This document shows, in pieces, positions 1 to 38,973 of a stretch of DNA of 38,973 nt. Where the stretch lies: positions 1-38,973 of the forward strand of contig CANRLU010000009.1 in NCBI GenBank assembly GCA_947631535.1, read 5' to 3'. Numbering within the stretch: position 1 is the stretch's first letter; the number at the start of each line of letters is the position of its first letter. This DNA is from an uncultured Clostridia bacterium. Its GTDB lineage: Bacteria > Bacillota > Clostridia > Oscillospirales > Ruminococcaceae. The position numbers were made by a program, and so were the translations under genes. Below the pieces are notes generated by a model. It had not been told where the DNA came from. It saw only the letters and a list, made by a program, of their open reading frames with translations, and did no database searches.

Positions 1-1548
1 TTCATAAGCATCTGGAACAAGGCCACCGACGACGTTACCGCCGCCCTCCAGAACGGGCTCGACAAATACAACCCGATATATATGATGTCCGACTCCGGAG
101 CGAGAGGCTCTATAGCCCAGATCCGTCAGCTCGCCGGCATGCGCGGACTTATAGCCAACACCTCGGGCGCGACTATCGAAATGCCTATAAGAGCCAACTA
201 CCGCGAAGGACTTAACGTCCTCGAATACTTCATCTCCTCGCGCGGCGCGAGAAAGGGCCTCACCGATACAGCCCTCAAGACCGCCGACTCGGGTTATCTC
301 ACCCGCCGTCTCGTTGACGTTGCGCAGGACGTTATCATCACCGAGGAGGACTGCGGCACCGAAGAGGGCATCGACGTATTCGAGATAAGAAACGGCAACG
401 AAGTCATCGAGCCGTTTGCCGACCGCCTTGTCGGGCGCTTCCTCGTCCACGACCTTAAAAACAAGAGCGGCGAAGTCGTCGTCTCGGCTTCGAGATTTAT
501 GACCGCTGCCGACGCCAAGAAGGTCATCGAGACCCTTGCCGCCGAAGGCAAGGACAGAATAGCCATTCGCTCGGTCCTCGGCTGCAAGGCCCACAGAGGC
601 GTATGCGCCAAGTGCTACGGTATGGACCTCGCTCACTTCACCGTCGTTTCCACCGGCGAAGCAGTGGGAATCATCGCGGCGCAGTCGATAGGCGAGCCCG
701 GTACCCAGCTCACGATGAGAAACTTCCACACCGGCGGCGTTGCCTCGGCGGAAGACATCACGCAGGGTCTGCCGCGTGTTGAAGAGCTCTTTGAGAGCCG
801 CAAGCCCAAGGGCGCCGCTATACTCGCAAGAATCGGCGGCACCGTGAAGATAGAGGAGATAAAGAAGTCGAGGGTGATAATCGTCACCAACGAGGAGACC
901 GGCGAGATCGAGCAGTATCCCGTTCCGTGGGACTACCGCATCCGCGTTCACGACGACGACGTTGTAAAGCCGGGCGACGAGCTCACCGCAGGCTCGAAGA
1001 ACCCCGCCGACGTCCTCGCTATCCAGGGCATCGAGGCCGTAAGGAACTACATCATCACAGAAGTCCAGAAGGTCTACCGCCTCCAGAGCGTTAACGTAAA
1101 CGACAAGCATATAGAGGTCATCACCCGCCAGATGCTCCGCCGCGTTAAAATTGAGGACCCCGGTTCGAGCTACCTGCTCCCCGGAACTCTCGTAGATAAA
1201 AACGAGATCGCCGAAATGAACGCGCAGATCCAGGAGGAGATCGACGCCGGAGACACCGAGGCCCGCCTCATCACCACCAGCCCCGTTATCCAGGGCATCA
1301 CCAAGGCTTCCTCGAGCTCCGAGAGCTTCCTCTCGGCGGCTTCCTTCCAGGAGACCACGAGGGCCCTCACCGACGCCGCCATCAAGGGCAAGGTGGACCA
1401 CCTCATAGGCCTCAAGGAGAACGTCATCATAGGCAAGCTTCTCCCCGCCGGAACCGGTATGGAGTGCTACAACAACGTCGAGATAGTCAAGAACGAACCC
1501 TACTCGGCAGTCGCGGCAGCCCACGAGACGGCTTCCGAAACGGTATAA
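1..1548 (+). CDS. rpoC: DNA-directed RNA polymerase subunit beta' (C-terminal part)
   Basis: This is the C-terminal part of the beta' subunit of the transcribing RNA polymerase. The reading frame is open from base 1, so the gene starts outside the window and about 515 codons are present. The visible stretch has the highly conserved [10 protein letters not shown] and [13 protein letters not shown] segments (bridge helix/trigger loop region), [20 protein letters not shown], and MRNFHTGG followed by [18 protein letters not shown]. The C-terminal clamp segment [23 protein letters not shown] is also present. No break is seen. It is followed directly by a terminator, so it is the last gene of its operon here (rpoBC presumed upstream). 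Confidence 0.98.
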
Positions 1549-1561
1549 GTGCAAAATCGGA

Positions 1562-1593
1562 AATACCCACCGTTTACACGGTGGGTATTTTTA
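1562..1593 (+). terminator. Rho-independent terminator of rpoC
   Basis: A perfect 12-bp stem (1562-1573 with 1578-1589) and a TTAC loop run into a short T tract, 14 bases after the rpoC stop. It is a classical intrinsic terminator. Confidence 0.93.
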
Positions 1594-1650
1594 CGCTTTG
1601 TATAAAATTTCGCTCTGCAAAAAAATGAATTTGCGCCGCAATTTAACAGC

Positions 1651-1680
1651 AAAGCCGTCCGAATTATCGGGCGGCTTTTA
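1651..1680. terminator. Terminator hairpin between convergent rpoC and galM
   Basis: A 9-bp stem (1654-1662 with 1667-1675, one G-T pair) has an ATTA loop, with TTTT on the + side and TTTGCTGTT on the - side. It lies 30 bases downstream of the galM stop, so it most likely ends galM. It could also act as a second terminator for rpoC. Confidence 0.7.
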
Positions 1681-1709
1681 CAAAGACTATATTCGCATAA
1701 ATGTGCGCT

Positions 1710-2759
1710 TTATTTTTCGACGCCGAACCTGTAAACGGTCACGTGATGATAGCGCTCGCCCTTTCTGAGGATAGGCTTCTTGAAGTTTGCGAACCTCAGC
1801 GAATTGGGGTAGAACTGCGTTTCGAGGCAAAGGCCGTCGCGCTTGTTTATCGGCCTGCCGCCCTTGCCGTAGGGCTCGGTGCCGTCGAGGAAGTTCCCGC
1901 TGTAGAATTGTATCCCCGGGAGGTCGGAATATACCTCCATAAATCTTCCCGACTTTGCGGCCTTAAGAGTGGCCATATGTCTGAATCCTTCGCCGTCGGG
2001 GCAGAAGTTGTGGTCGTATCCGCCGGCAAAGATGATCTGCTCGTGCTTTGAATCTATCCTGTCGCCGATGACTTCAAAATCGGTGAAGTCGAGCGGCGTG
2101 CCCTCGACTTTGGCGACATACCCCGTGGGCAGGCACTCCGAATTGCCGACGGTGAAGTGAGTCGCGTTGAGCTTTAAGGAATGATTCAGAATAGAACCGC
2201 TGCCCTCGCCGTCGAGGTTGAAATAGCAGTGATTTGTGAGGTTGCAGACGGTGTCGCCGTCGCTTTCGGCGGAGTAGTCTATCATAAGGGCGTTGTTTTC
2301 GTCGAAGGTGTAGCGGACGGTCACCCAGAGGTTTGCGGGGAAGCCCTCTTCGCCGTCGGCGCTGAAATATTTGAGGACGAGCGCTTCGCCGTCTATTTCG
2401 GCGTTCCACATTCTCTTGTCGAAGCCGTTGAAGCCGCCGTGAAGGCTGTTTCGGCCGTCGTTTTTATCGAGAAAATAATTTTTGCGGCCGATCTTGAACA
2501 CCGCGTTTTCGATCCTGTTGCCGTGGCGGCCGATGAGTGCGCCGATGTATTTTCCCTGCTTTTCGTAGCCCTCGGGGGAATCGTAGCCGAGAGCTACGTC
2601 GCCAAGCTTGCCGTCTTTATCGGGGACTTTTATCGCGCGGATAGCTCCTCCGAAGTCGATGATCTCAACGCTCGCGCCGCTCGAATTTTTAAGCTCGAAA
2701 AGCGAGACTTCGCGACCGTCAGAGAGCTTGCCAAAAGGCTTTTTTGTGATTTTTGTCAT
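1710..2759 (-). CDS. galM: Aldose 1-epimerase (mutarotase)
   Basis: It interconverts the alpha and beta anomers of D-galactose, D-glucose and related sugars in the cytoplasm, feeding the Leloir pathway. The 349-aa length fits the family. Visible signatures are LIGRHGNRI (76-84), NSLHGG with His107, TNHCYFNL with His177 (general acid), GGYDHNF (247-252) and LETQFYPNS with Glu313 (general base). The open frame extends 18 codons further upstream. The ATG at 2759 is chosen because a GGAAAGGA ribosome site sits at the right distance and family members begin near this residue. It is monocistronic, with its own strong promoter, and diverges from the FN3-protein gene. No other galactose gene is nearby. 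Confidence 0.95.
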   Translation of the reverse strand: MTKITKKPFGKLSDGREVSLFELKNSSGASVEIIDFGGAIRAIKVPDKDGKLGDVALGYDSPEGYEKQGKYIGALIGRHGNRIENAVFKIGRKNYFLDKNDGRNSLHGGFNGFDKRMWNAEIDGEALVLKYFSADGEEGFPANLWVTVRYTFDENNALMIDYSAESDGDTVCNLTNHCYFNLDGEGSGSILNHSLKLNATHFTVGNSECLPTGYVAKVEGTPLDFTDFEVIGDRIDSKHEQIIFAGGYDHNFCPDGEGFRHMATLKAAKSGRFMEVYSDLPGIQFYSGNFLDGTEPYGKGGRPINKRDGLCLETQFYPNSLRFANFKKPILRKGERYHHVTVYRFGVEK

Positions 2760-2847
2760 AATTATGCCGTCCTTTCCGTCAGTTTTAACAAAATTTAAAT
2801 TTTTTGAGCACACAACGCAATATTTCGGCGTCTATATTTGTATTACA

Positions 2848-2876
2848 AGTATAACACCTTTGAAAGGCAATTTCAA
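2848..2876 (-). promoter_or_regulatory. Sigma-A promoter of galM
   Basis: On the - strand, TTGAAA (2871-2876) and TATACT (2848-2853) are separated by exactly 17 bases, with a TG one base upstream of the -10 (extended -10). The start codon lies about 90 bases downstream. Confidence 0.75.
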
Positions 2877-2967
2877 GAGAAAACCGGTCGCGGAAAAATT
2901 TAATGCAACAATTATACAAAAAAAGTCTTAAGAAATGCTTAAATTTTCTAAATTTTCCGAAAACCCC

Positions 2968-2996
2968 TTTACAAATCCGAACAAGGGTGATATAAT
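2968..2996 (+). promoter_or_regulatory. Strong sigma-A promoter of the FN3-repeat protein
   Basis: TTTACA (2968-2973), a 17-base spacer and TATAAT (2991-2996), with TG at 2988-2989 forming an extended -10. It lies 34 bases before the start codon, with AAGGAG at 3014-3019. The near-consensus elements predict high expression. Confidence 0.85.
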
Positions 2997-3029
2997 TAAA
3001 CCAAACTTTTTAAAAGGAGTGTTATTTCA

Positions 3030-5468
3030 ATGGCAAAAAGAATTTTAGCAATCGTCTTGGCTCTTGCATTGAGCTTGTCCTTGCTGACCGTTGAGATGTT
3101 TGCGGCTTCGCTGAATCCTACAATAGCGAAGAACAGCAATTCAACGGCGGTAACGGTAAGATGGTCGCCGGTAACCGACGCTGCTTACTATATGGTCCAG
3201 CTCAGAAAAGACAGTGCCCCTTACGGCAACACTACAAGAGTCACGCCGAATTCAGACAACACAAATCTCTCTCAGGAATTCAATAACCTTCCCGGCGGAA
3301 CTTACACTGCTACCGTTACTGCTTATGACAGGACCAGCGGTCTTCTTGAAGCAGAGACAACGTCTTTAGGTGTAGATATCCCGATTTCCGGCGGCACCAC
3401 CTCTTACAAGATAACCGTAAGCGGTACCACAGGCAGTATCAGGGTCTCTTGGGACGCCTATAAGCCCACCTCCTCCGAAACGGGGACAATAACCTATGAA
3501 GTTGAGTACACCTATAAGAATACAAGCGGTGCGACTCAGCCCACTTTGGTTGCTTATCCTCAGAACAACGGAACCGCAACCTATGTCGATATCAATATCG
3601 GCGATAACACCCTTACCAACGTTACAGTTTACTACAAGGTAGGTTCGCAGACTCGCAGATCGCTCACTTCGATGACTGCTTCCAGCGGCGGCTACAACAC
3701 CGGCACCGGCGTTCAGATCGGTTACGATTACAGAGGCTACTATATCTACTGGAACGGCGTAGGCAACTACAACCAGTACACCATTAGATATACCGTAGGT
3801 TACGGCCAGTACACCGGCACCGATTACACCAACACCACTTATTACAGCTTCACCAACATCGCTTCGAGATACCCCAACCAGCCGATCACCTTTATGGTAT
3901 ATGCTTCCAACCCCTACACCGAAGTTGGCAGCGTGACTTATTACCCCGGCTACACCGGCGGCTACAACCCCGGCTACGGCGGAACTTATCCCGGCTACAG
4001 CACCGGCCTCGTTGTTAACGTAAACACCGCCGCAGGCATCGCCAATGTTTCCTGGCCTGCAGTTTCCGGCGCTTCTTCCTACACCGTAAGCTACACTGTC
4101 GGCGGCACTCCTTACACCAAGAGCGTCAACGACACCCAGATCAACATCTATTACAACGGCGGCTGCAGCGTTACCGTTTACTACACCAGCAACGGCTATA
4201 GCTACACCATCGGTTCCGCCACCATCGCGGCCGACGGCACCGTGACCTACGGCGGCAATGCCTATCTCGGCGGCACCGGCACAGGAAACAGCAGCATCAT
4301 CACCGGCAACAACTGCCAGCTCAATGTCGGCACCACCACTTCTACCATCACTTGGGGCGCTATCCCCAACGCTGTAAACTATCAGATCATCTACACCGAC
4401 AGGTCTACTAACCGCAGCCAGATGCTCCAGAACGTTTACACCACCACCGCCACCATTCCTTACGGCCGTTCCAACTCCACCGGCTTTGACATCACCGTTC
4501 TTGCCTTCACCTCTGCAGGCGTTAGCAGCATTGCGGCTTCCGCGACCTACAGCGGCAACCTCGGCGGCACTACCACCAACTACACCGAGTCTTACGTCGA
4601 TGGCCTCACCCTCACTCAGAGGTCTTCCTCGGTCACGAGAGTTACCTGGAACGCCGTCAGCGGAGTTTCCTACTACCTTGTTGAATACGCCCGCATCGGC
4701 GACAGCGTATCTACCGAGCAGCCCGTAAGCGCCACTTCGTTCGATCTTCCTCTCGGAAAGAACAACGGCTTCACCATTATGGTAACCGCTCAGCTCACCT
4801 CCGGCAGAAGAACTCTTGTTGGCCAGGCGGTTCACCTTGCCGGCGACGACTTCGACAACAAGACTCAGAGCAGCACCACCGACAAGACTCCCGAATACGT
4901 CACCAACTTCAAGGGCACCTCGGGCGATAAGAAGATAAGCCTCTCCTGGAACGCCGCAAGCGGCAACCCGACCTACACCGTTTACTGGAAGAAGTCTTCG
5001 GAGTCCGGCTGGAAGAAGCTCGGCACCACCACCAAGAGAGCCGTAACCGTTACCGGCCTTGTAAACGGCCGCTCTTACGACTTCAAGATCACCGCCAACG
5101 GCAAGGATTCCGGCATACTCACCATGGCCCCGCAGGCCTCCGGCAGCGTTGTCGGAACCGCGACCGATCCTAACGGCAGCACCACCACTGCCTCCACCGT
5201 TCCCGTTATAACCACCGCCACCGGCGGCAGCGGCTCTATCACCGTAAGCTGGAACGGCGTTTCGGGCGCACAGTCTTACCAGGTATGGGTCGCGACCAAC
5301 GGCAGCAACACCTATAACCACAAGGCTACCGTAAGCGGCACTTCCGCTACCATCAGGGGTCTTGCGGCAGGCACCTACAAGGTAAGAGTAAAGGCTTCCA
5401 AGGACGGCAAGACTTGGCCGACTCTCGCAGAGGCGAGCAGCGACTACGTCACCGTAACTGTCAAGTAA
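3030..5468 (+). CDS. Secreted fibronectin type III-repeat protein
   Basis: An exported, probably extracellular, 812-aa protein. Residues 1-25 are a Sec signal peptide (MAKR, then a Leu/Ala-rich core, then MFAAS). The rest is built from about seven or eight FN3-like beta-sandwich repeats, each marked by a W strand such as VTVRWSPV, IRVSWDAY, ANVSWPAVSGASSY, STITWGAIPNAVNY, TRVTWNAVSGVSYY, ISLSWNAASGNPTY and ITVSWNGVSGAQSY. The sixth-seventh repeats (about 625-700) are the most canonical. Residues about 215-320 are unusually rich in Tyr, Gly, Asn and Thr. No LPxTG motif, SLH domain, dockerin or enzyme domain is seen, so how it stays at the surface is unknown. It may be an adhesin, a matrix protein or a carbohydrate-interacting scaffold. 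Strong promoter and terminator make it a single-gene unit. Confidence 0.85.
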   Translation: MAKRILAIVLALALSLSLLTVEMFAASLNPTIAKNSNSTAVTVRWSPVTDAAYYMVQLRKDSAPYGNTTRVTPNSDNTNLSQEFNNLPGGTYTATVTAYDRTSGLLEAETTSLGVDIPISGGTTSYKITVSGTTGSIRVSWDAYKPTSSETGTITYEVEYTYKNTSGATQPTLVAYPQNNGTATYVDINIGDNTLTNVTVYYKVGSQTRRSLTSMTASSGGYNTGTGVQIGYDYRGYYIYWNGVGNYNQYTIRYTVGYGQYTGTDYTNTTYYSFTNIASRYPNQPITFMVYASNPYTEVGSVTYYPGYTGGYNPGYGGTYPGYSTGLVVNVNTAAGIANVSWPAVSGASSYTVSYTVGGTPYTKSVNDTQINIYYNGGCSVTVYYTSNGYSYTIGSATIAADGTVTYGGNAYLGGTGTGNSSIITGNNCQLNVGTTTSTITWGAIPNAVNYQIIYTDRSTNRSQMLQNVYTTTATIPYGRSNSTGFDITVLAFTSAGVSSIAASATYSGNLGGTTTNYTESYVDGLTLTQRSSSVTRVTWNAVSGVSYYLVEYARIGDSVSTEQPVSATSFDLPLGKNNGFTIMVTAQLTSGRRTLVGQAVHLAGDDFDNKTQSSTTDKTPEYVTNFKGTSGDKKISLSWNAASGNPTYTVYWKKSSESGWKKLGTTTKRAVTVTGLVNGRSYDFKITANGKDSGILTMAPQASGSVVGTATDPNGSTTTASTVPVITTATGGSGSITVSWNGVSGAQSYQVWVATNGSNTYNHKATVSGTSATIRGLAAGTYKVRVKASKDGKTWPTLAEASSDYVTVTVK

Positions 5469-5489
5469 AAATCCGCAAGGCAAAATTTT

Positions 5490-5517
5490 CCCCCGACCGA
5501 AAGGTCGGGGGATTTTT
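5490..5517 (+). terminator. Terminator of the FN3-repeat gene
   Basis: A 9-bp GC-rich perfect stem (5490-5498 with 5503-5511) closed by a GAAA tetraloop and followed by ATTTTTG. Very stable intrinsic terminator. Confidence 0.95.
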
Positions 5518-5599
5518 GTTGGTGTTTTAGGGAAAGTGTTAATCGGGCAAAATTTAAAAGTTTTCGGTCAAGCCTTTTTCAAAAAGATAGGCGTTATTT

Positions 5600-5897
5600 C
5601 TATCCGCTCGCACTTCGCGGGCATATATGGCCCCGCCCGCTCGTGCTTGCGGAGAAATAATCGCATATCTCGGCTGGCGAGAGTCGAGGGGCAGAGCCCC
5701 CCGCCGCGCTCCGCAGAGCGCGGAATACTTTGCGCAGCGAAGCGCAGGACGGGGAAGAAAAACTGTCCAACATTTCGAGTGAGCCCGCAGGGCTCAGCTT
5801 ATGCGGCGTGCAGGCAGTACGGCGTGTGCAAACGTTTGACGCCGCATTACCCTCGCCGGGGGTCTCCCCATTTGCCGAGCAAGGCGAGGCAAATGAA
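5600..5897. repeat. GC-rich intergenic palindrome cluster A
   Basis: About 300 bases without a convincing gene, clearly more GC-rich than the AT-rich flanks and packed with short hairpins. These include GGGGC-AGA-GCCCC (near 5690-5702), CCGCGCTC/GAGCGCGG (5704-5711 with 5716-5723), TGCGC/GCGCA (5731-5746), GAGCCC-GCA-GGGCTC (near 5782-5797) and TTTGCC/GGCAAA near 5870-5892. Open frames cross it, but they have no ribosome site and an Arg/Pro/Ser-rich translation typical of non-coding repeats. It resembles the element at 10121-10204 in its opening segment. Confidence 0.6.
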
Positions 5898-5898
5898 T

Positions 5899-6762
5899 CT
5901 AAATCTGCTCCCCATCATGGGGCTTATAGCCCTCGCCAAAGACCTCGTTTGCGGTGGAAACTATCGCAAAAGATTTCGGATCGACGCTCTTGATTATCTT
6001 CAGCGCCCTGCCGAGCAGCCATTTTCTCACCACGCAGAGCACAACGTCTTTGTCGTTGCCCGAAAACGCGCCGCGTCCCTCCAAAAACGTCGCCCCGACG
6101 TCGAGCTCCTGCAAGAGCCTCGAGGCGATCTCGCGGTTGAGGTCGCTTATTATGATTATCAGCTTGGCCTGGTCGCGGCCGTAGAGCATCATGTCCATCA
6201 CCGACGACGAAACAACTATGCACACCGCCGCGTAAAGTCCGGCGTCGATGTTTTTTGAAACTATCGCCGAGCAGAGGACTATCAGCCCGTCGGTTATGAG
6301 GAAAAATTTTCCTGCCGATATCGAGCGGATGCGCTTGCGCAGAAGCTTTACTATAACGTCGGTGCCGCCGGTGGTCGCTCCCTGCAAAAGAACTATTTCG
6401 AGCCCGATTGCCATAAGGGCGCCGCCCGCAAGAGAAGCGAGCATAAGGTTTTCGGTGAGCGGTCCCAAAGGCATTATAACGTTCATCATCACCGAAGACA
6501 CCGCAACGGAATATATCGTTGTGCCCAAAAACTTCAGCCCGAATACAAAAATGCTGAATATCAGCAGCGGAATGTTGAGTATGAGCGATAGAGTACCCGT
6601 TGAGAGCGGCACGAACCGTCCGATTATCATAGCTATTCCCGTGAAGCCCCCGGGCACGATGCCGTTGGGGTCTAAAAACAGGCTGACGGCTGCGGCGTAT
6701 ATTGTCGAGCCGACGGTGCACAGAAGCACCTGCTTGAAAATTTCGAGTGCGTTGCTTTTCAT
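5899..6762 (-). CDS. YitT family membrane protein (DUF2179 C-terminal domain)
   Basis: An integral membrane protein of the YitT/YqfU family, whose biochemical role is not established. The N-terminal ~200 residues hold about five hydrophobic helices, with the family motifs GSTIYAAAVSLFLDPNGI, PGGFTGIA and GATTGGTDVI. The C-terminal ~80 residues form the cytoplasmic DUF2179 domain, with GATFLEGRGAFSG and KDVVLCVV. The 287-aa length is typical. An ATG two codons upstream (6768) is in frame, but the AGGAG site is only one base from it and seven from the ATG at 6762, so the latter is preferred. No terminator is seen downstream; the gene runs into the GC-rich palindrome cluster. Confidence 0.92.
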   Translation of the reverse strand: MKSNALEIFKQVLLCTVGSTIYAAAVSLFLDPNGIVPGGFTGIAMIIGRFVPLSTGTLSLILNIPLLIFSIFVFGLKFLGTTIYSVAVSSVMMNVIMPLGPLTENLMLASLAGGALMAIGLEIVLLQGATTGGTDVIVKLLRKRIRSISAGKFFLITDGLIVLCSAIVSKNIDAGLYAAVCIVVSSSVMDMMLYGRDQAKLIIIISDLNREIASRLLQELDVGATFLEGRGAFSGNDKDVVLCVVRKWLLGRALKIIKSVDPKSFAIVSTANEVFGEGYKPHDGEQI

Positions 6763-6812
6763 ATCCATTCTCCTTCTGCTGAAATTTAATTCTTAATTTG
6801 CTTTCGATTCTA

Positions 6813-6841
6813 TTGAAAAAGCGTCGGATTTGTAGTATAAT
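6813..6841 (+). promoter_or_regulatory. Promoter for the LtaS-like gene
   Basis: TTGAAA (6813-6818), 17-base spacer, TATAAT (6836-6841). The start codon is about 150 bases downstream, giving a long leader. It lies inside the predicted 5' leader of the divergent YitT-family gene. Confidence 0.7.
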
Positions 6842-6891
6842 CTCTTGTAATGTTGCCCGCAAAGCCGACCGAATTATATGCCTATTGTTAT

Positions 6892-6921
6892 ATTATACCA
6901 CATTCGGGTGTTTTTCGGCAA
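6892..6921 (-). promoter_or_regulatory. Promoter for the YitT-family gene
   Basis: On the - strand, TTGCCG (6916-6921), an 18-base spacer and TATAAT (6892-6897). Predicted transcription starts near 6885 and runs leftward across the opposing promoter at 6813-6841. Confidence 0.6.
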
Positions 6922-6996
6922 TATGCCGGCGCAAAAAATCCGCGGTGTCAAGAAGCGCCGCCTTAGAATTTTCTCGAAAAGCAGGTAATAATCTTT

Positions 6997-9030
6997 ATGG
7001 TAAAACTCAAATCCGGCAAAAGTCTTTGGATAGGCGTGGCGGTGACGGTTCTTGTCGCCCTGCTGACGCTTTTCAACATATCTTCGTTCAGGGCGGACGC
7101 CCCTCTGCGCATCGACGAGGCCGCTTCCCCGGGAGCGTACACCGCGATAGTGATAGAGCAGGGCTCGGTAAATCTGAGCGCCGTTTTAAGCTATCTTGCT
7201 CTGTTTCTTCTTATGACATTCGCTCTCCTATTTAAGTTCAACCTGCCAAAAAAGGCCGAAGCTGCGGCTGCATGCCTGTTTTTTGCGGCCGGACCGTTTC
7301 TCGCCTTTGAAGTGGTAAAGCTGATAATCGGCGTAGAGCTCTATGCGACGGATATCTATTTCACTAACCTTTTATTCTATGCTGTTTTTCAGGCGGCGGT
7401 GTTTGCCGTGACACAGTCGGCAAGGGTGTCGGTATGCGTATCGCTTGCCGTCTGGAGCTTTTTGAACTTCGCAAATCAGATAGTCCTTCTTGTGAGGGGC
7501 ACCCCGCTCGTCCCTACCGACCTATACGCTATAGGCACCGCGATGAAGGTGACCAACACTTCCGACTGGCATTTTAACGCCGATATGCTCTCGGGACTTG
7601 CGGCGTGCATATTCTTGACGGCGCTCGTCTCGCAGTTTAAAATAGGCTGGCCGAAAAAGTGGCTAAGGCCTGCCGCTGCTGCCTTCGCTGCTGTGGTTGT
7701 TGCCGTGGGCTGCGTGGGCATCTACGAAATAGATTATATGAGCTTCTCTACAAGCACTTTCGACACCGAATCCACCAACAACGTGAACGGCACCGCCCTG
7801 AGCTTTTACATCAACTTCCGCAAGATGGGCTTTGAAGAGCCTGTGGGCTATTCAAAGCAGGAGCTTGACGACTATCTTGCCGGCTATACCGACGAGACCC
7901 TTTCGGGCAGCGAGGAAGACCTGCCGAATATAATCGTAATTATGAACGAGAGCTTTTCTGACCTCGGGTATCTCGGCAGGCTGAAGACCGACAACCCTTA
8001 TATGCAGTTCTACAACAAGCTTTCTTCGGACTACCCCGACGGCAGGCTGCTCGTTTCCGTTCTCGGCGGAGGCACCTGCAACACCGAGTTTGAATTTTTG
8101 ACCGGCCTTTCGATGATGTATATGCCCGACGGGTGTTATGCCTATATGCAGCATATAAAAGGGCCCGTAGATTCTATGGCTTCATATCTCAAGAACTTCG
8201 GATATCAGACGGTCGCCATGCACCCGTTTTATGAGGTTTGCTGGAAGCGCAATTCGGTCTATCCGTTTATGGGCTTCGACGACTTCGTGAGCGGCGAGGA
8301 TATGACCGACGAGGCCGGAAAATACGTGAGCGCCGATCGCTGGGAAAAGGGCTTCGGCGACGACGTCGAATACATAAGGACTCTTATAAGCGACAGCTAT
8401 TTTTACAAGCAGGTCATAGACCAGTTTGAAAACAAGACCTCCGACAGGATATTTATCTTCGGCGTTACCGTTCAGAACCACTCCACCTACGAATATGACG
8501 GCGACGACTTTGAGACCGACGTTCACATTCAGCGTCCCGAGGGGGAATATCCGAGAGCCGAGCAGTATCTCTCACTCATAAAGGACTCCGACGAGGCTCT
8601 CGAAGAGCTTATAAGCTACTTTGAAGGCGTTGATGAGAAGACGATGATAGTCTTCTTCGGCGACCACCAGCCCAACGTTGAGGCGGAGCTCATCGACGAG
8701 CTCGCGCCGGACAGAGAGCTCTTTGTAAACGCCTTTTTGACCCGCTATCAGACTCCGTTTACGATCTGGTCTAACTACGAGCTCGACCTTAACGGCTACA
8801 TGGGCATAACGAGCGCAAACTATCTCGGTCTGAAAACGCTTCAGGCCGCCGGTATACCGCTTTCGGCGAAGTATCAGATGATACGCGACGCCGAAGAGAT
8901 CGCCCCCGCTATGGCCGCCTGGGGCTACTATGACCCCTACACCATATGGAACGACAGGCAGGACACCTACAAGGACGAGGTGCTCAATATGTATAACTTC
9001 TATACCTACTGGGCCCTTAACGACCAATGA
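6997..9030 (+). CDS. LTA synthase family phosphoglycerol transferase (sulfatase fold)
   Basis: A membrane-anchored enzyme of the alkaline phosphatase superfamily that is likely to transfer glycerol phosphate (from phosphatidylglycerol) or a similar group onto an envelope polymer. The N-terminal ~245 residues contain about six or seven hydrophobic helices. The extracellular catalytic domain starts at LPNIIVIMNESFSD (Glu318, metal ligand). It contains the nucleophile segment GGGTCNTEFEFLTG (Thr360), QNHS (His495) and FFGDHQPN (Asp556/His557). The 677-aa length suits LtaS relatives. The start has only a weak AGGT ribosome site at about 11 bases. It is a single-gene unit with its own promoter and terminator. 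A CsbB/YfhO-type pair near 34.5-38.3 kb may act on the same class of polymer. The exact substrate cannot be read from the sequence. Confidence 0.88.
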   Translation: MVKLKSGKSLWIGVAVTVLVALLTLFNISSFRADAPLRIDEAASPGAYTAIVIEQGSVNLSAVLSYLALFLLMTFALLFKFNLPKKAEAAAACLFFAAGPFLAFEVVKLIIGVELYATDIYFTNLLFYAVFQAAVFAVTQSARVSVCVSLAVWSFLNFANQIVLLVRGTPLVPTDLYAIGTAMKVTNTSDWHFNADMLSGLAACIFLTALVSQFKIGWPKKWLRPAAAAFAAVVVAVGCVGIYEIDYMSFSTSTFDTESTNNVNGTALSFYINFRKMGFEEPVGYSKQELDDYLAGYTDETLSGSEEDLPNIIVIMNESFSDLGYLGRLKTDNPYMQFYNKLSSDYPDGRLLVSVLGGGTCNTEFEFLTGLSMMYMPDGCYAYMQHIKGPVDSMASYLKNFGYQTVAMHPFYEVCWKRNSVYPFMGFDDFVSGEDMTDEAGKYVSADRWEKGFGDDVEYIRTLISDSYFYKQVIDQFENKTSDRIFIFGVTVQNHSTYEYDGDDFETDVHIQRPEGEYPRAEQYLSLIKDSDEALEELISYFEGVDEKTMIVFFGDHQPNVEAELIDELAPDRELFVNAFLTRYQTPFTIWSNYELDLNGYMGITSANYLGLKTLQAAGIPLSAKYQMIRDAEEIAPAMAAWGYYDPYTIWNDRQDTYKDEVLNMYNFYTYWALNDQ

Positions 9031-9044
9031 CAGGTATATAAGCC

Positions 9045-9078
9045 GAACGGTATGACTTTTGCCATACCGTTCTTTTTT
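9045..9078 (+). terminator. Terminator of the LtaS-like gene
   Basis: A perfect 10-bp stem (9045-9054 with 9063-9072) with an 8-base loop, followed by six T residues. Confidence 0.95.
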
Positions 9079-9098
9079 CTGCGGTGATTCGGTCTGTC

Positions 9099-10037
9099 TT
9101 AAAGCTCTTCAAGCTTTATATCGGAGCGCAAAAGCCCGTCGAACCTGTCTTTTCGGCAGAAAGCCGTGCCCTCGAGCTCAACGGCTCCCGCCGCCGCGCA
9201 GATGCCGTATTTAAGCGCGTCTTTGAGACCGAGCCCGCGGGATATCGCAAGGCAGGCGCCCGCAACCATAGCGTCGCCCGCGCCCTGCGCGTTTTTAGGA
9301 GATACCTTTGCGGCTTCGGCGGAATATGCCCCATCTTTCCCGACAGCGACTGCTCCCTTTTCTCCGAGCGAAACTATAACGTTTCCCACTCCGAAGCCGC
9401 GAATGATCTCGTGGCAGAGAGTGACCGTCTCCGCCTTTGAAGCGAGCTTTATCCCGAAGCAGTCTTCGAGCTCGCCAAGGTTGGGCTTTATAAGGTAGGG
9501 CTCGGCTTCGAGACCGTCTTTCAGGGCGCGGCCGGAGGCGTCGAGCACCACTTTTACGGCGGGGTTTGCCGATTTTACGGCGAGCGCGAGCTTTTTATAG
9601 ATGTCGCACGGAACGCCGCCGGGAAGGCTCCCCGAGAGCACGAAAATTTCGCTGTCGCGCGCGGAGTCGATACATAGCTTTTCAAGCTCCGCCAAAGCCT
9701 CACCGCTGACGTCGGGGTTCTGCTCGTTGATCTCTATGGTCCTGCCGCTCGAGCGGTCGAAGATCTTAAGATTCGTGCGCAGTCTGCCGCGGCATCTTAC
9801 GCTGCCGCTTTTCACGCCGGAGCTTTCGAGTGCGGCTTTTATCGGTTCGCTGCCCTCAAAGCTCAGGTATAGTGCGCGGCTTTCTTCGCCGAGGGCCGCG
9901 AGCGCAAGGCTTACGTTTATTCCCTTGCCGCCGGCGTCGGTACGCGAGCTTTCTGCGCGGTTTACGCCGTTAATGTCGAGCTTAGAAAGAAAGACCGTCC
10001 TGTCAAGGCAGGGGCTCAGCGTGAGGGTGGTTATCAT
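9099..10037 (-). CDS. 1-phosphofructokinase family sugar-phosphate kinase (PfkB/ribokinase)
   Basis: A cytoplasmic kinase phosphorylating a hexose phosphate, most likely fructose-1-phosphate (FruK type) or tagatose-6-phosphate (LacC type). It is 312 aa, the usual family length. Visible motifs are the start MITTLTLSPCLDRT, DAGGKGINVS (PfkB signature 1, about 34-43), LSGSLPGGVP, KPNLGEL and the ATP/catalytic segment QGAGDAMVAG with the catalytic base Asp255. GTG and ATG codons lie up to three codons upstream, but the ATG at 10037 has GGAG eight bases before it and matches family starts. No PTS or DeoR regulator neighbours it, so substrate is open and no gene symbol is given. It is transcribed alone from a strong promoter. 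Confidence 0.9.
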   Translation of the reverse strand: MITTLTLSPCLDRTVFLSKLDINGVNRAESSRTDAGGKGINVSLALAALGEESRALYLSFEGSEPIKAALESSGVKSGSVRCRGRLRTNLKIFDRSSGRTIEINEQNPDVSGEALAELEKLCIDSARDSEIFVLSGSLPGGVPCDIYKKLALAVKSANPAVKVVLDASGRALKDGLEAEPYLIKPNLGELEDCFGIKLASKAETVTLCHEIIRGFGVGNVIVSLGEKGAVAVGKDGAYSAEAAKVSPKNAQGAGDAMVAGACLAISRGLGLKDALKYGICAAAGAVELEGTAFCRKDRFDGLLRSDIKLEEL

Positions 10038-10067
10038 AAGCATCACTCCGAAAAGTTATTTGAGTAT

Positions 10068-10096
10068 ATTTTAAACCTTTTGTATGAAAATGTCAA
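10068..10096 (-). promoter_or_regulatory. Promoter of the PfkB-family kinase
   Basis: On the - strand, TTGACA (10091-10096) matches the consensus -35, followed by a 17-base spacer and TAAAAT (10068-10073). It lies 31 bases upstream of the start codon. Confidence 0.85.
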
Positions 10097-10120
10097 TATG
10101 CAGGAGTGCGGCGCCTCCCC

Positions 10121-10204
10121 GGGGCGAAGCCCCCGCCGGCCCGCGGACGCGGGCCGGCGCGCCGCGAAAGCGGCGTGCGCGCTGCGCGCGCAGGGCTTCG
10201 CCCC
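10121..10204. repeat. GC-rich nested palindrome element B
   Basis: An almost pure GC element between divergent genes. Outer arms GGGGCGAAGCCC (10121-10132) and GGGCTTCGCCCC (10193-10204) are perfect reverse complements. Inside lies an 11-bp perfect inverted repeat (10135-10145 with 10148-10158), then GCCGC-GAAA-GCGGC and CTGCGC/GCGCAG. The whole can fold as a multi-branched structure. Open frames through it have no ribosome site. Its opening resembles cluster A near 5690. Confidence 0.7.
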
Positions 10205-10331
10205 GTCCTCACGCGCAAAAGCGGGTTCAGGGCGCCGGTCGGAGAAACACCGTAAAAAATCCGCAGAAAATTTTTGCGAAGCTGTCATATCGCGCGAGAA
10301 AATCTGTCAATATAGGTAAAGGGGGATCCGT
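10205..10331 (+). promoter_or_regulatory. Upstream region of the sigma-factor gene
   Basis: No sigma-A type promoter is evident. The only notable pattern is CTGTCATAT near 10282 and CTGTCAATAT near 10304, the same pentamer TGTCA 22 bases apart. This could be an alternative-sigma promoter or a regulator site. A ribosome site AAAGGGGGAT precedes the start at 10332. Confidence 0.3.
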
Positions 10332-10892
10332 ATGGACGACAGTGAGATAATCCGGCTCTACTGGGAGCGCGACGAAAAAGCCGTTGCCGAGACCGACGGT
10401 AAATACGGCGTATATCTGCGCGCCATCGCCAAAAACATTCTCGGCAGCGCCGAAGACGCCGAGGAGTGCGTGAACGAGACCTACCTGAGCGCTTGGAACT
10501 CTATTCCGCCGCAGCGCCCAGAGCGTCTCGCGGCCTTTCTCGGAAGAATAGCGCGCAACCTTTCGCTGAATATGTACGACCGCAGACGCGCCGCAAAGCG
10601 AAACGGTGGTGAAGCTGCCGCGGCTCTTGAAGAGCTTGGCGAATGTGTTTCGGGCAGGGAAGACACCGAGAGCGAACTCAGCGCCCGCGAGCTCGCGAGG
10701 GAGCTTAACGCCTTTGTAGGCGGTTTGCCGGAGAAAAAGCGGTATGTTTTTGTCAGAAGATACTGGTATGCCGACGCGGTGTCAAAAATCGCGGAGGATA
10801 TCGGGACCACGCAGCAAAACGTGTCAAAAATGCTTGAGCGCCTCAGAAAACAGCTCAAAGCGCGGCTTTCGGAAAGGGGATTTGATATATGA
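10332..10892 (+). CDS. Sigma-70 family RNA polymerase sigma factor (ECF-like)
   Basis: A 186-aa alternative sigma factor with two DNA/RNAP-binding regions. Region 2 spans about 5-80 (YLRAIAKNILGSAEDAEECV, NETYLSAWNSIPPQRPE, LGRIARNLSLNMYDRRRA). Region 4 spans about 125-180 (LPEKKRYVFVRRYWY, then a helix-turn-helix ending GTTQQNVSKMLERLRKQL). An acidic linker connects them. Its ATGA overlap with the next gene, a membrane protein with a short cytoplasmic N-terminus, fits a sigma/anti-sigma pair. The stimulus and the regulon are unknown. Confidence 0.9.
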   Translation: MDDSEIIRLYWERDEKAVAETDGKYGVYLRAIAKNILGSAEDAEECVNETYLSAWNSIPPQRPERLAAFLGRIARNLSLNMYDRRRAAKRNGGEAAAALEELGECVSGREDTESELSARELARELNAFVGGLPEKKRYVFVRRYWYADAVSKIAEDIGTTQQNVSKMLERLRKQLKARLSERGFDI

Positions 10893-12295
10893 AGAGCGAG
10901 AAACTTTTTGCGGCAATAGGCGAGCTCGACGCTAAATTTGTCGAAGAAGCTGCGTCCGTGCCTAAGCTCGGCTCAAATAAACGTGTGATTATAGGACTTG
11001 GAGCGCTCGCAGCCTGCATTGCGCTGGCGGCTTCGGCGGCATATCTTTATGACCGAAACGAGCCCGAGGTTTTGCATCGCGGCCCGTTCGACGGCGAACA
11101 GTACGTTTCTTCGGTGAACGACCCAGAGCCCTGCGTTGAGCTCTCGCTCGAAAACGCCTACGGATATGAGGCTCTCGGACGGTTCCTGCCTAAAAAATGG
11201 CTCGACGGCAGTGCGCTTAGCGAATGTTTTCCCGAGGCAACCGCTCTTGTTTTCGAGCGGCGGCAGGATATCCCCGGAAGCCGCACCGTTATGCATCTTA
11301 TCCTCGACGGCCGCGCGGGTCAGCCCTCAATAACGCTGGTTATCTCGGACGAAGATTATTTTGAAGAAGCCGTGTCGGCCGACGGATTTGAATACGGCAG
11401 AGTTTACAGCCGCGGCAGCAGTTCGCGGGTCTATGTAAAGAGCGGCGGATATGTTGCCGAATATTTCACCGAGAGCGGCGATCTTTCCGAGCTCGGCGGT
11501 CTCTTTGATATGATCTGCTCCGCGGAGTGTTTTGCCGAAACGCCCGAAAACGGTCAACTTGTCAGTTTAAACGATGTCAAGTCGCTCGACGTCGCGGGCG
11601 CGTTTATAAGCCTGTCGGGCGAGGACTACGCCGCCATGACCTACGGCGAGCTGACCGAGTATTTCGGTATCGCGCCGCCGGCGGACGAAGTGCTGCCCTA
11701 TCTTTCCCGCGTAGATGGGGATTACGGCATCTACCGCACAGACGGTCGGGGAGTTTATTACGACGGCAACTCCGTGTGCTTTGAGAGCGAAGACGGCGTG
11801 CGCAGACTGAAAGTGGGCCTTGCGAAGGTCTTTAAGCAGGGCGGCGGCCTCTTCGAACTTGTCTCCGACGAACTCGCGTTCACCGACATAAACGGCAGAG
11901 AGATCGCGATTTTTCGCTTCACCGGTGAAGACGGGCAAACCCGCCTTCACGCCGAATTTTTGGCAGGAAGCGTCGCCGTCTATGCAGACGCCGAGAACAT
12001 TCCCTGTGAAGATTTCGTCAGCTGTCTTAAACAACTGGTCGGCGAATCCGAGCAAAGCGCGGGCAGCGAGCACACCGTCGCGGGGACCGTCAGCGCGGCA
12101 GACTCCTATGCAAACAAAATAAGCATAGCGGTTGACGGCGAAGAAAAACTTTCATGTGTTATCTGCCTGCCCGACGGCATATCAGCCGAGGATTACGGGA
12201 TCGGCGACGCCGTGACGGTTACTTTTAAGGGGGAGCCCGCGACCGTCCTTACGGTCTGGAAGGAGCAGCTCATAAGCGTCGAGCCGAAAAAATGA
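10889..12295 (+). CDS. Probable membrane-bound anti-sigma factor
   Basis: A 468-aa single-pass membrane protein. Residues 1-31 are cytoplasmic and charged, residues about 33-52 form one hydrophobic helix (RVIIGLGALAACIALAASAA), and the remaining ~415 residues should be outside the membrane. The ectodomain has no motif I recognise; the last ~70 residues look like a small separate beta-domain. The start codon overlaps the sigma-factor stop (ATGA), indicating translational coupling and a one-to-one ratio. The anti-sigma assignment rests on topology and coupling, not on a recognised anti-sigma domain. Confidence 0.65.
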   Translation: MKSEKLFAAIGELDAKFVEEAASVPKLGSNKRVIIGLGALAACIALAASAAYLYDRNEPEVLHRGPFDGEQYVSSVNDPEPCVELSLENAYGYEALGRFLPKKWLDGSALSECFPEATALVFERRQDIPGSRTVMHLILDGRAGQPSITLVISDEDYFEEAVSADGFEYGRVYSRGSSSRVYVKSGGYVAEYFTESGDLSELGGLFDMICSAECFAETPENGQLVSLNDVKSLDVAGAFISLSGEDYAAMTYGELTEYFGIAPPADEVLPYLSRVDGDYGIYRTDGRGVYYDGNSVCFESEDGVRRLKVGLAKVFKQGGGLFELVSDELAFTDINGREIAIFRFTGEDGQTRLHAEFLAGSVAVYADAENIPCEDFVSCLKQLVGESEQSAGSEHTVAGTVSAADSYANKISIAVDGEEKLSCVICLPDGISAEDYGIGDAVTVTFKGEPATVLTVWKEQLISVEPKK

Positions 12296-12313
12296 GTCAA
12301 AAAATAAAAAACA

Positions 12314-12345
12314 AAGCAGGGACGGGAAACCCGTTCCTGCTTTTA
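12314..12345. terminator. Bidirectional terminator between the anti-sigma gene and spoVT
   Basis: A 13-bp stem (12314-12326 with 12330-12342, one G-T pair). It is followed by TTTT on the + strand and by TTTGTTTTTTATTTT on the - strand, so it can end both convergent genes. Confidence 0.9.
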
Positions 12346-12354
12346 AAATTGAGA

Positions 12355-12900
12355 TCACGCGGTTATTCCTCGAGCTGTCGGCCGAGGAACATAGCGGCGG
12401 TTTGGGCAAGGGTGAGCTGAAGCTGTGTGCCCTTTGAACCTCTCGGGCGCGAGGAAGCAAACGGCTCCTGCAATGTCGCCCATAGCGATTATCGGCGATA
12501 TCGCCACGGCGTGCTTCTGCACGCCCTCAACGGGCAGCAGCGGCTTGCCGTCGCCCTCATAGACCCAACCCTTGCGGGTTTCCAGAAGCTCCTCGAGCCC
12601 CTGGGAGAGCCTGCGCTCGCTGTACTCCTTTTTCTGAACGCCCGAGACCGCAACGACGTGGTCGCGGTCGAAGATGACGACGGGCGCCGAGCCGAGCTTG
12701 TGTATTACCTCCGCCGCCGAGCCCGCGTTTTCCGACATCTCGCTTATCGGCGAGTATTTTTTGAAAATGACCTCACCCTCGCTGTTGGTGTATATCTCTA
12801 ATGGGTCGCCCTCGCGAATACGCATAGTTCTGCGTATCTCCTTCGGTATAACGACCCTGCCTAAATCGTCTATTCGTCTGACAATTCCTGTAGCTTTCAT
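12355..12900 (-). CDS. spoVT: Stage V sporulation protein T (AbrB/GAF regulator), C-terminus frameshifted
   Basis: A forespore transcription regulator. The N-terminal AbrB-type DNA-binding domain (1-50) is nearly invariant: KATGIVRRIDDLGRVVIPKE and IREGDPLEIYTNSEGEV. A GAF-like domain follows (about 60-178). The start at 12900 follows AGGAGG and matches the universal MKATGIV start. After FKG (12430-12432) the frame reads an unrelated tail. Removing one base from the GGG run there restores TQLQLTLAQ and TAAMFLGRQLEE, ending at the stop 12363-12365. That gives exactly 178 aa, the length I recall for B. subtilis SpoVT. The end given (12355) is the frame as it stands; the natural end is probably 12363. 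Confidence 0.93.
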   Translation of the reverse strand: MKATGIVRRIDDLGRVVIPKEIRRTMRIREGDPLEIYTNSEGEVIFKKYSPISEMSENAGSAAEVIHKLGSAPVVIFDRDHVVAVSGVQKKEYSERRLSQGLEELLETRKGWVYEGDGKPLLPVEGVQKHAVAISPIIAMGDIAGAVCFLAPERFKGHTASAHPCPNRRYVPRPTARGITA

Positions 12901-12952
12901 CATAGCCTCCTGTATTTCCGGGGGCATAATGCCCCGCGATTTCTCGTGCTTG

Positions 12953-12981
12953 TATTATTTGCCGAATTTGGGGGATTATGC
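12953..12981 (-). promoter_or_regulatory. Possible forespore (sigma-G/F-like) promoter of spoVT
   Basis: On the - strand, GCATA (12977-12981) and AATAATA (12953-12959) are 17 bases apart, similar to the sigma-G pattern GHATR-N18-CATXHTA with a weak first -10 base. No good sigma-A promoter is seen here. In Bacillus, spoVT is sigma-G dependent, which supports the reading. A GGGGCATTATGCCCC hairpin lies in the leader. Confidence 0.35.
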
Positions 12982-13473
12982 GCGCGAAAATGACAGGTTC
13001 TATTTTGATGAAATTCGAATCCGAATTTGAATTGCATATTTACGCTCACATGTGTGCTTTTAGCATCTGCACACTGCTATTAACGGCATCTATCTATAGA
13101 TATAATATAAAATAGTTATCTCTTCAATATTTTATTCAGTTCAAAAGCGGATGATAAACTGCCAAGATGCATAATGCGAAATTTTGGCCCAATAATTTGA
13201 CCCAATAAAGCGATAAAATGAAATTCATACAAAGATGATCATCTGATCACATAAATCAAAAGCCATACCCGAGAGTTCGGATATGGCTTTATTGGCACGT
13301 TTGTCAGGCGGCGGTGTTCTGAAACTATTGTATCAGGATTATTTTATGCATTGCAATTATTCCGAAGAGCTCTATTGCCGCTGCACTTGCCGGCTTTTGC
13401 ACTCCTTAAGTGTGAAGCTTAGGCGCGAATATGCATATTATTATTTCCGAATATTTTGCAGATCTTCAGTCTC
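12982..13473. other. AT-rich intergenic region without a recognisable gene
   Basis: About 490 bases between spoVT and the lipoprotein gene. Contents are an AT-rich stretch (13070-13250), the 41-bp terminator-like repeat copy 1 (13250-13290) and about 180 bases of featureless sequence. A 69-codon + frame (13283-13492) lacks a ribosome site and runs into the lipoprotein gene on the other strand; it is not called. Confidence 0.5.
13250..13290 (-). terminator. Terminator-like repeat, copy 1
   Basis: Stem arms AAAGCCATACCCGA (near 13259-13272) and TCGGATATGGCTTT (13277-13290). Read as - strand RNA the stem is complete (one G-U) and is followed by TTTTGATTTAT, so it can terminate the lipoprotein gene that ends at 13474. 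It matches the copy at 18061-18101 at 40 of 41 bases. Confidence 0.75.
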
Positions 13474-15051
13474 TTACTTTATTTCGATATAATAATCATA
13501 TGTTTTTGTAGAGAAACCGTAGCCCTTATTTCCTGTCAACACATCGGGCTTGTCATATGAATACTCGTATTTTACTCTTATTCTTGCGATACCTGTTTCA
13601 AGAGCTGTTACTTCGCAGGAAGAGCTTATTGTTCCGGAAAGCGAAACCAGATCCGAACCCTCTACGACTTCCCATTCAAACTGTTCAGAATTGGCGCCGA
13701 AATATCTGTTGAGCGGGAGCTTTATGGTATCGCCCTTCTTTACGGTATAATTGTAATCTGCTCCCGTAAATCCGTCTTCATTCAGATTTGCGACGCATAG
13801 CGCCTCATATTCATACGGCTCATCCCAGAATTCGGCATAGATATAATATACGCATACCTCGCCTTTTTTGTAATACATGATCCTGACTGTAAGATCTTCA
13901 AACATGGTGTTTTCCCGCATGAGCGGCGTTACAAATTTTCCGTCATGCGCAGCGCCGAAGAATTGAGTCCAGTTATAATTTCCGAAATCGTTAAGAGTAC
14001 TAAATTCATTGTTCCCGCGATTCACCCATGACTCGGTCCGCGTCATATCTTCAAGAGTGAAAACGTCGCCCGTCTGTACCCTGTCTATAGGAGTGCACAG
14101 GAAGAATCCGTTATCGCGCTGGAATGAACGGACCCACAGCTCATCACGGCTGCTTTCGGTGTTTCTGATATATTCTGCGGTCGCGGAATACGATTCGCCG
14201 TCGCAAATAACCGTTGCCGTTCCGGGGGCGGCTCCGAGACGTCCGTCAGATGTCTCATAAGTTCCGTCGCTCAAGCGATATAGGCCGGCGGTTGCCGAAA
14301 TGCCCCCAAGTCCTACTTCTTTGGTGCCTCCGCTATACCTTAATCCCATATCAACAATATCCATGCTCTGCGGGATCCACAGCGCGAATGTAAGCTTATC
14401 GCGCTCGATAAATCCGTACATTGTTATATTGGCGGTTTCATCGGTATAATTAACTCCGGAAGTTTCTCTGACTTTTCCGCCTCCGACATAATCTATTCCC
14501 CAGCTAAAGAAAGAGGAGCCGTTGTCATATCCTTTCTCGTATTCAACGGTCTTTTTCAAATTATAATTTCCGTTGCAGATAGTATCAACATACTTTCTTA
14601 TCACTTCGAGCGAATCTTTCTTTCCGGTGAAGTCCGTGACCGTATACTCTCCGCTGTCGTCGGTCTTGTTAAGCTCCAGGCTTCCTTCGCAGAATGAATA
14701 CAGATCCTGAATGTACCTGCTCTTTTCGGTCGTATCGTAACTTATATCGCTGATGCTGTCGGAAACGAGCTCGCGGGTGATCTCTTTGAGCTGCGGCTCT
14801 TCGGGCTCTTTCTTCTTTTCTTCTTGCACCGCATCGTTTTCAGATGCGTCAATATCTGCCGAATTGTCATTGTTATCCGCTTTTGCAGGCTGTGTTTGCT
14901 CCTGCTTCTCTGCGGGCTGAGGGTCAACGGCCGTTGCACTCTTTGCGGGAGCGGTAACTTCATTTTTAGGCTGCGAGGCCTCACCGCAGGCACTTAAAAG
15001 CGCGCAGACAGCTATCGCGGCGGCGATTGCCAAAGCTGTAAATCTTTTCAT
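13474..15051 (-). CDS. Surface lipoprotein with Ig-like C-terminal domain
   Basis: A 525-aa exported lipoprotein. The signal peptide ends in the lipobox LLSAC (Cys22 acylated). Residues about 25-90 are a low-complexity Gln/Glu/Lys/Ala/Asp linker. The body (about 95-430) has no family I recognise. The last ~90 residues (SGTISSSCEVTALETGIARI, then the terminal IEIK) look like a bacterial Ig-like (BIG2-type) fold. GGAGG lies nine bases before the ATG. It is divergent from the GH3 glycosidase and might be co-regulated, but nothing shows a sugar-binding role. Confidence 0.75.
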   Translation of the reverse strand: MKRFTALAIAAAIAVCALLSACGEASQPKNEVTAPAKSATAVDPQPAEKQEQTQPAKADNNDNSADIDASENDAVQEEKKKEPEEPQLKEITRELVSDSISDISYDTTEKSRYIQDLYSFCEGSLELNKTDDSGEYTVTDFTGKKDSLEVIRKYVDTICNGNYNLKKTVEYEKGYDNGSSFFSWGIDYVGGGKVRETSGVNYTDETANITMYGFIERDKLTFALWIPQSMDIVDMGLRYSGGTKEVGLGGISATAGLYRLSDGTYETSDGRLGAAPGTATVICDGESYSATAEYIRNTESSRDELWVRSFQRDNGFFLCTPIDRVQTGDVFTLEDMTRTESWVNRGNNEFSTLNDFGNYNWTQFFGAAHDGKFVTPLMRENTMFEDLTVRIMYYKKGEVCVYYIYAEFWDEPYEYEALCVANLNEDGFTGADYNYTVKKGDTIKLPLNRYFGANSEQFEWEVVEGSDLVSLSGTISSSCEVTALETGIARIRVKYEYSYDKPDVLTGNKGYGFSTKTYDYYIEIK

Positions 15052-15083
15052 AATCTCATTCCTCCATAAGAATTTATGCAGAT

Positions 15084-15112
15084 ATTATATCATTGTCCCC
15101 GAAATCTGTCAA
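15084..15112 (-). promoter_or_regulatory. Consensus sigma-A promoter of the lipoprotein gene
   Basis: On the - strand, TTGACA (15107-15112), 17 bases, TATAAT (15084-15089), with TG one base upstream of the -10. Both hexamers match the consensus perfectly. Confidence 0.9.
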
Positions 15113-15190
15113 TATGAGCAAAAGTTAGAAGGAGCTCTGCTGAGGAGCTATAGCGCTTATATCCGTCGTCGTCATTGAAAAACATCTTTT

Positions 15191-15222
15191 GCCGCATAGC
15201 TTGACACTCGGCTATATGCGGC
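15191..15222 (+). promoter_or_regulatory. Candidate operator over the GH3 promoter
   Basis: Inverted arms GCCGCATAGC (15191-15200) and GCTATATGCGGC (15211-15222) are reverse complements except for a 2-base TA insertion. They flank the -35 and fill the spacer, an arrangement expected for a repressor site that occludes RNA polymerase. No cognate regulator lies nearby. Confidence 0.5.
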
Positions 15223-15229
15223 CTATAAT
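15201..15229 (+). promoter_or_regulatory. Consensus sigma-A promoter of the GH3 gene
   Basis: TTGACA (15201-15206), 17-base spacer, TATAAT (15224-15229). It is a perfect match to both hexamers and lies 50 bases upstream of the start codon. Confidence 0.92.
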
Positions 15230-15279
15230 TGACTTGTCACAGTCCGGCGGAAAGTGTTTGATCCGAAAGGAGAGATTTT

Positions 15280-18036
15280 ATGAAATATCCGTTCAGAGAC
15301 CCGTCGCTCGCGCTTGATAAAAGGGTGGACGACCTTGTGTCAAGGCTCACGCTTGACGAAAAAATATCGATGCTGACGACGTGGCAGAAAGCAGTGCCGC
15401 GCCTCGGGATCGACGACTGGCACATCGGTGCGGAAGTCGCAAGAGGCTATGTCTCACGCAACCCAGAGAAGCCCACCACGGTCTTTCCCGAGCCGATAGG
15501 TCTTGCCGCAACGTTTGACCCCGAGCTTATGGAAAAACTGGGCGAGATCGCCGGCAGGGAGGCGCGGATACTTCATTCGCAAAACCCGAAGACAAATCTT
15601 ATGCTCTGGGGGCCGACGGTCGATGCCTGCCGCGACCCGCGCTGGGGAAGAAACGAAGAGGGCTATGGCGAGGACCCGTTTCTGACCGGAACTTTAAGCA
15701 AGGCGTATACCCTCGGAATGGCGGGCAGGGACCCCAAATATATGCGGACGGTGCCCACCCTCAAGCACTTTTTTGCCAACAACAACGAGTTCCAGCGCGA
15801 CCGCTGCAACGCGAACATCACCCAGCGCTGCAAATTTGAATATTACTACGAGTTCTTCCGCCCGTCGGTAGAGGAGGGCGGCGCGCGCTCGATGATGGCG
15901 TCTTATAACGAGATATCCGGCGTTCCGGCGATGCTGAATCCCGACCTTCAAACGGTAGTAAAGGACAAATGGGGGCTCGACTTCGTCGTGACTGACGGCG
16001 GCGACTTTTCGCAGAATGTCACCGCTCACAAATACTCCTCGAGCAACGCCGAGACTATAGCCCTCGCCCTTAGAGCGGGGACCGACATAATGACCGACGG
16101 CGCCGAGACCGTCTCCGCAGCGGCATACGGCGCGCTCGAAAAGGGGCTTATTACCGAGGAGGACATCGACCGCTCATTAAAAAACAGTCTCCGCGCAAGG
16201 TTCAGGGTCGGCGAATTCGACTCGCCCGAAATGAACCCGTATTCTTCGCCCGACCCGTCGGAGATGGACTGCGAAGCTCACCGTCTGACAAATCACAGAG
16301 CCGCGCTCGAGCAGTTCGTTCTTCTGAAGAACAGCGGGCTCCTGCCGCTGAAAAAGGGCGTTAAAATCGCGGTGATAGGCGATATCGCCTCGCAGAACTA
16401 TATGGACTGGTACACCGGCTGGTCGAGCTATAACATAACGGTGCTCGACGGGCTCAAAAAGCTTTTCGGAGAGGAAAACGTCCTATATGACGACGGCCAC
16501 GACAGAGTAGCCGTCCGCTCAAAGCTCAACGGCAAATACCTCTTTGCCGGCGAAGACGGAAGCATTTTTGCGTCGGGCGATAAACCTTGCGGAGGCTCGG
16601 TGTTCATAAAGGCGGATTGGGGCGGCGAGGTCACATATAAAGTCGAATCGACCGGTAAATTCTTCACGACCGAGACGATGAAAGCCGACAGCGACACTAC
16701 ATACCGCTGGTTCAACCAGGAGATATTAAGGCCGCAGGATCAGGACGGCGGCAGGACGTATGTCACATACTTCAAGCGCTCCGTATTAGGTATCGACGAT
16801 GCCGGCAAGCTTGTTCAGATGCCGATAAAAGCTCCCAAACCCGAGACGCAGTTTGAGGAAGTCGTTATTTCCGACGGAGCTGCGAGAGTCAGAGACCTTG
16901 CCGAAAAAGCCGACGTCGTTATAGCCGTTCTCGGGAATAACCCGATGATAATTGCAAGGGAATGTTACGACCGAAGCAGTCTTAAGCTCGCCCCGCACCA
17001 GACCGAGATCTTCCGTGCGGCGGCAGACGCCAACAAAAACACCGTCCTGGCGATAGTCTCGGGATATCCGTTTGCGATCCAGGAGGAGGAAAATCTCGCC
17101 TCTGCGGTCCTCTGGTCCTCACACGCGGGACCCGAACTCGGCAGCGCATTTGCCGAGGTAATATCGGGAAAATATAACCCCGCGGGAAGGCTTCCGCAGA
17201 CCTGGTATCTCTCCGAGGACGACCTGCCTCCGATAACCGACTACGACATCATCTCGAACGGCTCCACCTATCTCTATTTCAGGGGCGATAAGCTCTATCC
17301 GTTCGGCTTCGGGCTCAGCTACTCCGGCTTTGTCTATTCGGATATGTCGGTAAAAAAGCTCTCGGACGGTGTCGAGATATCCTTTAAAGTCAGAAACGCC
17401 TCTCGGCGCGACGGCGAGGAGACCGCGCAGGTGTATTTCAAAGCTCTCGAGCCGAGCGTAAAGCGCCCCGAAAAGCAGCTCTGCGGCTTTGAAAGAAGAC
17501 CGATAAAAGCCGGCGAGACGGCGCAGTTCACAATAAAAGTAAACTACCGTCAGCTGCGGTTTTACGACGTTACGCGGGAGAAATTCGCAGTTGAAAAGGG
17601 GAAATATCTGTTCTTGGTCGGGCCGTCGAGCGAAGACTTCCCGCTGTCCGAAGAAGTCGGTATCTCCGGAGAGGCAATTCCTCCGCGCGACCTCGGTCTT
17701 GCGACCAAGGCGATAAACTATGACGAGAGCCGCGGCTCGAAGATGAAGTTTTCAAAATACGGCGGATTCTGGTATATGTCGGGCGGCGAGCTTGTATTCG
17801 ACAGGGCAAAACTGTCGGGCGGCAGGATAATTCAGCTGAAATACGCTACCGTCGGACGGAGCGGCAGGCTTAAGATACTGTTCGGAGAGGATACGGTTTG
17901 CGAGGAAACCCTCCCCGCCACCGCAGGCGAAGCGGAGTTCAGATATCTGACGCTTAAAATCAAGCCGAGAAGCGGCGTCAGGCCGCTGACGCTCCGCCTC
18001 GACGGCATCACCCTTGCCGAATTCAAGGTCGGATAA
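15280..18036 (+). CDS. Glycoside hydrolase family 3 (beta-glucosidase/beta-xylosidase)
   Basis: An exo-acting, retaining glycosidase that removes terminal beta-linked glucose or xylose from oligosaccharides. There is no signal peptide, so it is cytoplasmic and should act on imported oligosaccharides. It has 918 aa. The N-terminal GH3 barrel contains DPRWGRNEEGYGEDP (119-133), LKHFFANNNE (161-170) and FVVTDGGDF, in which Asp239 is the expected nucleophile. The GH3 C-terminal domain begins near 345 and is interrupted at about 420-520 by an insert (NGKYLFAGEDGSIFASGD) resembling a beta-trefoil/fascin-like module. The domain resumes and ends in FGFGLSYSGF plus a fibronectin-like domain (about 690-780). 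The last ~130 residues form a beta-rich module that could bind carbohydrate. AAGGAGAG precedes the start. Confidence 0.93.
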   Translation: MKYPFRDPSLALDKRVDDLVSRLTLDEKISMLTTWQKAVPRLGIDDWHIGAEVARGYVSRNPEKPTTVFPEPIGLAATFDPELMEKLGEIAGREARILHSQNPKTNLMLWGPTVDACRDPRWGRNEEGYGEDPFLTGTLSKAYTLGMAGRDPKYMRTVPTLKHFFANNNEFQRDRCNANITQRCKFEYYYEFFRPSVEEGGARSMMASYNEISGVPAMLNPDLQTVVKDKWGLDFVVTDGGDFSQNVTAHKYSSSNAETIALALRAGTDIMTDGAETVSAAAYGALEKGLITEEDIDRSLKNSLRARFRVGEFDSPEMNPYSSPDPSEMDCEAHRLTNHRAALEQFVLLKNSGLLPLKKGVKIAVIGDIASQNYMDWYTGWSSYNITVLDGLKKLFGEENVLYDDGHDRVAVRSKLNGKYLFAGEDGSIFASGDKPCGGSVFIKADWGGEVTYKVESTGKFFTTETMKADSDTTYRWFNQEILRPQDQDGGRTYVTYFKRSVLGIDDAGKLVQMPIKAPKPETQFEEVVISDGAARVRDLAEKADVVIAVLGNNPMIIARECYDRSSLKLAPHQTEIFRAAADANKNTVLAIVSGYPFAIQEEENLASAVLWSSHAGPELGSAFAEVISGKYNPAGRLPQTWYLSEDDLPPITDYDIISNGSTYLYFRGDKLYPFGFGLSYSGFVYSDMSVKKLSDGVEISFKVRNASRRDGEETAQVYFKALEPSVKRPEKQLCGFERRPIKAGETAQFTIKVNYRQLRFYDVTREKFAVEKGKYLFLVGPSSEDFPLSEEVGISGEAIPPRDLGLATKAINYDESRGSKMKFSKYGGFWYMSGGELVFDRAKLSGGRIIQLKYATVGRSGRLKILFGEDTVCEETLPATAGEAEFRYLTLKIKPRSGVRPLTLRLDGITLAEFKVG

Positions 18037-18060
18037 AATTTTTGCCGAAGCAGATAACCG

Positions 18061-18101
18061 CATAAATCAAAAGCCATACCCGAGAGATCGGATATGGCTT
18101 T
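18061..18101 (+). terminator. Terminator-like repeat, copy 2
   Basis: Same 41-base sequence as 13250-13290 with one change in the loop. It lies 25 bases after the GH3 stop. On the + strand the stem has one C-A mismatch and is followed by GCTTTATATT, still a plausible terminator for the GH3 gene. Confidence 0.7.
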
Positions 18102-18234
18102 GCTTTATATTAGACCCCGCAGAAGCAGCCGGCTCTGTGGTGCCCAATCCGCAAATTATCACCGTAAAGTTGCAAAATAGCCCAATAAGGCCTCAATTTT
18201 ATTTCATATTTTACATTTATTATAATATCGTACA

Positions 18235-18263
18235 TTGATTTGAGAATCAATATATGTTAAAAT
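18235..18263 (+). promoter_or_regulatory. Promoter of the peptide-modification-like operon
   Basis: TTGATT (18235-18240), 17-base spacer, TAAAAT (18258-18263), with TG one base upstream of the -10. The -35 is embedded in an inverted repeat ATTGATT-TGAG-AATCAAT (18234-18251), a possible operator. Confidence 0.65.
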
Positions 18264-18470
18264 GAACATAAACAAAAATCAAAAGTTCTTGAAATTGTGC
18301 ACTTTTGCACCACTTTTTGACGATTTTCCGAACAATCGGTCAAAAATGCTGCCGTTATTCAAATTGTCCACCTTTGTTTCATAATTTGCATATTGTGCAT
18401 CAAAAAGGCCCTTCAAAAGCCGGGCGGACGCCCGAAGGCTTTGAAAATAAAGTAAACGGAGGTATTAAAA
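18264..18470 (+). promoter_or_regulatory. Structured 5' leader of the operon
   Basis: A leader of about 200 bases with two hairpins. The first is TTTTTGACGATT/AATCGGTCAAAAA (18314-18325 with 18334-18346, one bulge). The second is stronger, built on TTCAAAAGCC/GGCTTTGAA around a GGGC/GCCC core (about 18413-18446), and ends shortly before the GGAGG ribosome site. The motif ATTGTGCAC or a close variant occurs three times (18294, 18363, 18392). No known riboswitch class is recognised. Confidence 0.4.
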
Positions 18471-20780
18471 ATGAGAAGAATATTAGCTGTAATATTGTCT
18501 CTGGCGCTGATGCTGTCAATTTGTGCCGGCGGCGGGATAATGCTGCAGGCTGATGATGTTGATACTGCTTCTATGCAGCTCGCGTTTGAATGGACGGCAC
18601 CGCAAAAGGACAGCGTCGCTGCCGGCTGGACATGGACCGGCAGCTTTCTTGACGAGACGCAGAATCGGGAATTCTTAAGCGCTATGGGTTTACCAAATGC
18701 TTATCTCGAGATAGAGGGCAACAGCACCTGCACCGAATACGATGCAACCGTTCAGTTCTTTATCAACGGTGGCAGCGCCTGTCAGATAAGCGGGAGCTAT
18801 CGCGGAGAATTCAAGTGCGGCGTGGCAGTTTCTCAGGCGCTCCAAGATGCGCAGAAAGAGCTTCCCGTCACCGAAGTTGTATTCCAGTTTATGATTTGGG
18901 AGCACGAGAAGAACCACCTTGAAGACGGTGAGGAAGTTGCGGACAAGAACTTCTATCTTAACGGGTTGAGAATTTATATCCCGAAGGACACGGTCGCTTT
19001 TGAGTGGACGTCCTCCGAAAAGAACACCGTTGAAGCAGGCTGGACAGGTACGAATTTCCTCAACGAAAGGCGTCAGGACTTTTTGGTCGCCCTGAGTCTC
19101 CCCGATGCATACCTCGAAATAGAGGGCAACAGCACCTGCAGCGAATATGCTTCGTCGGTGCAGTTCTTCCTCAATGAGAATTACGATGCCGGAGCTTATC
19201 AGATAAGCGGGGAATACCGCGGAGAATTCAAATGCGGTACGCCTATATCCGCGGCGCTTGCTGCAAAAGGTGAGCAGCTCCCCATAACAGAAATTACATT
19301 CCAGTTTATGATTTGGGAGCACGAGAAAAAACACTTAGAAAACGGGGCTGAAGTTCCGGACGGAAAGTTCTATATTAACGCTCTGAGAGTTTATGCCCCG
19401 AGCAGTTCCAAGCCCGAGCCCTCTCCCTCCACCGAAGTCGAGCTCAACGTTTACTGGTATCCCGCACAGCACGACAACACCTCTACCTGGGATAACACCT
19501 ATTACGAAGGCTTCACCGGCGACGAATACTACGACGTCTTCGGCAAGGAGGCCGAGATAGTAAAGGACGTTTCGACAAAGTGGGATATCGCTAATGACAA
19601 CTGGCAGTATATCTGGCTCGGAATCGAAGACAAGCAGCACGATCCGCGCCACTCGTTTACCGTCGAAATCTCGGATATCGTCTTCCGCACTGCCGACAGT
19701 GAATACACCTACTCCGGCGCAAAGGGCAAATATTCCGCGGAAGCTTGGGGCAGTGTCATGATACCCGTAAAGGTCGCCGACGTGTGCGGCGAGCAGAATA
19801 CTACTGATTTTCTGAGAGGCTTGGAGACTGTAACCGTCAATCTTATCTGCACCGAACATAACGGCAACAAAGCCGTCTTCGACCCCACCTTCGCCTCAAA
19901 ATCGCTTGTACTCTCAGACCAGATAGGCGTCAATTTCTTTATGAATCTCGGCGGCCTGACCGAAGCGGAAAGGCAGAGCAGCTATATGACGTTCACGGTG
20001 AGCGGGAATGAGCGTCGAGTCAATTATGACGGAAGCTTCAGAGACGAAACGAGTGGCACCTATTATGGCTTCACCTGCCCCATAAATTCCATTCAGATGG
20101 CAGACACGATCACCGCAGTCTTCCACTACGGCGACGGAAAGACGGTCAGCGAGACCTATTCCGTGAAGGATTATGTTGACTATATCAGCGGACAGTCCGG
20201 CTTCTCCGAAGAAACGGTTGCTTTGGTAAACGCCCTTGCCGACTTGGGCCATTATGTGCAGCCGGTACTTGCAGAGACAAACGGCTGGAACCTCGGTTCT
20301 GACCACGCTATAATGGAAAGCAAAACCGAATATAATTCCGAAACGGTCAGCGAAGTTAAAACCAAGGCGGCAGAATATAAATATGAAATTGTGCGCCCCA
20401 CAGGAGCAATAATTACCAATCTCACCTATTCGCTCGATCTTGAGACAAAAACTTCTATCAAGATCTATGTTGAGGTTGCAGAGGGCAGCGAGGTGAGCGC
20501 AACTGTGAACGGCCAGCCTGCCGCTAACTGTTCCCTGCTATCGGACGGCCGTTACTGCATCGTGATCGGCGACATTTCAGCACATAAATTGGGAGACAAG
20601 TACAATGTCACTATAACCGCCGGCAACGAAACCGCTACAATCACAAACCTGTCGGCCCTGTCCTACGTCAACACCGTACTCAGTTCCGACAACGTATCAA
20701 ACGAAGAATCTTATGCTGTAGCATCGATTTACAACTACTATGTTGCAGCTGAGAAATATATATCTGCAAAAGGAGAATAA
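18471..20780 (+). CDS. Secreted protein with duplicated ~139-aa domain
   Basis: A 769-aa exported protein of unknown function. A signal peptide (MRRILAVILSLALMLSIC) starts it. Two tandem copies of one domain follow (about 37-170 and 176-312), sharing YLEIEGNSTC, QISG.YRGEFKCG and FQFMIWEHEK. A Pro/Ser linker (about 313-325) leads to a different beta-rich domain (about 326-475). The C-terminal part begins LSDQIGVNFFMNLGGLTEAE and resembles a domain I associate with many Oscillospiraceae surface proteins. No sortase motif, SLH or catalytic signature is seen. It is the first gene of the operon. Its last codons contain the ribosome site for the small peptide gene three bases downstream, which suggests the two are made together. 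Confidence 0.8.
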   Translation: MRRILAVILSLALMLSICAGGGIMLQADDVDTASMQLAFEWTAPQKDSVAAGWTWTGSFLDETQNREFLSAMGLPNAYLEIEGNSTCTEYDATVQFFINGGSACQISGSYRGEFKCGVAVSQALQDAQKELPVTEVVFQFMIWEHEKNHLEDGEEVADKNFYLNGLRIYIPKDTVAFEWTSSEKNTVEAGWTGTNFLNERRQDFLVALSLPDAYLEIEGNSTCSEYASSVQFFLNENYDAGAYQISGEYRGEFKCGTPISAALAAKGEQLPITEITFQFMIWEHEKKHLENGAEVPDGKFYINALRVYAPSSSKPEPSPSTEVELNVYWYPAQHDNTSTWDNTYYEGFTGDEYYDVFGKEAEIVKDVSTKWDIANDNWQYIWLGIEDKQHDPRHSFTVEISDIVFRTADSEYTYSGAKGKYSAEAWGSVMIPVKVADVCGEQNTTDFLRGLETVTVNLICTEHNGNKAVFDPTFASKSLVLSDQIGVNFFMNLGGLTEAERQSSYMTFTVSGNERRVNYDGSFRDETSGTYYGFTCPINSIQMADTITAVFHYGDGKTVSETYSVKDYVDYISGQSGFSEETVALVNALADLGHYVQPVLAETNGWNLGSDHAIMESKTEYNSETVSEVKTKAAEYKYEIVRPTGAIITNLTYSLDLETKTSIKIYVEVAEGSEVSATVNGQPAANCSLLSDGRYCIVIGDISAHKLGDKYNVTITAGNETATITNLSALSYVNTVLSSDNVSNEESYAVASIYNYYVAAEKYISAKGE

Positions 20781-20783
20781 ATT

Positions 20784-20918
20784 ATGGAAAAATATGAAGC
20801 TCTTGAAATGGAAGTCATAGTTTTTGAGACCGAAGACGTTATTACGACAAGCTCAAATAATACAAATATGCCTGAACAACCGTTCGGTAAATACGGTTTT
20901 GGCGATACGGAATTTTAA
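20784..20918 (+). CDS. 44-aa peptide, candidate RiPP-type precursor
   Basis: A short, acidic peptide. The N-terminal part (1-24: MEKYEALEMEVIVFETEDV, then ITTSS) is amphipathic and strongly acidic, like a leader that an RRE/PqqD domain could bind. The C-terminal part (25-44: NNTNMPEQPFGKYGFGDTEF) is Gly/Asn/aromatic-rich, like a core. It has no Cys, so thioether or disulfide chemistry is excluded; Ser23, Ser24, several Thr, two Tyr and two Lys residues could be modified. AAAGGAGA lies at ideal distance, inside the preceding gene. Genes for a PqqD-like protein, a peptidase, a kinase-like protein and a nucleotidyltransferase follow in the same direction. From memory, similar short acidic peptides (…MEV..FE.EDVI.TS) occur in other gut Clostridia; this was not checked. 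Confidence 0.7.
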   Translation: MEKYEALEMEVIVFETEDVITTSSNNTNMPEQPFGKYGFGDTEF

Positions 20919-20962
20919 CCGAAGCAGGAATCAAGAACGGGCGAGCATTTGGGGGAACACCG

Positions 20963-21547
20963 ATGAGACATATCTATATAGTGATACCGGCAGTGTGTCT
21001 GGCACTTGTCGTGTTGACCTCGTGCTCTAAGGTCGGCAGGAACGAGGGCGAGGTATCCGCTTCCGTCACGGTCGCGGAGACCGCCGCCTATACAGTGCCT
21101 TCGGAAAGCGTGACAGAGCCCGAGAGCGAGACCGAAGCTTCAACTTTTGAAACAACGGAAGCTCCCGCTGCCACCACGACGGAAAGCTCTGCCACTCAGC
21201 CGGTCACGACTACGCCTTTGCCGACGACGGCCGCTGAAACATCGCGTTCAACCGCTGCAACGCAGCGCACCACGGCTCCGACCGCCGCAGCTTCTCGGCC
21301 ATCTACGGTAAGCTCGGAAGAAACCGAGATCTTAAACGATGAGACGGAGATAGTGTACGACGAGGAGTCGGAGATCCTGAACGATGAGGAATATATTTAC
21401 CCTCCCGCAGAATCGTATCAGGACGGTTGGCAGCCGTTCTTCCCGCCCGTTCCTCCGACAACGGGACAGCAGACCGAATCCGCTCCGAGCAAAAGCGGCA
21501 GTGTCACGAATAAAGACGGCGACATTCTGCTTCCGGAGGTTCCCTGA
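20963..21547 (+). CDS. Thr/Ser-rich lipoprotein
   Basis: A 194-aa lipoprotein. The signal peptide ends in the lipobox VLTSC (Cys21). Residues about 30-120 are a low-complexity Thr/Ser/Ala/Pro/Glu stalk, presumably extended and possibly glycosylated. Residues about 121-145 carry an acidic direct repeat (ETEILNDE, EESEILNDE). The tail is Pro-rich (FFPPVPP). GGGGGA precedes the start. It sits between the small peptide and the kinase-like gene and ends just before an internal terminator hairpin. It might be a surface partner for the peptide or for the large secreted protein, but no domain supports a specific function. Confidence 0.75.
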   Translation: MRHIYIVIPAVCLALVVLTSCSKVGRNEGEVSASVTVAETAAYTVPSESVTEPESETEASTFETTEAPAATTTESSATQPVTTTPLPTTAAETSRSTAATQRTTAPTAAASRPSTVSSEETEILNDETEIVYDEESEILNDEEYIYPPAESYQDGWQPFFPPVPPTTGQQTESAPSKSGSVTNKDGDILLPEVP

Positions 21548-21571
21548 CGGTCGGGCAAACAAAGATCAGAA

Positions 21572-21606
21572 GCAGGCGGTCGGTATTGGCCGCCTGCAGT
21601 TTTATT
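21572..21606 (+). terminator. Internal terminator/attenuator of the operon
   Basis: A perfect 8-bp stem GCAGGCGG/CCGCCTGC (21572-21579 with 21590-21597) with a 10-base loop, followed by AGTTTTATTT. It lies between the lipoprotein and the kinase-like gene, whose ribosome site follows directly. Partial termination would give more transcript for the secreted protein, peptide and lipoprotein than for the enzymes. Confidence 0.65.
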
Positions 21607-21620
21607 TCAGGAGACGGAAA

Positions 21621-22355
21621 ATGACGGATACATACAGACTTGCGGAACTTAATATCACGGTGTCTTCGCTTTATGACGAAGTTCATCGGCTTTGCAGGGA
21701 CTATCTTTCACCCGAGCCAAAGGCAGATTTCAAAGTAGTTACAACTCAGACAGATATTGACTTTGAACGTGAAAAGTCAGCGCGAGAGGACGAAGCCGAG
21801 GGCAGACCGGTGCAGAAGTTTACCGACGGTTATCTTGAGACGCTGGCTGTCTACCGCAAGATTGCGGAGAAGCTCCCGAAGTATGACGCTTTTCTGTTTC
21901 ACGGCTCCTGCATCGCGGTGAACGGCGAGGGATATATCTTCACGGCAAAAAGCGGCACCGGAAAAAGCACGCATACGCGGCTGTGGAGAGAACTGCTCGG
22001 GAATCGCGCTGTAATGGTCAACGACGACAAGCCGCTTATACGCGTGAGCGAAGCCGGAGCCACCGTTTACGGAACTCCTTGGGACGGAAAACACAGGCTC
22101 AGCAGCAACATCTCCGCCCCGCTTAAAGCACTTTGCATTTTACAAAGAGCGCCGGACAATTCAATATACCAAATCACCGCCGCCGAAGCGTATCCTATGC
22201 TTTTGCAGCAGGTCTACCGACCCTATGACGGCGAAGCGATGAAAAAGACGCTTGATCTGATCGACAGACTGGCTTCTTCCGTAAAACTGTGGCGGTTAAA
22301 CTGTAATACTGATATTCGGGCGGCAAAGATCGCCTATGACGCTATGAAAGGATGA
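21621..22355 (+). CDS. HPr-kinase-like P-loop protein (HprK C-terminal domain type)
   Basis: A 244-aa protein with a P-loop kinase fold related to HPr serine kinase and PEP carboxykinase. It has the phosphate-binding loop AKSGTGKSTHTRLW (109-122; Lys115/Ser116), followed by MVNDDKPLIR (132-141) and GTPWDGKHRLSSN (151-163). It lacks the N-terminal sensor domain of true HprK. Relatives in lasso-peptide clusters such as paeninodin phosphorylate the precursor on Ser, so a peptide-kinase role fits this context, but is inferred. The open frame extends 79 codons upstream; the ATG at 21621 is chosen because AGGAG lies 7 bases before it and homology starts there. Confidence 0.85.
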   Translation: MTDTYRLAELNITVSSLYDEVHRLCRDYLSPEPKADFKVVTTQTDIDFEREKSAREDEAEGRPVQKFTDGYLETLAVYRKIAEKLPKYDAFLFHGSCIAVNGEGYIFTAKSGTGKSTHTRLWRELLGNRAVMVNDDKPLIRVSEAGATVYGTPWDGKHRLSSNISAPLKALCILQRAPDNSIYQITAAEAYPMLLQQVYRPYDGEAMKKTLDLIDRLASSVKLWRLNCNTDIRAAKIAYDAMKG

Positions 22356-22362
22356 GTAAATT

Positions 22363-22623
22363 TTGAAACTGAACAGAAACTTTTTGCTGCACACCGTAAA
22401 CTCCGAAACCGTCCTTGTCCCGACGGGCGAGGCGGGATTCTCCGGAGTGGTCAGAGGCAATAAGACTTTGGGTGCAATACTGGAACTCCTCAAAACCGAT
22501 ATTACAGAGAGGGAGATCGTTGCGGCATTGCAGGCAAGGTTCGATGCGCCGCAGGGAGCCGTCGAAAAAGACGTGTCAAAGGCGCTTGCGGAGCTGAAAA
22601 AGATAGGAGCTATTGATGATTAA
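22363..22623 (+). CDS. PqqD family protein (RiPP recognition element)
   Basis: An 86-aa winged-helix PqqD/RRE-like protein that typically binds the leader of a ribosomal peptide and presents it to modifying enzymes. Visible features are an N-terminal strand pair (LHTVNSETVLVPTGE), NKTLGAILELLK, the helix DITEREIVAALQARF, and VEKDVSKALAELKKIGAI. The start is TTG at 22363; AAAGGATGAG lies about nine bases upstream and no better ATG exists in frame. It starts seven bases after the kinase-like gene and overlaps the peptidase gene, so the proteins are likely made together. Confidence 0.88.
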   Translation: MKLNRNFLLHTVNSETVLVPTGEAGFSGVVRGNKTLGAILELLKTDITEREIVAALQARFDAPQGAVEKDVSKALAELKKIGAIDD

Positions 22624-23035
22624 CAGCTCTTTTGAAGAGATGATTGAAAAAGAGGGACGGCTCATTTATTCGAGCGTCGGCGACAGTATGCTTCCCTTGA
22701 TTCGCGAGGGAAGAGATATTGTCATAATCGGGCGCTGCAGCGGAAGGCTGAAAAAGTATGACGTTCCGCTTTATAGGCGGGACAGCGGGCAGTATGTGCT
22801 TCACAGAATACTCGAAGTAAGGGAAAACGACTATGTTATCTGCGGCGACAACCGATGGTCAAAGGAGACCGGAATCACCGACAGGCATATAATAGGCGTT
22901 CTGACGGCAATAGTCAGAGACGGCAAAGAGATTTCGGTGAACAGTTGGCGCTGCCGGCTGTACGCGCATATATGGTGCGATCTTTTCCCGCTGCGGGCGG
23001 TCATTCTTAAGGCGATACGCATTATAAAGGGGTGA
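22616..23035 (+). CDS. S24/S26 family peptidase (SipW-like)
   Basis: A 139-aa serine protease-like protein of the signal peptidase/LexA superfamily. It has SSVGDSMLPLIREGRDIV (19-36), with Ser24 in the SM-x-P motif as predicted nucleophile. VLHRI has His63 where SipW/ER-type enzymes have a catalytic His, and VICGDNRW (74-81) follows. Except for a short hydrophobic stretch near 118-135 there is no clear membrane anchor, so it probably acts in the cytoplasm or at the membrane face, perhaps removing a leader. The ATG at 22616 has AGGAG six bases upstream; a TTG one codon earlier is less likely. It overlaps the PqqD-like gene by 8 bases. Confidence 0.85.
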   Translation: MINSSFEEMIEKEGRLIYSSVGDSMLPLIREGRDIVIIGRCSGRLKKYDVPLYRRDSGQYVLHRILEVRENDYVICGDNRWSKETGITDRHIIGVLTAIVRDGKEISVNSWRCRLYAHIWCDLFPLRAVILKAIRIIKG

Positions 23036-23041
23036 ACGGAT

Positions 23042-24166
23042 ATGTCTTACAAAGAATACGGCCCGTTAATCTCGGACTTGATTTACCTTGTAATATGCGC
23101 AACAGAGGAAAAAACTCCCGACGCAGAGAGAGTCGGCAGAATTGATCTCTCGGCGCTGTATACGCTCTCGGAGCGTAATCTTCTGACGGCGATAGTCGCT
23201 ATGGCTCTGGAAAGCGCAGGAATCAAGGACGCTGCGTTTACCCAAGCAAAGGGCAAAGCCGTGCGCAAAGCGGTGATGTTTGATATTGAGCGCGCCGAGA
23301 TCACTGCCGAGCTTGAGAAGTCCGGCATATGGTATATGCCGATAAAGGGCTCTGTTCTGAAAGATATTTATCCGAAGCTCGGAATGAGGCAGATGGCGGA
23401 CAACGACATTTTGTACGACGGGTCAAAGACGCAGGAGCTCCGCGAAATAATGGAAAAGCGCGGCTATTCCGTGGGCGACGGCTTCGGAAAAGGAGTTCAC
23501 GATCAATATTTCAAAGAACCTGTGCTGAACTTTGAAATGCACAGAATGTTGTTTGCGCCGTCGGTCGGGCAAAAAATTTACGAATATTATTCCGACCCGA
23601 CGTCTTTGATGATAAGGGATACCGACAGCAACTGCGGGCGGCATTTTTCGGCGGAAGATTTCTATGTATATATGATAGCGCACGAATATAAGCACTATTC
23701 CGCAGGAGGCACAGGGCTGAGGTCGCTTTTGGATACATATTTATATCTGAAAAAGGAAAAACCGGATATGAACCGCGTCTCAGAAGAACTCGAAAAGCTC
23801 GGAATCGGTGCATTTGAAGCTAAGAACCGCTCGCTGTCGCTTCATCTGTTCGGCGGGGAGACCCTGACGGAGCAAGACTGTGAAATGCTTAGGTATATTC
23901 TTAGCTCCGGCACCTACGGAACTACCTCGAACCGCATTGCAAATCAGGTGAACGAGCTGGGAGGAGGCAGGCTCGGGAAGGTAAAATATCTTTGCAGCCG
24001 AATTTTCCTGCCAATGGACGATGTAAAGACCGCCTATCCGTTCTTTTATAAGCATAAGATTCTTATGCCTTTTCTTGTAATATTCCGCTTGGGCAAAGCG
24101 CTGACCGTTAGGCGGGCGGAAGTCAGAGCGGAATTGGAGATTCTTGCGAAGAGGGAAAAGAAGTGA
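23042..24166 (+). CDS. Nucleotidyltransferase family protein (NTP_transf_5 type)
   Basis: A 374-aa protein with a nucleotidyltransferase fold. The core motif MPIKGSVLKDIYP (99-111) is followed by RQMADNDILYD (116-126), where Asp120 and Asp122 are the expected metal ligands. The helical C-terminal part (AEDFYVYMIAHEYKHYSAGG) is typical of the uncharacterised family found beside lasso-peptide and other RiPP genes. It starts six bases after the peptidase gene, with AAAGGGGTGA. Predicted role: transfer of a nucleotide (or sugar from a nucleotide) to the peptide or another partner; the substrate is not known. It is the last gene before a new promoter. Confidence 0.82.
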   Translation: MSYKEYGPLISDLIYLVICATEEKTPDAERVGRIDLSALYTLSERNLLTAIVAMALESAGIKDAAFTQAKGKAVRKAVMFDIERAEITAELEKSGIWYMPIKGSVLKDIYPKLGMRQMADNDILYDGSKTQELREIMEKRGYSVGDGFGKGVHDQYFKEPVLNFEMHRMLFAPSVGQKIYEYYSDPTSLMIRDTDSNCGRHFSAEDFYVYMIAHEYKHYSAGGTGLRSLLDTYLYLKKEKPDMNRVSEELEKLGIGAFEAKNRSLSLHLFGGETLTEQDCEMLRYILSSGTYGTTSNRIANQVNELGGGRLGKVKYLCSRIFLPMDDVKTAYPFFYKHKILMPFLVIFRLGKALTVRRAEVRAELEILAKREKK

Positions 24167-24219
24167 GGTAAAATCAGCGCTGCCGTGATGCGCGGCACTG
24201 TCGCCGAGCATCGAAAAAC

Positions 24220-24248
24220 TTGACAAGTGCAAGAGGGCGTGGTATTAT
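24220..24248 (+). promoter_or_regulatory. Promoter of the inositol-monophosphatase-like gene
   Basis: TTGACA (24220-24225), 17-base spacer, TATTAT (24243-24248). The start codon is 28 bases downstream. No terminator with a T tract separates it from the preceding operon, so read-through is possible. Confidence 0.8.
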
Positions 24249-24276
24249 GATCATATAATAAAAAGAGGGGGATATT

Positions 24277-25041
24277 ATGGATTATACTGCCGTTGAAAAG
24301 TTGGTTTTAGAGACAAAAAAGATAATCATGTCGAAAACCTCGCTGAAAGTTTCCGTCAAAGCCAAAAATGACTTTGTTACAGACGTCGATCTTGCCATAA
24401 GCGGGTTTTTAAAGGAAAAACTGCGTGAAATAGATCCTTCTGTAGGCTTTCTGTCGGAAGAAGAGAAGGGCTCGCTGTCCGATAACTGCTGGATTCTGGA
24501 TCCGATAGACGGAACTACCAATCTTATTTACGGGTATAATCTCAGCTCGGTATCTTTAGGGCATTATTACAACGGCCAAATTATATACGGGATAGTATAT
24601 AATCCGTTCACGGAGGAGATCTTTACCGCCGAAAAGGGCAAGGGAGCTTACTATAATCATAAGTTGCAGCTAAAAGTAAGCTCACGCACCATTTCCGAGA
24701 GCCTTATAGAATTCGGCGCGGGCTCTACTCATAAAGAAAACGCCGAGGAAAGCTTCAGGCTTGTGATCGAAATTTTCAAGCATTGCGTCGATGTCCGCAG
24801 AATATGTTCTTCGGCAATAGACCTTTGCTATATTGCTGCCGGAAGGATCGACGGCTATTTCGAAAAGGTATTAAAGCCTTGGGATCTTGCCGCGGGCTCT
24901 CTGATCCTTGAGGAAGCAGGGGGAAAGATCACCGATTATAAGGGTGATCCTCTTCAGTTCGCAACGAGCACTTCGGCGGTCGCATCTAATGGCGTAATCC
25001 ACGATTTCCTGATTAAAACCATAAGCAACTTCGGCGATTAG
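24277..25041 (+). CDS. Inositol monophosphatase family protein
   Basis: A 254-aa Mg-dependent sugar/nucleotide phosphatase. Motifs are KNDFVTDVD (30-38), EEEKG with Glu61/62, the metal site WILDPIDGTTN with Asp75 and Asp78, and PWDLAAGSLILEEAGG with Asp203. Family members hydrolyse inositol-1-phosphate, 3'-phosphoadenosine phosphates or fructose-1,6-bisphosphate; motifs alone do not decide which. It has its own promoter and is followed after 24 bases by the two-TM protein gene. A nucleotide-phosphate substrate would fit the adjacent conflict-like block, but this is conjecture. Confidence 0.92.
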   Translation: MDYTAVEKLVLETKKIIMSKTSLKVSVKAKNDFVTDVDLAISGFLKEKLREIDPSVGFLSEEEKGSLSDNCWILDPIDGTTNLIYGYNLSSVSLGHYYNGQIIYGIVYNPFTEEIFTAEKGKGAYYNHKLQLKVSSRTISESLIEFGAGSTHKENAEESFRLVIEIFKHCVDVRRICSSAIDLCYIAAGRIDGYFEKVLKPWDLAAGSLILEEAGGKITDYKGDPLQFATSTSAVASNGVIHDFLIKTISNFGD

Positions 25042-25065
25042 AGTTTTAAATGGGAGATAATGAAG

Positions 25066-25863
25066 ATGAGCGATTCCTCAAAACATTATGAAAAAATAAA
25101 TAACATTTCGGTCTCAATACTTCTTCTCGTGTTTCAGGCGTATCTAATGTTCGCGCTCAGCGGTATAGACCTGTTGAATTTTTCGATGATTCAGAACAGC
25201 GTGACCAGATATTGCGTTCAGGTCCTGGTCCAGCTCCTGGTTTTTACCTGCTTATATACGGTCATTCATATTGTAGTTAAAAAGACGTATTTTTTCGTCT
25301 GGAAGCACAGGAACAGAAGCATTTGGCTCGAAGGAATGTGGCTTCATATCCACGTTAAAAACAATATAAGGGTCGGTACCGTTGAGATCAAGCAGCACTT
25401 CAACGAAATCGGCGGAATAGGACATAATATAAGTCCCAACAGCGCGGATAAAAAAGATACGACGTGGTCTTATGTTACCGGATGGGTGGAAGATGTAAAC
25501 GGAGCGCGTGACTTTGTGGCATATTATAAAGCAACAAAAGTCAAGAGCAATTCTACCCGCGACGGAGTTCACGCCCTGTCCTTAGAAACTCCAAACCAAA
25601 AAAACAAATTCACGACTCAGATGATCGGCGCGTTCCGCGACACCTTTGCCATTGAAAGCGACAGCATAAATGTGGTCAACGTCGGGGATCACGCAGGGGA
25701 GCTTTTCTTCTTTAAGATGTCGAAAAAATGCCGCGACTATCTTATCGACGAAAACGGTTTTTCATATCCCAAGCTCTCCACTTTACATACGCTGGAAGAG
25801 TTCAGCAGCGAGCCGTATGTGATAAAATTAAGGGAGATACTGCAGCAGCCTGAAAACTCATAA
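25066..25863 (+). CDS. Two-TM protein with beta-rich cytoplasmic domain (S-2TMbeta/Cap15-like?)
   Basis: A 265-aa membrane protein. Two hydrophobic helices (SVSILLLVFQAYLMFALSGI and YCVQVLVQLLVFTCLYTVIH) form the N-terminal ~75 residues. They are followed by a basic stretch and a ~180-residue domain that begins IWLEGMWLHIHV and reads as alternating beta strands. This order resembles the S-2TMbeta/Cap15 membrane effectors of CBASS-type systems, in which a beta-barrel senses a cyclic nucleotide. No cyclic-nucleotide synthase of that class is in the window, so the match is tentative. The ATG at 25066 is preferred over 25060 because GGGAG would be only three bases from the earlier one. It probably forms an operon with the phosphatase gene. 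Confidence 0.6.
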   Translation: MSDSSKHYEKINNISVSILLLVFQAYLMFALSGIDLLNFSMIQNSVTRYCVQVLVQLLVFTCLYTVIHIVVKKTYFFVWKHRNRSIWLEGMWLHIHVKNNIRVGTVEIKQHFNEIGGIGHNISPNSADKKDTTWSYVTGWVEDVNGARDFVAYYKATKVKSNSTRDGVHALSLETPNQKNKFTTQMIGAFRDTFAIESDSINVVNVGDHAGELFFFKMSKKCRDYLIDENGFSYPKLSTLHTLEEFSSEPYVIKLREILQQPENS

Positions 25864-25929
25864 ATTCTTTAAAACGGCCGCCGTCGGTCATCTTCTGACA
25901 AAGAGCAGATAAAAAATCACAGCATATTC

Positions 25930-25968
25930 AAGCCCTTGCCTCGGTCCGAACCGAGCAGGGGCTTTAAA
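25930..25968 (+). terminator. Terminator after the two-TM protein gene
   Basis: Arms AAGCCCTTGCCTCGGT and ACCGAGCAGGGGCTT (about 25930-25964) pair with one wobble and one bulge, followed by TAAATGATTT. It closes the phosphatase/two-TM unit. Otherwise bases 25864-26224 hold only the next promoter and a ~170-base leader with no recognised riboswitch. Confidence 0.7.
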
Positions 25969-26016
25969 TGATTTCCGATATGTCCGCAGATGTTCGGGCC
26001 CGAAGAACGGTATAGA

Positions 26017-26045
26017 TTGACCTCTTCGGCAAAAAATGATATAAT
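26017..26045 (+). promoter_or_regulatory. Promoter of the RyR/TPR/nuclease operon
   Basis: TTGACC (26017-26022), 17-base spacer, TATAAT (26040-26045), with TG one base upstream of the -10. The start codon lies 180 bases downstream. Confidence 0.8.
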
Positions 26046-26224
26046 TCCGTATAAAGACAAAGTCCGGAGAGAAACAGTGTGCGCTTTTGCCTAAAGAGCG
26101 CCTTCTTCGGAAGCAGTAAAACGCCTTTGGAGAAAATTTGCCATATTATCTTATGAAAAGCCGCAGATGACCGAATATCCTCGAAAAGCGGTAATATATG
26201 CTCTTAAGCAACAGGAGGATAAAA

Positions 26225-28135
26225 ATGTCCCAATCCGTAATTTATTCCGTTTTCTTTGCACTTTCACTGCTGTGCATTGCCGTGACCGGAATATGCGTAT
26301 TCAAAAACAAAAACGATCCGGCCGTGCCGATCATAGTCAAGCTTATAATAGGAATATATTTTGCCGCGTTTTGCTTCTGTCTGCCTGTGGACTTTGCAGC
26401 AGGTGTCGAGGAATTCGGCTGGGACTGCATAGAAAAATTCTTCATATCGATCCACCACGCTCTTCAGATATTCGTTGTCAATCTTGATTATTCCCACATA
26501 ACGGATACGGTGCAGAGTCTCGAAAACGAAGCCTTGAGAAATATTTATCTCGATTACGGCGCGGTGCTCTTTGTGACGGCTCCTTTTCTGACGTTCAGTG
26601 CGGTGCTCACGTTCTTTAAGAGCTTTTTGAACGGTATCGGATATAACCTCTGCCGCAAAAGACCGCTGTATATCTTTTCGGAATTAAACGGGCATGCGCT
26701 TATCCTTGCAAAAAATATCCTTGAAAAAGAAAAAGACTCCAAATTAAAGCCGATGATAGTTTTTACCGACGTGATCTTCGGCGAAAACGAAACCGGTTAT
26801 GAGCTGACCACGGAAGCGAGAAAAATCAAAGCGCTTTGCCTGAAAACAGATATCGCCCATCTGAATATAATATCCAAAAAGCAGGATACGGAGATATTCC
26901 TGATCGGCGAGGACGAGTCGGAAAACGTCCGGCAGGCTTCAATAATAACGGGCGCGCTGAATCAGAGCGTCAAAAAGCTGAATGTAAAGATATTCGTGTT
27001 CGCCTCAAAAGAAAGCAGCCGCTATACTCTCGATTCTTTGGACTGTACAAACCTTCTTAATCAGGACACCGTATCACAAAACAAAGCCAACGGCTTCAAG
27101 CTCCGCAGGATAAACTGCATAAGGCAGCTTGTGTGGAGAACGGTCCCCGATATGGACATCGTCGGTAAGAGCCGTGACGGCGTCATTTCGGTCATGATAG
27201 CCGGAATGGGATCATACGGCTTGGAATTTTTCAAGATGCTCGTCTGGTTCTGCCAGATCGACGGCTGTAAGTTGGAGATAAACCTTTTTGACAAAACCCC
27301 GAAGAGCGAGTACGGCGGACTCGAAAGCGTCATCGCAAGGCAGTGCCCCGAGCTTATCGAAAAGAACGGCACCGAATACGATATTATGATGTTCGACGGT
27401 ATAGATTTCACCACCGACGGGTTTGCGAAGCTTCTTGAAGGGAGCGGCAGCGTCTCCGAAAGGCTCAGGCGAACCGATATCGCCATAGTCTGCTCCGGCA
27501 ATGACGACCTGAACATCGAAATGTCAGTATATCTCAGGGAACTTTTCGACAAATGCAATCACGTCGTTATGGCCAAAGATAAGGAAACGGATATTGAAAA
27601 CGAAGTGCCGGACATATATTCGGTGGTCTACGACAGCAGAAAATACGGTTCGGTTTCGGGCGGCAGCAAAGCGGAATTTCTCAAGAACCATCAGGAGCAA
27701 AAATATCATATCCGGTTCATCGGCAGCGTAGACGAGCAGTATTCGTATGACAATATATACAGTGCAGAAAAAGAAGCCGACGCTTTTATATATCACAACA
27801 AATGGTCGAAGACGGCAGAGAAAACAAATGAGGAGCGCCTGAAGTTCGACAGATTCGAGTTTTACAGGCAGTCGTCTATGGCCACGGCCGTTCATCAGGG
27901 CTATTTGAGGGGCGCAGGTATTTACGGCAGAATAGAGTGCCTTTGCGGCAGAAATGATGATATGTGCGAATGTGAAAACTGCGTAAGGCGCAAGAGAATG
28001 GAGCACGCAAGATGGATGGCATATATGCGCTCCGAGGGGTATTCCTACCGAAAAGAGCGCTTTGACCGCGCCAAGCTGCACAATGACCTGATCGACTGGG
28101 GCGAACTCAGTAAATCGGAACATTCAAAGGATTAA
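26225..28135 (+). CDS. 3TM-TrkA_N(x2)-RyR membrane protein
   Basis: A 636-aa membrane protein. Three hydrophobic helices (about 5-25, 34-55 and 112-132) are followed by two Rossmann-like TrkA_N/RCK-type units. The first is about 146-310; the second begins VISVMIAGMGSYG with a GxGxxG loop and runs to about 490. The last ~60 residues (RRKRMEHARWMAYMRSEGYS, then KLHNDLIDWGELS) match the bacterial RyR domain. A Cys-rich stretch (CLCGRNDDMCECENC) precedes it and could bind zinc. TM-TrkA_N-RyR architectures have been proposed as nucleotide-sensing ion-channel-like effectors in bacterial conflict systems; function here is inferred. AGGAGG six bases before 26225 fixes the start. First gene of a four-gene operon. 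Confidence 0.78.
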   Translation: MSQSVIYSVFFALSLLCIAVTGICVFKNKNDPAVPIIVKLIIGIYFAAFCFCLPVDFAAGVEEFGWDCIEKFFISIHHALQIFVVNLDYSHITDTVQSLENEALRNIYLDYGAVLFVTAPFLTFSAVLTFFKSFLNGIGYNLCRKRPLYIFSELNGHALILAKNILEKEKDSKLKPMIVFTDVIFGENETGYELTTEARKIKALCLKTDIAHLNIISKKQDTEIFLIGEDESENVRQASIITGALNQSVKKLNVKIFVFASKESSRYTLDSLDCTNLLNQDTVSQNKANGFKLRRINCIRQLVWRTVPDMDIVGKSRDGVISVMIAGMGSYGLEFFKMLVWFCQIDGCKLEINLFDKTPKSEYGGLESVIARQCPELIEKNGTEYDIMMFDGIDFTTDGFAKLLEGSGSVSERLRRTDIAIVCSGNDDLNIEMSVYLRELFDKCNHVVMAKDKETDIENEVPDIYSVVYDSRKYGSVSGGSKAEFLKNHQEQKYHIRFIGSVDEQYSYDNIYSAEKEADAFIYHNKWSKTAEKTNEERLKFDRFEFYRQSSMATAVHQGYLRGAGIYGRIECLCGRNDDMCECENCVRRKRMEHARWMAYMRSEGYSYRKERFDRAKLHNDLIDWGELSKSEHSKD

Positions 28136-28158
28136 ATCAGTCTCAAAGGAGAAAATTT

Positions 28159-28434
28159 ATGTATACACCGCACCCGCTTGATACAAAAGATGTGATGCTC
28201 AGCGATGAAATTTTAGAGTTGACCGAAAAAATAGCCGAAAACGTCCACGAGGTCTGGGCGTCAGGAAGAATAGCCGAGGGCTGGACATACGGTGAGACGC
28301 GGGACGATGAAAAAAAGACGACGCCCTGTCTTGTGCCGTACAGCGAGCTTCCGGAATCGGAGAAGGAATATGACAGAAACACCGCGATGGAGACTATCAG
28401 AACAATTATTAAATTGGGATATAAAATCGTCTGA
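28159..28434 (+). CDS. Stand-alone RyR domain protein
   Basis: A 91-aa protein consisting of one RyR domain, the fold repeated in eukaryotic ryanodine receptors. Diagnostic segments are YTPHPLDTKDVMLSDEI, AENVHEVWASGRIAEGW, TTPCLVPYSELPESEKEYDR and ETIRTIIKLGY; together they are a very strong match. Bacterial RyR domains are thought to bind nucleotide-derived ligands. It lies 23 bases after the TM-TrkA_N-RyR gene, with AAAGGAG seven bases before its ATG. It could be a soluble ligand sensor or a competitor for the RyR domain of the membrane protein. Confidence 0.9.
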   Translation: MYTPHPLDTKDVMLSDEILELTEKIAENVHEVWASGRIAEGWTYGETRDDEKKTTPCLVPYSELPESEKEYDRNTAMETIRTIIKLGYKIV

Positions 28435-28459
28435 CCGACAATAAAAAGGAGCGTTATCA

Positions 28460-31180
28460 ATGCAATACATCGACATTTTTCTTGCGTCGTCCATCGACGA
28501 TCTTCACAATGAGCGAATGGAACTCGGCAACTACATCCGTATCCTGAATGACATGTATCAGAGCCGCGGGATATATTTCCGTCTGCATATGTGCGAAGAC
28601 ATCTCCGACGAGCTTTCAACAAAGCGCTCACAGGAGATTTACAACGACGTAATCCGGCAGTGCGATTATTTCTACATTATGTGCTGGCATAAAGTGGGGA
28701 AGTACACCTTAGAAGAGTTCGACGTCGCGCTTGAGCAGTTCCGTGATACCGGCAAAGCGCCGAAGATAACTACTTTCTTTAAGCAGACAGATGAACCCGC
28801 AGAGGCCGTTCGGAAGTTTATGGAGCGACTTGACGGCGAGCTCCAGCATTACTACACGGTCTTCGACAGCATAGACTCCGTCAAGCTGAAAATATTGCTT
28901 GAAATGGCCCAGCGTCCGGAGCTTCAGATGCAGGTGACCTGCCAAGACGCAAAGCTCACGCTAAACGGTCAGGAAGTCAAGGACATACATATGGACAGGC
29001 TCCCGTTTTATGCCAATCACGACAAAATAAACGAGCTTCGTGAGCGTCTCGAGCAGCTGAGCAAGGATTTTATCGATGTAAAGCTTGAAATAGCCGCCGA
29101 CCCGCAGAACGACGAGCTGTTTTCAAAGCTGTACAAGCTCAGCGGAGAGAAAAACAAGGCCGAGGAAGAACTTCACAAGCTTGAAATGGACCTGATGAAG
29201 CTTGCCTCTCGGGTGGTCGAGCTGTCCACAAGCGGAGAATATCTGACTCAGCGCGCAAAGACGGCTATGCAGCTGTTCGAGCAGGGCAGGGTCAGGGAGG
29301 CACTTGTCATTCTCGATGATGAAGAGCGCCGCCGCGACGCGCAGCGCACCGCCGAGAAGGCGACCGAGATCAAGAAAGAGTATCGGGCATACGTCAAAGA
29401 ATGTCAGCTTAAGATCGACGGGTTGACCTCGGAGGGCGTGACGGCGGAATCCGCAGAACAGATCGTTGCGCTTTATGAAGAGATCGAAGGCTACGTCCGC
29501 GACGGCGGGCTGGACAGGGCGTGCCTTATTGCCTATATGGATTTTCTTGTTAGTCAGCGCGATTATCAGAAAGCATTAAAAAAGGGCGAGCAGCTGTATC
29601 ATTACTTTAAAAGTACCGATGTTGATGATTACACTTGGGCAACATTCTGCAACGGTTTTGCCATCTTGAAAAGAAATATCAACAGCTATGGCGAGGCGGA
29701 AGATCTGTATAAAGAGGCGTTGGAGATTTATCGCAGATTGGCGGAAAATGATCCTCGGTCGTATGAACCCGATGTTGCGAATGCCTGCAATAATCTTGCC
29801 ACATTATATTATGCTGTAAATCATTATAAAGAAGCTGAAATATTATACAATGAAGCCTTCGGGATCTACCGCAAATTTTCAACATATTTTCCTTTGGAAT
29901 TTGAACCTGCTGTGGCGATGATATGCAAAAATCTTGCCTCATTATATGATGATACGAATTACCGCGAAGAAGCAGAAAAGCTGTACAACGAATCACTGAA
30001 CATATATCGCAGATTGGCAAAAGATGATCCTCAGGCTTATGACCCCTCTTTGGCGAGTATATACTTTGACCTTGCCATGTTATATGAAAAAGAAAAACGT
30101 CTCGACATGGCCGAAAAGCTGTTTAACGAGGCTTTGGATATCCGTCTGAGATTGGCAAAATATAACCCTCAGGCATATGAGCCTGATGTGGCGAAAACAT
30201 GCTATCATCTTGCCTCTTTATATTCCGAAGCTCATCGTTATGAGGATTCCGAAAGATTTTTTAAGCCTGCATTGATTATTTACCGTGAATTGGTAAAAGA
30301 ATTTCCTCAATCTTATGAGCCAGATCTAGCGATCACCTGCAATAATCTTGCTCTTTTATATCAGGCCGTTAATCGCTTTGAAGAAGCCGAAAAGCTGTTT
30401 AACGAGGCTTTAGAGATACTTCGCAGATTTGCAAGATCAAATCCCTCTGCATATGAGCCGGACTTGGCAAGTATATGCCATAATGCTGCTGTATTTTATT
30501 ATAGATATGTGAATCGGCCCGACATAGCTGAAAAATTATATAATGAGGCTTTGGAGGTATATCTCAGGCTGGCAAAAGATAATTCTCTGATCTATGAACC
30601 CTCTTTGGCGTATACATGCAGTGATCTTGCTCATCTGTATTATGACAATAAACGCTTTGATGAAGCCGAACAATTATTTAATACTTCCTTAACAATTTAC
30701 CTGAGATATGAAGCGGACAATCCGCAGGTATTTAAACCCAAACTGGCAAATGACTTCAATAATCTCGCTGTGCTGTATTGCAGTACAAACCGCTGCAAAG
30801 AAGCCGAGGAGCTGTTTTTAAAAGCGCTTGAGATCCGCCGGATATTGACAAAATACAACTCTCGGGCATACGGAACCGATTTGGCAGACACCTGCAATAA
30901 TCTTGCGATACTGTACAAGACCACATATCGCGGCGACCAAGCCGAGAGAATGTTTAACGAGGGTTTGGAGATCCGCCTGAGATTGGCGAAGGAAAATCCG
31001 CCGGCATATGAGCCGAGCCTTGCGCTGACGCTGTTTAATATGGGGGTCACATATGCAAAACTTCAGATTTTAGATTTTGCAGAGAGACTGTTTGGTGAGG
31101 CTTTTGAGCTTGCCAAAAAGTACAAGGACACTAACGGCATCTGCCGCCGGATCTATGAATCTATTTCATCGGATCAGTGA
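28460..31180 (+). CDS. DUF4062/TIR-like domain plus TPR-repeat protein
   Basis: A 906-aa protein. Residues 1-115 (YIDIFLASSIDDLHNERMEL, CEDISDELS, CDYFYIMC, LEEFDVAL) form a DUF4062/TIR-like alpha-beta domain, a class often acting as signalling or NAD-processing modules in immune proteins. Residues about 185-320 are charged and predicted coiled coil. Residues about 375-890 are 11 TPR-like units of about 50 residues, with consensus YEPDLA.TCNNLA.LY and AEKLYNEALEIYRRLAK. Codon use in the TPR part is visibly more AT-rich than in flanking housekeeping genes, fitting horizontal acquisition. It has no NTPase module, so it is not a classical STAND protein. It starts 25 bases after the RyR gene with AAAGGAG. 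Confidence 0.8.
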   Translation: MQYIDIFLASSIDDLHNERMELGNYIRILNDMYQSRGIYFRLHMCEDISDELSTKRSQEIYNDVIRQCDYFYIMCWHKVGKYTLEEFDVALEQFRDTGKAPKITTFFKQTDEPAEAVRKFMERLDGELQHYYTVFDSIDSVKLKILLEMAQRPELQMQVTCQDAKLTLNGQEVKDIHMDRLPFYANHDKINELRERLEQLSKDFIDVKLEIAADPQNDELFSKLYKLSGEKNKAEEELHKLEMDLMKLASRVVELSTSGEYLTQRAKTAMQLFEQGRVREALVILDDEERRRDAQRTAEKATEIKKEYRAYVKECQLKIDGLTSEGVTAESAEQIVALYEEIEGYVRDGGLDRACLIAYMDFLVSQRDYQKALKKGEQLYHYFKSTDVDDYTWATFCNGFAILKRNINSYGEAEDLYKEALEIYRRLAENDPRSYEPDVANACNNLATLYYAVNHYKEAEILYNEAFGIYRKFSTYFPLEFEPAVAMICKNLASLYDDTNYREEAEKLYNESLNIYRRLAKDDPQAYDPSLASIYFDLAMLYEKEKRLDMAEKLFNEALDIRLRLAKYNPQAYEPDVAKTCYHLASLYSEAHRYEDSERFFKPALIIYRELVKEFPQSYEPDLAITCNNLALLYQAVNRFEEAEKLFNEALEILRRFARSNPSAYEPDLASICHNAAVFYYRYVNRPDIAEKLYNEALEVYLRLAKDNSLIYEPSLAYTCSDLAHLYYDNKRFDEAEQLFNTSLTIYLRYEADNPQVFKPKLANDFNNLAVLYCSTNRCKEAEELFLKALEIRRILTKYNSRAYGTDLADTCNNLAILYKTTYRGDQAERMFNEGLEIRLRLAKENPPAYEPSLALTLFNMGVTYAKLQILDFAERLFGEAFELAKKYKDTNGICRRIYESISSDQ

Positions 31181-31218
31181 CCGATCATATCTTAACGCAA
31201 AAATCACGGGGTGAGGCT

Positions 31219-33570
31219 ATGCCTTCAAAAGATCTGAACACGTTGCTGCTTGATTGGGACACCGAGGAAAACGCGAAGCGCGGATTATATCCCGAAGACA
31301 TTACAGTAGGCTCCGCAGCGCGTGTCTTCTGGAAATGCCATATATGCGGCGGCAAATGGAGCACCGTTATGAAAGAGCGCCGCGGGTGTCCTTATTGCTG
31401 CGGTTTTAAAGCTCTGTCGGGTTATAATGACCTCGCGACAAAATGTCCCGAGCTGCTTAAAGAATGGGATTTTGAGAAAAACACGGATATATCTCCTTCA
31501 GAAGTTACATGCGGGTCGCAGAAAAAAGTATACTGGAAATGCGGGCAGGGGCACAGCTGGCAGGCGCAGGTGAACAGCAGGATTGCCGGCAGAGGATGTC
31601 CTTTTTGCCATAACCGCAAGGTCCTGAAAGGCTTTAATGACCTTGCGACCGTAGATCCGGAGCTTGCAGCCGAGTGGGACTGCGAAAAGAACGGCGAGCT
31701 TAGGCCGGAAGACGTTCTTGCCGGAACAAAGCGGGAAGTGTGGTGGAAGTGCCGCAAATGCGGCTCGGAATGGAAAGCAAGCGTCAGCGTAAGGCACAGG
31801 GGAAGAGGCTGCCCGTTTTGCTCGCGCTCAAGAGTCGCCCCCGGGAAAAACGATCTGAAGTCTCTTTTTCCAGATGTCTCAAAAGACTGGGATTACGAAA
31901 GAAACAGCCTGCTGCCGTCGGAGGTAATGCCCTATTCGCGCAAAAAAGTCTATTGGATATGTCCCAAGGGCCACCGCTATGCCGCAGTTATTTCGGACAG
32001 GGTAAAAGGAAACGGTTGCAGCATATGTTCGAGGGAAAGAAGAGTTTCTTTCCCCGAAAAAACGGTTCTGTATTATCTTAAAAAAGCGTATGGCGGCGCG
32101 GAGGCAAATTACAGGGCGGAATGGCTCGGGCCCTATGAAATTGACATTTTTCTTCCGGAATTCAATATTGGCGTTGAGTACGACGGAATATACGGTCACT
32201 CCAAACCGTTGGGAGTTATGCGCGACATAAGAAAAAACGGGCTCTGCGCACAAAACGGAATTACTCTTATAAGGATCCGCGAATACGGCTGTCCGCCCAC
32301 CGATAAAAACTGCGTCGAATACATTATGCGTCGGGAAGATACGCTCAAAGACGCGGTGATATTTGCGATAAATGCAGTGCGCGGAGCTTCTGGCGCAGAT
32401 GTCTCCTTAGATATGCCCGATATAGACATAAGCAGGGATTCGGGGGAGATCTATTCGCTCATAGAATTTTCCGAAAAAGAAAATTCCCTTGCCGTAAAAT
32501 GTCCGGAGATTGCAAAAATGTGGCACCCGACCAAAAACGGCAGAATGACGCCGGAGCACGTTTCGGTCATGTCTTCCAAAAAGGTGTGGTGGAAGGGCAG
32601 CTGCGGGCACGAATGGGCGAGCCAGGTATCTTATGAAGCAAAAAGCGGCCTCTGTCCGTATTGCTCCGGAAAGCGCGTGCTCGAAGGCTTCAACGACCTT
32701 AAAAGCGTAAATCCTGCGTTGGCCGAAGAGTGGGACTATGAGAGAAATCTCCCCGTCACGCCGGACAAAGTGACTTTCGGAAGCGGGAAAAAGGTGTGGT
32801 GGAAATGCAAAAAAGGTCACTCCTGGAGGGCGTCGGTCGTATCGAGAAACCGCGGGAACGGCTGCCCGATATGCGCCAACCGCGTTGCTTTGGAAGGATA
32901 TAACGATATCACGAGCATACCGGAGCTTTCCGGCTCGTTTGACCGCTCAAAGAACAAAGAAAGCCCGGAAAGCATTTGCATAGGCTCCGAAAAGAAGGTG
33001 TGGTGGAGGTGCGAAGTGTGCGGGCACAGCTGGCGTGCCCGTGTTTCGGACAGAGCCCACGGCTCGCCCTGCCCCGAATGTTCAAAGAGGGAGCGCAGCA
33101 AAAACGTCGCAAAGACATATGTCGCAAGGAGCGGCTCGCTGCTTGAAAACCGTCCCGATATTGCCGCCGAGTGGGACTATTCAAAAAATACCCTGCGCCC
33201 CGAAGACGTTACCTGCGGGAGCGAAAAAAAGGTTTGGTGGATATGCCCGAATTGCGGCGAAAGCTGGTGCTCAAGCGTTGCCGTAAGAGCCGGAAAAGCA
33301 GGCAGCGGCTGTCCGGAATGTGGGAAAAAGAAGCAGTCGGCAAGCCGGCGGCAGACTATTCTCAAAAGAAGGCAGCCGCTGTCCGTCACACACCCGAAAG
33401 TCAGCGAAAAATGGGACCATATCAAAAATGCACCGCTGACGCTCGATTCCGTTACGGCAGGCTCTGGCAGGAGAGTGTGGTGGCGCTGTGAAAAATGCGG
33501 CAGCGAGTGGCAAATGTGTGTTTGCGATATGTGCAAGAGAAAATTTGCCTGCCTTAATTGCAAAGAGTGA
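31219..33570 (+). CDS. Zinc-ribbon-repeat protein with embedded PD-(D/E)XK-like nuclease
   Basis: A 783-aa protein with nine copies of a ~65-residue treble-clef/zinc-ribbon unit (DUF4379 type: W..C..GH.W, CP.C). Four come before and five after a nuclease-like domain at about 277-375. That domain shows FPEKT (Glu280), EIDIFLPE (Asp309), VEYDG (Glu320/Asp322), a following His327, and IRKNG with RIRE, the pattern of Vsr-like/PD-(D/E)XK endonucleases. The ribbons probably grip DNA or RNA. An upstream GTG is in frame, but the ATG at 31219, after GGGGTGAGG, is preferred. It follows the TPR gene by 38 bases and is the last gene of the operon. Unit five has a shifted first Cys (WKGSCGHEW). Confidence 0.85.
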   Translation: MPSKDLNTLLLDWDTEENAKRGLYPEDITVGSAARVFWKCHICGGKWSTVMKERRGCPYCCGFKALSGYNDLATKCPELLKEWDFEKNTDISPSEVTCGSQKKVYWKCGQGHSWQAQVNSRIAGRGCPFCHNRKVLKGFNDLATVDPELAAEWDCEKNGELRPEDVLAGTKREVWWKCRKCGSEWKASVSVRHRGRGCPFCSRSRVAPGKNDLKSLFPDVSKDWDYERNSLLPSEVMPYSRKKVYWICPKGHRYAAVISDRVKGNGCSICSRERRVSFPEKTVLYYLKKAYGGAEANYRAEWLGPYEIDIFLPEFNIGVEYDGIYGHSKPLGVMRDIRKNGLCAQNGITLIRIREYGCPPTDKNCVEYIMRREDTLKDAVIFAINAVRGASGADVSLDMPDIDISRDSGEIYSLIEFSEKENSLAVKCPEIAKMWHPTKNGRMTPEHVSVMSSKKVWWKGSCGHEWASQVSYEAKSGLCPYCSGKRVLEGFNDLKSVNPALAEEWDYERNLPVTPDKVTFGSGKKVWWKCKKGHSWRASVVSRNRGNGCPICANRVALEGYNDITSIPELSGSFDRSKNKESPESICIGSEKKVWWRCEVCGHSWRARVSDRAHGSPCPECSKRERSKNVAKTYVARSGSLLENRPDIAAEWDYSKNTLRPEDVTCGSEKKVWWICPNCGESWCSSVAVRAGKAGSGCPECGKKKQSASRRQTILKRRQPLSVTHPKVSEKWDHIKNAPLTLDSVTAGSGRRVWWRCEKCGSEWQMCVCDMCKRKFACLNCKE

Positions 33571-33574
33571 TAAA

Positions 33575-33615
33575 CGGCCCGATATGATCAGCCGATCGGC
33601 GATGCCGTCGGGCCG
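33575..33615 (+). other. Palindromic structure after the nuclease gene
   Basis: Arms CGGCCCGA (33575-33582) and TCGGGCCG (33608-33615) are perfect complements and enclose the 10-bp palindrome GCCGATCGGC (33591-33600). It starts four bases after the stop and precedes a separate terminator. It could be an mRNA 3'-end stabiliser or a small repeat. Confidence 0.45.
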
Positions 33616-33634
33616 CAGTATTTGCAGGAGCTTT

Positions 33635-33664
33635 CCGCACCCTGCCGAACAGGGGTGCGGTTTT
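33635..33664 (+). terminator. Terminator of the conflict-like operon
   Basis: CCGCACCCTG pairs with CAGGGGTGCGG (one bulge), followed by TTTT. Confidence 0.85.
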
Positions 33665-33689
33665 CTATGCCCCTTTTTCCCTCCCGCAC

Positions 33690-33718
33690 TTGACTAATAC
33701 CCGCCGAGGTGGTACAAT
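33690..33718 (+). promoter_or_regulatory. Promoter of the PHP-GT2-YfhO operon
   Basis: TTGACT (33690-33695), 17-base spacer, TACAAT (33713-33718). The start codon is 35 bases downstream, with GAGGTGAT as ribosome site. Confidence 0.8.
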
Positions 33719-33753
33719 ACTATGGATTATAGATGCTTTATTGAGGTGATATT

Positions 33754-34533
33754 ATGCCGATCTATAAATATGAGACCCATATGCACACGTCGCAGGGCTC
33801 GGACTGCTCCTCGACCTCGGGCGCAAAGATGGTCGAAAGGCTGAGTGAACTCGGCTATACCGGCTGCTTCATTACCGACCACTTCTTCGGAGGGAACACC
33901 GCAGTAAACAGAGACCTCGCAAAGCTCCCTTGGGAGGCCCGCGTCAGGCTTTTCTGCCAGGGCTACGACGACGCCAAGCGGCGGGGCGACGAGCTTGGCT
34001 TTCAGGTCTTCTTCGGGCTGGAGTTCGGCTGGCGCGCCACCGAGTTTCTGACCTACGGCGTGGACATGCAGTTTCTCATCGACCACCCCGAGATCGACGA
34101 TATGCCGATAAACTACTTTGCCGACCTCGTTCACAAATGCGGGGGCTTCGTGGTCCACGCTCACCCCTTCCGCGAGGCCGACTATATAAGCACTATCCGC
34201 CTCTTCCCTCATAAGGTGGACGGAGTGGAGATATACAACTGCAACAACCGCGACGAGTTCAACGCCCGCGCAAAGTGGTACGCCGAGTCCTTCGGGCTTC
34301 CGGCTACGGGAGGTTCCGATTCACACCACCGCTGGTGCCACCCCAACGGCGGGGTATGCGTTGAAAAGAAGTTTGAAACGCCGTTTGATTATCTTGAGGC
34401 TATGAGAGCGGGCAAGCTCACCGTTTTGGAGCGCGACCACTCTACCGACTTCGACCCCGGCGCAAATCCCTGGGAATACTGCGTAAGGCCGAACGTTTCG
34501 CTTCTGCCCGAGGGCTGTGTTGATAAGGAGTAA
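33754..34533 (+). CDS. PHP domain-containing metal-dependent phosphoesterase
   Basis: A 259-aa cytoplasmic protein of the PHP superfamily (histidinol-phosphatase/polymerase phosphoesterase type). Metal-binding motifs are all present: ETHMHTSQ (His9/His11), ITDHF (Asp42/His43), FGLEF (Glu90), VHAHPFRE (His135/His137) and GGSDSHH (Asp189/His191). Its natural substrate cannot be read from sequence. It is separated from the GT2 gene by only two bases, and the GT2 ribosome site lies within its last codons, so the two are co-translated. It may remove a phosphate in the envelope pathway run by its neighbours, which is inference. Confidence 0.92.
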   Translation: MPIYKYETHMHTSQGSDCSSTSGAKMVERLSELGYTGCFITDHFFGGNTAVNRDLAKLPWEARVRLFCQGYDDAKRRGDELGFQVFFGLEFGWRATEFLTYGVDMQFLIDHPEIDDMPINYFADLVHKCGGFVVHAHPFREADYISTIRLFPHKVDGVEIYNCNNRDEFNARAKWYAESFGLPATGGSDSHHRWCHPNGGVCVEKKFETPFDYLEAMRAGKLTVLERDHSTDFDPGANPWEYCVRPNVSLLPEGCVDKE

Positions 34534-34535
34534 CG

Positions 34536-35435
34536 ATGATATCTGTTGTGATACCCTCGTTTAACGAGGAAGAAAACATCTTTGAGGCTGCGAAAGCGAT
34601 ATCCGCAGTGCTCGCCGGCTCGGAATACGAGCTTATTTTCGTTGACGACGGCTCGACCGACGGCACCTGGGAAAAAATTTCGGAAGCTTCCGCCGACCCG
34701 CATATAAGGGGACTACGGTTCTCGCGGAATTTCGGCAAGGAGTCTGCAATAAGGGCAGGGCTCGAGGCCGCCTCGGGCGACGCGGCGGTCGTTATCGACT
34801 GCGACCTTCAGCACCCGCCGCAGGTGATCCCCGAAATGATAGAAAAATGGAAGAACGGCGCAAAGGTAGTTGAGGGCAAAAAGTCGGCGCGGGGGAGCAA
34901 GGGCAGCTCCTACAGCGTTTTCGCGGCGGCTTTCAATTCCGTTATGACCCGTGCCACCGGCTTCGATATGAGCGGAGCCTCAGACTTTATGCTCCTTGAC
35001 CGCGACGCCGTAAAGGCGGTGCTTTCATACGGCGAAAACGGCAGCTTTTTCAGGGCGCTGGCGCAGTATGTGGGATTTGAGTCGGACAAGGTGTATTACG
35101 ACGTTGCCGAGCGGGAGCGCGGCAGCGGAAAGTGGACGTTTTTCAAGCTTGTAAGCTACGCCGTAAAGAACATCGCATCGTTCACGTCGGCACCTCTGCT
35201 TTTGGGACTTGCCTTGGGGACACCGGTCATCGCGGCGGCGGTAGTGCTGTTCATACTTAAGTGGTGCAAGGTGCCGCTCGGCTCGTTCAGCGCAGGAGTT
35301 ATCACGCTTATGCTCATCGGCGGGCTTATTCTTGTAACTCTCGGAGTGGCGGGATATTATCTCTCGCGGATATACGACGAGATAAAGCGCCGCCCGAAAT
35401 ATATAATCTCGGCCGACACAAAAGAAAGGAAGTAA
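34536..35435 (+). CDS. GT2 polyprenyl-phosphate glycosyltransferase (CsbB/GtrB-like)
   Basis: A 299-aa enzyme that transfers a sugar from a nucleotide-sugar to undecaprenyl phosphate at the inner face of the membrane. It has VVIPSFNEEENI (4-15), FVDDGSTDGTW (35-45; Asp37/38), VIDCDLQHPP (86-95; DxD) and RGSGKWTFFKL, then two C-terminal hydrophobic helices (about 210-240 and 250-280). This is the DPM1/GtrB/CsbB arrangement. Directly followed by a YfhO-family gene (two-base gap), as in three-component glycosylation systems; in B. subtilis CsbB and YfhO act together on lipoteichoic acid. No GtcA-like flippase is present in the window. Confidence 0.93.
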   Translation: MISVVIPSFNEEENIFEAAKAISAVLAGSEYELIFVDDGSTDGTWEKISEASADPHIRGLRFSRNFGKESAIRAGLEAASGDAAVVIDCDLQHPPQVIPEMIEKWKNGAKVVEGKKSARGSKGSSYSVFAAAFNSVMTRATGFDMSGASDFMLLDRDAVKAVLSYGENGSFFRALAQYVGFESDKVYYDVAERERGSGKWTFFKLVSYAVKNIASFTSAPLLLGLALGTPVIAAAVVLFILKWCKVPLGSFSAGVITLMLIGGLILVTLGVAGYYLSRIYDEIKRRPKYIISADTKERK

Positions 35436-35437
35436 AT

Positions 35438-38326
35438 ATGACGGAAAACGAATTAAACGGCGCTGCGGGCTCTTTGGAAGCTTCGGGCGAAGCTCTTGAC
35501 GGAGCCCTTGAGCAGACCCTCGGCGAAGCGGGAGAGGTCCTTGAGAAGCTCGCAGAAGAACTCCCTGCCGAGGAAATGCCCAAAACCTCGCGTATAAAGC
35601 ACTTTTTTGAGGATAACAGGTTCGGCAGATTTCTGTATAAGCACCGCTGGAAGTTCCTTATATTCTTCCTGCCGGTGGCGATAATGTATCTTGTATATGC
35701 CTTCTTCGGCGTTCACCCGTTCGGCGATATGTCGGTGCTGGTGCTCGACCTCAACGGGCAGTACGTCAGCTACTACGAGATGATGCGCGACGCCATCTGG
35801 GGCGACGGCAGCCTGATTTACAGCTGGTCTCGCAACCTCTCGGGCGAAACGATGGGAATGTTCGGCTATTACCTCGCAAGCCCGTTTATGTGGATAGTCG
35901 TCCTCCTGCCGCGCACGATGATATGCGGCGCTATCGAGATAATGGAGCTCGCAAAGATAGGCTGCTGCGGCCTCACTATGGCTTATTATCTCAAGAGGAG
36001 CAAAGGCGCCTCGGTTTCTTCTCAGGTGATATTCTCGGTGAGCTACGCGCTTATGACCTATATCGTCGTCGAGCTTATGAACCCGATGTGGATAGACGGA
36101 ATGATATGGCTCCCGACAATCTTGCTCGGAATCGAGCGTCTCGTTGACGAGGGGAAGATGCTTCCCTTTATCCTGCCGCTGACGGTGATGTTCATTTCGC
36201 ACTTCTACATCGGCTATATGATAGGCTTCTTCTGTGCGCTCTACTTTATTTACTATATCTTCTCCCGCCCGGGCAGGGCGATAGCCCCTCACTGGCTCAC
36301 GGGAGGACTTAAATTCGCGGCTTCGGCGGGGATATCGGTTCTGAGCTCGGCTATAATCCTGATACCCGTTTACAACTCCCTCAGCCTCGGAAAGCTCGAA
36401 TTTTCCACCCCCGATTTTACTCCCAAGAATCAGTTTGACGTCGTGCAGTTCCTCTCGAAGCTCTTTGCAAACAGCTACGATACCGTCCGCCCCGAGGGCC
36501 TGCCGATGATAGCCTGCGGAACGATAATGCTTATCCTCGTGCCGCTGTTCTTCCTCAACACCAAAATAAAGCCCAAGGAGAAGATCTCGATAGGGCTTCT
36601 GATGCTTGCGGTCTTCGGCTGTATGTACGTCTCGACCGTAGATATCGCGTGGCACGGCTTCCAGGTGCCGAACTGGTTGCCCTACCGCTATTCCTTCACC
36701 TTCTCGTTCTTGATGATAATCTGCGGATTCAGGGCTTTTGAGAACCTCGACGGCGTTTCGTATAAAGAGATATGCCTCACCGCCTTCGGCTGGATAGTCC
36801 TGCTCGTATATATAACCCAGCAGGATTACTATTATATGTATCTCTTCGAGACGGTCTGGTTCTCGGTCTTGGCGCTGTCGGTATTTGCCGGAGCGGTATA
36901 CTTCTGCAAAAAATTCCCGAAGCCGGTGACGGCAATAGTCACCTGCGTCATCGTCTGCATAGAGATATTCATAAACAGCCTCTGGACGGTATATTCGATA
37001 GACTACGACGTTGTCTACAGCACATATTCCTCCTATGCGCCCTATTTTAAGGACGGCAGAGAGATAGTATCGCAGCTTGAGGAGCGCGACAGCGGGCTCT
37101 ACCGCGTCGAAAAGACCTTCCACCGCACCGTCAACGACCCTATAGGAATGGGCTACGCCGGTATCTCGCACTCGAGCTCGACTATGAACACCCCCGTGCT
37201 GAAAATGCTGAAATCCCTCGGCTACGGTATGCAGGGGCATTACACCAAATATACCGGACAGACGATTTTAACCGATTCGCTCTTCGGAATAAAATATCTG
37301 ATGTATAAAGAATCGAAGCCCGCCGAAGACGCCGTCAATACCGACGACGATCTCAAGCGCATAGCCTATGAAAACGAGATAAAGCGTCCGTACAGGCTCT
37401 ATGAAAGGATAATGTCGCCCGAGACGACGGGAGTTGACGACATAGAGGTATACGAGAACCCCTATGCCCTGCCGATAGGCTATATGGCCGACAGCGATAT
37501 TTTGGAGACCTCGCTCGCCTCAAACAATCCGTTTGCCAATCAGCAGGCGCTGCTCAGCGGCATAATCGGCGACGCGTCGCAAAGGGTCTTCCACCAGCTG
37601 TATCCGAGATTTACCGACACCGTGAACTGCACCACCGCCACCACCGGAGACCATATGATGTATACCACTTCGGTGGAGGGCAAGGACAGCTATCTTGAGT
37701 TTGTCTTGGACGTGGACACCGACCAGCCTATTTACGCTTTCTTCCCGACCATATATCAGCGCCAGTGCAATATGTGGCTCAAGGCCGACTCCTGGGACGT
37801 TCAGAACTACGCCTTTGTGGATTACTTCTTCACCGGCGACCACTACAGCATACTCAATCTCGGCTCGTTTGAGCCGGGCGAGACTATCCGCTTAAGAATG
37901 ACCCTTGCCAACAAAGAAGCGTTATTCAGCGACGTGCTCTTCTATTCGCTCGATACCGAGAAGCTCGGCGATATATATGCCGACATAGCCGAGGGCGGCT
38001 GGGACATCACCGAACATTCCGACACCTATCTTAAAGGCAGCGTGAACGCTGAAAAAGACGGCGTTCTCTTTACGACTATCCCCTCCGAGCCGGGCTGGAC
38101 TGTAACCGTTGACAGCGAAGAGGTCGAGCCGGTGCTGCTCCTCGATTCGCTTATAGGAATAGAGCTCAAAGCCGGCGAGCACGAGGTAACGATGAAATTC
38201 TTCCCCGACTACCTTAAGCTCGCGATAATAGTCGAGCTGATAGGGCTGTCGTTTATCGCGCTCGTGGCGGTCTTTGAGGTAAAGGACGGTGCGCTGATAA
38301 AAAAGATACTCCGAAAAACCGCTTGA
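35438..38326 (+). CDS. YfhO family membrane protein (GT-C-like glycosyltransferase)
   Basis: A 962-aa polytopic membrane protein. Residues 1-65 are cytoplasmic and acidic. Hydrophobic helices begin near residue 72 (WKFLIFFLPVAIMYLVYAFF) and continue to about 570, with loop signatures such as DLNGQYVSYYEMMRD and YSWSRNLSGETMGMFGYYL. The region from about 570 to 925 is largely extracellular and beta-rich, and a final helix closes the protein. The predicted role is transfer of a sugar from undecaprenyl-phosphate-sugar to an extracellular polymer, with the GT2 enzyme supplying the donor. The open frame extends 59 codons upstream inside the GT2 gene; the ATG at 35438, after AAAGGA, is the evident start. 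Confidence 0.92.
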   Translation: MTENELNGAAGSLEASGEALDGALEQTLGEAGEVLEKLAEELPAEEMPKTSRIKHFFEDNRFGRFLYKHRWKFLIFFLPVAIMYLVYAFFGVHPFGDMSVLVLDLNGQYVSYYEMMRDAIWGDGSLIYSWSRNLSGETMGMFGYYLASPFMWIVVLLPRTMICGAIEIMELAKIGCCGLTMAYYLKRSKGASVSSQVIFSVSYALMTYIVVELMNPMWIDGMIWLPTILLGIERLVDEGKMLPFILPLTVMFISHFYIGYMIGFFCALYFIYYIFSRPGRAIAPHWLTGGLKFAASAGISVLSSAIILIPVYNSLSLGKLEFSTPDFTPKNQFDVVQFLSKLFANSYDTVRPEGLPMIACGTIMLILVPLFFLNTKIKPKEKISIGLLMLAVFGCMYVSTVDIAWHGFQVPNWLPYRYSFTFSFLMIICGFRAFENLDGVSYKEICLTAFGWIVLLVYITQQDYYYMYLFETVWFSVLALSVFAGAVYFCKKFPKPVTAIVTCVIVCIEIFINSLWTVYSIDYDVVYSTYSSYAPYFKDGREIVSQLEERDSGLYRVEKTFHRTVNDPIGMGYAGISHSSSTMNTPVLKMLKSLGYGMQGHYTKYTGQTILTDSLFGIKYLMYKESKPAEDAVNTDDDLKRIAYENEIKRPYRLYERIMSPETTGVDDIEVYENPYALPIGYMADSDILETSLASNNPFANQQALLSGIIGDASQRVFHQLYPRFTDTVNCTTATTGDHMMYTTSVEGKDSYLEFVLDVDTDQPIYAFFPTIYQRQCNMWLKADSWDVQNYAFVDYFFTGDHYSILNLGSFEPGETIRLRMTLANKEALFSDVLFYSLDTEKLGDIYADIAEGGWDITEHSDTYLKGSVNAEKDGVLFTTIPSEPGWTVTVDSEEVEPVLLLDSLIGIELKAGEHEVTMKFFPDYLKLAIIVELIGLSFIALVAVFEVKDGALIKKILRKTA

Positions 38327-38351
38327 CCGAACGCGAAAAGAGTAGTAAACT
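38323..38351 (+). promoter_or_regulatory. Promoter of the terminal lipoprotein gene
   Basis: TTGACC (38323-38328), 17-base spacer, TAAACT (38346-38351). The -35 overlaps the stop codon of the YfhO-family gene, and no terminator separates them. Confidence 0.65.
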
Positions 38352-38434
38352 GAAGATGAGAAAATTTTCGGCAGGTGCAACATTCCGCGCCCCTCGTGCG
38401 TATTACTTACAGAAACAAAAAAGGAGTGTTCACT

Positions 38435-38973
38435 ATGAAAAAACTGTTTATTGCCTTTATCTGCGCATCGCTTCTTTCCGCCTGCGGAGCAGCTCCCGCG
38501 ACTATAGGAGCCGACGTTATGCAGGATTTCCCCGAATCCGTCGCAGTGGCGACCGTCCCCGATGAGCCGGAGATCGCCGATAAGACCCTTTCGACCGAGC
38601 TCGGCAGCAGTGCCGAACCGTCAGAGAGCGACACCGAGCCCGCCGTAGGCGCATCTGAGTCTCCGCTCGAGATATACACCCCCGAGAACGAAATCCCCGA
38701 GGGACTTCGCCTTGAAATCGAGGCTTCGGACACCTACGCGACCTACCGCATTATAAACGGCACCGATAACGGCGTTACCTTCGGAGACATCAACGATTAC
38801 TCGATAGAAGTCTTTGATACGGATTCCGACGGCAGCTGGATCGGCCTCGAAGCTGCAGACCGCCCCGTGAGCCTTATACTCATAACGCTTCCCGCAGGAG
38901 AGGTATCAAAATGCACCGTCGGCTGGAGCGGCGTTTACGGCAGGCTCCCCGAGGGCAGATACCGCCTTGTGAA
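38435..38973 (+). CDS. Lipoprotein with Big_14-like Ig domain (truncated by window edge)
   Basis: The first 179 codons of an exported lipoprotein. The signal peptide ends in LLSAC (Cys17 acylated). A ~55-residue Glu/Ser/Pro-rich linker follows. From about residue 90 a beta-sandwich starts, with YATYRIINGTDNGVTFGDI, SWIGLE and YGRLPEGRYRLV; this resembles the Ig-like Big_14 domain of Firmicutes lipoproteins. AAAAAAGGAG lies at the right distance from the start. Function is unknown. The frame is open at the edge. Confidence 0.8.
   Translation, partial: MKKLFIAFICASLLSACGAAPATIGADVMQDFPESVAVATVPDEPEIADKTLSTELGSSAEPSESDTEPAVGASESPLEIYTPENEIPEGLRLEIEASDTYATYRIINGTDNGVTFGDINDYSIEVFDTDSDGSWIGLEAADRPVSLILITLPAGEVSKCTVGWSGVYGRLPEGRYRLV

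Follow-up and report, generated by a model that had tools for sequence, protein, structure and literature searches.

The closest described system is the Linear Polyphosphorylated Peptide (LPP) pathway, published in May 2026 and encoded by lppAKBSDN in Paenibacillus alginolyticus (Popov et al., 2026; PMC13381572). It comprises a kinase, an RRE protein, the peptidase SpI, an exporter and an NTP transferase. Gene deletions and mass spectrometry showed that Ser polyphosphorylation is kinase-dependent and that leader removal is SpI-dependent; the NTP transferase made no visible difference in the expression system used there. Residues N33 and D70 of LppB touch the YxxP leader, and the Ser/His pair of LppS is S29/H68. 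The MsbA-like exporter, LppD, is in the conserved set and is not stated to be a requirement (PMC13381572).

Parts of this enzyme set occur in other contexts. Excerpts of a study of rumen bacteria describe genes for HprK, PqqD and NTP transferase proteins alongside lasso genes (PMC7533575), and paeninodin leaders carry a W motif (PMC13381572). The HPr-rel-A system (NCBIfam TIGR04352/TIGR04353) also has an HprK-related kinase and a PqqD-related protein. Here, we describe a locus from an uncultured clostridial bacterium that is probably a variant of the LPP pathway acting on a 44-aa peptide. The window, meaning the whole stretch of DNA analysed, is 38,973 nucleotides long.

Organisation of the locus

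Seven genes form a single run on the + strand (18471..24166), according to open reading frames and their translations, and all features below are on that strand. The first encodes a 769-aa secreted protein (18471..20780) with a signal peptide recognised by eye. It is followed by the 44-aa precursor peptide (20784..20918) and a lipoprotein (20963..21547) with an LTSC lipobox, also recognised by eye. Next are an HprK-like kinase (21621..22355), a stand-alone PqqD/RRE protein with a TTG start (22363..22623), a SipW/archaeal-type signal-peptidase-like leader peptidase (22616..23035) and an NTP_transf_5 nucleotidyltransferase (23042..24166). These four enzymes resemble LppK, LppB, LppS and LppN, respectively. 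Their genes are separated, in turn, by a 7 nt gap, an 8-nt overlap and a 6 nt gap. Hence, the gene content and tight packing described in the initial annotation were recovered in full.

The gap between the lipoprotein and kinase genes contains a terminator-like hairpin of 11 pairs, 8 of them G-C (21572..21597). A hairpin scan of the region found 14 such sites, against 7.2 expected from shuffles, and this hairpin ranks first among them in number of G-C pairs. Because a strong hairpin separates the first three genes from the four enzyme genes, the sequence suggests that there may be two transcription units.

None of the 27 window proteins matched Pfam families for ABC transporters, radical SAM enzymes, YcaO, LanM or asparagine-synthetase-like proteins. 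Thus, no macrolactam cyclase was found among the scanned proteins, and the same gaps had been apparent on first inspection. An Rfam search gave no match at the gathering score, PADLOC gave none for seven neighbouring proteins, and a viral-contig search with the nucleotidyltransferase as query found no relative.

The enzymes retain LPP-type residues

We compared the four enzymes with profiles and relatives. The kinase matches Hpr_kinase_C below the cut-off (E=0.001) and its alignment keeps the catalytic motifs, a P-loop (SGTGKSTH) and NDDKP. The P-loop Lys and the DDKP Asp are present in 100/100 relatives having a residue there. The RRE protein exceeds the PqqD cut-off (PF05402, E=2.2e-10). It carries both N33 and D70, found in 84/87 and 75/87 aligned relatives. 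The peptidase matches TIGR02228 below the cut-off (E=1.4e-5), again with catalytic motifs intact. Its catalytic-type Ser and His occur in 50/50 and 76/76 relatives with a residue there, counts that leave out 28 gap rows at Ser and 2 at His. The Ser-His spacing is 39, identical to that of S29/H68 in LppS, and no N-terminal membrane helix was seen by eye. The nucleotidyltransferase exceeds its cut-off (PF14907, E=2.5e-36). Conversely, window proteins fall below both HPr-rel-A cut-offs (10.8 vs 200 bits and 21.6 vs 35).

Hence, the locus has an LppK-like kinase, an RRE protein with N33/D70, a SipW/SpI-like peptidase and an NTP transferase, with no linked cyclase; likeness to LppA, LppB, LppK and LppS is a matter of published residues and motifs, as distinct from direct sequence alignment. 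The window differs from the LPP set in having no linked MsbA-like exporter. Seven exporters were found elsewhere in the genome, 25-31% identical to the linked exporter of one relative. Since the defining paper does not state the exporter as a requirement, we still file the cluster as an LPP variant.

A conserved leader precedes a hypervariable tail

The peptide consists of a leader, YEALEMEVIVFETEDVITTS, a near-invariant Ser23 and a variable tail, SNNTNMPEQPFGKYGFGDTEF. Leaders ending EDVITTS are common to 56 distinct peptides, including that of the window. In the alignment, Ser is present in 53, Tyr in 51 with Phe in 5, and Asp in 55. Across the family, the leader is conserved and the tail is hypervariable. 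Scans of 40 peptides with NCBIfam and Pfam gave 0/40 matches. A profile of six peptides detected 52/149 relatives at E<=1 and 27/149 at E<=0.01, the latter counted by hand and including the window's own genome. Because this profile matches many relatives, the 44-aa frame is, on sequence grounds, more than a chance frame. The peptide proposed at first sight as a plausible precursor is therefore conserved in homologous loci.

The LPP precursor pattern (YxxPx[hydrophobic], F-x-[T/A], Ser, variable C-terminus) is present with variation. The window peptide has Leu where YxxP has P. The clostridial leader reads Px6F..EDVITTS, whereas that of Bacilli reads Px9FETxxS, so that Ser lies 7 residues after FxT in the former and 3 in the latter. 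By analogy, cleavage may occur after FET-16; the alternative is a cut after TTS-23. A text search of the open-access literature for four leader strings, such as EDVITTS, found none. In the same literature, PMC13381572 was the only paper found to treat this enzyme set as a separate system; its main text names neither Ruminococcus nor Lachnospira and says nothing of lipoproteins, adhesins or radical SAM.

Peptides and enzymes co-occur across genomes

The initial annotation proposed a search for co-occurrence. Among 391 genomes of the class, 49 have the peptide and 342 do not. The kinase is present in 48/49 of the former and 62/342 of the latter (Fisher 1.6e-29). For nearer relatives, the RRE protein was found in 17/23 peptide genomes and 10/126 others (p 5.6e-11). 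Removing six genomes that contributed to the profile left 11/17 against 10/126 (p 3.3e-7).

Two further points concern absent partners. The lasso B2 peptidase (PF13471) gave no match at E<=0.1 in the window's own genome, which is 95% complete, and occurred in 0/49 peptide genomes from the class set. Membership of the lasso family was rejected on this basis, and a lasso system elsewhere in the same genome, as judged from B2, was not found. Conversely, the lack of an ABC transporter is true of the window and does not extend to its relatives, as 26/38 related loci carry an ABC exporter.

Of the 38 kinase loci flanked by 5 kb on each side, only 14 had a detectable peptide; therefore, precursors are elsewhere or were missed. 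Most precursors examined sit directly downstream of a gene for a large, mostly signal-bearing protein. The maximum was 19 peptides behind such genes in a single genome, in which the kinase was matched twice.

At some sister loci, such as L056, L154 and L159, a radical SAM enzyme is added and the cores contain Cys. In this they resemble radical SAM/SPASM peptides of the ranthipeptide/sactipeptide type. A core Cys was found in 8/8 peptides no more than 6 kb from a radical SAM gene and 0/34 elsewhere (p 8.5e-9), the latter count being corrected for one script-flagged peptide with its Cys in the leader. The window has no such enzyme. Its genome has one SPASM match below the cut-off, which lies on another contig in an open frame, and a second weak match that is broken by a stop and also lies outside the window's contig.

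The secreted protein and lipoprotein recur with the peptide

The secreted protein contains two repeat modules of ~138 aa (18580-18984 and 18994-19401; D1-D4 at ~410 nt spacing) and matched nothing in Pfam or NCBIfam at E<=1. Its conserved C-terminal domain of ~275 aa (19881..20777) has two Ig-like sandwiches, with helices after each. A fold search returned common Ig-like arrangements only, with no functional relative. Docking of the peptide on this domain was tried with AlphaFold2, using a domain-peptide read-through from L156. The peptide was disordered (pLDDT about 30) in this weak, single-chain test, which thus lent docking no support.

The lipoprotein has a Ser/Thr/Glu-rich stalk and ends DILLPEVP; those of relatives have LPxxP-type tails. 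A lipoprotein often follows the peptide, and at part of the loci its tail resembles the peptide core. For 15 hand-picked loci, the tail/core comparison gave 343, against maxima of 257 for shuffled and 315 for locus-permuted pairs (0/2000 each); L130 and L085 are without a match and the L089 tail was placed by hand behind a signal sequence. A rule-based set of 14 pairs gave 293 (shuffled maximum 233, permuted maximum 291; 0/1000 each). This set overlaps the first, omits the window and has mis-parsed rows, for example L067 and L089. With 11 further pairs from other loci, including mis-parsed rows L198, L220 and L240, the observed value was reached by 4/1000 shuffles and 134/1000 permutations; for a subset of 9, the figures were 4 and 60. 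Thus, the match is locus-specific in the first loci, and the second set does not confirm it. The secreted protein had been suggested as a carrier or target. We read it as a partner that recurs with the peptide, in preference to a carrier. Both it and the lipoprotein are presumably extracellular partners.

Discussion

The locus does not represent a new class of RiPP; what is new is the clostridial variant. The suggestion of a system without precedent thus fell to the match with the LPP enzymes, and that of a RiPP-type cluster built on a kinase, NTP transferase and protease, with no neighbouring cyclase, held. Gene content, conserved residues, co-occurrence and precursor-like conservation were all observed. 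The chemical steps would follow by analogy with LPP experiments in another species. N33 and D70 of the RRE protein would mediate its binding to the Y-x-x-(P/L)-E-M stretch of the leader, and the kinase would add one or more phosphates to Ser23. The SipW-like Ser/His peptidase would cleave off the leader, and the nucleotidyltransferase would probably cap the phosphate, for instance with a sugar. Export may use an MsbA-type ABC protein, linked in many relatives and unlinked here. The proposed extracellular partners of the peptide, encoded with it, would be the secreted Ig-domain protein and the lipoprotein, consistent with a surface role.

Could the cluster be a categorically new class, independent of lasso and LPP systems? 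The missing cyclase, the peptides' lack of database matches and a leader spacing unlike the published LPP consensus favour this, yet LPP is matched by the gene set, by the residues with which the RRE protein contacts the leader, and by the Ser, and we consider it quite improbable. A decayed paeninodin-like cluster, in which B2 and the cyclase were lost and the peptide is a former lasso precursor, is more improbable still. It would account for the kinase, PqqD/RRE and NTP transferase genes, which also accompany lasso genes in the excerpts from rumen bacteria (PMC7533575), and for the YxxP-type leader. However, the conserved motifs are intact, B2 is absent from all 49 peptide genomes, the peptidase is SipW-like instead, and the leader has Y, not the paeninodin W (PMC13381572).

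Alternatively, the enzymes might modify the secreted protein or lipoprotein, leaving the 44-aa frame as a short conserved accessory peptide. Both proteins recur across loci, and in L178-L184 and L198 the domain gene is followed by a lipoprotein gene with no peptide between. Conversely, both proteins bear export signals whereas the enzymes look cytoplasmic, the RRE motif is on the peptide, and the core Cys tracks the radical SAM gene. We regard this alternative as unlikely. At the L178 locus, a peptide (L048) lies elsewhere in the cluster.

The LPP variant differs from its counterpart in Bacilli in host, in precursors often dispersed behind large-protein genes, in a core-like lipoprotein tail at part of the loci, and in the radical SAM subset; lasso B2 is in none of its peptide genomes. 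A more speculative extension, which we hold to be doubtful, is that clostridial LPPs are surface docking tags for adjacent secreted proteins, linked enzymatically to the envelope. The NTP transferase would attach the Ser-phosphorylated peptide, through its phosphate, to a sugar or lipid of the envelope. An MsbA-type exporter would flip the peptide out, and the secreted protein would dock on the tail shown at the surface. The lipoprotein, with its LPxxP free end, would be a lipid-anchored version of the tag, and one enzyme set could serve many dispersed surface proteins, as the genome with 19 peptide genes might suggest.

In these clostridia, most of the precursors examined follow genes of large proteins, the majority of which bear export signals, and they often precede a lipoprotein whose tail is similar; this arrangement suggests that the peptides act at the cell surface. 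Such placement is a testable clue to the biological role of LPPs, which is unknown according to the defining paper (PMC13381572). One machine acting on many dispersed precursors, together with a radical SAM branch whose core composition follows the enzyme, would broaden both the chemistry and the logic known for this RiPP family among rumen and gut bacteria.

Gene organisation in the window

The seven forward-strand genes of the initial annotation are present and real, and their positions were confirmed. They encode a secreted protein (18471-20780), a 44-aa peptide (20784-20918), a lipoprotein (20963-21547), an HprK-like kinase (21621-22355), a PqqD/RRE protein (22363-22623), a SipW-like peptidase (22616-23035) and an NTP_transf_5 nucleotidyltransferase (23042-24166). 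Little or no space separates the four enzyme genes. In family searches, their PqqD and NTP_transf_5 matches were above cut-off; the HprK and signal-peptidase matches were weak and below cut-off but consistent. Kinase and peptidase motifs are visible in alignments with 12 and 11 relatives, respectively. The lipoprotein and kinase genes are divided by a strong hairpin (21572-21597) with T-rich sequence after it. Hence, the genes for the substrate side (secreted protein, peptide, lipoprotein) may be expressed separately from the enzyme genes or at a different level. The reported absence of an ABC transporter and known RiPP core enzyme was borne out by a Pfam scan of 27 window proteins.

Further downstream are a 906-aa tetratricopeptide-repeat protein (28460-31180) and, directly after it, a protein in which nine DUF4379 treble-clef stretches are recognised (31177-33570); PADLOC matched neither. 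Consecutive genes at 33754-38326 encode a PHP-domain protein, a family 2 glycosyltransferase and a YfhO membrane protein.

The peptide is conserved and accompanies the enzymes

A profile built from six peptides was run against 149 relatives; 52 match it at E<=1, and 27 when the threshold is tightened to E<=0.01. From fetched loci we gathered 56 distinct peptides, the window peptide included (62 matches at E<1e-3, 59 loci). They share a leader, approximately M-K-E-x-Y-x-x-P-E-M-E-V-x-x-F-x-x-E-D-V-I-T-T-S, and diverge after it; thus, the 44-aa frame is conserved in homologous loci. Tyr occurs in 51/56 and Phe in the remaining five, Asp in 55/56, Ser in 53/56 and Pro in only 33/56. None of 40 peptides scanned matched NCBIfam or Pfam at E<=0.01. 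Four same-genus loci (L076, L082, L083, L084) carry a highly conserved short peptide of similar general type; three have DKEYEKHEMEIINYEENEWIVTS, and L082 has a closely related version. It lies near a gene resembling gapA (by eye) and a small regulator-like gene, with no long partner directly upstream.

Co-occurrence was measured in 391 genomes of the class (peptide profile E<=0.001, kinase profile E<=1e-20). The peptide profile matched 49 genomes and the kinase profile 110; many of the kinase matches span no more than a portion of the profile and will represent other HprK-like kinases. A kinase match was found in 48/49 peptide genomes versus 62/342 others (Fisher 1.6e-29). Among nearer relatives, the peptide was present in 17/23 RRE genomes versus 10/126 (p 5.6e-11); six of the 17 had supplied the peptide profile, and leaving these out gave 11/17 versus 10/126 (p 3.3e-7). 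The peptide thus co-occurs with the kinase and with the RRE. A tie to lasso clusters was also looked for. The lasso leader peptidase B2 occurs in 7/391 genomes, all lacking peptide and kinase matches (0/49 peptide genomes). Hence, in the genomes examined, the system is no appendage of lasso clusters.

When public genomes were scanned with the kinase alignment, at least 590 stretches were confirmed as relatives. Going by their record titles, the best 80 of these come mostly from rumen or gut Clostridia, including Ruminococcus flavefaciens Y1, Kandleria vitulina and Faecalibacterium prausnitzii, while others are labelled Atopobiaceae, Coriobacteriaceae, Alistipes or Prevotellaceae. Among the 38 of these 80 with 5 kb on both sides of the kinase (42 were dropped), we counted RRE (32), SipW-like peptidase (27), ABC (26), NTP transferase (19), peptide (14), secreted C-terminal domain (13) and radical SAM (1) genes. 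One gene order that recurs runs from the secreted protein through peptide, (lipoprotein), kinase, RRE, peptidase and ABC to the NTP transferase. The ABC gene is absent from the window, and seven exporters found elsewhere in its genome assembly are just 25-31% identical to a relative's linked exporter.

Core composition was compared for 42 peptides at kinase loci. The core contains Cys in all eight peptides that lie no more than 6 kb from a radical SAM gene, which are not all independent (two come from L154, and L159 and L160 are also among those that share a locus or are similar), and in 0/34 others; the one case flagged by script, L037, has its Cys in the leader. That core Cys tracks the radical SAM gene supports the peptide as substrate. 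On contig 20 of the window's own assembly (L058, 463-1824, + strand), a radical SAM-type protein of 453 aa, whose SPASM match is below cut-off, follows an ORF ending in CARVSTGTQNYCLFGGAGR; this is possibly another peptide-modification pair.

Secreted partners and the lipoprotein

A gene of at least 300 aa lies directly upstream, on the same strand and within 200 nt, for 34/56 distinct peptides; four were at an edge and 18 had no such gene. We examined 40 more stretches from genomes picked as peptide-rich (all 19 sites of G359, all 14 of G165, 5/9 of G449, 1/4 of G403, and three kinase sites). Three of their 42 peptide matches were antisense artefacts. For 34 of the remaining 39, a gene of at least 150 aa is directly upstream (edge 2; none 3). 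A crude signal-sequence pattern was found in 28 of these 34 (absent in three, start missing in three) compared with 113/237 other genes. Although the pattern is lax, this enrichment is clear. G359 yielded 19 matches with the peptide profile and two with the kinase profile. In G165 (L226-L237), the 14 sites mostly hold two groups of closely similar longer peptides (MKNYIKPEVKINSFISEDVITTSGTSTPT...; ...SEDVITTSG..NNPLTALATKTF...), which suggests recent duplication of protein-peptide pairs.

Many secreted proteins end in a C-terminal domain of ~275 aa (window 19881-20777; 33 ORFs; 21/149 relatives, with as many as 13 in a single genome). Its structure prediction, of high confidence, shows two Ig-like units accompanied by helices. 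Of five secreted proteins scanned with Pfam, two have BspA-type leucine-rich repeats, to which one adds a PMP repeat. Below cut-off, a third matched GLUG and M26 and a fourth TPR; the fifth had no match. In some large partners (L054, L096, L103, L106, L165) a second C-terminal type, YxRxYLVYxDxxGxxxTVYG-like by eye, replaces the Ig-like domain.

Many loci have a lipoprotein-like gene after the peptide or directly after the domain gene. Its product combines a long stalk of low complexity with a short tail, e.g. ELPFVPxx, LLPEVP (window) or LPIDPxG. Near-identical strings occur in several peptide cores (L143, GELPFVPAE versus IELPFVPAF; L109, EGKQVDPFAG versus EGELLDPFE). Core/tail similarity was higher than after shuffling or locus permutation in two sets that overlap; an additional set of smaller size did not rise above permutation. 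In L089 the string is just after a signal-like sequence and a hydrophobic segment is at the opposite end, which suggests that the string is presented extracellularly at a free end. A bolder and unlikely reading takes peptide and lipoprotein for two forms of a tag on which the secreted protein docks. In the sole direct test, a single-chain fold of the L156 domain with its peptide, no docking was seen.

Relationship to the LPP pathway

The initial annotation proposed a new RiPP-like operon. Popov et al. (2026; PMC13381572) describe Linear Polyphosphorylated Peptides (LPPs), made from precursor LppA with HprK-like LppK, RRE protein LppB, SipW-like LppS, exporter LppD and NTP transferase LppN. There, a single Ser is polyphosphorylated in a kinase-dependent manner, leader removal depends on LppS with RRE assistance, LppB N33 and D70 contact a YxxP leader, and lppN deletion changed nothing visible. 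The window RRE has Asn at residue 33 and Asp at 70, kept in 84/87 and 75/87 relatives. The peptidase Ser and His are kept in 50/50 and 76/76 relatives with a residue at the aligned position; we attribute most of the gaps there (28 and 2 rows) to how the starts were chosen. Their spacing, 39 residues, is that of S29/H68 in LppS. Set against the LPPs described there, the clostridial leader has a P-to-F interval of 6 residues instead of 9, the Ser follows FxT at a distance of 7 residues instead of 3, the window peptide has Leu instead of Pro, and the window lacks a linked exporter. Despite these leader-spacing and exporter differences, the enzyme set and the conserved RRE and peptidase residues argue that the cluster is probably an LPP variant instead of a new system.

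The family matches below cut-off and the null result for the NTP transferase slightly reduce our confidence in this assignment and in the docking reading. The best supported reading, which we consider likely, is that the locus makes an LPP-type peptide that would be phosphorylated on its near-invariant Ser23, cut by the SipW-like enzyme and produced together with surface partners.
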